Below are positions 1 to 40,728 of a stretch of DNA of 40,728 nucleotides, one piece after another. The stretch covers positions 1 to 40,728 of IMG/VR virus record IMGVR_UViG_3300044641_005075; one strand, given 5' to 3'. Positions within the stretch are counted from its first letter, which is position 1; the number at the start of each line of letters is the position of its first letter. The notes beneath the pieces are model-generated. The model worked only from the letters and a program-made list of their open reading frames with translations. It ran no database searches and was not told the origin of the DNA. Origin of the DNA: a virus. A program made the position numbers and the translations under genes.

Positions 1-200
1 GCCGACTCGCGATTGCTGACCGCACTAGCGGCCCTGCGGACGCGGCTGCGGCCGAGCGCGAGCGGCTCCGCGTGATGCTAGTACGCCACCGAGACCAGAT
101 CAGGATTAACCATCACGTCACGCTAGCCGAGTTTCACACAGCCCGTAACGCACTGCAATTGGTGCTGGATGAGTGGTACCCGGCAACTTGTGATGCTTAA
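1..200 (+). CDS. Partial hypothetical phage protein, C-terminal end (paralog of 37514-37909)
   Basis: The reading frame is open from the left edge (first full codon at base 3) to TAA at 198-200, so only the C-terminal part is present. Bases 1-180 match 37701-37880 with 7 mismatches by eye, the first 109 bases being identical. The encoded stretch keeps the acidic/arginine-rich segment and the ending LVLDEWYP of the full copy, then diverges in its last few residues. No function is recognised. The gene is one of two anchors shared by both accessory regions; the divergence begins just where cassette-type sequence begins in the other copy. Confidence 0.75.
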   Translation, partial: RLAIADRTSGPADAAAAERERLRVMLVRHRDQIRINHHVTLAEFHTARNALQLVLDEWYPATCDA

Positions 201-213
201 CGAGAGAGCTAAC

Positions 214-432
214 GTGGAAAACGCTTCGTACATATCTGCATGGGATGCAACCATAGTAGTTAAGCCAGAAAAGGACGGCCCCACATTGCGCCCGCGAATT
301 TGGCTGTGCATCATGCGCAGCGGAGCCAGCGTTTACGTCACGCTGGAACCCGTCCAAGCCGCGCAGCTTGCGGATGCCTTGCGCGCCGCCGCAATTGTTA
401 ACACCGCCGAACCGGCGCAGGTGGCGGAATGA
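214..432 (+). CDS. Small hypothetical protein (72 aa)
   Basis: I chose GTG at 214 because GAGAG at 203-207 lies at ribosome-binding distance; ATG at 193 is an in-frame alternative that overlaps the preceding stop. The stop overlaps the next gene as ATGA (429-432), so the two are translationally coupled. The C-terminal half looks like a small alpha/beta protein (hydrophobic strands, then a helix containing AAQLADALRAAA). No family is recognised. It lies in the accessory region between the partial anchor gene and the first attC-like site. Confidence 0.55.
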   Translation: MENASYISAWDATIVVKPEKDGPTLRPRIWLCIMRSGASVYVTLEPVQAAQLADALRAAAIVNTAEPAQVAE

Positions 433-611
433 GCAAGCACACAGCCGACGCGATGAACACCGACGACACCACAAGCACCACGCCGCGAGCGGCCGGTGAA
501 TACCTGCGCAACCTGCGTGCCACCGGGCGCCGCATCAAGGGCGAATGCGTCGTGACCAATGAACAAGGCTACTACGGGCAAAACGTGCGTACCGTGGTGG
601 TAGGCGCCTAA
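429..611 (+). CDS. Small hypothetical protein ending in attC site A (60 aa)
   Basis: The start ATG overlaps the previous stop (ATGA). The TAA stop at 609-611 lies inside the R'' element of attC site A, the usual arrangement for the terminal gene of an integron cassette. The product is hydrophilic, with a Thr/Ser-rich N-terminus and a short beta-prone C-terminus ending VVVGA. No function is recognised. Because no attC precedes it, the upstream border of its cassette is not defined; it may have been the last gene of a two-gene cassette with 214-432. Confidence 0.55.
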   Translation: MSKHTADAMNTDDTTSTTPRAAGEYLRNLRATGRRIKGECVVTNEQGYYGQNVRTVVVGA

Positions 612-662
612 CGCCCGAGGTAAGCCGCGCCGCTAGGCGTCGGCTTGAGCGAAGTGTTAGGC
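606..662 (+). repeat. Integron attC-like recombination site A (57 bp)
   Basis: R'' is GCCTAAC (606-612) and R' is GTTAGGC (656-662), perfect inverse complements matching RYYYAAC and GTTRRRY. Inside, AAGCCG pairs with CGGCTT, and the L' arm carries one extra base opposite L'' (TAAGCCG against CGGCTTGA), the extrahelical base that sets attC strand choice. A central CGCC/GGCG pair closes the hairpin. Orientation is the one expected for plus-strand cassettes. Its sequence is nearly identical to site B. Confidence 0.85.
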
Positions 663-680
663 CCCAACGTGGAGAACGTG

Positions 681-1010
681 ATGACCAAATACCTTGTATG
701 GCGCCCGGAGTACGGGCAAGAGCCGGAAGACGGGACGGTGGTTGACGCCTACGACGCCAACGCTGCGGCTTGCAAGTGGGCCGAGCGATACGACGCAGAC
801 GGCGCGGATTATCTGATCGTGCGCGGAACTGACGCGACAGTGCGAGTGCGAGCAGTGAACAAGCCTTCCGATGCGTGGGAACTGATCGTGAGCGGCGAGA
901 GTGTGCCGAGCTACCGGGCGCGAGTGCGGATTGCGCTGTGCGAGAAGTGCGGCCTGCCGCCCGGCTGCCCTGACTGCCGCGCCGTGCACGATGTGCCTGA
1001 AGGCGCCTAA
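681..1010 (+). CDS. Cassette-encoded hypothetical protein with C-terminal Cys cluster (109 aa)
   Basis: ATG at 681 is preceded by GGAG at 670-673. The product begins MTKYLVWRPEYGQ, has a mixed alpha/beta body and ends in a CxxC-x5-CxxC cluster (CEKCGLPPGCPDC) that could bind zinc. The TAA stop at 1008-1010 sits inside the R'' of attC site B, so one gene, a short leader and one attC make a complete cassette unit of about 400 bp. Small proteins starting this way recur in proteobacterial cassette arrays and prophages in my memory, but none has a function I can name. Confidence 0.7.
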   Translation: MTKYLVWRPEYGQEPEDGTVVDAYDANAAACKWAERYDADGADYLIVRGTDATVRVRAVNKPSDAWELIVSGESVPSYRARVRIALCEKCGLPPGCPDCRAVHDVPEGA

Positions 1011-1061
1011 CGCCCGAGGTAAGCCGCGCCGCTAGGCGTCGGCTTGAGCGACGGGTTAGGC
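1005..1061 (+). repeat. Integron attC-like recombination site B (57 bp)
   Basis: R'' is GCCTAAC (1005-1011) and R' is GTTAGGC (1055-1061). The internal arms AAGCCG and CGGCTT pair, with the same single extra base in L' as site A; sites A and B differ only near R'. Recombination in integrons occurs after the G of R', so an excised cassette would span about 657 to 1055. Two nearly identical sites flanking one gene is a canonical cassette. Confidence 0.87.
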
Positions 1062-1080
1062 CCGTTTTAACTGGAGCGAG

Positions 1081-1833
1081 ATGATGATTCACTACCACGG
1101 ACTACCGATAACGCCAGCGACGGCCGCAGCCAAGGCGGTAGACGCTGGGCACGCCTTTGTGAGCTACGCGCACGCTGACCAACTGTGCGTGGCCGTGGAG
1201 GTGTGCCAGAGCTTCGCGGTGGACAACGGCGCCTTCTCGGCATGGAAAAAGGGCGAGCACGTGCAGAACTGGCGCGGCTATTACGAGTGGGCCGCTGCCT
1301 GCAAGTTGGTGCCCGCGTGCGACTTCGCCGTGGTGCCCGATGTGATAGACGGCGACGAGGCCGACAACGACGCGCTTTTGGCCGAGTGGCCGCTGCCGCG
1401 CTGGTTTGGCGCCCCGGTGTGGCACATGCACGAGAGCCTGGGACGGCTAGAGCGATTAGCCGCAGGATGGCCTCGCGTTTGTATTGGCAGCTCGGGCGAG
1501 TTCGCAACCATCGGCACTGCCGCATGGTGGGGCCAGATTGCCCGCGCGATGCGCGTGGTGTGTAACGACGAAGGCCAGCCGCTGGTGAAGCTGCACGGCC
1601 TGCGCATGCTGAACCCCGAGGTGTTTACGCGCCTGCCGTTCGCCAGCTCCGACAGCACCAACATTGGCCGAAACATCGGCATAGACCAGACCTGGCGCGG
1701 CAACTACATGCCGCCGAACAAAGATATGCGTGCTGCCGTGATGCGCAGCCGCATAGAGTCGCACAACGCGCCCGCCCGCTGGGGTTTTTCCGTTCCAGAG
1801 ACGTATTTGAATCCACAGGAAACTTTATTTTGA
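1081..1833 (+). CDS. TGT/DpdA-like TIM-barrel protein, putative 7-deazaguanine transglycosylase
   Basis: A 250-residue protein with SD GGAG at 1073-1076; the start may be 1081 or 1084 (ATGATG). Signature segments resemble tRNA-guanine transglycosylases: VDNGAFSAW (residues 47-55) corresponds to the TGT DSGGFQ loop, VVPDVID (84-90) carries an acidic residue after a strand, VCIGSSGEF (133-141) resembles the TGT GGLAVGE loop, and LHGLRML (171-177) and SSDSTN (189-194) end later strands. DpdA members of this superfamily insert 7-deazaguanine bases into phage DNA and block restriction. That activity is inferred; no preQ0 synthesis genes are in the window. It directly follows attC site B. Confidence 0.5.
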   Translation: MMIHYHGLPITPATAAAKAVDAGHAFVSYAHADQLCVAVEVCQSFAVDNGAFSAWKKGEHVQNWRGYYEWAAACKLVPACDFAVVPDVIDGDEADNDALLAEWPLPRWFGAPVWHMHESLGRLERLAAGWPRVCIGSSGEFATIGTAAWWGQIARAMRVVCNDEGQPLVKLHGLRMLNPEVFTRLPFASSDSTNIGRNIGIDQTWRGNYMPPNKDMRAAVMRSRIESHNAPARWGFSVPETYLNPQETLF

Positions 1834-2069
1834 ACGCTTATACGACAGAATTTTTCGCAAACTGTCCGAATAACGGTTTTCGGATCAAGTATCGATTGCG
1901 CATTGAGTCGTCAGAGGTTATTCCTGTCGAACAGATCATTGCTAAAGTGGAAGCAATTAGCGATTGTTATCACGAGGAAGTGGCCGACGAAATGCTGGCC
2001 GCTTTCGGTGGCGCGCAGACGTTGGTCGCAGAACACCACGGCGTCACGATTGAAACGACCCGTCCGTAA
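1830..2069 (+). CDS. Small hypothetical protein (79 aa), TTG start
   Basis: The frame begins with TTG at 1830, overlapping the upstream TGA stop; AGGAAA at 1817-1822 is a good ribosome-binding site at the right distance, which supports this rare start. The product has a beta-prone N-terminal half (FRIKYRLRIESSEV) and a helical acidic C-terminal half. Its base composition is visibly lower in GC than the phage structural genes, a hint of separate origin. No family is recognised; the coupling suggests co-expression with the TGT-like gene. Confidence 0.55.
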   Translation: MNAYTTEFFANCPNNGFRIKYRLRIESSEVIPVEQIIAKVEAISDCYHEEVADEMLAAFGGAQTLVAEHHGVTIETTRP

Positions 2070-2097
2070 CAAAGCGTTGTATTGATTTTCGATTGTC

Positions 2098-2364
2098 ATG
2101 ACCACATCGTCCCCCGCCCTCCCCCGCGTTTGGGTTATACGCATTTTCGCCCGCCTCGAGGATCGCTACGGCGCAGCCTGGGCAGACCGCTACGGCGCCT
2201 CGCACCGCGACGAAGACGGCGAGGAACACGCGCGCCGCGTGGCCGAAGCCGCGTGGGACATTGCGGCAACCGTTGGCAAGCCGCTGGAGCAGACTGAATG
2301 CACCTGCGCCGCTAAAGATATGCCATTCGGCCGGTGCTGCAAAGTAGACCTAGAGGCGCCGTGA
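2098..2364 (+). CDS. Chimeric protein: N-terminus of the P-like replication gene joined to an unrelated Cys-containing tail
   Basis: Residues 1-38 match the start of the replication protein at 38688 (about 10 mismatches in 114 bases), covering the motif FARLEDRYGAAWADRYGAS. From about base 2212 the sequence is unrelated and continues in frame with an acidic helix and a CTCAAKDMPFGRCCK cluster, ending at 2364. The lambda P-like core is therefore missing. This is either a remnant fused to foreign sequence by recombination or a small protein that borrowed a conserved N-terminus. Its stop overlaps the next gene's GTG. Confidence 0.6.
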   Translation: MTTSSPALPRVWVIRIFARLEDRYGAAWADRYGASHRDEDGEEHARRVAEAAWDIAATVGKPLEQTECTCAAKDMPFGRCCKVDLEAP

Positions 2365-2552
2365 GCGCCCCGGCACGCGGACGCGGCCGGCCTCCGGTGG
2401 CGCCAGGCGGGACGCGGGTGCACCGGGTCACGCTAGACGACGCAACGGTCACCACGCTGCGCTATGCCGGCGAAGGCAACCTGTCGGCCGGTATCAGGCG
2501 GGCCGCGGTGAGCGTGCGCCGGGCGGCTGCGCGGCGCAAGAAGCCAGGCTAA
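2361..2552 (+). CDS. Small basic protein, possible ribbon-helix-helix DNA-binding protein (63 aa)
   Basis: GTG at 2361 overlaps the preceding stop as GTGA. The basic N-terminus is followed by HRVTLDDATVTTLRYAGEGNLSAGIRRAA, a pattern of one strand and two helices typical of Arc/MetJ-like ribbon-helix-helix proteins, and a very basic end. It would bind DNA as a dimer if this is right. Its stop overlaps by a few bases the end of the convergent minus-strand late gene (2549-2734), so this is the border between accessory region and late operon. Confidence 0.5.
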   Translation: MSAPARGRGRPPVAPGGTRVHRVTLDDATVTTLRYAGEGNLSAGIRRAAVSVRRAAARRKKPG

Positions 2553-2734
2553 GCCACGGCGTCAGGAGGGAGGTCGGTGTACCAGTCGTAATCCTTGGGC
2601 ACCGGCCAGCCGTCAAGGATGGCCTGCTCAAGCGTGGCCGCAAGCGTTTCCTCGTTGATCCCGAACGGGAACGGCGGCGATACCTTGAACGTCCGCACGT
2701 AGGCGGAGATGGCGGTTTCCAGCCGTTGCGTCAT
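2549..2734 (-). CDS. Small protein coupled to the MuF-zincin gene, candidate immunity protein (61 aa)
   Basis: The start ATG at 2734 overlaps the stop of the MuF gene as ATGA. The product, beginning MTQRLETAISAYVRTF, is acidic, has a helix followed by FPFGINEETLAATLEQAILDGWPVPKDYDWY, and has no signal or membrane segment. No family is recognised. A small acidic gene translationally coupled behind a MuF protein with an effector-like C-terminus is the place expected for an immunity protein, but it could equally be an ordinary head accessory protein. Confidence 0.55.
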   Translation of the reverse strand: MTQRLETAISAYVRTFKVSPPFPFGINEETLAATLEQAILDGWPVPKDYDWYTDLPPDAVA

Positions 2735-4632
2735 AGCGTACCTATCAGGGTCTTGAACACAGCCGCCGAGCGCGGCACGAACCGTTGCGTCAGCTCCCAC
2801 CATAGCGGGTTCGGGTGCCCTGCCAGCGACGTGAGGTTCGCGAACGCCTCAGTGCCGTAACCATATCCGGGCCGTTTGGCGTAGTAACTAGCCGAGTGCC
2901 CGGCGTAGCCGGCTGCGAAGTCGCACGCGGTGTTCTTTGTGACGGCGCCGATCAGGTCGGAGAAAGTGAGCAGCGAGCCGTCTTTCCGCCACGCCTGCGA
3001 AACCACGTAGGACCAGCTCGCCAGGTCGAGCGCGTCGGTCGCTTCCTCGGCGCGGTCCTTCATCGTGGCCCAGCGCACGAACCCCTCGCCGTCGCCGATG
3101 CGAATGGCTTCGATGATGCGCCCGATCCGGTACGCGCCGGCCGAGCTGGTCAACGGGTCGCCGATAGTGCTTTTTGCGATCACCGGCGTCGACTGATTGA
3201 GCAGCCGGTACAGCTCGTCGAAGTCCACGCGCGCGGCCTTCGCCATGTCGCGCAGCAGCGCCTCGCGTTGGTCTTCCGGCGTGTCGTTCACGCGCTCGGC
3301 CACGCGGTCGTATACCTGATCGGATTCCGTCCGCTTGAGCATCATGCCGGTGCTATGCGGCGCCGTCGCCACCAGGCGCTGCGCGTCGTCCCGCATGGCG
3401 TCCTGAAACGGCTTTGACTGCGAAATGTACCGGTCCGATAGCCCAGCCGCTCGGGCAGCGCGCCAGTCCAGAATGTGCCCGAACTCATGCCGCCAGACGG
3501 CCTGCGCGTTCGCCGTGCCGCGCGCCTCGCCGTCCATGTCGATGAGCTGGCCGCCGCGCGCAAATGCGCCATTTTTCGACCGGGCGGCGGCGTTGACGAA
3601 CTTTTCCGCCTTCACCTTTTCGGCCAGCCAATCCGGCGTGCCGGTCCATGATTCGGTATGCCACCGCCCGGCCGACGTTTTCGGGTCGAAGTCCGGCACC
3701 GGCGCCTTGGTCACGGCCTTGCGGGCCGGCGGCGGCAGCACCTGCACTTTCTCGACCAGCACCCGCCGCAGGCCGGCGCCCACGTCCTGCCCCGGATTGC
3801 GGTCGAAGCCGGGATCGATGCCGTTAGGCACCTTGATCACCTGCCCGGTGCGCGGGTTCGTCCACTTGTACGCGCCGTCGTCGGGCGGCGCGGTCGGCCG
3901 GATGCCCAGCTCGCGCAGCTCGTCCTCGCTCACCTGGATCACGCCGCACCTGCAATTCCACCCATTCGGCGGGTAATGGGTACGCCACCACGGCGAATCC
4001 ACCGGCAGCGTCGTGCGATCCCAGCGCCGGTGCGCTTCGCGCGTGCGCAGATCGTCCACGGCGTCGTAAATGAGGTACGGCGCGATATCGGCCTGCGCCT
4101 CGATTTCCGTCCACGCCTGCGCGGCGTAGGCGGTCTGCATGTTGGTGCGGAAGATTGTCTCCAGGCGCCAGGCGCTGCCGAGCTGCGCTTGGACGGTGCG
4201 GCCGGTCAACGGATCCACCATCGAGCGGGTGCCCCACCACCCGGCCGACTCCAGCGTCGGCTGTATGGTCGCCTTCCATTCGCGGAACTGCTGCCCCTCG
4301 GCGAGCGCTGCCGTCAGCGAGTCGCGCACCTGCCCGAGCAGGTCCACGTCCATCATCTTGGCGACGGTGAACGCCTGGTCGTTGACCGCGCCGATCATGT
4401 CGGCATAGCTGAAGCTCGGGCGCAGCCCCTTGCCGCGGAAGTAGGCGAGCGCGCGCTCGGGTTCCACGTCGAAGGCGAGCCCGCCCACGTCGAGGAACTC
4501 GGCCACACCGGTGCGCTCGGCCATTTCCTCGGCGAACTCGGCCGCGTCGGCCTTCAGCCGCTCGATGGCGTCGGCAGCCTGCGCGAGCAGGCGCACCTCG
4601 GCCAGCGTGATGCGCAGCCCGAGCCCGCTCAC
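2731..4632 (-). CDS. MuF head morphogenesis protein with C-terminal HEFGH metallopeptidase-like domain
   Basis: GTG at 4632 overlaps the portal stop (GTGA), giving 633 residues; the open frame further upstream is a shadow of the portal gene. Residues about 130-240 hold the Mu gpF-like core (FRTNMQTAYAAQAW, DDLRTREAHRRWD, YPPNGWNCRCGV), which acts in head assembly and is often packaged in the virion. Residues about 320-633 are an added domain with HEFGH at 382-386, the HExxH zinc site, and TEAFA at 594-598 as possible third ligand E595. MuF proteins with variable C-terminal toxin domains are a known phage polymorphic-toxin class; an effector role here is inferred. Confidence 0.85.
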   Translation of the reverse strand: MSGLGLRITLAEVRLLAQAADAIERLKADAAEFAEEMAERTGVAEFLDVGGLAFDVEPERALAYFRGKGLRPSFSYADMIGAVNDQAFTVAKMMDVDLLGQVRDSLTAALAEGQQFREWKATIQPTLESAGWWGTRSMVDPLTGRTVQAQLGSAWRLETIFRTNMQTAYAAQAWTEIEAQADIAPYLIYDAVDDLRTREAHRRWDRTTLPVDSPWWRTHYPPNGWNCRCGVIQVSEDELRELGIRPTAPPDDGAYKWTNPRTGQVIKVPNGIDPGFDRNPGQDVGAGLRRVLVEKVQVLPPPARKAVTKAPVPDFDPKTSAGRWHTESWTGTPDWLAEKVKAEKFVNAAARSKNGAFARGGQLIDMDGEARGTANAQAVWRHEFGHILDWRAARAAGLSDRYISQSKPFQDAMRDDAQRLVATAPHSTGMMLKRTESDQVYDRVAERVNDTPEDQREALLRDMAKAARVDFDELYRLLNQSTPVIAKSTIGDPLTSSAGAYRIGRIIEAIRIGDGEGFVRWATMKDRAEEATDALDLASWSYVVSQAWRKDGSLLTFSDLIGAVTKNTACDFAAGYAGHSASYYAKRPGYGYGTEAFANLTSLAGHPNPLWWELTQRFVPRSAAVFKTLIGTL

Positions 4633-6167
4633 GCGCCTGGGCGCCGCCGTTGCGTGCGCAGGGCCGCCAGCATGCGCGAGGACGCGAGCGCCCGCGTGAG
4701 CTTGTCGAGCATGCCCTGCGGCGGCGCCTCGGCCAGCAGCTCGTCCAGCTTGCGCAGGAACGTCTGCGAGTCGTCGCTGAACTCGGCCGCGCGTAGCAGT
4801 TGCCTGACGCGCTCGCCCATTACGGTGCGGTACTGCTCGGCGAATAGTTGCGCCGCATCGACGATGGCCTGCTGATCGCCCCGCCGGGCCGCCCGGAGCG
4901 CGGCGAGCGCGACCGATTCGCCTTCCGCAAAGGCTGCCTCGCCCCCGCCGCCCGGCGCCTGCATGGCCGCGCCTATGACGGCCAGCGGGTCGGCGCGCTT
5001 CACCCAGCCTTCGCCGTACGTGTCGCGGATGTAGTCCTCGGTCGGGTCGTAGCCGAGCTTTGCGATGCGCTCGTCGCGCTCGGCCAGCGCTGTCAGGTCG
5101 GTTGGAGGCCTGGTATCGCGCCAGACGCGCGGCGGCGTTGCGCCGGGGAAGTTCCACTCCGTCCACCAGCGCACCGGGCCGGAGCTGAACGATCCACAGA
5201 GCAGATCGGAATCGGCCTGCATGATCGCCTCGGCCACCCGCTCGTGCACCTCGCCCTGCGATCGGCTGGATCCGTTGTCCATCGTCATCGTCTGGCCGAT
5301 GGTGATCTTGCTGATCGCCGCGTTCATGGCGTCGTGCAGCGACTCGTAATCGGCCGCGCCACCGCGCGCCGCTTCCAGCAGCTCGACCGCCACGTTATCG
5401 GGCACCACCACGCCGGCGTCGGTGGCGATCTGGCGCAGCATGGTGACGGCCTTTGACACCACGGCCGGGTCGGTGATCTGGCTGGCTGGAACCTTCGCCA
5501 GCGCGGTCGGCATCCCGAATTTCTCCAGGAACACCAGCCAGAACTTGATGTCGTTGCGTTTGAAAAAGACCGGCCAGTAGAGCGCGTGCGCGATGCCCAG
5601 GCCGTACGGTTCGTCGTGATGGTCGGCGCCCGAGCGCATCACCCAGAACTTGCGATCGGGCATGACGCGCCATCCCTGAGCCCACAGGAACAGCCGCTGC
5701 TCGCGGTCGAATCGGAACCGGGCGCGATCGCGCACCTTGATCGCGTCGAATGCCACGCGGGTGCCGTCGATCTTCCACAGCACCTCGGCCACGCCCCAGC
5801 CGTAGAACACCGAATAGAGCGCCTTGTCGGTGATGTCGTCCCAGCCGATCGCGGCCAGCTCGGCGCGCAGCGCGTCGGCGGCCTCGATCGATGCCGGGTC
5901 GTCTGCGCCTGGCTCGATCTTTGTTTCGCACCGCAGCAGCGATAGCCGCCGCTGCTGCCAGGCCGAGGCGACCTGATCGTCGCGCAGCAGCTCGCGGTAG
6001 ATGCGCAGGTTCTCGATCCCGCCCTTGGTCTTGAGGATGCTGTCCTCGGATTGCAGGATCGTCACGTATGGCGCCGCCTGGAGGCCGGTGCCTCGAAGCG
6101 GGTTCAACGGGTCGTCTGGTGGCGCCAGCTCGCCCAGCTCGGGCCGTTTCGGTGCACTTTCAGCCAT
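4629..6167 (-). CDS. Portal protein, DUF935 family (Mu gp29-like)
   Basis: A 512-residue protein with SD GAGG just before the ATG. It lies directly after the large terminase and before the MuF protein, the standard place for a portal. Characteristic segments include the N-terminal GLQAAPYVTIL, a helical stretch ending QQRRLSLLRCETKIEPG, the KFWVMRSGADHHDEPYGLG region and a GSFSSGPVRWWTEWNFPG segment, all typical of the DUF935 portal family. The portal forms the dodecameric DNA channel at the head vertex. The C-terminal 150 residues are helical and Ala-rich. Confidence 0.9.
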   Translation of the reverse strand: MAESAPKRPELGELAPPDDPLNPLRGTGLQAAPYVTILQSEDSILKTKGGIENLRIYRELLRDDQVASAWQQRRLSLLRCETKIEPGADDPASIEAADALRAELAAIGWDDITDKALYSVFYGWGVAEVLWKIDGTRVAFDAIKVRDRARFRFDREQRLFLWAQGWRVMPDRKFWVMRSGADHHDEPYGLGIAHALYWPVFFKRNDIKFWLVFLEKFGMPTALAKVPASQITDPAVVSKAVTMLRQIATDAGVVVPDNVAVELLEAARGGAADYESLHDAMNAAISKITIGQTMTMDNGSSRSQGEVHERVAEAIMQADSDLLCGSFSSGPVRWWTEWNFPGATPPRVWRDTRPPTDLTALAERDERIAKLGYDPTEDYIRDTYGEGWVKRADPLAVIGAAMQAPGGGGEAAFAEGESVALAALRAARRGDQQAIVDAAQLFAEQYRTVMGERVRQLLRAAEFSDDSQTFLRKLDELLAEAPPQGMLDKLTRALASSRMLAALRTQRRRPGA

Positions 6168-6179
6168 GCTTTTTTCCTC

Positions 6180-7781
6180 TCACTCGAACCCGTCCATGTC
6201 GGAACCGCCGCCGATCGACCCGTAACCTTCGCCGACCTCGCTTCCCGGCCCGATCGCGTCGGCAATGGTCCGGGTAAGCCCCGCGCCGACCGATTCTACC
6301 GTCCCGCCGCCCCAGCCTTGAACCCAGCGGAGGAACTGCGTCGTACTGTCCACCTGATCGTCATACGCCGCCAGCGGGAAGCTGAACAGCTCGCTTTCGT
6401 AATCGGCCAGCCACGGCGCCGACTCGGGAAGGATCATCCGCCCGGCCTCCACGGTAGGCGAAACCTCGTTCGCCCGAAACAGCTTTGACTGCTCGGGCAT
6501 GATGGCGATGATCGGAAGCCGCGTCGTGCTGCGCAGCTCCTGAATCAGCGATGCCCCGCTGCCCTTGTCCTCGATCAGCACGGCGACGGGCCGGTCGCGC
6601 TCGGCCAGCGTCATCACCCGGCGCTTGAGCGCAGGGTATTCCATCCGTTCGCGCACTACGTCCCGCAGATAGTAGCCCGGCGCGCCCCGGCCGAGCGCCC
6701 ATGCGGTGTTCACGGTGTAGTCGTTGAGCTGGCCTTCCTTCTGCGCCGTGTCCCACGAGTGCACCACGGTCGCGGCGCCGTCCGGGATCACGCGCCAGCG
6801 CTCGCGAATCCATGCCCGCTTGAACACGCTCCCTTCCTCGGGTCGCGGCCGCTGCTGGTACAGCGCCGCCCACGTGCGCGCCTGCTGCCGGAAGATGGAC
6901 CAGTGCGCTTCGTCGAACCATTCCGGCCACAGGTACTCGCCCACCTTGCGCCCGAGCGGGTCGTCGTCGCGCTCGCACTGCGCCGGCAGGTTGACCACCT
7001 CCCACGCCTTGCCGTCGGTGCACTCGATCATGCCCGAGCGGCCGTCGTAGCCTTTCGGCAGCAGCCGCCCGGCGAGGTCGTCCTCGTGCCAGCGGGTCTG
7101 CACCAGCACCACCCAGCCGCCGGGAATCAGGCGCGTCAGAAGGTCGTCGTTGTAGGCGTCCCAGGTTTTTTCGCGGATGGTTTTCGAGTCCGCCTGCTCG
7201 CGGCCGCGCACCGGGTCGTCGATGACGATGCCGTGCGCCCGGTTGCCCGTGATGCCGGACAGGATGCCCCCGGCGAGGTATTCGCTGCCGTTCGTGAGCG
7301 CCCATTCGTCCGCCGCGAACGTCGCCGGCGACATGCTCACCTTTTCCGGGTTGCGCCCGTGGCCGCCCCATATGCCGCTGTAGGCGGGCTGCTGGACCAC
7401 CTGCCGCGACCGGCGGCCGTGCCGGCGCGCGAGGTCGCTGCCGTAGCTGGCGAGGATCACGCGCCGGTCGGGTGTCGCGCCCATGTACGCGGTCGGCGCC
7501 ACCACGGAACAGTACGTCGATTTCGCCGATCCCGGCGGCATGAACACCATAAGCCGCCCGTGCCGGCGTTGCGTCGTGCGCTCGAAGGCTTCGAGCAGTA
7601 GCCGGTGATGCGCGGCGACCGACGTTTCGACCGGCTGGAACAGCCACGCTTCCGGGTCGTCGCCTACCGGCCGGCCGGGAACCTCGATTGCGTTCGCATA
7701 GGCGACCAGCGATCCGCGCGCGCGCCTGCGCCGCAGCAGCTCACGAGCTGCGGCCGCCCGCGATACGCTCAAGGTCTGCAT
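6180..7781 (-). CDS. Terminase large subunit (packaging ATPase and nuclease)
   Basis: A 533-residue protein. The ATPase part has Walker A MPPGSAKST at 81-89 and Walker B GIVIDDP at 184-190; a coupling segment VQTRWHEDD follows at 228-235. The RNase H-like nuclease shows acidic residues at D344 (HSWDTA), E404/D405 (IEDKGSG) and D474-D478 (YDDQVDS). It overlaps the small-subunit gene by 41 bases and precedes the portal. It cuts concatemeric DNA and drives it into the prohead. All key residues appear intact. Confidence 0.95.
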   Translation of the reverse strand: MQTLSVSRAAAARELLRRRRARGSLVAYANAIEVPGRPVGDDPEAWLFQPVETSVAAHHRLLLEAFERTTQRRHGRLMVFMPPGSAKSTYCSVVAPTAYMGATPDRRVILASYGSDLARRHGRRSRQVVQQPAYSGIWGGHGRNPEKVSMSPATFAADEWALTNGSEYLAGGILSGITGNRAHGIVIDDPVRGREQADSKTIREKTWDAYNDDLLTRLIPGGWVVLVQTRWHEDDLAGRLLPKGYDGRSGMIECTDGKAWEVVNLPAQCERDDDPLGRKVGEYLWPEWFDEAHWSIFRQQARTWAALYQQRPRPEEGSVFKRAWIRERWRVIPDGAATVVHSWDTAQKEGQLNDYTVNTAWALGRGAPGYYLRDVVRERMEYPALKRRVMTLAERDRPVAVLIEDKGSGASLIQELRSTTRLPIIAIMPEQSKLFRANEVSPTVEAGRMILPESAPWLADYESELFSFPLAAYDDQVDSTTQFLRWVQGWGGGTVESVGAGLTRTIADAIGPGSEVGEGYGSIGGGSDMDGFE

Positions 7782-8322
7782 CGGTAAGCGCTAGGATCGC
7801 CGTCGCAGCAGGCAACGGCGCGCCGTCCGTGCCGGTGTGTTCGTGACGCTCGATCCACAGCTTTAGATGCTTCCCCAGCAGCTCCAGCGCTTGCGGCTTG
7901 TTCCACAGGCGCACCTTTTTCACCCAGCCAATTTGACCGCGATCCGGCCCGCTGCCGCCGAGCAGTTCCTCGACCTCGATCGACGCGACCGCCCGGCGTG
8001 CATGCTCGGGCATTTCCGACAACGGCCGGAGCTGGCCCGCGTCGTCGAACAGGTCGGCAATGTCGGAGCGCGCGAGGTACAGCAGCTCGCGCAGCACCAC
8101 ATCGGCTTCGATGTTCAACCGCTGCGCCTGCTCGGCCCGCAGTTGCGCGATAAATGACTGAATCCTGACATTCGCTAACAGTCGAGCCGCCTGCTCGCCT
8201 GCGGTGCGCGCGCTGTACCCGGACCGGATGGCGGCCTGCGTGGCGTTCAGGTCCAGCATGAATTCCTGCGCGAAGCGGCGCTGCCGATCCGTTAGCCCGC
8301 TCGCGTCCCGTTGTCCGGCCAT
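7741..8322 (-). CDS. Terminase small subunit (Terminase_2-like)
   Basis: A 193-residue protein. The N-terminal third, LTDRQRRFAQEFMLDLNATQ followed by AAIRSGYSARTAGEQAARLL, is the classic helix-turn-helix of this small-terminase family that recognises the packaging site. The middle (ELLYLARSDIADLFDD) and NKPQALELLGKHLKLW segments are also family-typical. It lies directly upstream of the large subunit with overlap. Because the family is clear, the packaging start site should be near this gene, but I could not identify it. Confidence 0.92.
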   Translation of the reverse strand: MAGQRDASGLTDRQRRFAQEFMLDLNATQAAIRSGYSARTAGEQAARLLANVRIQSFIAQLRAEQAQRLNIEADVVLRELLYLARSDIADLFDDAGQLRPLSEMPEHARRAVASIEVEELLGGSGPDRGQIGWVKKVRLWNKPQALELLGKHLKLWIERHEHTGTDGAPLPAATAILALTDADLERIAGGRSS

Positions 8323-8325
8323 TGT

Positions 8326-8658
8326 TCACCCCACGGTCAACGTGAACAGTTTCGCCACAATCGCGCCCAGCATGGCGAGCGTGCCGACGACGCCGCCGAT
8401 GACCCACCCGCGCACCAGGCGCAACGTGGGCATCTCCTGTTCGATCACGGCGAGCCGCGCGTCGTGCTTTTCCAGCGCGCTAAACGCCCGGTTGAGCGCC
8501 TCGCGCGTGTGCAGGTGGCGTTCCTCCAGCGTGGACAGCCGCACCAGGTTGTCGCGAATAGCGCCTAACGTCTGTTCGATCACGTGCAGCCGATAGTTCG
8601 TCGTGTCGAGCGGGTTTCCCGGCTTCGGCGCCGGCGGCGGCGTGGCGTTGTCCATCAT
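8326..8658 (-). CDS. XhlA-like membrane protein with coiled coil and C-terminal TM segment
   Basis: The ATG at 8658 overlaps the Rz1 stop (ATGA), with AGGAAA upstream; ATG at 8655 is an alternative. The 110-residue product has a Pro-rich N-terminus, a predicted coiled coil (LGAIRDNLVRLSTLEERHLH onward) and one C-terminal membrane helix (WVIGGVVGTLAMLGAIVAKL). This design matches XhlA-type proteins that assist holin/endolysin lysis. Its position at the end of the lysis cassette fits. A non-lysis membrane role cannot be excluded. Confidence 0.65.
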   Translation of the reverse strand: MMDNATPPPAPKPGNPLDTTNYRLHVIEQTLGAIRDNLVRLSTLEERHLHTREALNRAFSALEKHDARLAVIEQEMPTLRLVRGWVIGGVVGTLAMLGAIVAKLFTLTVG

Positions 8659-8945
8659 GGTGGTTTCCTCAGGAATCCGCTGTCGATCAAGTTGGCCGCG
8701 CACGACAGCCATGCGTTGTGCTGCTCGATGCACACCAGCCAGCGCGTGCGGTTTTCGGCGTCGGCCGCTTCAGTCGCCCCCAGCGTCCGGTCGGCCGGGA
8801 TCATCGGCGGCCGGCACGCGCGGAATGCTACGGCCGGACAGCTCGGCGGATCGACTCGCGGCGGCGGCGATGGCGGCGAGTTGCTCGTCGCGCACCCGGT
8901 CAAGCTCAGCAGGACGGCGCAGGCCGCCGAATTCAGGATGCGCAT
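8655..8945 (-). CDS. Rz1: Rz1-like outer-membrane spanin lipoprotein
   Basis: The 96-residue frame starts inside the Rz gene in another frame with SD GAGG upstream. It has a signal peptide ending in the lipobox LTGC (Cys18), followed by the Pro-rich stretch PPSPPPRVDPP typical of Rz1. After lipidation it sits in the outer membrane and pairs with Rz to fuse the two membranes at the last step of lysis. It is longer than lambda Rz1 because it extends beyond the end of Rz. The overlap and lipobox make the call strong. Confidence 0.88.
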   Translation of the reverse strand: MRILNSAACAVLLSLTGCATSNSPPSPPPRVDPPSCPAVAFRACRPPMIPADRTLGATEAADAENRTRWLVCIEQHNAWLSCAANLIDSGFLRKPP

Positions 8946-9234
8946 GGATCACCTCGCGAATGGTCGTGGACGATGCGGCGCCGGCCTTGCGGGCGGCGTC
9001 GATGCGGGCGGCCGCGTCGGCCTGTATCCGGGCGGCGCGTTGTTCGGCCGCGGCCAGCCGGGCGAGCGCGTCGGATCGGGCCTGCTCGGCGGCGAGCTGG
9101 ACCTCGGCGAGCGCGGCGTCGGCTGACCGTTTGCCGACGGCGTAACCATTTGACCATGTCCCGACCAGCGTAATGCCGAGGCACAGCACGCCCACCAGCG
9201 CCAGCGCGAGCCGCGGCGGTATCGCCGGGATCAT
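8770..9234 (-). CDS. Rz: Rz-like inner-membrane spanin
   Basis: A 154-residue protein with an N-terminal membrane anchor (LALALVGVLCLGITLVGTW) and a long Ala/Glu/Gln-rich periplasmic coiled coil. Its ATG overlaps the endolysin stop (ATGA) and the Rz1 gene starts within it in a different frame, the classic two-component spanin arrangement. It spans the periplasm and, with Rz1, disrupts the outer membrane after the cell wall is cut. Confidence 0.88.
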   Translation of the reverse strand: MIPAIPPRLALALVGVLCLGITLVGTWSNGYAVGKRSADAALAEVQLAAEQARSDALARLAAAEQRAARIQADAAARIDAARKAGAASSTTIREVIHAHPEFGGLRRPAELDRVRDEQLAAIAAAASRSAELSGRSIPRVPAADDPGRPDAGGD

Positions 9235-9707
9235 GCGTGCATGATGCCGCGGAAGGTGCCCCGGCGCGTTATGGTGATGATCCGATTCGCCGGGTTTGGT
9301 GGCCGCGGCACGCCCACGTGCACCCAGCCCGCTCCGGTGTCCGGGTACTCGTCGATCAATTGCCCGATGGCTAGGCGGTCAACGTTCGGCAGCAGCGCCC
9401 GGCAGATTTCCGTCGGCGTGCCGAAGGCGGCCGCGATCCAGTCGGCCGCGTGCGCGCGGACGTGCGCTGAGCCGTCGGAAGATCCAATAATCTGGTTCAG
9501 CCGCGGCGCCCGGTAGCCGCTGGTGACGTTCATACGCACCTCCACCCCGCGAAGCTCGCCCAGCAGCGCCCGGATGCGCTCCAGCAGCTCGGCCGTTTCG
9601 CGCGCGTTGTCGAGCAGCTCGTCCGGGATGCGGTTGTCGATGCCATGCCGCGCGGCGGTGTTCGACCGCTCGAATTCGGCGCGCGTGAAGTGCGGCGCAA
9701 GATTCAT
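9231..9707 (-). CDS. Endolysin, peptidase M15 family (L-Ala-D-Glu or D-Ala-D-Ala type)
   Basis: A 158-residue protein lacking a signal peptide, so it needs a holin. The zinc site is complete: S80-x-H82 and D89 within SAHVRAHAADW, and H131 within GWVHVGV; the opening segment HFTRAEFERS and MNVTSGYRAPRLN are typical of M15 phage enzymes. It cleaves peptide cross-bridges of peptidoglycan. Start and stop overlap the neighbouring putative holin and Rz genes as ATGA, forming a tight lysis operon. Confidence 0.92.
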   Translation of the reverse strand: MNLAPHFTRAEFERSNTAARHGIDNRIPDELLDNARETAELLERIRALLGELRGVEVRMNVTSGYRAPRLNQIIGSSDGSAHVRAHAADWIAAAFGTPTEICRALLPNVDRLAIGQLIDEYPDTGAGWVHVGVPRPPNPANRIITITRRGTFRGIMHA

Positions 9708-9946
9708 GCGTCGCCCCGCTCGGCGGCCGGGCCGCGCGCCTCGGCGTGCTTCTGCCAGGTGTTCCCGGCGATGTAAGCGGCGACAGTGCCGAGGATGATG
9801 TCGCGGAAGATGGCGCCCTCAATGTGCCCGAAGGCGACCAGCGCGGTGCACACGATGCCGCAGCCGAGCGTGAGGACAAAGCGGCGCCCGCCGAGGCTTT
9901 CAAGGATCATGGCGTATCGGGTTCGAGGGAGATTCCCGATTGTCAC
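9704..9946 (-). CDS. Putative holin (small two-TM membrane protein)
   Basis: An 80-residue frame that starts at GTG 9946, overlapping the activator stop, or possibly at ATG 9910 (MILESLGG), which better resembles related phage proteins I recall. It has two hydrophobic segments (FVLTLGCGIVCTALVAFGHI and IILGTVAAYIAGNTW) separated by a short loop and a hydrophilic C-terminus. Size, topology and its place just before the endolysin suggest a holin that opens the inner membrane at lysis. The evidence is topology and position only. Confidence 0.65.
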   Translation of the reverse strand: MTIGNLPRTRYAMILESLGGRRFVLTLGCGIVCTALVAFGHIEGAIFRDIILGTVAAYIAGNTWQKHAEARGPAAERGDA

Positions 9947-10332
9947 GATGCCGCCCGCACCGGAACACCCGCAAATGTCCTGCGCGGCTCCGGCGTGTCG
10001 CGGAGCTGGCGCAAGATGTGGCTGATCGACTGCCGGGTTAGGCCGTAGCGCAGGCCGATCTGTTCCTGACTCATGCCCGCGTCTGCGTCGCGCAGAATCG
10101 CGGCGTTCCGCAGGTCAAGCAGCGCGTTTCGTTCGGCCGGCAGTTGCAGGCGCCGGCCGCCGAATGCCGACACAAGCCGCTGCGCCGTGTCGAGTCCGAG
10201 CGTGAGCGCCAGCGGATCGCCCGGCGACACCTTGACCGGGATGTATGCCTCGCGCCCGCCCCAGCGCCGGCAAACCTCGATGGCGTCGCCGAGGCCGATC
10301 GCGTCGGCCAGCTCCCTCACGGCTCGTTGCAT
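9943..10332 (-). CDS. Mor-family transcription activator (Mu Mor/C-like)
   Basis: ATG at 10332 is chosen, with a G-rich SD upstream; the open frame further upstream shadows RusA. The 129-residue product has the Mor layout: an N-terminal dimerisation part (ELADAIGLGDAIEVCRRWGG), a strand with YIPVKV, then a C-terminal helix-turn-helix (SQEQIGLRYGLTRQSISHIL). Mor and C of phage Mu activate middle and late promoters. Lying between the replication genes and the lysis and packaging genes, it is the best candidate for the late-gene activator. Confidence 0.78.
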   Translation of the reverse strand: MQRAVRELADAIGLGDAIEVCRRWGGREAYIPVKVSPGDPLALTLGLDTAQRLVSAFGGRRLQLPAERNALLDLRNAAILRDADAGMSQEQIGLRYGLTRQSISHILRQLRDTPEPRRTFAGVPVRAAS

Positions 10333-10703
10333 GGTGCCCCCCCTTCTTTCGGCCCGATGGTGACCTCCACTTGCCCGCCGCCTGGCTTCGGGTCGTGCAT
10401 ATTGACCACCAGCCGCTTGATCTGTGAGTCGTCGCTCCATACGCCCGCGTGCGTCAGCGCGTCAAACAGAGACTTCAGCGGGTTGTCGACGTCCCGTTTT
10501 CGTCGGTCCGGCGGCGTTAGGTCCACTTGCACCGCCAGGATTCCGCCCAGCGGGAATATACCAGCGGCAATCTCGCACACCGCGGCGCGGTACTGGCGCC
10601 CCTGCTTGCTGATCAGGTGCCGTCCGGCCAGCGGCCCGCGCGTCGGGTGCCGCCAGTAGGTGTTTACGCTTGGCGGGTAAGGCAGGCGCAGATGCCGGCT
10701 CAC
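10317..10703 (-). CDS. rusA: RusA-like Holliday junction resolvase (copy A)
   Basis: A 128-residue protein with LPYPPSVNTYWR at the N-terminus and the catalytic acidic residues D71 and D73 (KRDVDNPLK) and D91/D92 (SDDSQI), spaced as in E. coli RusA. RusA dimers resolve Holliday junctions and process replication or recombination intermediates before packaging. It overlaps the downstream activator and the upstream small gene. A second RusA gene lies at 39623-40000 with about the same length and all catalytic residues. Confidence 0.93.
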   Translation of the reverse strand: MSRHLRLPYPPSVNTYWRHPTRGPLAGRHLISKQGRQYRAAVCEIAAGIFPLGGILAVQVDLTPPDRRKRDVDNPLKSLFDALTHAGVWSDDSQIKRLVVNMHDPKPGGGQVEVTIGPKEGGAPCNEP

Positions 10704-10846
10704 GGCGCCACCTGCTTACGCTGCGCCTCCTGCCACTGTTGGACGGCCATGCGCTCGGCGCTCGCGCGTGGGAAGCCGGCCTCAAATTCCAAGATGGCTG
10801 CCCGTTCTTCGATCCATTCTTCGCGGTGCAGCTCCGCTTCGCTCAT
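10700..10846 (-). CDS. Small hypothetical protein (48 aa), paralog of 39447-39626
   Basis: Start ATG at 10846 overlaps the upstream stop (ATGA), and the stop overlaps RusA. The core HREEWIEERAAILEFEAGF with SAERMAVQQW is closely matched by the protein encoded immediately upstream of the second RusA gene, so the pair travels with rusA. It is helical and acidic; no function is known. Conservation of a 48-residue product in two modules shows it is a real gene. Confidence 0.75.
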   Translation of the reverse strand: MSEAELHREEWIEERAAILEFEAGFPRASAERMAVQQWQEAQRKQVAP

Positions 10847-11061
10847 GCTCGCGTCCCTTTCATCATTGCCCAGGCGTCCTCGCGCAGCCTGGCCGCCTCG
10901 CCTACGCTGCGCTTCGTGGCGACCGCGGCAAGGTATGCCGCCCGGTCCTTGTTCGTGCGCATGCCGGCAACATGCCGCACTTCGCACGCATGCCGGTGCG
11001 CCCGAGTGTACGTCGGCGCAGGGTCGGTCGGCGCGCAGTCCTCGCATCGGCAGGCGGTCAT
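10843..11061 (-). CDS. Small hypothetical protein with N-terminal Cys cluster (72 aa)
   Basis: Start ATG at 11061 overlaps the stop of the tiny membrane gene (ATGA); the stop overlaps the next gene. The N-terminus MTACRCEDCAP and a later HACEV give a possible zinc site; the rest is basic and helical (RTNKDRAAYLAAVATKRSV). No family is recognised. A Cys-containing small protein sits at the equivalent position in the right-hand RusA module (39259-39480), though sequence similarity between the two is not obvious. Confidence 0.65.
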   Translation of the reverse strand: MTACRCEDCAPTDPAPTYTRAHRHACEVRHVAGMRTNKDRAAYLAAVATKRSVGEAARLREDAWAMMKGTRA

Positions 11062-11156
11062 CGGTCGCACCTGCCGGACATGAAGCACAGGCAGGCGACG
11101 CATACGCCGAGGATCGCGCCGATGCACATGCAGACGATGGCGAGCAGGATGGTCAT
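11058..11156 (-). CDS. Tiny membrane protein (32 aa)
   Basis: ATG at 11156 has a near-perfect SD (GGAGG, about 5 bases upstream), and the TGA stop overlaps the next ATG. The product, starting MTILLAIVCMCIGAILG, is one membrane helix with five cysteines and a short basic tail. The SD and coupling argue that this very short frame is translated. A role in membrane association or coupling of replication genes is possible, but nothing in the sequence shows it. Confidence 0.6.
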   Translation of the reverse strand: MTILLAIVCMCIGAILGVCVACLCFMSGRCDR

Positions 11157-11190
11157 AACACACCTCCGTTGATTGTCGCAGGGTCAAGCC

Positions 11191-11859
11191 TCATGGGTGA
11201 TGGCCTTCAGGGTCCGGTTGGTGACCGGGTTTTGGAAGCGCCGCGGCAATTGCCTCGCGTAGCGTTGTCAGTCGCGCGCGACTGCCGCTCGTTCCCTTGT
11301 CCATGACGGCCTGGGCGCGTTCCGGGTCGCCGATCAGCACGGTCGACTCGCGGCCGTCAATGCCGAATCGGCCGTTAGCGGCTTCGGCCTGGCCGGCCAG
11401 CCGGGCTGGGAATCCCAGCGGGCAGCCGTTCGCTGAGTACGTCCGGTATGCGTCGCAGAATCGGCGCTGCAAAAACGGCAGCTCGTCGTACGTCGTGCCG
11501 CACACTTTTACCCAGCCGCCCAAGTCTTCGACGGCGGCGTGCACGATTCCGTCGTCGAAGGCGACGGATGTGTGCCCGCCGACGCGCTGGATCGCGTGCA
11601 AGACCTTGCCCCACGCGACGAGCGCGCGGTCCTCGTGCGTGCCCTGGAGTTGCCGCACAATGTCCGCCGGCTTCGGCATGTACTGCCCGGACTTCGGATC
11701 GGTCAGGTGCCGGTCGAATGCCGTTGTCACCTGCTCCAGCGAGTAGCTGCGGCATGCGGCCCACCAAACGCGGCCGGCGAACTGCGTCATCTCAATGCGG
11801 TAGAAGTCGTGCACGCCGTTGAGCAGGGTCCAAAACTGCCTTTTGTCGTCGTCTGTCAT
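11191..11859 (-). CDS. DUF6475-like phage protein of the replication region (222 aa)
   Basis: ATG at 11859 overlaps the upstream replication gene's stop (ATGA). Segments FWTLLNGVHDFYRIEMT, VWWAACRSYSLEQVTTAFDR and GQYMPKPADIVRQL resemble the layout of lambda P-like proteins (helices, then a MPxPADI segment), and the downstream part (ALVAWGKVLHAIQRVG, LPFLQRRFCDAYR) is typical of DUF6475 proteins found beside DUF1376 genes. A helicase-loading role is plausible by position but not shown. Confidence 0.7.
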   Translation of the reverse strand: MTDDDKRQFWTLLNGVHDFYRIEMTQFAGRVWWAACRSYSLEQVTTAFDRHLTDPKSGQYMPKPADIVRQLQGTHEDRALVAWGKVLHAIQRVGGHTSVAFDDGIVHAAVEDLGGWVKVCGTTYDELPFLQRRFCDAYRTYSANGCPLGFPARLAGQAEAANGRFGIDGRESTVLIGDPERAQAVMDKGTSGSRARLTTLREAIAAALPKPGHQPDPEGHHP

Positions 11860-12683
11860 CGCACGGTGTCCTCGGCGAGCAGGGTTTCGACTACCGCGGC
11901 ATTCGCTAGGGCAAGTTGGGTGGCCTTTGATGCCGACCGGTGTTGCGGCGTTCCGCGGCCGTCCACTGGGAACACGCCCCGCCAGGCTTTCGCGGTGGAT
12001 TGGTCCAGCGCGGCATTCGGGTCCTGGCCGGCAGCCCGCAACTGCTCCAACTCCGCAATGGTCAAGCGCATGGCGCGGTCAGTCAGCGGTGCGCCGATTT
12101 TCTTGCGCATGGCAGTAAACCCTTGCCATGCGTCCGTGCTGATCCACTCGGGCAGATCCACCGCCACCGCGCGCGCAAGCGCGCCCTTGGTTTTCTTTTC
12201 TTCTGGTGTTGGTGTTGGTGTTGGTGTTGGTGTTGGTGTTGGTGTTGGTAGCTCAACGTCCGCTGCGCGTTCGTTTAGCGTTCGCTCAACGTTCGCTTCC
12301 CGTTCGTTCACCGCATCGTCAGCGGTCGCAGTGCGGGCGCTCGCTCGCGCGGTGCGCACGTTCACCGAGTGTCGAGCGGACGCTCTCGCTTTGGCTTGCT
12401 TCTCGCGCATGCGCTCCAGCTCGGACTCGCAGCGCTGGTGCGTCCACAGCAGCAGGTTTTCGCCTTGCCGCTCCTCCTCAAAGAACTCACCCAGGACGGA
12501 GGCAATGACATCAACGTGGTCGCGCATGCGGATCACGCGCGCCAGTTGCGCAGGCGTTCCCTCCAGCGGGTTTTCCCGCAGGTAGTAAATGTCCAACAGC
12601 CGCCGGTACGCTATGTCCTCCAGCGGTTCCAGGTGCGCCGTGTCCGACAGGTAGTCGCCCACGTGGAACGGGTAATAGTTCAT
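11856..12683 (-). CDS. DUF1376 phage replication protein with (Pro-Thr)n linker
   Basis: A 275-residue protein. Residues 1-90 are the DUF1376 domain (MNYYPFHVGDYLSDTAHL, DIAYRRLLDIYYL), found in phage replication initiators and related DNA-binding proteins. A basic, Ala-rich middle leads to a run of Pro-Thr dipeptides encoded by seven exact GGTGTT repeats (plus strand 12205-12246), then a C-terminal domain (PEWISTDAWQGFTAMRKKIG) resembling the C-terminal part of O-like replication proteins. It probably binds the phage origin and recruits the partner downstream. Confidence 0.82.
   Translation of the reverse strand: MNYYPFHVGDYLSDTAHLEPLEDIAYRRLLDIYYLRENPLEGTPAQLARVIRMRDHVDVIASVLGEFFEEERQGENLLLWTHQRCESELERMREKQAKARASARHSVNVRTARASARTATADDAVNEREANVERTLNERAADVELPTPTPTPTPTPTPTPEEKKTKGALARAVAVDLPEWISTDAWQGFTAMRKKIGAPLTDRAMRLTIAELEQLRAAGQDPNAALDQSTAKAWRGVFPVDGRGTPQHRSASKATQLALANAAVVETLLAEDTVR
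12205..12246. repeat. Hexanucleotide tandem repeat, 7 x GGTGTT, inside the DUF1376 gene
   Basis: Seven perfect copies of GGTGTT (plus strand) follow a T-rich tract. On the coding strand they read AACACC and encode alternating Thr-Pro. Each unit is two codons, so slippage would change linker length without a frameshift. Confidence 0.95.
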
Positions 12684-12967
12684 GCGCAGGCCCCCGCAGC
12701 TTCCTGTGCCACGGCAGCGCAGAGCTGGTCTACCGTGATCACGTGGTCACCAAGTGCGCAGACGGCGTTCACGTACTGGACGGGCACCCGGCCGCGGTAG
12801 AGCCAATCGCTGACGGCCTGGCGGGTCACCCCGCACCGCTCAGCAATGGCGCGCTGTCCGCCTGCGGCTGCGATCGCGGCAGCGATGACTCGGTTTGCGC
12901 GGCGCGGGCGCGTCGCACGTGTTGCGGCCGTTGCAGCCGCCTGATGGGATGGATCTTGTGTGTGCAT
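12680..12967 (-). CDS. Cro/YdaS-like helix-turn-helix regulator (95 aa)
   Basis: The stop overlaps the DUF1376 start (ATGA). The central part has a helix-turn-helix, GQRAIAERCGVTRQAVSDWL, followed by YRGRVPVQYVNAVCAL, the hallmark of YdaS/Cro proteins that bind short palindromic operators. The N-terminus is basic and Ala-rich. Being the first gene of the leftward replication operon, next to a divergent control region, it probably acts as Cro does. No CI partner is seen. Confidence 0.82.
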   Translation of the reverse strand: MHTQDPSHQAAATAATRATRPRRANRVIAAAIAAAGGQRAIAERCGVTRQAVSDWLYRGRVPVQYVNAVCALGDHVITVDQLCAAVAQEAAGACA

Positions 12968-13182
12968 AGTGAGGTTGGCTCGAAGTCAGTGGTTTCGGAC
13001 GGGTGCTACTGGTAAGCGCTCCTATGCTATCGCGGGATGTTTCCCATGTGCAAGCCCACGTGTCGGCCATTCGGCTGTTTTTTTTGCTACGTTATGCGCT
13101 TTACTGTTGCATCGTAATGATGTTTATGGTACCTTTGGGTTGTGGCGGTCGTCGCCACTACCTGACCCTGGAGGGCACCATA
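12968..13182. promoter_or_regulatory. Divergent control region between replication and recombination operons
   Basis: Leftward: -35 TTGCAC (minus, 13054-13049), 18-base spacer, -10 TAGCAT (13030-13025). The spacer holds GGGATGTTTCCC (13036-13047 approximately), a small palindrome that could be an operator for the HTH protein. Rightward: -35 TTGCAT at 13107-13112, 17-base spacer, -10 TACCTT at 13130-13135, a weaker match. No protein-coding gene is credible here. Confidence 0.5.
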
Positions 13183-14127
13183 ATGCAAGACTTGCCTACT
13201 ACTGACGGCCCGCGCGCGCTGACAATCAGCGACGAAGAGCTGATGGCCGTGCTGCAATCGTCAATCTTTCCCGGCGCCCGGCCGGACTCGATCAAGATGG
13301 CCCTCGGCTACTGCCGCGCGGCCGGCCTGGACCCGTTGCAGAAACCAGTCCACATAGTGCCCATGCGGCTGAAAGTGCCCGGCCGCCGTGACGACTACGA
13401 ATGGCGCGATGTGGTCATGCCCGGCATTGGGCTTTACCGCACCCAAGCCGCGCGCACCGGTGAGCTGGCCGGCATTGACGAACCCGAATTTGGGGCGGAT
13501 GTGCCCATGCCCGGAGTGCGCGATCGCACCGTGCCGCAGTGGGCGCGCATCACGGTCTACCGGCTCATCGGCGGGCAGCGCGTTGCGTTTACCGCGCGCG
13601 AATTCTGGATAGAGAACTACGCGACCGCCCACAAAGACACCGACGCGCCGAACGCGATGTGGATGCGCCGGCCATTCGGCCAGCTTGCCAAGTGCGCTGA
13701 AGCGCAAGCGCTAAGAAAAGCGTTTCCAGAACTGGGTTCGCAGCCCACGGCAGACGAGGCGCTGGTGGAGCCAGGCGAACTGATCGAAGCCGCCCCGGTC
13801 CTCCAGGCCGCGCCGCGGGTTGCGCGCCGCGTGATCAAAGCAGCACCGCAGGCCGAGCGCGTGCAGCCCGCCACCATTGAACATGACGAGCCCGCACAGC
13901 CTGCTGAGCCCGCGCAACCGGCATCTGCGCCCAAGCCGAAGCCGGCCGCGCAGGCCACCGGCGGCGATGCGGCCGGCCCCGGCGAGGTGGCGTACTTGCG
14001 GAACAAGGCGGCCGCGCTGGGCGTCGAGCTGGACGCGGTGCTGGCCGAATGCGGCGTCGAATCGCTCGACGGTCTGACCCGCGAAGCGTTCGCCCACGTG
14101 CGGTCTGCGTTAGCGGCGCGGAACTGA
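13183..14127 (+). CDS. bet: Phage recombination protein Bet (RecT-type single-strand annealing)
   Basis: ATG at 13183 is chosen because GGAGGG lies at 13169-13174 and homologs begin near here; the frame extends further upstream without support. Conserved Bet segments are present: ISDEELMAVLQ, IKMALGYCRAAGLDPLQKPV, VVMPGIGLYRTQAAR, VYRLIGGQRVAFTAREFW, NAMWMRRPFGQLAKCAEAQ and ALRKAFPELG. It anneals complementary single strands made by the neighbouring exonuclease. The C-terminus is a Pro/Ala-rich linker followed by a small helical domain. Confidence 0.94.
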   Translation: MQDLPTTDGPRALTISDEELMAVLQSSIFPGARPDSIKMALGYCRAAGLDPLQKPVHIVPMRLKVPGRRDDYEWRDVVMPGIGLYRTQAARTGELAGIDEPEFGADVPMPGVRDRTVPQWARITVYRLIGGQRVAFTAREFWIENYATAHKDTDAPNAMWMRRPFGQLAKCAEAQALRKAFPELGSQPTADEALVEPGELIEAAPVLQAAPRVARRVIKAAPQAERVQPATIEHDEPAQPAEPAQPASAPKPKPAAQATGGDAAGPGEVAYLRNKAAALGVELDAVLAECGVESLDGLTREAFAHVRSALAARN

Positions 14128-14129
14128 TC

Positions 14130-14747
14130 ATGTTCGCGTTTGATCCCGATTCGCACACGTACACGCTTGACGGCCACGCCATCCCTGGTGTTACCAGGGT
14201 GATCCGGCCGATCAGCCCGGATTTCTCGATGGTGCCGCCGGGCGTGCTGGAGGCAAAGCGCCTGCTCGGCACCGCGGTGCACGAGGCGACCTCGCTTGAT
14301 GATGACGGCGAGCTGGACGATGCCGGGACCGACCCGGTCGTAATGGCGTACGTCACCGCATGGCGCGCGTTCCGGCGTGACACGAACGCCGTGATCCACT
14401 GCAACGAGATGCAGCTTCACAGCCCGACGATGCGATTCGCCGGCACGCTGGATCGCATCGCCACGATTCAGTTCGGCAAGCGCGCCGCCGAGTACCTGCT
14501 CGACATCAAAACGTCAGCCAACCCGTCGCCGTCGTACGGCGTGCAGCTCGCCGGGTATGACCTGCTGTTCGGCGAGCTGGTGCGCGCCGAGCCGCTGCCG
14601 GAGCTGAGCGGGAAGCCGCTCAAGCGCGCGACGGTGCACCTGCGTGACGACGGCACTTATCGGGTGCACACTTTCGAAAACCCGGCTGATGAAGCGTGCT
14701 TCCGCGCGCTGCTGGCCGTCCACCACTGGGAGGAAACTACGAAATGA
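14130..14747 (+). CDS. PD-(D/E)XK exonuclease, RecB/Cas4-like recombination partner
   Basis: ATG at 14130 follows the Bet stop closely. The 205-residue product shows FDPDSHTYTLDG and IPGVTRVI at the N-terminus, GTAVHEAT, the acidic strand RFAGTLDRIA and the catalytic LLDIKTSAN followed by YGVQLAGYDLLF, the order found in PD-(D/E)XK phage nucleases. It would resect double-stranded ends for Bet, as lambda Exo does for its annealing partner. The stop overlaps the next gene (ATGA). Confidence 0.88.
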   Translation: MFAFDPDSHTYTLDGHAIPGVTRVIRPISPDFSMVPPGVLEAKRLLGTAVHEATSLDDDGELDDAGTDPVVMAYVTAWRAFRRDTNAVIHCNEMQLHSPTMRFAGTLDRIATIQFGKRAAEYLLDIKTSANPSPSYGVQLAGYDLLFGELVRAEPLPELSGKPLKRATVHLRDDGTYRVHTFENPADEACFRALLAVHHWEETTK

Positions 14748-15451
14748 CCACCGCACACGTTCCCGATTCCGTCGTCATCGCCCGCCCCGATCAGGACGCC
14801 ATGCAGCGCGGCGCCACGTCCGCGCTCGCAATGGTGCAGGCGTTCGAGGTCACCGACGATGCGACCTACGGCCTCGCCGCCGATGAGCTGTCCGCGATCA
14901 AGCGCAAGGCGTCGCAGCTCGATGAGCAGCGCAAGGCGATCACGAAGCCGCTCGACGACGCGAAGGCGGCCGTCATGGCGCTGTTCCGCGGCCCGCTTGA
15001 GCTGCTGTCGCAGGCCGAAGGCGCGATCAAGTCGAAAATGCTCGCCTACTCCACCGAGCAGCGCCGCATCGCGGATGCCGCCCGCATGCAAGCCGAGCGC
15101 GCCGCGCAGGCTGAGCGCGACCGCCTGGCCCGCGAGGCCGCTGAGCTGGCCGCGCAGGGGCGCACCGGCGAGGCCGCCATCAAAGAGCAGGTCGCGCAGA
15201 TGGTCGTTGCACCCCCGGCTGCGGTGCCCGCGCCGGTCAAGGCGAAAGGCATCGCGGTGCGCACCACGCTCGACGTGCGCGTGACCGACCTGCTCGCGCT
15301 GGTGCAACACGTCGCCAAGCACCCCGAGCTGATCGATATGATCGAGCCCGCTATGCCGCGCCTGCGCGCGTACGGGAAGGGACTCGGCACCCGGTGCAAT
15401 CTGCCCGGCGTGACGGTCGTGGAAGTTGAGTCAATCGCTGCCCGCAAGTAA
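14744..15451 (+). CDS. Coiled-coil protein of the recombination operon (235 aa)
   Basis: ATG at 14744 overlaps the nuclease stop. The product has helices with heptad character (LSAIKRKASQLDEQRKAITK, then a long Ala/Glu/Arg-rich stretch AARMQAERAAQAERDRLARE), a short Pro-rich hinge, and a compact C-terminal domain (RTTLDVRVTDLLALVQHVAK to GLGTRCNLPGVTVVEV). Proteins of this shape often lie between phage nucleases and SSBs, but no biochemical role is known to me. The stop runs directly into a triplet repeat. Confidence 0.75.
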   Translation: MTTAHVPDSVVIARPDQDAMQRGATSALAMVQAFEVTDDATYGLAADELSAIKRKASQLDEQRKAITKPLDDAKAAVMALFRGPLELLSQAEGAIKSKMLAYSTEQRRIADAARMQAERAAQAERDRLAREAAELAAQGRTGEAAIKEQVAQMVVAPPAAVPAPVKAKGIAVRTTLDVRVTDLLALVQHVAKHPELIDMIEPAMPRLRAYGKGLGTRCNLPGVTVVEVESIAARK

Positions 15452-15470
15452 CCACCACCACCACCACCAC
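15451..15470 (+). repeat. ACC trinucleotide run between coiled-coil gene and ssb
   Basis: Six ACC units plus AC follow the TAA of the preceding gene and end immediately before GGAG, the ssb ribosome-binding site. It is not in a used reading frame. A variable length here would alter the spacing between the coupled genes. Confidence 0.9.
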
Positions 15471-15482
15471 GGAGAACACGAA

Positions 15483-15911
15483 ATGCACCTGATTGGACTG
15501 GTCCGCCTCGGCCGAGATGCCGAGGTCAAATACACCCCGAGCGGCGCCGTGTTGGCGTCGTTTTCGGGCGCGTTCAACCACGGCCGGAAGGATGAGCGCC
15601 TCACGCAATGGGTCGAGTTCGCCATGTGGGGCGAGCGCGCCGAAAAGCTCGCGCCGTACCTCACGAAAGGCGCGCAGGTGATGATTGCCGCGTCAGAGCC
15701 GCACGTCGAAACGTACGACAAGCGCGACGGCGGCACCGGCGTGAAGTTGGTCGCGCGCGTCGATTCGCTGGAGTTCGCCGGTAGCCGCGCCGACCGCGAG
15801 GCCGGCGGCGAGCGCGACGCGCAGCCCGAGCCAAGGCCGCAAGGCGCCAAGGCGAAAGCGCCCGCGGCCGCTGATCAGTTCCATGACCTGAACGACGACC
15901 CTCCCTTCTAA
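15483..15911 (+). CDS. ssb: Single-stranded DNA-binding protein
   Basis: ATG at 15483 with GGAG at 15471-15474; the open frame upstream (which reads through the ACC run as histidines) is not used. The 142-residue product has the OB-fold start MHLIGLVRLGRDAEVKYTP, the strand AVLASFSGAFNH, WVEFAMWGERAEKLAPYL and a disordered linker ending in the acidic tip NDDPPF, which in SSBs recruits partner proteins. It protects single strands during recombination and replication. Confidence 0.94.
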   Translation: MHLIGLVRLGRDAEVKYTPSGAVLASFSGAFNHGRKDERLTQWVEFAMWGERAEKLAPYLTKGAQVMIAASEPHVETYDKRDGGTGVKLVARVDSLEFAGSRADREAGGERDAQPEPRPQGAKAKAPAAADQFHDLNDDPPF

Positions 15912-15922
15912 AGGTGGACGCA

Positions 15923-16123
15923 ATGACTGAAGCCGCTGTGCTGTACGTGCCTGACCTGGCACGCATGATCGGGCGCACCGAGTCCGCCATCCGCGCAGGC
16001 GTGCAGCGCGGCGTCGATTGGGTACCGCCCGCGTTCAACATGGGGCGCCGGCTGGCATGGCGCCGCGAGGATGTGGACGCATGGCTCGCCAATCGCGCGC
16101 TGCCACGCTCGAAAAAAACCTAG
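15923..16123 (+). CDS. Small MerR/AlpA-like helix-turn-helix protein (66 aa)
   Basis: ATG at 15923 is preferred because AAAGGTGG just after the ssb stop is a good SD; GTG at 15914 is in frame. The sequence VLYVPDLARMIGRTESAIRA and FNMGRRLAWRREDVDAWLAN is the winged HTH pattern of excisionase/AlpA-type proteins. Such proteins act as regulators or as recombination directionality factors. No integrase is visible, so a regulatory role is more likely. Confidence 0.72.
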   Translation: MTEAAVLYVPDLARMIGRTESAIRAGVQRGVDWVPPAFNMGRRLAWRREDVDAWLANRALPRSKKT

Positions 16124-16150
16124 CGGATTTTCGGGGAGGCTTATAACAAT

Positions 16151-16348
16151 ATGACGCTATCAATACCCACTGCAATCGCAGCCGCAATGGTCATCACGAT
16201 GATCCTCCTCGCCGGCTTGCTCAAGCGCGAGCCACCGCCTCCGCAGCCGTGTAAAGCGGAAATCCGACAGGGCAACGCAACGCATGTTTATGCTGGACAG
16301 GCGCGGCGGGATTCGAGGGGCGCGGTTGTGTGCGAGGTGCAAACATGA
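16151..16348 (+). CDS. Small membrane-anchored protein (65 aa)
   Basis: SD GGGGAGG at 16133-16139. The N-terminus has one hydrophobic helix (TAIAAAMVITMILLAGLL) followed by KREPPPP and a small beta-prone domain with two cysteines (C32 and C61 approximately). It is either a type II membrane protein or exported. No family is recognised. Its stop overlaps the next start (ATGA). Confidence 0.65.
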   Translation: MTLSIPTAIAAAMVITMILLAGLLKREPPPPQPCKAEIRQGNATHVYAGQARRDSRGAVVCEVQT

Positions 16349-16683
16349 CACGAGACGATATTATCCGCATAGCGAGGGAGGTTGGTCTAACAGACCCCGA
16401 CCTCGGTGAGTGCGTGACGGACTATGGTGATGCGACCGACTGTGTGCTGCGCTTATTTGACGCAGCCTACGCAGCCGGTGCCGCTGCCGAGCGCAATCGC
16501 TTCGAAAGCTCAATTCATTCCTGCAGCCCGCATTGCGACCGCCCCGCGTGCGTGGCCACAAGACGCGCTGTTGAGGAAGAGCGTGAGCGCCTTCGCGCGC
16601 AATATGGTATCGTCACGGACAACGGCGCCGCGCTGCCTGATGCCATGACGCAACGGCACAAGCCGCCGGAGCCCCTCGCGTAG
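16345..16683 (+). CDS. Hypothetical protein with Cys/His cluster (112 aa)
   Basis: ATG at 16345 overlaps the previous stop. The N-terminal half (MTRDDIIRIAREVGLTD, then DVLRLFDAAYAAGAAAERNR-like helices) is common in small phage proteins of early operons; the middle carries HSCSPHCDRPACVATRR, which could bind a metal, followed by a helix. No function is recognised. It is the last gene of the rightward early operon. Confidence 0.7.
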   Translation: MTRDDIIRIAREVGLTDPDLGECVTDYGDATDCVLRLFDAAYAAGAAAERNRFESSIHSCSPHCDRPACVATRRAVEEERERLRAQYGIVTDNGAALPDAMTQRHKPPEPLA

Positions 16684-16905
16684 TTTTTCGCCTTAAGGTG
16701 GGCAGCGTGGCCGCGCACGATAGTCGCGGACGCAAGCGGACGAGTGCGCTAACCTCCGCAGTCTGCGACGGCAACCGGTTCCGATGCAGTGTGCCGCAAC
16801 CGGGCTCCTCCCGCGCGCAAGCGTCGCCGGGCGCAGGCAACCCCTTTCCTCCACCACCACCGCGCCGCACCATGTCCCGGACGGCCACCGTCCACAGTCT
16901 GGAAG
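16684..16905. other. Convergent intergenic region with no gene seen
   Basis: The rightward early operon and the leftward tail operon meet here. I see no credible reading frame, no strong stem-loop with a U tract and no tRNA. It has a CCACCACCACC stretch near 16852-16865. A terminator or packaging-related element may be present but I cannot point to one. Confidence 0.5.
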
Positions 16906-19059
16906 TCAAGGCGTGTAGGTGAACACGTGCACGTGCTTCTGCCGGCTGGCGATCCCTGAGCGATCAGACCACAGCTCGACCCGGAGCGTGTACGGCGAGG
17001 CGATGGCCGCGAGGATGTGGCTGGTCGTGTTCAGGTTGCCGTGCGTCTGCAGCAGGGTGTTCATGCCGTGATCGTAGATCCGAATCTCGTACTTGACCCC
17101 AGTCTCGGGTCCGATGTTGCCCGACTCGTCCCCTTCGAGGTTCTGCACGGTCCGGTCGCGGTGCCGCCATGACACGGTGAGCGTGCCGGTCAACGCGGCC
17201 GGGTATGCCTGCCCGTTCAGGCGAAACTGGCCCGGCGGGTACGGCCGGTAGTGCCGCTGGTCAAACGTGACCGCGTCAGTCGGCGCGCTGCTCTCGGCGA
17301 GCGTTCCCAGGCCTGTGCGCGTGAGCAGCTTGGCCTGTACCAGGTCGCCGTCCACCCGCTCGATGCCGTCGGAGGACACGTACCCCGAGGCGAACAGCAC
17401 GCGCGCCCCGGCCGCGTGCGAGGCCGCCACGGTGTCGAGTACCCCGCGGCCGAGCGTGACCGCGCCGGTCGTGATGTTAATCGTGTCGATCCGCACCACC
17501 TCGACCCCGCCGATGATGGCGTAGCCGCCCGCCGCCACGAGGTCAAGGTCCACCTCGGCCGTGATCGTGGCCGAGGTGGCCGCAGGCCCGAGCGCGCCGG
17601 CCAGCGTGGCCGTCGGGCAGAAGTCGACTACGTCGGTTTCGGCAAACGGTCCCGAGGCGCCGAACCGGGTCACGGCCGAGGCGTTGAGCGAGCCCGCGGC
17701 CGGCCGCGCGGCGACGATGGCGAGGAACCCGGCGTCGTTCGGCAGCACGCTCAGGTCGGCGGCCGAGAGCTGGCGTTGCAGCTCGTACCAGCTCGCCTCC
17801 TCCACGAGCCGGGCGGTCACGGCGACCGGAGGCTGCGCCGGGTCAGTCCACCCGGACGGCTGCTGCGCGGTGTAGGTCGTAGACGGCAGGCCGAATACGT
17901 CCTCGGCCGCCTCGATCGTGATGGCCGAGTCGGTGAGCGTGCCCAGGTCCACGGTCAGCACCCGCAGCGCGAGGTCGACGATGCCCAGCTTCGTCCACGT
18001 CATCCGGATCATGTCGCCCGGCAGCACGGCATAGGCCTCGCGGTTGACCCGCATTTTTACGCGCGCGATTGGCGTCGAAAGGCTGCGCAGGTCGCGCAGC
18101 GCGATCCGCTGCGCCAGCTCGGCCGTCGGCAGGCCGGGATAGGCCCGCGATGCGCTCACCGGCCCGCCTTGCGCATTGATCTGCGCGAGATTCTGCACGG
18201 TGACCGCGCCGGTCTTGCCGGTGGCCAGGTCGGTGAAGGTGACCGACAGCTCGTTCGTGGCCTCGACCGTGGCCGCGCGCTGGTAGGAATCCAGCGCCAG
18301 CACGTTTGACGGGTCGAACAGCGGGAGCGCGGGCACGCTGTAGCCGCCGCGGATCGGGCGCAGCACAAAAAGCCCGGTCGTGCGGTCCTGGCCGCACACC
18401 GCCCCGGCGTGATCCATGACGAGCTGCACAAAGGCTTCGATGCTGGTCTGCCGCGTCCATGCGAGGCACAGGCCGAGCCCCTCGCCGTGGAACGTGTCGG
18501 CGGCCGCGGTGAAGCTCGCCGCGTCGATCTGCCCGGTACTGTAGCCCATGCCCCACTCGGCATTTGTCAGGCACTCATAGACGATATGCGCCGGGTTTGC
18601 GGCCTGGTCGCCGTTGGCGAGCGTGATGCTTGCCTTTGCGCTGTACCAGGCCGTGCCGCCCTGCCAGCCCTGCAGGATGCGCCGCGCCTTGACCTTCCAC
18701 GGCTTCACGTAGGGGTTATTCGCGGCGATCATGCCGCCGCGCCAGACGAGCCCGAGAATGCCCCGATAGGCCGGCTGCGGCGTGCCCTGCTGGGCGGTCA
18801 GGTAGGCGTTCGCGGTCTGCGCCGCCTCGCCCATCATCACGTCAAGCGTGCCCACGAGGCCGCCTTCGCGCGCCTCGCCGCCGAACAGCTCGGGCGCGTT
18901 GATCGAGAGCGAGCCGCTGCCCGTCTGCGTGCCCGTCCATGCCGCCCGATCGCCCGCGCGCACCTGAAGGATCGCGTCCACCGGCCCCGCGCACAGCGCG
19001 AGATGCAGGCCGAGGTAATAGCGGTACCCGACGGTTTGGTCCTTGCCCCCGCTGCTCAT
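16906..19059 (-). CDS. Tail tip / central tail protein (gpJ-like, 717 aa)
   Basis: The ATG overlaps the upstream stop and follows a strong SD (GGAGGGCGGGC). The N-terminal part, GYRYYLGLHLALCAGPVDAI followed by the GILGLVWRGGMIAANNPYVKP segment, is typical of phage central tail/tip proteins that follow the small genes at 19056-19501. The middle is beta-rich; the last about 120 residues form an immunoglobulin or fibronectin-like sandwich (YPAALTGTLTVSWRHRDR onward). It is the last late gene and would contact the host surface. Confidence 0.82.
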   Translation of the reverse strand: MSSGGKDQTVGYRYYLGLHLALCAGPVDAILQVRAGDRAAWTGTQTGSGSLSINAPELFGGEAREGGLVGTLDVMMGEAAQTANAYLTAQQGTPQPAYRGILGLVWRGGMIAANNPYVKPWKVKARRILQGWQGGTAWYSAKASITLANGDQAANPAHIVYECLTNAEWGMGYSTGQIDAASFTAAADTFHGEGLGLCLAWTRQTSIEAFVQLVMDHAGAVCGQDRTTGLFVLRPIRGGYSVPALPLFDPSNVLALDSYQRAATVEATNELSVTFTDLATGKTGAVTVQNLAQINAQGGPVSASRAYPGLPTAELAQRIALRDLRSLSTPIARVKMRVNREAYAVLPGDMIRMTWTKLGIVDLALRVLTVDLGTLTDSAITIEAAEDVFGLPSTTYTAQQPSGWTDPAQPPVAVTARLVEEASWYELQRQLSAADLSVLPNDAGFLAIVAARPAAGSLNASAVTRFGASGPFAETDVVDFCPTATLAGALGPAATSATITAEVDLDLVAAGGYAIIGGVEVVRIDTINITTGAVTLGRGVLDTVAASHAAGARVLFASGYVSSDGIERVDGDLVQAKLLTRTGLGTLAESSAPTDAVTFDQRHYRPYPPGQFRLNGQAYPAALTGTLTVSWRHRDRTVQNLEGDESGNIGPETGVKYEIRIYDHGMNTLLQTHGNLNTTSHILAAIASPYTLRVELWSDRSGIASRQKHVHVFTYTP

Positions 19060-19265
19060 GCCTGCCCGCCCTCCAGCTCAGCGCGCGCCAGTTCGGCCGC
19101 GCGCATGGCCATCGCATTCCCGGTGGCCTCGATGACCTCGGCCGGCAGCCCGGCGTCGCGAAATTGCTGCCAGTCCAGCCCATGCCGTTTGAAGAACCCG
19201 CGCAGGCCGCGCGAGCAGTAGCCCAGGCGCCGGCAGTGCACGAGCGTGACGATCGCGCCGCTCAC
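19056..19265 (-). CDS. Small tail assembly protein (69 aa), GTG start
   Basis: GTG at 19265 overlaps the upstream TGA (GTGA); the longer frame from 19340 lies within the upstream gene and is not needed. The product, GAIVTLVHCRRLGYCSRGLR then GFFKRHGLDWQQFRDAGLP, is a compact helical protein often encoded just before the tail tip gene in siphophages and gene transfer agents. Two cysteines flank GY. Molecular role unknown. Confidence 0.75.
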   Translation of the reverse strand: MSGAIVTLVHCRRLGYCSRGLRGFFKRHGLDWQQFRDAGLPAEVIEATGNAMAMRAAELARAELEGGQA

Positions 19266-19501
19266 TTCTTCCCGCCACTCTTTCGGATTGGCGTCGTCCG
19301 CAGGTTGCCGTACCAGACGACATTCGGCGATCCGAGCCACACAGTCCCGAAGATGACCGGGATCGCGCGACCTTCCTCGGCCGTCGGCGCGTCCACGTCG
19401 CCCAGCGCGGCCGCCTCGGGCGGCTGCGGTTTCGGCGCGAGCGCGGCCGAGATGTAGGCCGACACGATGAGCAGCGCGATCTGTATGAACACGGCGAACA
19501 T
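19262..19501 (-). CDS. Small membrane/tail protein (79 aa)
   Basis: SD GAGG lies upstream of ATG 19501. The N-terminus is a membrane helix (AVFIQIALLIVSAYISAALA) followed by a Pro-rich stretch and a short domain with GRAIPVIFGTVWLGSPNVVWYG, which resembles the start of the tail-tip family (a conserved PVIFGT motif). It may be the split N-terminal part of the tip protein, in keeping with its position. Confidence 0.7.
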   Translation of the reverse strand: MFAVFIQIALLIVSAYISAALAPKPQPPEAAALGDVDAPTAEEGRAIPVIFGTVWLGSPNVVWYGNLRTTPIRKSGGKK

Positions 19502-19510
19502 GGTCGGACC

Positions 19511-20323
19511 TCAGTAGAGCGGCGAGCCGTCAAACGGGTTTTTCGTCGGCATGAACGGGAAACCTCCGAAATTGGCCGCGTTGGAAAACTTCCCCGAGCA
19601 GGTGGCGAGCGTATGGTCGCAGCCGGGATAGACCTTGACCGTCATGCCCACCGTCAGCCCGGCCGGCGTCATGGTGAGCGTGAGCGAGCCGCCCACGTGA
19701 TCGGTGATGAAACGCCGCTCCGGGATTCCGGCCGTCGGCTCGTATTCGAGGTAGCCGCCGGCATACCACCCGGAAGCCTGCAGCGATGCGGCCGGGACGG
19801 TGACGGTCGCGCCGCTGATGGCGTCTACAATCGACGTGAGCCGCACCGCCTCGGCGTTGACATTGCACGCCGGCCCGTACAGCACGTGCGGGCATTGCCG
19901 CTGGTAGAGCCGCCGCAGCCCCACCCGGCGCATGCTGGTGAACACAGGTTCCATCGCGATCTCGGCCGCGACGCCGCGGAAGGCGACCGACGTGATCCGC
20001 CCGCTCCACAGCATGATCGCGGCCCCGTCCCCGTCGTGGTACTGCTGCAGCGTGCACGTGACTGGCACGGTCGGCGGCGCCACCCGGTACAGGTCAGCGA
20101 CCTCAAGGTCGCGCGGGACCGTCACGCGCAACGTGCCGCGCGCCAGCTCGGCGCTCGACTCAATTGAGCTGCGGGCGATTGAGCGCGCCAGGTATGGGAA
20201 CCCGCCGAAGCTGATATCCCGGTCGGCGCTGGTGTAGCGCCACACCTGGAAGCTGCGAAAGAACGTCCACAGCTCGACCGGCGCCCGGCCCTCAACGCTC
20301 CGCTCGACTGAATCAAAGCTCAT
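19511..20323 (-). CDS. Phage BR0599/DUF2163-type tail protein (270 aa)
   Basis: ATG at 20323 (MSFDSVERSV) is chosen; it overlaps the end of the preceding gene by 11 bases. The C-terminal signature VYPGCDHTLATCSGKF followed by NAANFGGFPFMPTKNP is the hallmark of the BR0599/DUF2163 family of phage and gene-transfer-agent tail proteins, with conserved cysteines also at QRQCPHVLYGPACNV. Such proteins form the hub near the tail tip. Length matches the family. Confidence 0.85.
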   Translation of the reverse strand: MSFDSVERSVEGRAPVELWTFFRSFQVWRYTSADRDISFGGFPYLARSIARSSIESSAELARGTLRVTVPRDLEVADLYRVAPPTVPVTCTLQQYHDGDGAAIMLWSGRITSVAFRGVAAEIAMEPVFTSMRRVGLRRLYQRQCPHVLYGPACNVNAEAVRLTSIVDAISGATVTVPAASLQASGWYAGGYLEYEPTAGIPERRFITDHVGGSLTLTMTPAGLTVGMTVKVYPGCDHTLATCSGKFSNAANFGGFPFMPTKNPFDGSPLY

Positions 20324-21995
20324 GCTGGAACCCCCGGAACGTCGTCGCCGACTCGGACACGTCGCTGGTCCAGTGCGCCAGTTCAATCGCGTCGGCGTCC
20401 AGCCGCGCCAGCGTGAGGAAGCTTACCTGCACCACGTCGGCCGGCTCGATAGTAGACGGGAACACGGCATCGACGCTCAGGCGCTCGACGGTCGCGCTGA
20501 CCTCCACCGCGCCGGTGATGCGCCGGTACAGGATCGTCCCGCTCGCCAGTTCAATGCGCACGTCGCGCCGACCGGTGTCCTGGTTGAGCTGGCGCGTGTA
20601 GCCCGTCCAGTCCACGTCAATGTTTGACGCGCCCGAGGCAATCGTCGCCACCAATACGAGGTCATCGGTCCACGTCGGCACCCACACCGAGCCGCGACGG
20701 CCGCGCAAGGCGTAGAGCAGTCGCCGGTAGGTGTCCTGCTCGGCTCGGCTGGTAAGCGTCCAGCGCATGCGCTGGCGGGCCGACGGGATGCCGGATTCGT
20801 CGTCGTACACCCGCGCGCCGGTCATCGCGTCCAGCTCGGCCAGCTTGCGCGACAGCTCCAGCTCGAACCCGCCGACCCAGTTGGGTTTATCGGTCAGCAC
20901 TGGCCGGCCGCGGTAGGTCACCGCACCCGCGTCGGCGGTGTAGTCAGCCGGGGTCACCATTTCGAAGGCAAGCCGCGCGCTGCTGGCCTGACCGCTCCAG
21001 CGCGGCAGCGCCACCTGATCGGCCAGCCGGGCGAGCCGTGCCGGGTAGATGGTGGCGGTCGCCGGCCACGTCGAGGCAGTCGCTCTGGCGAGCGTGATGC
21101 TGCTGGCGCCCACCGATGCGACTTCGAGCACCTCGTACGTAAACGGGTCAGAGAACACAACGGCAAGTCCGCCTGCCGCGTAGGCCCGCAGCGCGGTCGC
21201 CACCGGCACCGATAGCGCGCCCGCGTTGAGCTGCGCTCCGAGCTGCTGCCCGTCGATCCACACCGGCAGCGCCCACACGCGCGCGCCCCAGCCCCACGCG
21301 GACGCCTCGGCGTACCGGCGCGAGCGGCCCTCAAAGAACACCTCGAACTCCCACCGCTGCCGCGCCCCGAGGCGCAGCGCGCCGCGCTGCTCGCTCGCGT
21401 CGAAGGACTGCAGCACGTCGGTTTTCCACTCCAGCCTTTCGAGGATCCCGGCCGACCAGTCGGGAACAAACGTCCACGGAATCACGCGCGACCCGGTGAT
21501 AACCAGCACGAGGTCGTAGGGCAGGAAGTCCCACGTAAACGCAGCGGCAATCGCCGGAGGCCCGTCCGTGCCCACGGTAAGCGTATAGCTCGCCTCCTGC
21601 AGAGGAGCGAAGGACGCGGGCGCGGCGATGCCGCCGGTCAGCGTGATCCCTTCCGCGCCGCTGGCGTTGATTGCCGCGAGAAAATGCCCGCGCATGAAGG
21701 CATTCCACACGGTGATAGTGCGCACCTGCTGGCCGATCACGTTGCCGAGCGAGAGCAGCGTATCGGATATGTGCAGGCGCTCGTACAGATCTCCGCCGTA
21801 ATGCGGGATCAAGCTGCCGACAAATGGTCCGCCGTAGTCCACGCGCAGCGGGAACGTGGCCTGTGTCTCCGGTCCTCCGATGCCGGGTGCAGTCGCCAGC
21901 GCGAGCGTCTCCCCGTCGCCGAACAGGTTGCCCGTCGGCACCCATGCGTCCAGCTCTGGCGCAAGCCCTGCGATGTTTGAGAAAAATTCGATCAC
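20313..21995 (-). CDS. Large tail protein (560 aa), GTG start
   Basis: GTG at 21995 overlaps the upstream stop (GTGA). The protein is beta-rich throughout, with a region around residues 180-260 (WEFEVFFEGRSRRYAEASAW, GARVWALPVWIDGQQLGAQL) and a repeat of the same type later (LYALRGRRGSVWVPTWTDDL). These two blocks look like a duplicated domain. It lies between host-facing tail proteins and the hub, so it is likely part of the distal tail. No exact family is recognised. Confidence 0.7.
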   Translation of the reverse strand: MIEFFSNIAGLAPELDAWVPTGNLFGDGETLALATAPGIGGPETQATFPLRVDYGGPFVGSLIPHYGGDLYERLHISDTLLSLGNVIGQQVRTITVWNAFMRGHFLAAINASGAEGITLTGGIAAPASFAPLQEASYTLTVGTDGPPAIAAAFTWDFLPYDLVLVITGSRVIPWTFVPDWSAGILERLEWKTDVLQSFDASEQRGALRLGARQRWEFEVFFEGRSRRYAEASAWGWGARVWALPVWIDGQQLGAQLNAGALSVPVATALRAYAAGGLAVVFSDPFTYEVLEVASVGASSITLARATASTWPATATIYPARLARLADQVALPRWSGQASSARLAFEMVTPADYTADAGAVTYRGRPVLTDKPNWVGGFELELSRKLAELDAMTGARVYDDESGIPSARQRMRWTLTSRAEQDTYRRLLYALRGRRGSVWVPTWTDDLVLVATIASGASNIDVDWTGYTRQLNQDTGRRDVRIELASGTILYRRITGAVEVSATVERLSVDAVFPSTIEPADVVQVSFLTLARLDADAIELAHWTSDVSESATTFRGFQHEL

Positions 21996-22999
21996 GAAGC
22001 GACCCGGTAGGCGTAGCCGTTCACCCCGCTATTCTCTTGCGAGCCGATCCCGTTTTTTCTAATCACCGGGAACACACGCCACGTATCCGGCCCGAGCGTA
22101 ATCGCGGCGCCTGGCGTGATGTTGGACATATTTACCGCGCGAATGTCCTGAGGACTCCCGAGCGGCGACCACAGGTTGCCGGGTCGAAGGATGGCGACCC
22201 ACAACGGCGCAAGCATCGCACGGCCAGTCAACCCGCTCGCGGCTGGTATTGCCAGCGCGCTCGCGTTGACTGTAGGAGAAGGTCGTCCGAAAAACGGAGG
22301 CACCGCGAAACCTCGCGCGAAGTTCACGCCTAATCCGCTGCTGGAACCAAACAGCACGCAATAACGCGGCGACACGGAATCGCTGTCGGCGCGGATGATC
22401 GTTCCGCGCGAGTTTAGGCCGCCGTCTAAATTAAAAGGGTTAGCGTCTTCAGTTGAATCCCACGGCACTTGATTAAAGGTGCTGTTGATCGAATCCGACG
22501 CATTTATAGCATTCCAATGCCAGCGATTGCCGTAGGCATAGCTCCCATTCGTGACTACGCCGAGCCGATTTAGCGTGCCGACCCCGAAGTGCCTAAAACT
22601 GCCCGCGGTGACCTCGACCACCACGTGCAGGTAAGACTCGCCCGCGCGGTTTGCGCCGGCGAAAACGTGATAGGCCACGAACGGCCCCGGCATGTTGTTC
22701 GCGTACGCGAAGTAAGAGATTCCGGTCTGTGCGTGCGCGGCCTGTCCCGAGTTGTAGGGTCCGGGATAAAGCGCCGGCCCCATGTACGGGCCAGGGTCGA
22801 TGGTGGCGCCTTGTCCGCTGACGTTGGTGCGCGTGAAAAAACCGCAGCGCATGCCGGCCTTGTTTAGTAGCACGGCCTGCCCGGTGTGATCGGTGCGCGC
22901 GCCGTTGAAATCCACCGCCCAGCCCTGTGCGAGCGCGAACACGCGCAGCTTGGAAAGCAGGTCGTTTACGTCGTTGGCGGTACCGGTTTCGTATGGCAT
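21992..22999 (-). CDS. Tail protein, shares N-terminal module with its upstream neighbour (335 aa)
   Basis: SD GAGG precedes ATG 22999. The start YETGTANDVNDLLSKLRVFA parallels SGTATSYTDLLDRLDQFLIN of the 518-residue neighbour, suggesting a shared attachment module with different distal parts. The remainder is beta-rich (YLHVVVEVTAGSFRHFGVG, WRVFPVIRKNG). Base composition is slightly lower in GC than other tail genes. A role in host recognition is inferred from position and modularity. Confidence 0.68.
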   Translation of the reverse strand: MPYETGTANDVNDLLSKLRVFALAQGWAVDFNGARTDHTGQAVLLNKAGMRCGFFTRTNVSGQGATIDPGPYMGPALYPGPYNSGQAAHAQTGISYFAYANNMPGPFVAYHVFAGANRAGESYLHVVVEVTAGSFRHFGVGTLNRLGVVTNGSYAYGNRWHWNAINASDSINSTFNQVPWDSTEDANPFNLDGGLNSRGTIIRADSDSVSPRYCVLFGSSSGLGVNFARGFAVPPFFGRPSPTVNASALAIPAASGLTGRAMLAPLWVAILRPGNLWSPLGSPQDIRAVNMSNITPGAAITLGPDTWRVFPVIRKNGIGSQENSGVNGYAYRVAS

Positions 23000-23008
23000 G
23001 GCTTGGCC

Positions 23009-24565
23009 TCAGTCCAGGCGCACGGCGCCGTAATTCTGCGCAGCGACGCGAAAAACGTTCTGCACCACCAGGTGATCAAAGCGGCTTTCTTGTATGAGCG
23101 ACTCAGACGCTACCGAATAACCCGGCGTCCAGTAAAGCCCCTCAAACTCGCCCCAAATGTGATATGGCGCGGCCAGCATGTTCCCCAACACGCACGGCAT
23201 CAGCAGGCGCGTCGTGTCGTCCACGCCCGAGCGATAGAACGTCAACTGCAAACCGGCTTGCGTGAGAAACGTCGGGTAAACGTGCGCGGCCACCACCGTG
23301 TCCGCTACACCTTCGCCGGTCCCAGAGAACCTATTTGAGAAGTCCCTCCACTGCGCATCCGGGAACATGGCCGCGAGCCCATAGCGGCCTGGGTCAATCG
23401 GAAAACGGAAGTAGGCATTCTGGTCTGAGTAGCGCACCGTGCGGCCGCTGCTGGTCGCGCCGACGATCATCGGGTAGGCGTGCGCGCTGGGCGGTTCATA
23501 GGGGAGCCCGAAACCGGCGTAGGCAATCTGATAGACGGAATTGTTCTTCGTCACCAGAATGAACCGCTGACCGTTGGCCACGATCCAGTATGAAATGGAG
23601 GCGTTCACCAGCGACAGGTATCGCATTGAGGTCGGGTTCGCCTGCGCGGCCGCGGGCAGCGTGCTGTTCCACGTGCGAAACCCTGTCAGTCCGAAGTTGT
23701 AGGTATCGAAGTCCACGCTGCCGTAGGTTTCTGCCCCCACGTATATGGTGCTGGTCCCGCCCAACCCCGGAGCGCTCCAAACGTACTCGGCGCGCTCGTG
23801 CAGCGTGTAGAGCTGATTCACCTGCTCTCGCAGGTTGAACGTCGAAAACTCCAGCGTCGAGCCGGTCGATGCGGTGATGTTGAAGCGCCAGAAGCGATGC
23901 GCGCCGGGCGCCGTGGTGAGCGTGTAGACGCGCGTCTGATTGTCGGACCACGTTTGTCCGCTCCACGATTGAGCGGTCGTCCACGAATCGCCAGCATTGT
24001 CTTTCCAATCAAGCGAGAAAGCGGCCGGCGAATTCGCGGTCAAGTAGGCTTGAAGAACGAACTCGCGCACTTCGGTTGGCGCGATCATTTCATATTCGAT
24101 GAACGCGGTCGTCGCTGCCCGCGCTGCGCGGGTAGCTGTCGATCCGTCGTACAGGTTCGCCTCGTTGGCGAGGTTGGTCGTGCGCTTCTCCTGCCCAGCG
24201 CAGCCCGCCCGCCGCAGCCGCAACCATTTCGGCGAAGTGTTGATCGTCCACACGTCGCCCGCCACGTAGGCGGTGCCGCCCGCGGTGATAGTGAAGGCGA
24301 TGCGCGCCGCCGTGTACGGCGTGCCTACCGTAGCGTTTGCCTGCGCGCCGGACACGCTGCCCGACACGCTGAACGTGGTCGCGTTAATCGCGGTCAGCGT
24401 CCACGTCTCGGCCACGCTGGTGGCGGTGCCGTTGTACGCGGTCAGGTTGCCGGTGCCGGTGCCGGTGAACTTCTTCCCCCAGGCGTGCCCGGTGTTGATC
24501 AGGAACTGGTCGAGCCGGTCGAGCAGGTCGGTGTAACTAGTCGCTGTGCCACTGGTGTGGCTCAT
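23009..24565 (-). CDS. Tail protein with discoidin-like jelly-roll domain (518 aa)
   Basis: The start lies just after the tape-measure stop. Residues 1-30 share the module of the next gene. A Ser/Thr/Gly-rich beta segment follows (30-115), then at about 153-246 a probable F5/8 type C (discoidin-like) sandwich: IEYEMIAPTEVREFVLQAYL, DNAGDSWTTAQSW, then RFWRFNITASTGSTLEFSTF. Such domains commonly bind carbohydrates. The C-terminal half resembles the neighbouring tail protein. Likely adhesin or tail-tip-associated protein. Confidence 0.68.
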   Translation of the reverse strand: MSHTSGTATSYTDLLDRLDQFLINTGHAWGKKFTGTGTGNLTAYNGTATSVAETWTLTAINATTFSVSGSVSGAQANATVGTPYTAARIAFTITAGGTAYVAGDVWTINTSPKWLRLRRAGCAGQEKRTTNLANEANLYDGSTATRAARAATTAFIEYEMIAPTEVREFVLQAYLTANSPAAFSLDWKDNAGDSWTTAQSWSGQTWSDNQTRVYTLTTAPGAHRFWRFNITASTGSTLEFSTFNLREQVNQLYTLHERAEYVWSAPGLGGTSTIYVGAETYGSVDFDTYNFGLTGFRTWNSTLPAAAQANPTSMRYLSLVNASISYWIVANGQRFILVTKNNSVYQIAYAGFGLPYEPPSAHAYPMIVGATSSGRTVRYSDQNAYFRFPIDPGRYGLAAMFPDAQWRDFSNRFSGTGEGVADTVVAAHVYPTFLTQAGLQLTFYRSGVDDTTRLLMPCVLGNMLAAPYHIWGEFEGLYWTPGYSVASESLIQESRFDHLVVQNVFRVAAQNYGAVRLD

Positions 24566-24566
24566 G

Positions 24567-27347
24567 TCATGCCCCCAAAAGTTGCCGCACCTGCCCCGGA
24601 TTGCGGCCGATCAGGTTTAGCACGGTGCGCTCGCCCGCGGACGAATCGAGATAGTCTGACACAAGCGACGGATCCAGCACGTTCACGATGCGGTAGCCCG
24701 AGCCGCCGCCGTTGCCCGCGTTGCGCGGGTCGGTGCGCGACAAGACTTCCTCGCCGGTCTGCAGGATCGCGGGTCGCTCGTCTGGCCGCAAGCCCACCAT
24801 GCCTCCGCTGTGGAATCGCGGCGCCCCAGCGAATACCAGCGGGTTCACCATGCGCCCCGGCCCGGTCGTGCGCCCCACCATGCCGCCGCCGTGAAACAGT
24901 CCGGCAAAGATGCCACCGGCCCCCGCGCCTCCCGCAGTGCCGCCGCTCACAAGCGCCAGAATCGCCCGCTTGGCCAGCGCTTCCGCGGCCATGCGCGCGA
25001 TCGACTGGACGAAGGATAGCGCAGCCGCCCGCACCGCATCGGAAAACCCACGCGCCCCGGTGGCGAGGTCGGTGAACAGGTTGGCGAGCGCAGAGGCTCC
25101 GGCCTGCTCGATCTGCGTCTGAAGGCGCCGCTGGCTGGCCGTGACGCGCGCGATCTCGGTGTCGAGCTGGGTAATCTGCTGAGTGACGCGCGGATCGGCG
25201 ATGCCGCCGTTCGCGGTCTGCGCCTGCGCCACGGCCACCAGCGCGTCGCGGTACTGCCTGAGCTGCTCAATGCTGCGCACGCGCAGCTGAGTCAGCTGGC
25301 GCTCAGACTCCAGTTGCGGCAGCAGTCCGGCGTCGGCCTGCGCGGCAATAAGCGCCTCCTGCCCACGCAGGTCGGCGAGTCCGGTCGAGATGCGCCGCTG
25401 CAGCTCTTGCAGTTGCGCGTCTACCAGCTCGGTGTCGATCAATTTTCGGATGAGTTGCACGCCGGCAGCGTCGCCTTCCGCCGTCAGCCGACTGAGCAGG
25501 TCGCGGTACTGCGCCTCGGCGCGGATGCGGGCGGCCTCTACGGGGTTGCCAGAGGCCTGCGCAAGCGCAGCGCCTGCTTGCTCGCGCTGCCGGTCAAGGT
25601 TGCGTTGAAAGGCGTCCCGCTCCAGCGCAGAGGCGCGCTCCACGTCGGCCCGGCGCCGTTCCAGGAGCTCAATATCGGCCAGCGCCTTGATGCGCTCAGC
25701 CCCGCCTGCCGCCGCCCGCTGCCGCTCAGCCGCGATGGCTTGGTCAATGCCGGCCACCTCCAGGTCACGGCGGCGCTGGTAGTAGTCCTCGGCCGCAAGG
25801 GCAGACGAATCGAACTGTTCGCGCAAAATTGACAGTTCGCGCTTTGTCGCGTCGTCTTGTAGGCGTTCAAGCGCGTCCAGCTCGGCTTTTCTGGCCGCTT
25901 CGGCGGCTTTTCCATCGCCGGTGCCTGACGCTGCGGACGCCCTAAATCGTCCCGTTCCGCGCGTCGTCGGCTGCTGGCCACGGCGCCTGGCTTCCTCGGC
26001 CTGGCGGCGCGCATCCTCGGCCTGCGCGATAGCGACCTCGCGCTCGGCTAGCGCCGAGTCAATGCTGCCCCGCGCCGCTTCTTCAATGATCCTATTCCTC
26101 TCGCGGTAACGCGCCAGCGCGGCGGTCTGCGTGTCATCGCTGAAGATCGCGGAAAATCGGTCGCGCGTGAGCTGCGCTTGCGACACGATCCGGTCCAGCA
26201 GCGCGGTCGCCTGCACGGTGACGATCTGGATGCTCGCGCGGATGTTCGCCGGCAGCTCGCGGAAGGCGCGTACGATGAGCGCAATCGCGTGATCCACCGT
26301 TCGCGGCAGCCCGAGGACCGTGCCAGAGAAGTCGTCGAGTGACCCAATCGCTGCGCCGATGGTGGCGTTTAGCGTCCCGGCGAGCGTGTCAAGCGCAGCA
26401 CTGAGCGTCTGCACCGCGCCCTGTGCCGCCTGCGCCGCCAGCTCAAAATATTGGCGCACGGTCACGCCAAACTCGACCACCGCGCCGCGGACACTCTCGC
26501 TCGACAGCAACGCGGCGAAGCGCTGGATAGTCCCGGCGAGCGTTGACGTGGCCGTGCTGGACTGGTCAAAGGCGCCCAGCAGCGCGAGCCCGGCGTTCCG
26601 AGTCAGCGTGACGGCCTGCCCTACGGTGACTGGCAGCCGCTCAAACTGGCCGGCAATCTCGTTGCGCTGCCGCTGGAGCGCCTCGATGACGGCTTGGGCG
26701 GTGATCTTGCCTTCCTCGCCGTACTTGCGCAGCTCGCCGCGGGTGATCCCCATCCCGCGCGCGATCGCGTCGGCCAGCACCGGCGTCTGCTCAAGGACGC
26801 TGTTCAGCTCCTCGCCGCGCAGCGTGCCTGAGCCAAGGCCCTGACCGAGCTGGATCAGCGCCGCATTCGCCGCCTGCGCGCTCGTGCCGCTGAGTTGGAC
26901 GGCCTGATTGATCGTCTCGACCACCTCAAGCAAGGTTTCCTGCCCGAGCCCGGCGTCCTGTGTGGCCAGCGCGATCCGGCTGTACAGGTCGGCCGTCTCG
27001 GTCAGGCTCGCCCGCGAGCGCTGCGCCAGCTCAAAAAGCGCCACCTGAGCGCGCTCAAACTCCTGCACGCTGTTGGTGGCGATCTGCAGTCGAGCGTTCA
27101 GGGTGTTCAGCTCGTCGGCCGCGCCGATCAGCCGGATTGCGGCCGCAAGCGACACGAAGCCCGCCACCAGCCGGCCGACGGAAGTCGCCGCTGATCGTGC
27201 CCCGGAGTCGAGGTTGTCCAGCGGGCGCGATGCGCCGACCCTAGAGGCGTCGGCGGTGACGCTGCGCAGCTCGTCCCGGATCGAGGCGAGCGCGGACCGG
27301 AACTCAGCGAGGTTGGCGTTTACTCGGAACTCAAGATCAGCCGCCAT
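24567..27347 (-). CDS. Tape measure protein (926 aa)
   Basis: The longest gene of the window, after the frameshifted chaperones. The N-terminus (DLEFRVNANLAEFRSALASI) and the segment RLQIATNSVQEFERAQVALF through RGEELNSVLEQTPVLADAI are the typical tape-measure domain. Long Ala/Gln/Arg-rich coiled coils occupy the middle; the C-terminus is Gly-rich with FHGGGMVG and RFHSGGMVGLRPDERPAIL, usual near the end of tape measures. It sets tail length and is ejected with the DNA. Confidence 0.93.
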   Translation of the reverse strand: MAADLEFRVNANLAEFRSALASIRDELRSVTADASRVGASRPLDNLDSGARSAATSVGRLVAGFVSLAAAIRLIGAADELNTLNARLQIATNSVQEFERAQVALFELAQRSRASLTETADLYSRIALATQDAGLGQETLLEVVETINQAVQLSGTSAQAANAALIQLGQGLGSGTLRGEELNSVLEQTPVLADAIARGMGITRGELRKYGEEGKITAQAVIEALQRQRNEIAGQFERLPVTVGQAVTLTRNAGLALLGAFDQSSTATSTLAGTIQRFAALLSSESVRGAVVEFGVTVRQYFELAAQAAQGAVQTLSAALDTLAGTLNATIGAAIGSLDDFSGTVLGLPRTVDHAIALIVRAFRELPANIRASIQIVTVQATALLDRIVSQAQLTRDRFSAIFSDDTQTAALARYRERNRIIEEAARGSIDSALAEREVAIAQAEDARRQAEEARRRGQQPTTRGTGRFRASAASGTGDGKAAEAARKAELDALERLQDDATKRELSILREQFDSSALAAEDYYQRRRDLEVAGIDQAIAAERQRAAAGGAERIKALADIELLERRRADVERASALERDAFQRNLDRQREQAGAALAQASGNPVEAARIRAEAQYRDLLSRLTAEGDAAGVQLIRKLIDTELVDAQLQELQRRISTGLADLRGQEALIAAQADAGLLPQLESERQLTQLRVRSIEQLRQYRDALVAVAQAQTANGGIADPRVTQQITQLDTEIARVTASQRRLQTQIEQAGASALANLFTDLATGARGFSDAVRAAALSFVQSIARMAAEALAKRAILALVSGGTAGGAGAGGIFAGLFHGGGMVGRTTGPGRMVNPLVFAGAPRFHSGGMVGLRPDERPAILQTGEEVLSRTDPRNAGNGGGSGYRIVNVLDPSLVSDYLDSSAGERTVLNLIGRNPGQVRQLLGA

Positions 27348-27947
27348 TGCCGCCGCCCTCCAGAGCTTTCAGGTACGCCTTGAATGCTTTGCCGTCAGCC
27401 TGTGCCATGCGCGCCGCGGTGGCCTCGCCGATGCGCCGCTGCGCGTGCATCCGCTCAATCGCCCCCATAAACTCGCGCACCTGTCTGATGGTATAGCCTC
27501 GGATCGCCTCCAGCGTGTGTCCTTCGGCGATGAGCGCCGTCAGGGTGTCGGCCCAGCCCCAGCGGCCGGCGCTCGTACCGCCTGACCGGCCGCGCGAATC
27601 GCCGGGGTCAGGCGCCGGGCGAAAAAATCGGCATTGACCTCCAGGCACACTGCCGCCAGCTCGATCAGTTGATCCGGCGTCGATTCTGACAGCTCGGCCA
27701 CTGACACACCCGAGGCCAGCGCGACGGCATCGATGATGGCCTCGCCGTGGTCAGCGATTATGTCGAGCATGGCCTCGACGGTGAGCGCCGCGCGGCCGGT
27801 GGCAATCGCCTCGACGGCGCCGCTGATTGGTTTGATCGCCCGCGCAAAGGCCGGAAGCTGGCCGACCTTCAGCGGCGCGACGGTGAGCTGCCGGCCGTTG
27901 AAAATCGCTGATCGCGCGGGCGGTTCGAGCACGTCGAACTCGCCCAT
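27337..27947 (-). CDS. Frameshifted tail assembly chaperone (G-T fusion, 203 aa)
   Basis: Frame 0 of the chaperone at 27947 can shift by -1 at T TTT TTC (27627-27621) and continue in the frame ending at 27337. The product keeps about 109 residues of the first protein, then reads RPAPDPGDSRGRSGG and a helical region (LTALIAEGHTLEAIRGYTIR, VREFMGAIERMHAQRR). No independent start with an SD exists for the second frame, and its end overlaps the tape-measure start. This is the conserved lambda G/GT architecture. Confidence 0.82.
27540..27947 (-). CDS. Tail assembly chaperone (G-like, 135 aa)
   Basis: ATG at 27947 directly follows the tail-tube stop. The sequence RSAIFNGRQLTVAPLKVGQL then PAFARAIKPISGAVEAI and a helical centre is typical of tail chaperones encoded between tube and tape measure. 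It binds the tape measure during tail assembly and is not in the mature virion. The last part of the gene contains the slippery heptamer. Confidence 0.85.
   Translation of the reverse strand: MGEFDVLEPPARSAIFNGRQLTVAPLKVGQLPAFARAIKPISGAVEAIATGRAALTVEAMLDIIADHGEAIIDAVALASGVSVAELSESTPDQLIELAAVCLEVNADFFARRLTPAIRAAGQAVRAPAAGAGPTP
27621..27627 (-). other. Programmed -1 ribosomal frameshift site (T TTT TTC)
   Basis: The heptamer is read in frame 0 as TTT TTC (codons beginning at 27626 and 27623), matching X XXY YYZ. After slippage the next codon starts at 27621 and the -1 frame stays open to 27337. Position before the tape measure is as in lambda-like tail operons. Confidence 0.85.
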
Positions 27948-27950
27948 GCG

Positions 27951-28868
27951 TTACGCCTCGATCTCGACGCGGAAGTACTGCGACACACCGCCGACCTTGC
28001 TCGCGTCCTTGAGCAGCTTCCCGGTGACCTCCAGCGCAGCGTAGTCCTCGCCGAGCAGGCCGAGATTCTGCGCCGCGCCGAGCTTCACCCGGTAGGCGGT
28101 GATGCGGGTGCGCTTGCCGCTGCGCGCCTCGTTCAGGCCGTCGAACACGATTTCGTATTCCTTGCCCGAGGTCACCAGCGCCTGGACCACGTCGACCGCG
28201 ACGCGGGTGTAGCCCACGGTCCACGTTTCGCCCGCGATCGTGCGGCCGGTGTAGACGAAGATGCCCGACGAGCGGACCTCGTAGTCCGTGCCAGCGGTCA
28301 CGGTCGTGCGGCCCGCGCAGGTCCACGTGACGGTGCCGTCGGTGACGGTCCCGCCGATGGTGGTCGGGAACGTCGGCAGGGTGCCGCCGCTAGTGCCCGC
28401 GGTCGTGGCCTTGTAGTAGAACCCGTTCGGCGTCGCCGGGGTCACGTAGGCGTTCAGCGCGTAGGCCGTGGTGTTCGCGCGCGCCGGTGCGCTCGCCTGC
28501 GCCGGGACCACCGTCGGCGTCGGGGTCGACGCGGGCAGGTTGGCGAACGGCGAGAAGGCGGCCGGGTACACCAGCACGGCTTCGCCGGTGACCGCCTGCG
28601 AGGCCAGCACGCTCGCGCTGCCGTAGAGCGCGCGCGCGAGGTTCGCCCCGTCGAGGTCGTGCATGGTGATGCTCGCCTCGACCGCGCTGATGCGCTTCAC
28701 CTCGTTGTAGGTGCCGCCGCCGGGCTGCGTGAAGTCCTTCAGCTCCTTCACGTCTTCGGTGACCCCGAAGGTCAGGGTCGAGCAGTTGCCCGCCTCGATC
28801 AGGCCGGCCGCGCCGCCCACTTCGCGCAGGTACACCTGCCCGCTGCCCAAGTACGAAAAGTCCGACAT
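27951..28868 (-). CDS. Major tail tube protein with inserted domain (305 aa)
   Basis: SD AGGAGCG precedes ATG 28868. The N-terminal part (YLGSGQVYLREVGGAAGLIE, VTEDVKELKDFTQPGGGTYN) and C-terminal part (GKRTRITAYRVKLGAAQNLG to GVSQYFRVEIEA) form the tube core. Residues about 115-187 (Pro/Thr-rich linker, then AYALNAYVTPATPNGFYYKA and WTCAG) look like a carbohydrate-binding-type module inserted on the outside of the tube. Tubes with surface-exposed domains are known in siphophages. Confidence 0.85.
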   Translation of the reverse strand: MSDFSYLGSGQVYLREVGGAAGLIEAGNCSTLTFGVTEDVKELKDFTQPGGGTYNEVKRISAVEASITMHDLDGANLARALYGSASVLASQAVTGEAVLVYPAAFSPFANLPASTPTPTVVPAQASAPARANTTAYALNAYVTPATPNGFYYKATTAGTSGGTLPTFPTTIGGTVTDGTVTWTCAGRTTVTAGTDYEVRSSGIFVYTGRTIAGETWTVGYTRVAVDVVQALVTSGKEYEIVFDGLNEARSGKRTRITAYRVKLGAAQNLGLLGEDYAALEVTGKLLKDASKVGGVSQYFRVEIEA

Positions 28869-28879
28869 GAGAATCGCTC

Positions 28880-29305
28880 CTAAGGTTGGCCCTTGAACGT
28901 GGCCGCGTTGGAAAATGCCAGCGGGAGGTGGCAGTACCCCGCATCGTATTCAGGCCCCGGCGCGTCGGCTAACCGCAGATACTTGCCCCCGCCCAGGTGG
29001 AACCCGAGCAGCGCCGCGAGTACCTGCTCGGCGATCTCGCCCGCCTGATCGCGCGCCGCGTTTGACTCGCCGGCGCCGCGCGCCGACTTCGCCGCCACCA
29101 CGACATACCACTCCTGCGTGATCTGCTGCACCGCGCCCGGCGCGATGGTCTGGCCGACGGTGTATCCGTCGTAGATGACCCACACCGCCGGCGCCTTCTG
29201 GCGCAGCTCGGGCACGCGCTCCAGCTCGCGCAGCGGCTCGACGGTGATGCCCGGCAGGCGGGTGCGCAGCCGCTCGATGATGGTCTGTTCGGTCGTGGCG
29301 AACAT
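28880..29305 (-). CDS. Mu gp37-like (DUF1834) tail terminator/connector protein
   Basis: A 141-residue protein between the virion morphogenesis gene and tail tube. ATTEQTIIERLRTRLPGITV and VPELRQKAPAVWVIYDGYTV are typical of the Gp37/DUF1834 family; the C-terminal half (YVVVAAKSARG, LLGFHLGGGKYLRL) matches too. Members cap or terminate the tail or connect it to the head. Length is in the usual range. Confidence 0.8.
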   Translation of the reverse strand: MFATTEQTIIERLRTRLPGITVEPLRELERVPELRQKAPAVWVIYDGYTVGQTIAPGAVQQITQEWYVVVAAKSARGAGESNAARDQAGEIAEQVLAALLGFHLGGGKYLRLADAPGPEYDAGYCHLPLAFSNAATFKGQP

Positions 29306-29309
29306 GGCG

Positions 29310-29810
29310 TCAGCCTCGGATTCGGAAGTAGTCGCGCAGCGCGCTGGACACGGCGGCCGACCAGCTCGGCGGGAGCTGGGCGGTGTTGCGATCGAGCAGC
29401 GGCAGGAACGGCCGCGACGGGACGGTCACCTGCTTGGCAAAGATCAGCCGCCCATTCGGCCCCGGGAACACAAGCCGGCGCGCCCGGCGCGGGCGGATCG
29501 TGGCGCCAAACTGGTGCACGCCGGCATAGCGGACATTCGTACCGATCGTCACGCCCTGGGCGTCGGCGTTTGCCACGATGGAGCGCTGCAGCCGGCCGGT
29601 GTCGCGCAGGGGTTGCCCGCGGCGAATCTTGAGCGCCCGCCACGGAGAGCCGAACGGCGAGGCGCCGAGCTTGAACCCCAGGCGGATGCGGTTAACGAGC
29701 ACGCGGCCGATGGTCTGGTACACCGGCTGCATGCCGCCCGCGCGCTGCTCCAGCTCGCGCAGCTTGTCGAGAATCTGCGACGCGCGCACCTCCACGTCGA
29801 TTCGTGCCAC
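29310..29810 (-). CDS. Phage virion morphogenesis protein (Mu gpG / HK97 gp10-like), GTG start
   Basis: GTG at 29810 follows the preceding stop by two bases. Characteristic segments are FKLGASPFGSPWRALKIR, GQPLRDTGRLQRSIV and GTNVRYAGVHQFGATIRPRR, the last being the family hallmark. It belongs to the head-tail completion group. The 166 residues match family length. Confidence 0.9.
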   Translation of the reverse strand: MARIDVEVRASQILDKLRELEQRAGGMQPVYQTIGRVLVNRIRLGFKLGASPFGSPWRALKIRRGQPLRDTGRLQRSIVANADAQGVTIGTNVRYAGVHQFGATIRPRRARRLVFPGPNGRLIFAKQVTVPSRPFLPLLDRNTAQLPPSWSAAVSSALRDYFRIRG

Positions 29811-29812
29811 GG

Positions 29813-30211
29813 TCAGTAGTCCCCGATGGTGTCGGCGGTGAAGATTCGCTCGGCCGAGTAGCCGCCGAAGGCGATCTGCTCGCCGGGCGACTGCCCAAGC
29901 GCGTCCGGCGGGAGCGCAATGCTGCTAGCGGCCAGCAGCTTGAGCTGTGCGAGCGCGTCCTCGTACCGGCGCCGCACTTCCTCCGGCGCGCGGTCCTCCC
30001 ACAGCCGGTACCGGGTGATGTCCCCGGCCCAGCCGCGCACCAACTCGGGCACGGCCGCCAGCGGCAGCGTGTAGCGCGAGCCGATGAATCCGTCGATCAA
30101 GCTCGCGGCGCTCGACTCGGCCGCATCGAACACGCTCGCCTCGTCGCCGGTCAGCTCGGACAGCTCGCTTTCGCCGTAGGCCGTGGCGAACTGCGCTGAG
30201 GTCAGGTACAT
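29813..30211 (-). CDS. DUF1320 protein (Mu gp36-like head-tail adaptor)
   Basis: SD AAGGAGCG precedes ATG 30211. MYLTSAQFATAYGESELSEL and ASSLIDGFIGSRYTLPLAAV followed by GDITRYRLWEDRAPEEVRRR are diagnostic of DUF1320/Gp36, a helical adaptor that stacks under the portal ring. The 132-residue length is typical. Confidence 0.92.
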   Translation of the reverse strand: MYLTSAQFATAYGESELSELTGDEASVFDAAESSAASLIDGFIGSRYTLPLAAVPELVRGWAGDITRYRLWEDRAPEEVRRRYEDALAQLKLLAASSIALPPDALGQSPGEQIAFGGYSAERIFTADTIGDY

Positions 30212-30213
30212 GG

Positions 30214-30525
30214 TCAGCGCTCCTTGATCGTGAACGTCAGCGTCCGGTCGTCAGTGCGCCCGCCCGCCGTGGTGATGCGGCAGGTTGCCGCGGCCGCCTG
30301 GCCGACGGTGCCGCCGCTGATCCAGGCGCGCACGCGCGTCCCTGAGCCCTCGACCGTAGACGTGATGAGCGTGCACCCGGTCGCCAGCACGCTCGCCGAG
30401 GCGATGGTATCGGCCGGCGTGTGCGCGTCAAGCCACGCCGACCAGTCAAACAGGTAGTCGAGGACCGCGTTCGGATCTTTCGTGACCCGCGCCTTTCCAT
30501 CGGTGACGGTAATTGAGTCGCTCAC
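30214..30525 (-). CDS. Small beta-rich virion protein, fiber-tail adaptor-like (103 aa), GTG start
   Basis: GTG at 30525 with SD GAGGTG. The segment VLDYLFDWSAWLDAHTPADT followed by an Ig-like beta sandwich ending RTDDRTLTFTIKER is the pattern of phage fiber-tail adaptor proteins. It lies between the repeat protein and the head-tail adaptor. A structural role is likely, the exact place in the virion unknown. Confidence 0.7.
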   Translation of the reverse strand: MSDSITVTDGKARVTKDPNAVLDYLFDWSAWLDAHTPADTIASASVLATGCTLITSTVEGSGTRVRAWISGGTVGQAAAATCRITTAGGRTDDRTLTFTIKER

Positions 30526-30529
30526 GGTT

Positions 30530-31285
30530 TCACCTCGTCGGGATGCTCAGGGTTCGGTTCGCGGCGGTCGGGGTGTAGGTGCGCGCAGCCGCGTCAATGC
30601 GGTAGCGCCGCGCCAGGTTGTCGGCCGCCACTAGCGCGAGCGTACCGCCAGCCTGCTCACGCTCAGCCAGGCCGCCCAGGCGCAGCGCGTCCACCAGCAC
30701 GGACGTGGACAGGCCGCCCGCGACCTCGCGCTCGCGGATGCCGCCAAGCGCGGCCGTGACGGCGCCCGGCACAAGCGCAATGCCGCCGATCCCCTCCCGC
30801 TCGGCATAGCCGCCCGGCGCGACGGTGACCGCGCCCGGCTGGATCGCGGCGCCGCCGGCTCGCTCAATCTCGCGCGCACCGCCGATGGCGAGCGATACCG
30901 CGCCGGCACCGAGGGCGATGCCGCCAATGCCCTCGCGTTCAGCGTATCCGCCAATGGCAAGAGCCGCCCCACCGAGCGCGGCGACTAGGCCGCCCGCGCG
31001 GTCGGGCTCGGCAGCGCCGCCAACCTGCAAAGTGGCAACGCCAGCGGCGGCAGCGAAACCGCCAGCGACCTCTGGCTGCGCGGTCCCACCAACGACGAGC
31101 GAAACCCCGCTGAGCGTGGCGACGAGACCGCCGCCGCCAGATACCTCAGCCGACCCGCCGACCGACAGCGTTACAGCGCTGCCAGCAACCTGCGCACCGC
31201 CGGGCTCTTCCCTAGAGGCAGTACCGCCAACATTGACGGTCGCCGTGCTGCCGCTGGCCGGCTGGTTTAGCAGCAGCAGCAGCAT
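30530..31285 (-). CDS. Tandem 23-residue Gly-rich repeat protein (251 aa)
   Basis: After a short Leu-rich start, residues about 14-220 consist of nine consecutive repeats of about 23 residues with the pattern [VA]-x-L-x-V-G-G-x-A-E-x-E-x-x-G-G-x-x-A-x-x-G-A. Two copies contain identical YAEREGIGGIAL. The DNA copies are diverged, so the repeat is old and kept at protein level. The C-terminal cap (RRYRIDAAARTYTPTAANRT) is unique. A glycine-rich beta-solenoid on the virion is the simplest model; no family is recognised. Confidence 0.7.
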   Translation of the reverse strand: MLLLLLNQPASGSTATVNVGGTASREEPGGAQVAGSAVTLSVGGSAEVSGGGGLVATLSGVSLVVGGTAQPEVAGGFAAAAGVATLQVGGAAEPDRAGGLVAALGGAALAIGGYAEREGIGGIALGAGAVSLAIGGAREIERAGGAAIQPGAVTVAPGGYAEREGIGGIALVPGAVTAALGGIREREVAGGLSTSVLVDALRLGGLAEREQAGGTLALVAADNLARRYRIDAAARTYTPTAANRTLSIPTR

Positions 31286-31289
31286 GGGA

Positions 31290-31586
31290 TTACGGCGTCA
31301 AATTAAATGTCAGGGTGCTGGTGTTCTCGACGGCGTCATCGACGCGGCTCAAGAGCGCAGCCGGCTGGGTTTCGATGGGCGGCTGATGCACGGTGACTTT
31401 GATGTCCGCCGGCGCGGCTGATCCGATGTTGGGCAGATACCCGTTGCCGATGACCACGGTGACGCCATCGTCTTCGGTCGTGCCCTGCGCCATCTCCACG
31501 TTGATGACGCCAAACGGGGTGCCGGTGGCGGTGCCCTGCGCGTCATCGCGCACGAGCACGTCGATACTTGCTGCTCTGGTCGTCAT
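31290..31586 (-). CDS. Hypothetical virion-region protein (98 aa)
   Basis: Strong SD (GAGAGAGGA) before ATG 31586. The product is beta-rich with acidic segments (IDVLVRDDAQGTATGTPFGV, VTVVIGNGYLPNIGSAAPAD) and ends FNLTP. It fits an accessory head or neck protein by position. No family is recognised. Confidence 0.68.
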   Translation of the reverse strand: MTTRAASIDVLVRDDAQGTATGTPFGVINVEMAQGTTEDDGVTVVIGNGYLPNIGSAAPADIKVTVHQPPIETQPAALLSRVDDAVENTSTLTFNLTP

Positions 31587-31599
31587 GTTGATCCTCTCT

Positions 31600-33153
31600 C
31601 TAGGCGTAGGTGATGAAACCAGTCACGTCGTTCAACGTGATGGCGGTGTTGTCGGTGTTCCCGCGTCCACCTGTGATGGCAACGCTGATGGCGGTTGCAA
31701 ACCCGACGCCGCCTTCGCCCGTCAAGATATCGACGGGCACACTGTTGGGCGGTAAAGCGATATCGAGGATGGCCGAGGTCGTTCCCATGACCACGGAGCC
31801 GGCGGCGGTGTTGAACACCTTGAGATAGCGGGTGGAGGCGTTGCTGTTGACGGCATAGACCTTGATCAAGCGACCGGCCGCACCCTTGGCCGCCTGCGCT
31901 GCCGGCGTGGCGGGGGAACTGAGGTTGACGGGCGTCGCGGCACCAGTGGCGCTGCCGCGGTACTGGATGCCCACGTCGGCGGCCAGGTTGGTGCCGGCCG
32001 CGAGCGTGGGCGTGTTGGTAGCAATCGACACGGGCTGCGTCGCTTGCCAGAACGTGCCGCTGACGGGCAACGCCTGGCTGGTGCCGTGCGGGCGCACACC
32101 GGCCAGGTACACCGGAAAATTGACGGTATCCTCGATGCTGACGAACCCGACCGTCCAGGTGGTGCCGCTGGCCGGCGCGGTGGTGCCGTTGAAGCTCCAC
32201 ACGTACAGGAACAGCTCGATGTCCTGCTCGGGGATGTTGATCCAGCGGTGCGCGCGGCTGGTGAGTGTTGGCGTGGCAGCGGATGCGACCAGGCCGTCCT
32301 GGAAGTAGATGTTGCGGCCATCAATGGCCGTTTGCGCCATGTGGCCCGGCGAGGCCGTGGTGTTGATGGTGGCAGCGGTGTCGCCGGTATTCCAGCCCAT
32401 GCGCTGGCTGTCGACGTTGGCGGTGGTGGCGCTGGTGCCGGTGTACAGCCAGCGGACATAGTTCCAACCGAACAGATCGAGCGTGCAGCTACCGCTTGCA
32501 GGCCAGCCCGCGACCGTGAAGTTGATCGTGTTCGCATCCGGAATCGACGCGATTGCATACCGACCCGGCACGCCGTTGGCGCCGCTGATGGCGCCGATCA
32601 GCATGCTCTGGCCGACGTTGGCGGCCGTGAATCCGTGCGCGGTGAGCGTGACACTGATGCTGGTGGCGCTGTTGATCGTGCAGCTGAGGCCCTCGCCAAT
32701 GCGATCGGCCAGCAGCACGGCGAAGTTGTTGTTGACGATGCGCTGCGACAGGATGGTCTGGTGCCGCTTGATGACCGCGCCGTTGAACGAGACGACCGAG
32801 CGCGCCAGAAACTCGCTGTTGGCGGTGGTGCCAGCGGTGACGACCAGATTGCCGTTGCTTTGGCTGACGCCGACCCCGGTGCCGAGCCGGCGCTGCGTCA
32901 TGTCCGCCGTGTCGAGCGCCGAGCCGTTGACGCGCGTGAAGCTCACGCACCAAGTGTTTTGCGGCGTGTGGCGCGTGACGAGGCCGGCGTCATTGGTGTC
33001 GGCGTTGGCGGCCTTGACGCGGGCGTGGACCGTGCTGTCGGCCAGGCCATCGGTGAGCTTGATGCGCTGATAGTGCGCGTTGTTGGGCGCGGTGCCGATG
33101 TCGTCCGTGGATATCGGCTCGTTAGTTCCGGGGAGGATAACGTTGCTAGCCAT
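31600..33153 (-). CDS. Large beta-rich virion protein (517 aa)
   Basis: ATG at 33153 (MASNVILPGTN) is used, two bases after the preceding stop. N-terminal NAHYQRIKLTDGLADSTVHA is a segment I recall from phage structural proteins near the head genes. The remainder is beta-strand-rich with Ser/Thr/Gly, including WRTGTS-like and jelly-roll-like stretches (GLVASAATPTLTSRAHRWIN, then IELFLYVWSFNG). Probably a decoration fibre or neck/collar protein. Confidence 0.68.
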   Translation of the reverse strand: MASNVILPGTNEPISTDDIGTAPNNAHYQRIKLTDGLADSTVHARVKAANADTNDAGLVTRHTPQNTWCVSFTRVNGSALDTADMTQRRLGTGVGVSQSNGNLVVTAGTTANSEFLARSVVSFNGAVIKRHQTILSQRIVNNNFAVLLADRIGEGLSCTINSATSISVTLTAHGFTAANVGQSMLIGAISGANGVPGRYAIASIPDANTINFTVAGWPASGSCTLDLFGWNYVRWLYTGTSATTANVDSQRMGWNTGDTAATINTTASPGHMAQTAIDGRNIYFQDGLVASAATPTLTSRAHRWINIPEQDIELFLYVWSFNGTTAPASGTTWTVGFVSIEDTVNFPVYLAGVRPHGTSQALPVSGTFWQATQPVSIATNTPTLAAGTNLAADVGIQYRGSATGAATPVNLSSPATPAAQAAKGAAGRLIKVYAVNSNASTRYLKVFNTAAGSVVMGTTSAILDIALPPNSVPVDILTGEGGVGFATAISVAITGGRGNTDNTAITLNDVTGFITYA

Positions 33154-33155
33154 CA

Positions 33156-33809
33156 CTAGATTCGCAGGATGCGGTTGGCGCCGTTGCTCCACGCCGCGGT
33201 GATGTCACCACCGTTTGGCGTGATTGGTAGGTTCCCGCCGGAATACGCAACCTCGTACACCGCCTCGACGTTCGCCGCGCTCCCGAGTGCCGACGTGGTG
33301 AGCGTGCGCGCACCGGCCGAGGCTGCAGCCCCGAGCGTGATTGTGGCCGGGCCGGTACCGCTGATGAGCGTGGCCACGGCGCCGTTCGCGATCCCGAGCT
33401 GGAGCGCGTCCACGGTGACCGCGACCGCGCCGCTGCTGGCGTTCGCCGCGAGCGTGAACCGGAACCGGCCGTCGAGGATCGCCACGAGCCGCTGCGAGCT
33501 GGCCGCTACGTCGGCGCCGCCGCCGACCGCCGAGGCCTGGAACAGCAGGATGGCCGGGATCGCCGCGCCGGCCGCCACCGCGCTCCACGTCACGTCGTTT
33601 GCGTCCAGCACGCCGTCGGTGAACGACACGCCGCCGAGCGCCGAGCTGGTCAATACCAGCGTGCCGCCCGCGCCGGTCACGTCGCTCACAAACGTGTGCG
33701 CGGCGTTGTAAGTGTAGCCGCGCAGTAGCGCTGCCTTCAGGACGGCGGTGTCGAGGTCAATCAGGCCAGTGCCGAGGCCCTGCCTGCCGTTGGCGAAAAA
33801 CTGATCCAT
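33156..33809 (-). CDS. Hypothetical virion-region protein (217 aa)
   Basis: SD AGGAAGG lies upstream of ATG 33809. The start MDQFFANGRQGLGTGLIDLD and the motif TYNAAHTFVSDVTGAGG, repeated in style by TSSALGGVSFTDGVLDANDV, are seen in small phage head-proximal proteins. The sequence is Ala/Gly-rich and beta-prone. It likely belongs to the head or neck; the exact role is unknown. Confidence 0.7.
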   Translation of the reverse strand: MDQFFANGRQGLGTGLIDLDTAVLKAALLRGYTYNAAHTFVSDVTGAGGTLVLTSSALGGVSFTDGVLDANDVTWSAVAAGAAIPAILLFQASAVGGGADVAASSQRLVAILDGRFRFTLAANASSGAVAVTVDALQLGIANGAVATLISGTGPATITLGAAASAGARTLTTSALGSAANVEAVYEVAYSGGNLPITPNGGDITAAWSNGANRILRI

Positions 33810-33822
33810 GCGCGCCTTCCTG

Positions 33823-34035
33823 TTAGGCGATGGCGCCGGAGGCGAGGAACGGCGCCGCCGTCTCGTCGTCCAGCTCGATGCGGGAACCCGGCGCGTGCAG
33901 CTCGCCGGCGATCTTCACGTGCCAGACCACGAGATAGCCGGGCTCGGCCTGCTCGACGGGCGGCTGCGCGACGGCCTGCTGCTCTGGCTCGACGGCCTCG
34001 ACGGCCTCGACGGCGTCCTGCTTGTGCTTGCTCAT
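33823..34035 (-). CDS. Small acidic hypothetical protein (70 aa)
   Basis: SD GAGGG before ATG 34035. The N-terminal half is Glu/Val/Ala/Pro-rich (EAVEAVEAVEPEQQ) and probably disordered; the C-terminal half (YLVVWHVKIAGELHAPGSRI, DETAAPFLASGAIA) is a small beta domain common in phages next to the capsid gene. Role unknown. Confidence 0.72.
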   Translation of the reverse strand: MSKHKQDAVEAVEAVEPEQQAVAQPPVEQAEPGYLVVWHVKIAGELHAPGSRIELDDETAAPFLASGAIA

Positions 34036-34112
34036 GTCCTAGTCCCTCGATTTGAAACGGGCCGGCACGTTGCAGCACCGGCCCGCCTGCTGCACGGTCA
34101 GGGTGCCGCCTG

Positions 34113-35057
34113 TTAGGCGATGCAGTCCTGGATGTAGTAGCCGCAGTCGGCCGCGGTGATCAGCTCTTTCACCGACTCGCCGGTCCGCACGCGGGTTGCG
34201 CCGCGAAGCCCGACCTTCGGTTCGTCCATCGAACCGGCGATACGGGTGCCGTACTCGGCCGTGGCGCCGAACGTGATGCCGTTCCCGCGCAGGGACGCGA
34301 GCGGGTTCATGTGCATCATCGCGAAGTGGTTACCCCACACGCGCGAGAGCGTCGCCGTCTGCCCCGGCTTGGCGGTGTTGATCATCGCGCGGCCGACCAG
34401 CACCTGGTCGAACTCGAACAGATCCTGGAACTGCTGGAGCGAGATGATGCCGTCGCCCGAGTAGTTGACCGGGAAGATGGCCGCCAGGATTTTCGGGTGC
34501 CGGCGCAGCGCGAACCACACGCGCTCGCCTATCACGCAGGTGTTCAGCGGCATGAGCGCCGCCTCTTTGCCCGCCATGATGTCGGCCGTGGGGTCGCTCA
34601 CTGCCTGCGCGTACTGCTGCCACTGGTCGTTGCCGGAGAGCTGCACCTTGTTGCCCACCGGGTAGGTGGCCGCGTTGAACACCAGGTCGGCGCAGCGCTT
34701 TTCGCGGTCGAGCATGATGAGTTGCGTCAGCCCTTCGACGGCGCGGCCGATCGGGTCGAGGCCCGGCTTGTTGGCCGCGGCCTGCACGTCCTCGACCGGG
34801 ATCACGTCATCAAGGCCGAAGTCGTCCACCGAGCTGGTCTGCTCGGAGGCGGTGAACTCGACCTCGTTCGGTGCGCCTTTGCGCCCGACGCGCGTGCTCG
34901 GCACGGTGAACAGGTCGGCGCGGGTGTGCAGATCCCACTTGAACTCGCGCGCGGTGACGCCGATGCGCGGCAGCACCTGGTCCGCGATCATCGTGCGGTT
35001 CTGGTAGGCCAGCGCGATGGCGGTGTACTGCGGGGCCGGGGTAAACGGGAATTTCAT
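34113..35057 (-). CDS. Major capsid protein (314 aa)
   Basis: SD AAAGGA before ATG 35057. The sequence has the hallmarks of an HK97-fold capsid: N-terminal AIALAYQNRTMIADQVLPRI, GRKGAPNEVEFTASEQTSSV near the E-loop, the P-domain helix IGRAVEGLTQLIMLDREKRC and GERVWFALRRHPKILAAIFP. It lies after protease and decoration protein in transcription order. It forms the icosahedral shell. Confidence 0.92.
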   Translation of the reverse strand: MKFPFTPAPQYTAIALAYQNRTMIADQVLPRIGVTAREFKWDLHTRADLFTVPSTRVGRKGAPNEVEFTASEQTSSVDDFGLDDVIPVEDVQAAANKPGLDPIGRAVEGLTQLIMLDREKRCADLVFNAATYPVGNKVQLSGNDQWQQYAQAVSDPTADIMAGKEAALMPLNTCVIGERVWFALRRHPKILAAIFPVNYSGDGIISLQQFQDLFEFDQVLVGRAMINTAKPGQTATLSRVWGNHFAMMHMNPLASLRGNGITFGATAEYGTRIAGSMDEPKVGLRGATRVRTGESVKELITAADCGYYIQDCIA

Positions 35058-35083
35058 TGCGATGTCCTTTCAGGTTCGGAGGG

Positions 35084-35458
35084 TTAGCCCTGGATGCGGC
35101 CCGGGGCCAGTCGGACGCTGCCGATATCGCCCAGCACACCCGAGGTCATGGAGACCCCGATCACGCGCGCGTTCACGCCCGCAGCGGGCGCGGCAGCCAC
35201 GGCGCGGCCGACCGAATCGGAGGTCAGCATGTCGCCGCGGGTCACGTTGCCGCCGTACTCGACCAGCGCAATCCCGTCGATGATCACGTCGAACGGCTCG
35301 CCCGAGCTGGCGCCGAGGTTGTCGCTCACGCCCATGAGCAGGTCCGTCGATGCCGCCGCGTGGATCGCGGACAAGTCGTCTGCGCCGAACTTCAGCACGC
35401 GGTTTTTCGTCACCGCTGCTCCGGCGATCAGGGTTTTTTGCAGTCCCTCGTTTCGCAT
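35084..35458 (-). CDS. Capsid decoration protein, DUF2190-like (124 aa)
   Basis: SD CAGGAG before ATG 35458. A small beta-rich protein with the family pattern ITKN-like start (LIAGAAVTKNRVLKFGADDL), LLMGVSDNLGASSGEPFDVI and GGNVTRGDMLTSDSVGRAV, ending IGSVRLAPGRIQG. It sits directly before the major capsid gene, as gpD-like decoration proteins do, and would stabilise the shell. Confidence 0.85.
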   Translation of the reverse strand: MRNEGLQKTLIAGAAVTKNRVLKFGADDLSAIHAAASTDLLMGVSDNLGASSGEPFDVIIDGIALVEYGGNVTRGDMLTSDSVGRAVAAAPAAGVNARVIGVSMTSGVLGDIGSVRLAPGRIQG

Positions 35459-35486
35459 GTCGATATTCTCCTGATGGTGTGCCGGG

Positions 35487-36641
35487 TTACTCGGCGGTCA
35501 TGACCAGCGACACGGCTTCCGTGAAGCTGATGTGCTTGCCTTCGGCGGCGCGCGTGCGCACCAGCTCGCGCGCCTTCTCGGCCACGGCCTCCGGGCCGCT
35601 CGCGTCGTCGGGCGGGTTGTCGCCGGCGCGGGAATGCTCGCGGTAGTCGACTATCTTCGGCCTCGCTTCAAGCTGGCGCAGGTAGTGTTCGCGCGGCGTG
35701 ACCTTTTCTGCCTTGTCGCCCTCGCCGAACTCCACGGTCGCCGCGTCGGCCGGCAGTGCGCAGGCGAACGACACGGCACCGGCGCGCTGGGCGGGCAGCA
35801 TGCGACCGGCCTGCACCACGGCGTCGATCCGCGCTTCGATGGCCGCGCGCGAGATGCGTTTCTCGGCCTCGGCCACGGTCGTCTCGCGGGCGGCGATCGC
35901 CGTCTCGCGCTCGGCGAAGCTGGCCGCCTGGTCGGCGTTGGCCTTGAGCGCGTCGCGCTCGGCGGTGAGCGCAGCGACTTGCGCCTGAAGCTGTTCGATC
36001 GTCATTGCATCGTCCTCGGAATAGGCGGGCATCGCCGCAGGGGAAGGTGTCTCGTCGTCGGCCTCGGGCGGCTTGCGCGCCTCGTTTTCGATGTTCTCGA
36101 CGAAGAAGTCGGGCAGCACGGAATCGGCCTTTTCGATGCCGTGTTCGGCGATCAGGAATTCGCGCATCCGGCGCATGAACATCGCCAGGATGCCGGTTAC
36201 CATCGCCGAATCGGAGAACTCGATCACGCCGTCCTCGTCGTCGGCGAAGCTCACGTCTTTGAGCCCCTTCACGGCGGGCGGCTGCGCGCCGAGGAAGCCC
36301 ACGTGCCGCAAATACAGCGTGCCAGGCTGCGGGTTGTTCGGCGCGTCTGGCAGATACCACGAGGCGCTGCGCTTTTTGAACCGGCCGGCTTTCACCAGCT
36401 CGGCGAAAGCCGCGTCCACCTGTTGAGGTTCTGCCTTGACCTCGCCATCGGTGAAGCTCAACGAGCCCACCCAGCCATAGGCGGGCGCATTGTCTCGCGG
36501 GTGCCCGACCACGATCGGCGCCTCGTGCAGCGCCGGGTCGTACGCTTTGACCGCTGCTCGCAGGTCGTCCTCGGAAAAGTCCAGCGCCGCCCCGCTGCTC
36601 GCGGTGTGCCGGCCGGTGCGGAAGATGGGGAACGGTTTCAT
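35487..36641 (-). CDS. Phage prohead protease-scaffold (Mu gpI-like, 384 aa)
   Basis: First gene of the head-tail operon, about 63 bases from a candidate promoter; no clear SD is visible. The N-terminal half (MKPFPIFRTGRHTA, APIVVGHPRDNAPAYGWVG, RFKKRSASWYLPDAPNNPQP, GTLYLRHVGFLGAQPPAVKG) is the gpI protease, where H and S of VVGH and RSAS fit catalytic roles. The C-terminal half is helical, coiled-coil scaffold (MTIEQLQAQVAALTAERDAL). It cleaves scaffold and itself during head maturation. Confidence 0.9.
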   Translation of the reverse strand: MKPFPIFRTGRHTASSGAALDFSEDDLRAAVKAYDPALHEAPIVVGHPRDNAPAYGWVGSLSFTDGEVKAEPQQVDAAFAELVKAGRFKKRSASWYLPDAPNNPQPGTLYLRHVGFLGAQPPAVKGLKDVSFADDEDGVIEFSDSAMVTGILAMFMRRMREFLIAEHGIEKADSVLPDFFVENIENEARKPPEADDETPSPAAMPAYSEDDAMTIEQLQAQVAALTAERDALKANADQAASFAERETAIAARETTVAEAEKRISRAAIEARIDAVVQAGRMLPAQRAGAVSFACALPADAATVEFGEGDKAEKVTPREHYLRQLEARPKIVDYREHSRAGDNPPDDASGPEAVAEKARELVRTRAAEGKHISFTEAVSLVMTAE

Positions 36642-36705
36642 GCCGGCATGATAACGGCGCCTCTGAAGCTGCCGCTATCCGCAAACATCATTTTTGCTGA
36701 TGCAG

Positions 36706-36734
36706 TTGACATGATATTTTCATGGCCGTACTAT
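36706..36734 (+). promoter_or_regulatory. Strong sigma70-like promoter of the right-hand accessory operon
   Basis: -35 TTGACA (36706-36711) is a perfect consensus, the spacer is 17 bases and the -10 is TACTAT (36729-36734, 5 of 6). Transcription would begin near 36741, about 35 bases before the first start codon. Confidence 0.8.
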
Positions 36735-36739
36735 TCCAA
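36711..36739 (-). promoter_or_regulatory. Candidate leftward promoter of the head-tail operon, interlocked with the rightward one
   Basis: On the minus strand -35 TTGGAA (36739-36734, 4 of 6), 17-base spacer, -10 TATCAT (36716-36711, 5 of 6). It shares bases with both elements of the rightward promoter, so the two cannot be occupied together. The leader to the protease start would be about 63 bases. Confidence 0.55.
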
Positions 36740-36775
36740 CGCCACCCACCGCAGCATTAACAGAGGAGCAGCACT

Positions 36776-36919
36776 ATGACCACCATCAGCGCCCTAGCAG
36801 TGACCGACTACAGCCAGAACTACGGCGGCGTCCCCGTGATGATCGACGGCCGTGAATGCTTGATCAACAGCGTGGGCGAGGCACTTTCAAGCACAGAGGT
36901 GGAGTTAATTGCTGCCTAA
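36776..36919 (+). CDS. Small hypothetical protein (47 aa)
   Basis: Too short for most gene finders, but AGAGGAG at 36762-36768 sits eight bases before ATG 36776, directly behind the strong promoter. The product starts MTTISALAVTDYSQNYGGVP and is acidic towards the end. Its TAA lies in GCCTAACGC, the same half-site seen at cassette ends. First gene of the operon; function unknown. Confidence 0.65.
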   Translation: MTTISALAVTDYSQNYGGVPVMIDGRECLINSVGEALSSTEVELIAA

Positions 36920-36938
36920 CGCAACAAGGAGAGAGAGC

Positions 36939-37121
36939 ATGAACACCAAACCGCAGCAATGGCTCGGCCTCGACGCCGGCCCGCTTTTTGAGCAGTTTCG
37001 AGACGCGCAGATGACGGACCAGCAGAGATTGGAGCGCAAGCGCCAGGCTGCGATCGACTGGCTCGGCGAGCGGTGGATTCTGCACCCCCTGCATCGTGTC
37101 CAGCGCGTGGTGCAATCGTGA
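36939..37121 (+). CDS. Small hypothetical protein (60 aa)
   Basis: ATG at 36939 follows AAGGAGAGAGAG, a strong SD; the open frame upstream is not needed. The product is helical and charged (LFEQFRDAQMTDQQRLERKR then QAAIDWLGERWILHPLHRV), typical of small early phage proteins. The stop overlaps the next gene's GTG (GTGA). Function unknown. Confidence 0.65.
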   Translation: MNTKPQQWLGLDAGPLFEQFRDAQMTDQQRLERKRQAAIDWLGERWILHPLHRVQRVVQS

Positions 37122-37285
37122 TCCGCGTTGAATTCGTCGGCACACCTGCGCACGTGCAGGCCACGATCGACGATTACATGGAGCGATATCACCCCGTCGG
37201 GTACGGCACTCAGGTAGTCGCTACGACTGAGTTACCCGACGGCCGCGTCGCGGTCGTCGTTTCACGGTTTGACAGTTGTGACTAA
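37118..37285 (+). CDS. Small hypothetical protein (55 aa), GTG start
   Basis: GTG overlaps the preceding TGA. IRVEFVGTPAHVQATIDDYM and ERYHPVGYGTQVVATTELPD suggest a strand-helix-strand fold. No family is recognised. Coupling to both sides supports that it is real. Confidence 0.62.
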   Translation: MIRVEFVGTPAHVQATIDDYMERYHPVGYGTQVVATTELPDGRVAVVVSRFDSCD

Positions 37286-37298
37286 GCAGAGAGAGACG

Positions 37299-37517
37299 AT
37301 GAAAGCCACTTACACCTGGAACACTGACGCAGCATCCGGCACTGTCACGGCAGATGACATTGACGCCGCCCTGGAACAACTTGTTGTTCAGGGCGAGTGG
37401 GCAGAACCTGAAAGCGCCCGCGAGCAGCGCGACATTGCCAACGGCGCGTTCCTTATCATTCGTGGCCCGCAAGAGTCTCTTGTCATTCGAAGCCCAAAAG
37501 GGAGTGGTGAGCGATGA
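37299..37517 (+). CDS. Small hypothetical protein (72 aa)
   Basis: ATG at 37299 with AGAGAGAG upstream. The product has the features ATYTWNTDAASGTVTADDID and AALEQLVVQGEWAEPESARE with a beta-prone end. The stop overlaps the next ATG (ATGA). No function is recognised. Confidence 0.65.
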   Translation: MKATYTWNTDAASGTVTADDIDAALEQLVVQGEWAEPESAREQRDIANGAFLIIRGPQESLVIRSPKGSGER

Positions 37518-37909
37518 AGCTTAATTGGACTGACGACCGCGTCGAGGAACTGGAAGATCTGGGGACGCTGCTGCGCGAAGCTGCCGCGATCAACCACGGC
37601 AGCAATTGCCTAGAGCGGATTCAGCGCGTCATTGCGCTGGCCGACGCGCTGAACCGCGAAGATTTTCCTAGGGGCTGCGAAAGCCTGCACAGTTTTTTGC
37701 GCCGACTCGCGATTGCTGACCGCACTAGCGGCCCTGCGGACGCGGCTGCGGCCGAGCGCGAGCGGCTCCGCGTGATGCTAGTACGCCACCGAGACCAGAC
37801 CAGGATTAACCATAACGTCACGCTGACCGAGTGTCTCGCAGCCCGTAACGCACTGCAATTGGTGCTGGATGAGTGGTACCCGACTACTGGGCGCTGCGCC
37901 AGATTCTGA
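37514..37909 (+). CDS. Hypothetical phage protein, full-length anchor gene (131 aa)
   Basis: ATG overlaps the preceding stop. A helical, charged protein with LREAAAINHGSNCLERIQRV and a C-terminal region AERERLRVMLVRHRDQTRIN. Codons from 37700 onward match the partial copy at bases 1-180, with the divergence at the very end where attC-type sequence starts. It marks the upstream anchor of the variable cassette locus. No function is recognised. Confidence 0.72.
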   Translation: MKLNWTDDRVEELEDLGTLLREAAAINHGSNCLERIQRVIALADALNREDFPRGCESLHSFLRRLAIADRTSGPADAAAAERERLRVMLVRHRDQTRINHNVTLTECLAARNALQLVLDEWYPTTGRCARF

Positions 37910-37936
37910 GGCGTTAGCATGTGTCGGGCTAACGCC
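37910..37936 (+). repeat. Cassette-border inverted repeat
   Basis: GGCGTTAGC (37910-37918) and GCTAACGCC (37928-37936) are perfect 9-base inverse complements. The left arm resembles the R' end of a lost cassette and the right arm contains the R'' of attC site C, as if an R' core abuts the next site without a gene. Confidence 0.6.
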
Positions 37937-37983
37937 AGCTTAAGCGGCGACCGTAGGCCGTCCGCTTGAAGCGATAGTTATGC
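37927..37983 (+). repeat. Integron attC-like recombination site C (57 bp)
   Basis: R'' is GGCTAAC (37927-37933) and R' is GTTATGC (37977-37983), less perfect than sites A and B. Inner arms AAGCGG and CCGCTT pair, and L' again has one extra base (AGCTTAAGCGG against CCGCTTGAAGC). Same 57-base length and orientation as A and B. It follows the anchor gene. Confidence 0.72.
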
Positions 37984-38071
37984 GGCACTGGCTATGCCCT
38001 TGTGTGGTGATGAATTATGCGATTGTGCTTCTTCGCTTTGAACAGAAGCGCCAGATCAAGAAGGATGCAAA

Positions 38072-38281
38072 GTGACAGAACTAGTGCTGCTAGCAATGAG
38101 CCCGATAGTTGCCATACTTGCTGTATTCCCGTTGTTTGTCCTTGGGTCAGCGGGACTACACAGTTCCAAGCCTGGAAAGCGACATTGGCTAGCGATACTG
38201 CTAGCGCTGATGCAAGCCATCTGGATAGCTTTGACGGCACCAATTGCTCTAGAAGCGATGCGGTGTATTCATCATTCATGA
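38072..38281 (+). CDS. Cassette-encoded small membrane protein (69 aa), GTG start
   Basis: GTG at 38072 follows AAGGA (38061-38065). Two hydrophobic segments, LVLLAMSPIVAILAVFPLFV and WLAILLALMQAIWIALTAPI, suggest a two-helix membrane protein. It lies between attC sites C and D in cassette orientation and is lower in GC than the phage core. An opposite-strand frame (37992-38279, 95 residues, also two hydrophobic segments) is a serious alternative but lacks an SD. Function unknown. Confidence 0.45.
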   Translation: MTELVLLAMSPIVAILAVFPLFVLGSAGLHSSKPGKRHWLAILLALMQAIWIALTAPIALEAMRCIHHS

Positions 38282-38338
38282 TGCGGCCATGAGAAGGGAA
38301 TTCAGTGCGGTTGACTCACAGACGTAGCCTGTCGTGAT

Positions 38339-38398
38339 GCCTAACGACAGGTTCACCGGCCGGCCGTAGGCCGGTCCGAGTGCAACCGCCTGTTAGCC
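38339..38398 (+). repeat. Integron attC-like recombination site D (60 bp)
   Basis: R'' is GCCTAAC (38339-38345) and R' is GTTAGCC (38392-38398). GGTTCAC pairs with GTGCAACC with one unpaired G, and GGCCGGCC/GGCCGG forms the inner stem. It is of a different sequence type from A/B, as expected for cassettes collected from different sources. Confidence 0.72.
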
Positions 38399-38433
38399 GG
38401 CCAGTTGAAAACCGGCACAACCTTGGAGAGCAA

Positions 38434-38673
38434 ATGACCACGACGATTGAAACCTGGCTTCCCGAAGCACGCAAGATTGCAGCGCAGTGCTGGTGCGACG
38501 ACACCACAAAGCACGTTGAGATGATCCCCGAGCTGGCCGAGGTGGTGGCCTACAAGATCGCGGCATGGATGGAGACTGGCGCCTTCCACGCGCGAAACGA
38601 GACCTATTGGCGCGATCGCGCCCAGCGGGCAGAAGGCGTGTTCACAGACGTGGGCGAGCAGAAGGCCGGCTAA
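38434..38673 (+). CDS. Cassette-region hypothetical protein (79 aa)
   Basis: ATG at 38434 with TTGGAGAG upstream. The product has Trp/Cys in IAAQCWCDDTTKHVEMIPEL then a helix AEVVAYKIAAWMETGAFHAR; similar small proteins occur in phages and cassette arrays in my recollection, without known function. The TAA lies in GGCTAACGC, a half-site like R'', followed by a shortened inverted repeat instead of a full attC. Confidence 0.65.
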   Translation: MTTTIETWLPEARKIAAQCWCDDTTKHVEMIPELAEVVAYKIAAWMETGAFHARNETYWRDRAQRAEGVFTDVGEQKAG

Positions 38674-38685
38674 CGCTATTTAGCC
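38668..38685 (+). repeat. Truncated attC-like stump
   Basis: GGCTAA (38668-38673) and TTAGCC (38680-38685) are inverse complements with a 6-base loop. This looks like the outer ends of an attC with the middle deleted, at the end of the last cassette gene. Confidence 0.45.
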
Positions 38686-38687
38686 CC

Positions 38688-39278
38688 ATGACCACACCGC
38701 ACCCCGTCCTCCCCCGCGCCTGGGTTTTCCGCATTTTCGCCCGCCTCGAGGATCGCTACGGCGCAGCTTGGGCAGACCGCTACGGCGCCTCGCCCCGCGA
38801 CCGGCTGCTGGACACATGGGCGGCTGACCTTGGAGACCTGAGCGCGCCGGAGTTAGCTAGGGGACTACACGCCTGCCGCGATCTTCGATTCCCCCCGACC
38901 CTGCCGGAGTTCCGGACGCTATGTCGGCCACCAGTAAATCACGAGGCGGCATTCCACGAGGCCTCGGAGCAGCTGCACCGCCGCCAATCCGGGGAGGATG
39001 TCTGGACACACCCGGCGATCTACTGGACAGCGACGCGCATCGGGGCGCATGAGCTTAGGAATGCTACCTGGTCGACGATCCGGGGCCGCTGGACCGCCGC
39101 CCTGGACGCGGAGCTCGCAAAGGGCGCATGGCCCCCCGTACCGCCTCGCCTGGAGGCCCTGCCAGCCCCTGGACGGGGCGAGACGAATGCCGAACAGGCC
39201 CGCGTGGCCATTGGCAGGCTGCGGGACATACTGGCCGGGAAAATGACAGGAGCGGCGAGTGACGGCGCCGGATTGTGA
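38688..39278 (+). CDS. Lambda P-like replication protein (196 aa)
   Basis: ATG at 38688 is chosen (MTTPHPVLPRAWV); the open frame further upstream is a shadow. The order RLLDTWAADLGDLSAPELAR, GLHACRDLRFPPTLPEFRTL, then HPAIYWTATRIGAHELRNAT and a Pro/Ala-rich end parallels lambda P, including the LPSPGQF-like FPPTLPEF element. P-type proteins load the host helicase. Its N-terminal 114 bases are repeated at 2098-2211. It lies at the head of the right-hand RusA module. Confidence 0.72.
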   Translation: MTTPHPVLPRAWVFRIFARLEDRYGAAWADRYGASPRDRLLDTWAADLGDLSAPELARGLHACRDLRFPPTLPEFRTLCRPPVNHEAAFHEASEQLHRRQSGEDVWTHPAIYWTATRIGAHELRNATWSTIRGRWTAALDAELAKGAWPPVPPRLEALPAPGRGETNAEQARVAIGRLRDILAGKMTGAASDGAGL

Positions 39279-39480
39279 CCTCTGCGCGGAGGATCGTGGC
39301 CTGTACGAGTTCTCTCGGCCCTGTTGCCGTGTGCGGTTTTTACTCTCGCTAGCGCACCGGGAAGCTAGGGCCGGGTGGCTGAAAATCTGGCGCAAAGACT
39401 ACGGGGACGAAGCAACGTGGAAAACCGAGCAGGCAGTGCGGGCGGCATGGCGAACAGCAAAACAACCGAAATTGACTTAG
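39259..39480 (+). CDS. Small Cys-rich protein (73 aa), GTG start
   Basis: GTG at 39259 overlaps the end of the P-like gene. The N-terminus APDCDLCAEDRGLYEFSRPC with another Cys forms a possible zinc knuckle; the remainder is basic and helical with Trp (WLKIWRKDYGDEATWKTEQA). It takes the same position as the Cys-containing protein at 10843-11061 in the other module. Function unknown. Confidence 0.65.
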   Translation: MTAPDCDLCAEDRGLYEFSRPCCRVRFLLSLAHREARAGWLKIWRKDYGDEATWKTEQAVRAAWRTAKQPKLT

Positions 39481-39626
39481 GGCGCGAAGAGTGGATTGAG
39501 GAGCGCTCTGCCATCCTCGAATACGAAGCCGGATTTCCCAGGCATCTGGCGGAGCGTATGGCCGTGGCGCAATGGAGGGAGTACGCGGCGAAACGGGCGG
39601 GCAATCCAGGAGAGCGCCAGGAATGA
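39447..39626 (+). CDS. Small hypothetical protein (59 aa), paralog of 10700-10846
   Basis: ATG at 39447 is the most plausible start. The core GREEWIEERSAILEYEAGF followed by ERMAVAQW matches the small protein upstream of RusA copy A. The stop overlaps the RusA start (ATGA). The two proteins share the same place and a conserved core, so the pair is functionally linked to rusA. Confidence 0.72.
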   Translation: MANSKTTEIDLGREEWIEERSAILEYEAGFPRHLAERMAVAQWREYAAKRAGNPGERQE

Positions 39627-40000
39627 CCTGCAAACTATTCCTACCCTACCCCCCGAGTGTGAATCGCTACTGGCGCAGCTTGCGGGCTGGCCCCATGGCG
39701 GGACGGGTGCTGATCTCGGCAGAAGGCCGAGCGTATAGAGACGCAGTGGCCCGCGTGGCCCGTGCGCAGGCCATTGTCAGTGCTAGCGGGGAGCTTGCCG
39801 TGGATGTGGCGCTCGTGCCGGGAGACCGGCGCAAAAGAGACATAGACAACCCGCTGAAGGCGTTGCTGGACGCTCTGACACATGCGGGCGCCTGGGAGGA
39901 CGATTCGCAGATTAGGCGGCTGGTGGTGTCACGGCATGATCCCGTGCCGGGTGCGGCTGCGGCAATAGTGGAGATCAGACCCTGGAACGAAGACAAATGA
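39623..40000 (+). CDS. rusA: RusA-like Holliday junction resolvase (copy B)
   Basis: ATG at 39623 overlaps the preceding stop. 125 residues with FLPYPPSVNRYWR and the catalytic D73, D75 (KRDIDNPLK) and D93/D94 (EDDSQI), all intact. About half of the residues are identical by eye to copy A, so both could be active. It is followed by a stem-loop at 40013-40043. Confidence 0.92.
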   Translation: MTCKLFLPYPPSVNRYWRSLRAGPMAGRVLISAEGRAYRDAVARVARAQAIVSASGELAVDVALVPGDRRKRDIDNPLKALLDALTHAGAWEDDSQIRRLVVSRHDPVPGAAAAIVEIRPWNEDK

Positions 40001-40012
40001 CTCCAAAAACAA

Positions 40013-40043
40013 AGGGCCGGAGCGGTGGCAACCGTCCGACCCT
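40013..40043 (+). terminator. Stem-loop after rusA copy B
   Basis: AGGGCCGGAGCGGT (40013-40026) pairs imperfectly with ACCGTCCGACCCT (40031-40043) around a short loop. It lacks a clear U tract, so termination is only likely; it may instead act as a processing or attenuation hairpin. Confidence 0.5.
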
Positions 40044-40244
40044 CAAAACTTGCGATAGTCGAAATTCTACTCAGATTAAACGCGATACGCAAATAAAAAA
40101 AACCGAATTCGGTTTCCCTTGGGTTTCTTTAATTCCTAAGTCGGTTTAAGAGGGGCGGCTGGAAAACTCGGGGGAAAAATAGCAGGCGACTTTTCCAGAA
40201 CGGCGGAAAACTCAACCCCTGAAAACCTGCGGAGTATTTAAAAA
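40044..40244. promoter_or_regulatory. AT-rich regulatory region upstream of the HTH gene
   Basis: It has a perfect 16-base palindrome AAACCGAATTCGGTTT (40100-40115), a repeated GGAAAACTC (40161-40169 and 40205-40213) and an inverted pair CTGGAAAA / TTTTCCAG (40159-40166, 40191-40198). No coding frame is credible. An operator or origin element is possible. Confidence 0.5.
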
Positions 40245-40505
40245 ATGACAGCGAAAGACAAAATCAGAGATGCCCTCGGCGCAGAGTGGCGCTCGATCGA
40301 GGAAATTGCGGCGCTAGTGGGCATCCACAAACGCACTGCCCGAGACATCATGCCGGAGTTGATGCGCGCCCACGCAGTGCAACGTCGGCGTCGAAAAGGC
40401 GCTCCGGGCGGGCAATACGAATACTGCGCTGCATATTATCGCGGCGCGATTACCCCGCGGCCCTATCGGACCGGGATGGTGTGGTGGTCAACCGCCTGGG
40501 GGTAA
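40245..40505 (+). CDS. Winged helix-turn-helix DNA-binding protein (86 aa)
   Basis: The product MTAKDKIRDALGAEWRSIEE then IAALVGIHKRTARDIMPELM is a winged-helix pattern with a recognition helix (HKRTARDIM), followed by a basic loop RRRRKGAPGGQYEY as wing. It may regulate its own AT-rich upstream region. No SD is obvious. It is the last complete gene; a bidirectional-looking terminator follows. Confidence 0.7.
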   Translation: MTAKDKIRDALGAEWRSIEEIAALVGIHKRTARDIMPELMRAHAVQRRRRKGAPGGQYEYCAAYYRGAITPRPYRTGMVWWSTAWG

Positions 40506-40517
40506 GGGTGCCAACAA

Positions 40518-40547
40518 GGCGCCGGACAGATAGACAAGTCCGGCGCC
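40518..40547. terminator. Probable bidirectional terminator
   Basis: GGCGCCGGAC (40518-40527) and GTCCGGCGCC (40538-40547) form a perfect 10-base stem with a 10-base loop between the convergent HTH gene and the partial minus-strand gene. The flanks are AT-rich to the right (CTATTTATT). Confidence 0.65.
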
Positions 40548-40556
40548 CTGGGCTAT

Positions 40557-40728
40557 TTATTCTTCAATCGCGTCTTCGAGGGATTCCAACATCGGCGGCA
40601 GTGCGTGGTCGTTTTCGAGAAGCCATGCAGCCGCCTCGGCATTATCGACATATCGAGCGGATGGCGTGGAACCTTGCCATTGAGACGTTCCAAGCAGCCA
40701 AAAGCGGCCCTTAGAGGACAGAAAAAGG
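40557..40728 (-). CDS. Partial hypothetical protein, running off the right edge
   Basis: An open frame enters from the edge and ends at TAA (40559-40557). The visible part reads SKGRFWLLGTSQWQGSTP then ARYVDNAEAAAWLLENDH and an acidic end LEDAIEE. It is coherent, charged and protein-like; similar small proteins occur in phages, without known function. Start and N-terminus lie outside the window. Confidence 0.6.
   Translation of the reverse strand, partial: LFLSSKGRFWLLGTSQWQGSTPSARYVDNAEAAAWLLENDHALPPMLESLEDAIEE

Follow-up and report, generated by a model that had tools for sequence, protein, structure and literature searches.

The window analyzed here spans all 40,728 bp of an IMG/VR virus record. 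Near its left end a single gene, with GGAG ahead of its ATG, lies between two closely similar sites, A and B. The initial annotation had read this arrangement as a complete integron gene cassette; the coordinates that it gave for the two sites proved exact, and the complementary boxes, paired arms, and single extrahelical base that it described were borne out. The relevant features are as follows.

429 to 611, plus strand: upstream gene, 60 amino acids (aa), with its TAA stop inside the left box of site A; it matched no family.
606 to 662, minus strand: attC site A, covariance model score 69.9 bits, E = 2.2e-15; in this polarity R'' is 662 to 656 and R' is 612 to 606.
681 to 1010, plus strand: cassette gene, 109 aa, phrog_21008 (a phage family of unknown function, E = 1e-20), with the tail CxxCGLPPGCPDC.
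1005 to 1061, minus strand: attC site B, 66.7 bits, E = 1.4e-14.
1081 to 1833, plus strand: gene of the site B unit, a queuine tRNA-ribosyltransferase-like phage protein, phrog_887 (E = 6e-71).
1830 to 2069, plus strand: downstream gene, 79 aa, phrog_37496.
37927 to 37983, minus strand: a third, diverged attC site, 29.1 bits, E = 3.8e-5, overlooked in the initial annotation.

Scoring with an attC covariance model had been proposed as a check on sites A and B. The model that we used was built solely from 14 plasmid and bacterial attC sites, and its E values are rough. The two sites are 57 nucleotides (nt) each and are 97% identical across a 63-bp repeat. Their boxes are perfect 7-nt complements (GCCTAAC/GTTAGGC), their inner arms pair, and each has one extrahelical base; the window sites thus have the R''/R' core boxes, paired L arms, extrahelical base, and covariance-model match that define attC. 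The z score of the site A fold was −3.9 on the plus strand and −3.0 on the minus strand. A structural heuristic run over the window found only sites A and B; its background was 3 matches in 2.04 Mb of Markov-shuffled window sequence, or about 0.06 expected per window. The sequence of the sites resembles the attC of aadB, with about 82% identity between site A and aadB-type sites, and that of other resistance cassettes; 4,436 PLSDB plasmids contain matches. A search of Rfam with the sites returned no family, and a reading of them as terminators or promoters was discarded because such patterns were not above chance. These results support the identification of A and B as true integron-type attC sites that delimit a cassette-like unit in a phage.

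The polarity of the sites is another matter. All three match the covariance model on the minus strand only, while the genes around A and B are on the plus strand; on the plus strand, the right arm holds the extrahelical base; and the plasmid records used for comparison have their resistance cassette genes antisense to the strand that corresponds to the window plus strand. These three facts indicate that the recombining (bottom) strand is the coding strand, so the earlier claim that the sites are in the correct orientation does not hold. The TAA stop of the cassette gene does lie inside the left box of site B, as had been noted, but that box is R', the one that is cleaved, and not R''. From the published IntI cut, G|TTRRRY (PMC9892861), the predicted cut is GCCTAA|C, which on the plus strand falls between 611 (A) and 612 (C) at site A and between 1010 and 1011 at site B, in both cases directly 3' of the upstream gene's TAA stop. 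The mobile unit predicted from this polarity and cut is as follows.

612 to 1010, plus strand: predicted "attC-first" unit of 399 bp, consisting of attC A, a ribosome-binding site (RBS), the open reading frame (ORF), and its TAA.

Such a unit would be the mirror image of the normal gene-attC cassette. In class 1 aadA/aadB-type cassettes (e.g., NZ_CP096962), the boxes, L stems, and extrahelical base are like those of the window sites, but the gene comes before its attC and has the attC top strand as its coding strand, whereas in the window both relationships are reversed. Plasmid and bacterial controls had the canonical arrangement. A cassette-like unit bounded by attC sites is present in the phage, as the initial annotation held, but its gene is inverted relative to attC and belongs to a phage family, so its anatomy is not exactly that of an integron cassette.

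No tyrosine recombinase or integrase was found in searches of the contig with PF00589 and TIGR02249. Being without an integrase, the window is not a complete integron (intI, attI, and an attC array); with A and B 399 bp apart and no intI close by, it has instead the composition of a CALIN (at least two nearby attC sites and no intI close by). Relatives of the phrog_21008 cassette gene occur in Pseudomonas and Klebsiella phages and also in locus L040. The site B gene had no match in PDB or NCBIfam; a gene pair equivalent to 1081 to 1833 and 1830 to 2069 is found in locus L095 with an attC on either side. When 24 kb of the window was compared with named phages by Megablast, no relative appeared apart from a terminase patch.

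To compare gene orientation among other viral sequences, we used a degenerate attC half-site pattern that is blind to gene orientation, which yielded 34 stretches from viral contigs, and a search with the site B gene, which yielded 80 loci of relatives. The relatives are mostly metagenomic contigs called viral by IMG/VR, with a terminase in only some. In 28 pattern-found viral loci, analyzed with the covariance model and one simple gene caller, 161 flanking genes were reversed and 19 were canonical; this count was made after removal of near-duplicates and of L027, which has a complete integron integrase and a canonical array. The controls gave the opposite result: 4 reversed to 25 canonical beside bacterial chromosomal intI genes, and 11 to 60 in plasmid and bacterial loci. 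Locus L014 has 12 attC sites on 4.5 kb, every one reversed. Canonical or mixed viral contigs are few (L025, L011, L035, L036, L038, and L041); L036, a 169-kb contig of a very large phage, has nine attC-model matches with mixed gene orientation. The mirror-image pattern is general, and the reversal is systematic across many viral contigs.

Integron integrases lie beside such arrays in other phages. On contig G011 (L019), the N-terminal part of an integron integrase adjoins a reversed array; the truncated gene is at 18420 to 18620 of the contig (L149, 1453 to 1815). A search with this integrase found L158, which encodes a protein of 353 aa that scores 410.9 bits to TIGR02249 (cutoff, 265), and a search from L158 found related integron integrases at 22 loci on 21 viral contigs, several of the loci being near-duplicates or fragments. 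The two ends of one 39,785-bp contig (L158 and L179) each carry the start of one intI gene, so that genome is probably circular or terminally redundant.

At the IntI loci attC is on the strand opposite intI, as in ordinary integrons, the exception being one weak duplicate, and the cassette genes point toward intI (73 reversed versus 3). Residues R146, K171, H277, R280, H303, and Y312 are kept in all 14 distinct full-length phage IntIs, as is the IntI-specific insertion, and the 14 proteins group as a single clade (support, 0.996) that excludes 38 bacterial IntIs with about the same similarity to the query. The loci L158 to L180, with intact IntI genes beside reversed attC arrays in phage contigs, have the defining features of a proposed phage IntI clade. 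The genes alongside include a second, phage-type integrase, an endolysin, and tail-fiber genes; the companion phage-type integrase had no match in 369 bacterial genomes, in a search run without a positive control. Related cassette genes are shared by phages with and without IntI, e.g., L020 and L173 at 87% identity. In named phages, IntI matches came from host-derived cases already covered by Qi et al. 2023 or class 1 integrons, from two fragments of Acinetobacter phages, and from Rctr41k (KX853513; L219, 4680 to 5678). In Rctr41k the gene annotated as xerD is an integron integrase (TIGR02249, 383 bits) codirectional with all its neighbors; its two heuristic attC candidates are co-oriented with the genes and were missed by the model, and so we did not count it.

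We conclude that the window is probably a phage with a small integrase-less, CALIN-like array of phage-specific, mirror-image attC units that would be moved by an integrase acting in trans.

The anatomy of the phage sites bears on this reading and on its alternatives. Of 168 viral sites, 78 have a left-box TAA that is exactly the stop of an open frame of 40 codons or more. Among 60 long sites, 34 contain the start of a frame of 45 codons or more inside the hairpin, reading on across the right arm; 20 of these also have an RBS-like motif ahead of that start. The viral sites in these counts include a few canonical contigs. Clear examples of starts in the loop are as follows.

L058, 2340 to 2430
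L060, 4689 to 4784
L065, 3111 to 3212
L005, 2899 to 2993

Among the 105 distinct phage sites aligned, pairing was intact in 91.4% of pair cells, and there were 257 double-changed cells versus 81.6 ± 6.3 in shuffles, counts that lean toward the model because the alignment was fitted to it. When partners were slid, pairing in the same sites fell to 30% to 37%, and this difference is the stronger argument for covariation.

Since some hairpin loops hold an RBS-like motif and a start codon, the sites may be attC derived and yet function now as RNA elements, either terminators or hairpins that present an RBS and start, or as seeds for homologous recombination, and not as IntI substrates. Identical 57-bp sites could seed such recombination, and the window is without an integrase. 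We nevertheless consider this reading unlikely: the boxes retain the IntI core and the extrahelical base and show strong covariation, terminator-like patterns do not exceed chance, no Rfam family was found, and intact IntI genes adjoin such arrays in other phages.

Segments common to different phages start at attC. The offset is 0 nt for the window and L056, where homology begins on the first base of site B, and 0 for L037/L041; it is 1 to 2 nt for L019/L058, 2 for L006/L056, and −3 for L022/L023, although box conservation by itself tends to carry alignments as far as the attC edge. The downstream flank alone is shared in 15 site pairs and the upstream flank alone in 1 (window/L041), but 11 of the 15 were ascertained via the site B gene, so the bias-free count is 4 to 1. 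In the related phages L056, L058, L060, and L065, differing genes and attC sequences lie upstream of the site B gene; in L059 that gene is 91% identical and has no attC upstream. Among the cassette genes, those examined having been chosen for their recognizable look, are five N6_N4 DNA methylases (L058, L060, L014, L019, and L032) and a Mom protein (L010). The C-terminal tail CGLPPGCPDCRAVHDV is common to two otherwise different genes, at 4001 to 4069 of L041 and 939 to 1010 of the window, in each directly before attC; this pair is the single case in which the end of an upstream gene travels with the attC site.

That phages carry attC clusters and integrons was reported by Qi et al. 2023 (PMC9892861), who documented host-derived integrons in phages; IntI1 recombined 5 of 6 tested phage attC sites with attI1, and the TJE1 and PH101 arrays were described as structurally typical of bacterial arrays (PMC9892861). 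The phage CALINs of that study are, like the window, attC clusters without an integrase in phage genomes. In contrast to the TJE1 and PH101 arrays, window-type genes are inverted relative to attC, and some start codons are in attC loops. TJE1 itself was uninformative as a comparison for the mirror-image class, having one canonical-looking site by the heuristic and none by the model. Vibrio anguillarum phages, P1 isolate L-II, and Shewanella M16-3 likewise have IntI and an attC array inside a phage, but these are captured bacterial integrons, unlike the phage IntI lineage found here; in Shewanella M16-3 the genes beside intI are divergent from it, whereas those of the phage lineage read toward it.

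With such captures documented (PMC9892861), and with aadB-type attC sites so similar to site A, the window could hold ordinary host cassettes, a fragment of a bacterial array captured as in the Vibrio and P1 phages, in which the reversed gene is incidental. This seems quite improbable: the reversal is systematic, both over many viral contigs and next to phage IntI genes; both the cassette gene and the site B gene are members of phage families; and bacterial arrays come out canonical under the same analysis. Inverted repeats are abundant in GC-rich DNA, but the probability that the sites are chance hairpins or repeats unrelated to integrons is close to nil. That reading is already refuted by the covariance-model scores (E about 1e-15, the model having been trained on bacterial attC sites), and the scant 0.06 heuristic matches expected per window and the single polarity of the three sites also speak against it.

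Under the preferred reading, an integrase-less array of mirror-image units, each unit would run attC, RBS, gene, and TAA stop, with the predicted IntI cut right after the stop, and the recombining attC strand would be the coding strand of the phage operon. We infer that recombination occurs and that the units would be excised and inserted by an integron integrase acting in trans; for the window phage, the source of this enzyme would be either a co-resident phage of the IntI lineage or a host integron. Phages could in this way exchange ready-to-translate genes, including DNA modification (probably anti-restriction) genes, inside one codirectional transcription unit. In mirror-image arrays the recombining strand, being the coding strand, is the lagging-strand template wherever genes follow the fork; such placement may favor mobility, and the orientation may be an adaptation. 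In sedentary chromosomal integrons the bottom strand is mostly on the leading-strand template, which limits excision (PMC11023631, PMC5371416). These integrons and the phage arrays have the same attC folding logic and strand choice, but in the phage arrays the bottom strand is the coding strand.

In an open-access collection, from which most subscription papers and all preprints are absent, we found no account of inverted cassettes in phages or of a clade of phage integron integrases. With attC in phages already published (PMC9892861), what appears to be new is the mirror-image layout and the phage integrase clade.

Integrons are regarded as bacterial platforms that are occasionally carried by phages. 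On balance, we lean toward the view that phages keep an integron lineage of their own, with a monophyletic integrase and mirror-image cassettes that are transcribed with the phage operon and through which they trade genes such as DNA methyltransferases, and that the window is a nonautonomous member served by an integrase in trans. If so, this lineage, with its inverted and self-contained translation units, would account for some of the turnover of small genes and anti-restriction genes in phages and would provide a defined, testable mechanism for phage-phage gene exchange. It would also be a natural experiment on how cassette mobility is tuned by the orientation of the attC strand with respect to transcription and replication. 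Because the sites resemble resistance-cassette attC sites, cross talk with host integrons can be asked about directly.

Positions 1 to 188 of the window correspond to 37701 to 37888, and locus L007 fuses window positions 32826 to 37888 (99.8%) straight to positions 1 to 3067 (100%). The L007 junction indicates that 37889 to 40728, with the third attC site, is an alternative version of the region after the gene at 37514 to 37909; the window ends may represent two variants or a chimera. The right-end genes at 38687 to 40000 (helicase-loader-like and RusA-like) are diverged second copies of 2097 to 2211 and 10317 to 10912, and the copies at 10.3 to 10.9 kb are on the opposite strand to their right-end counterparts.
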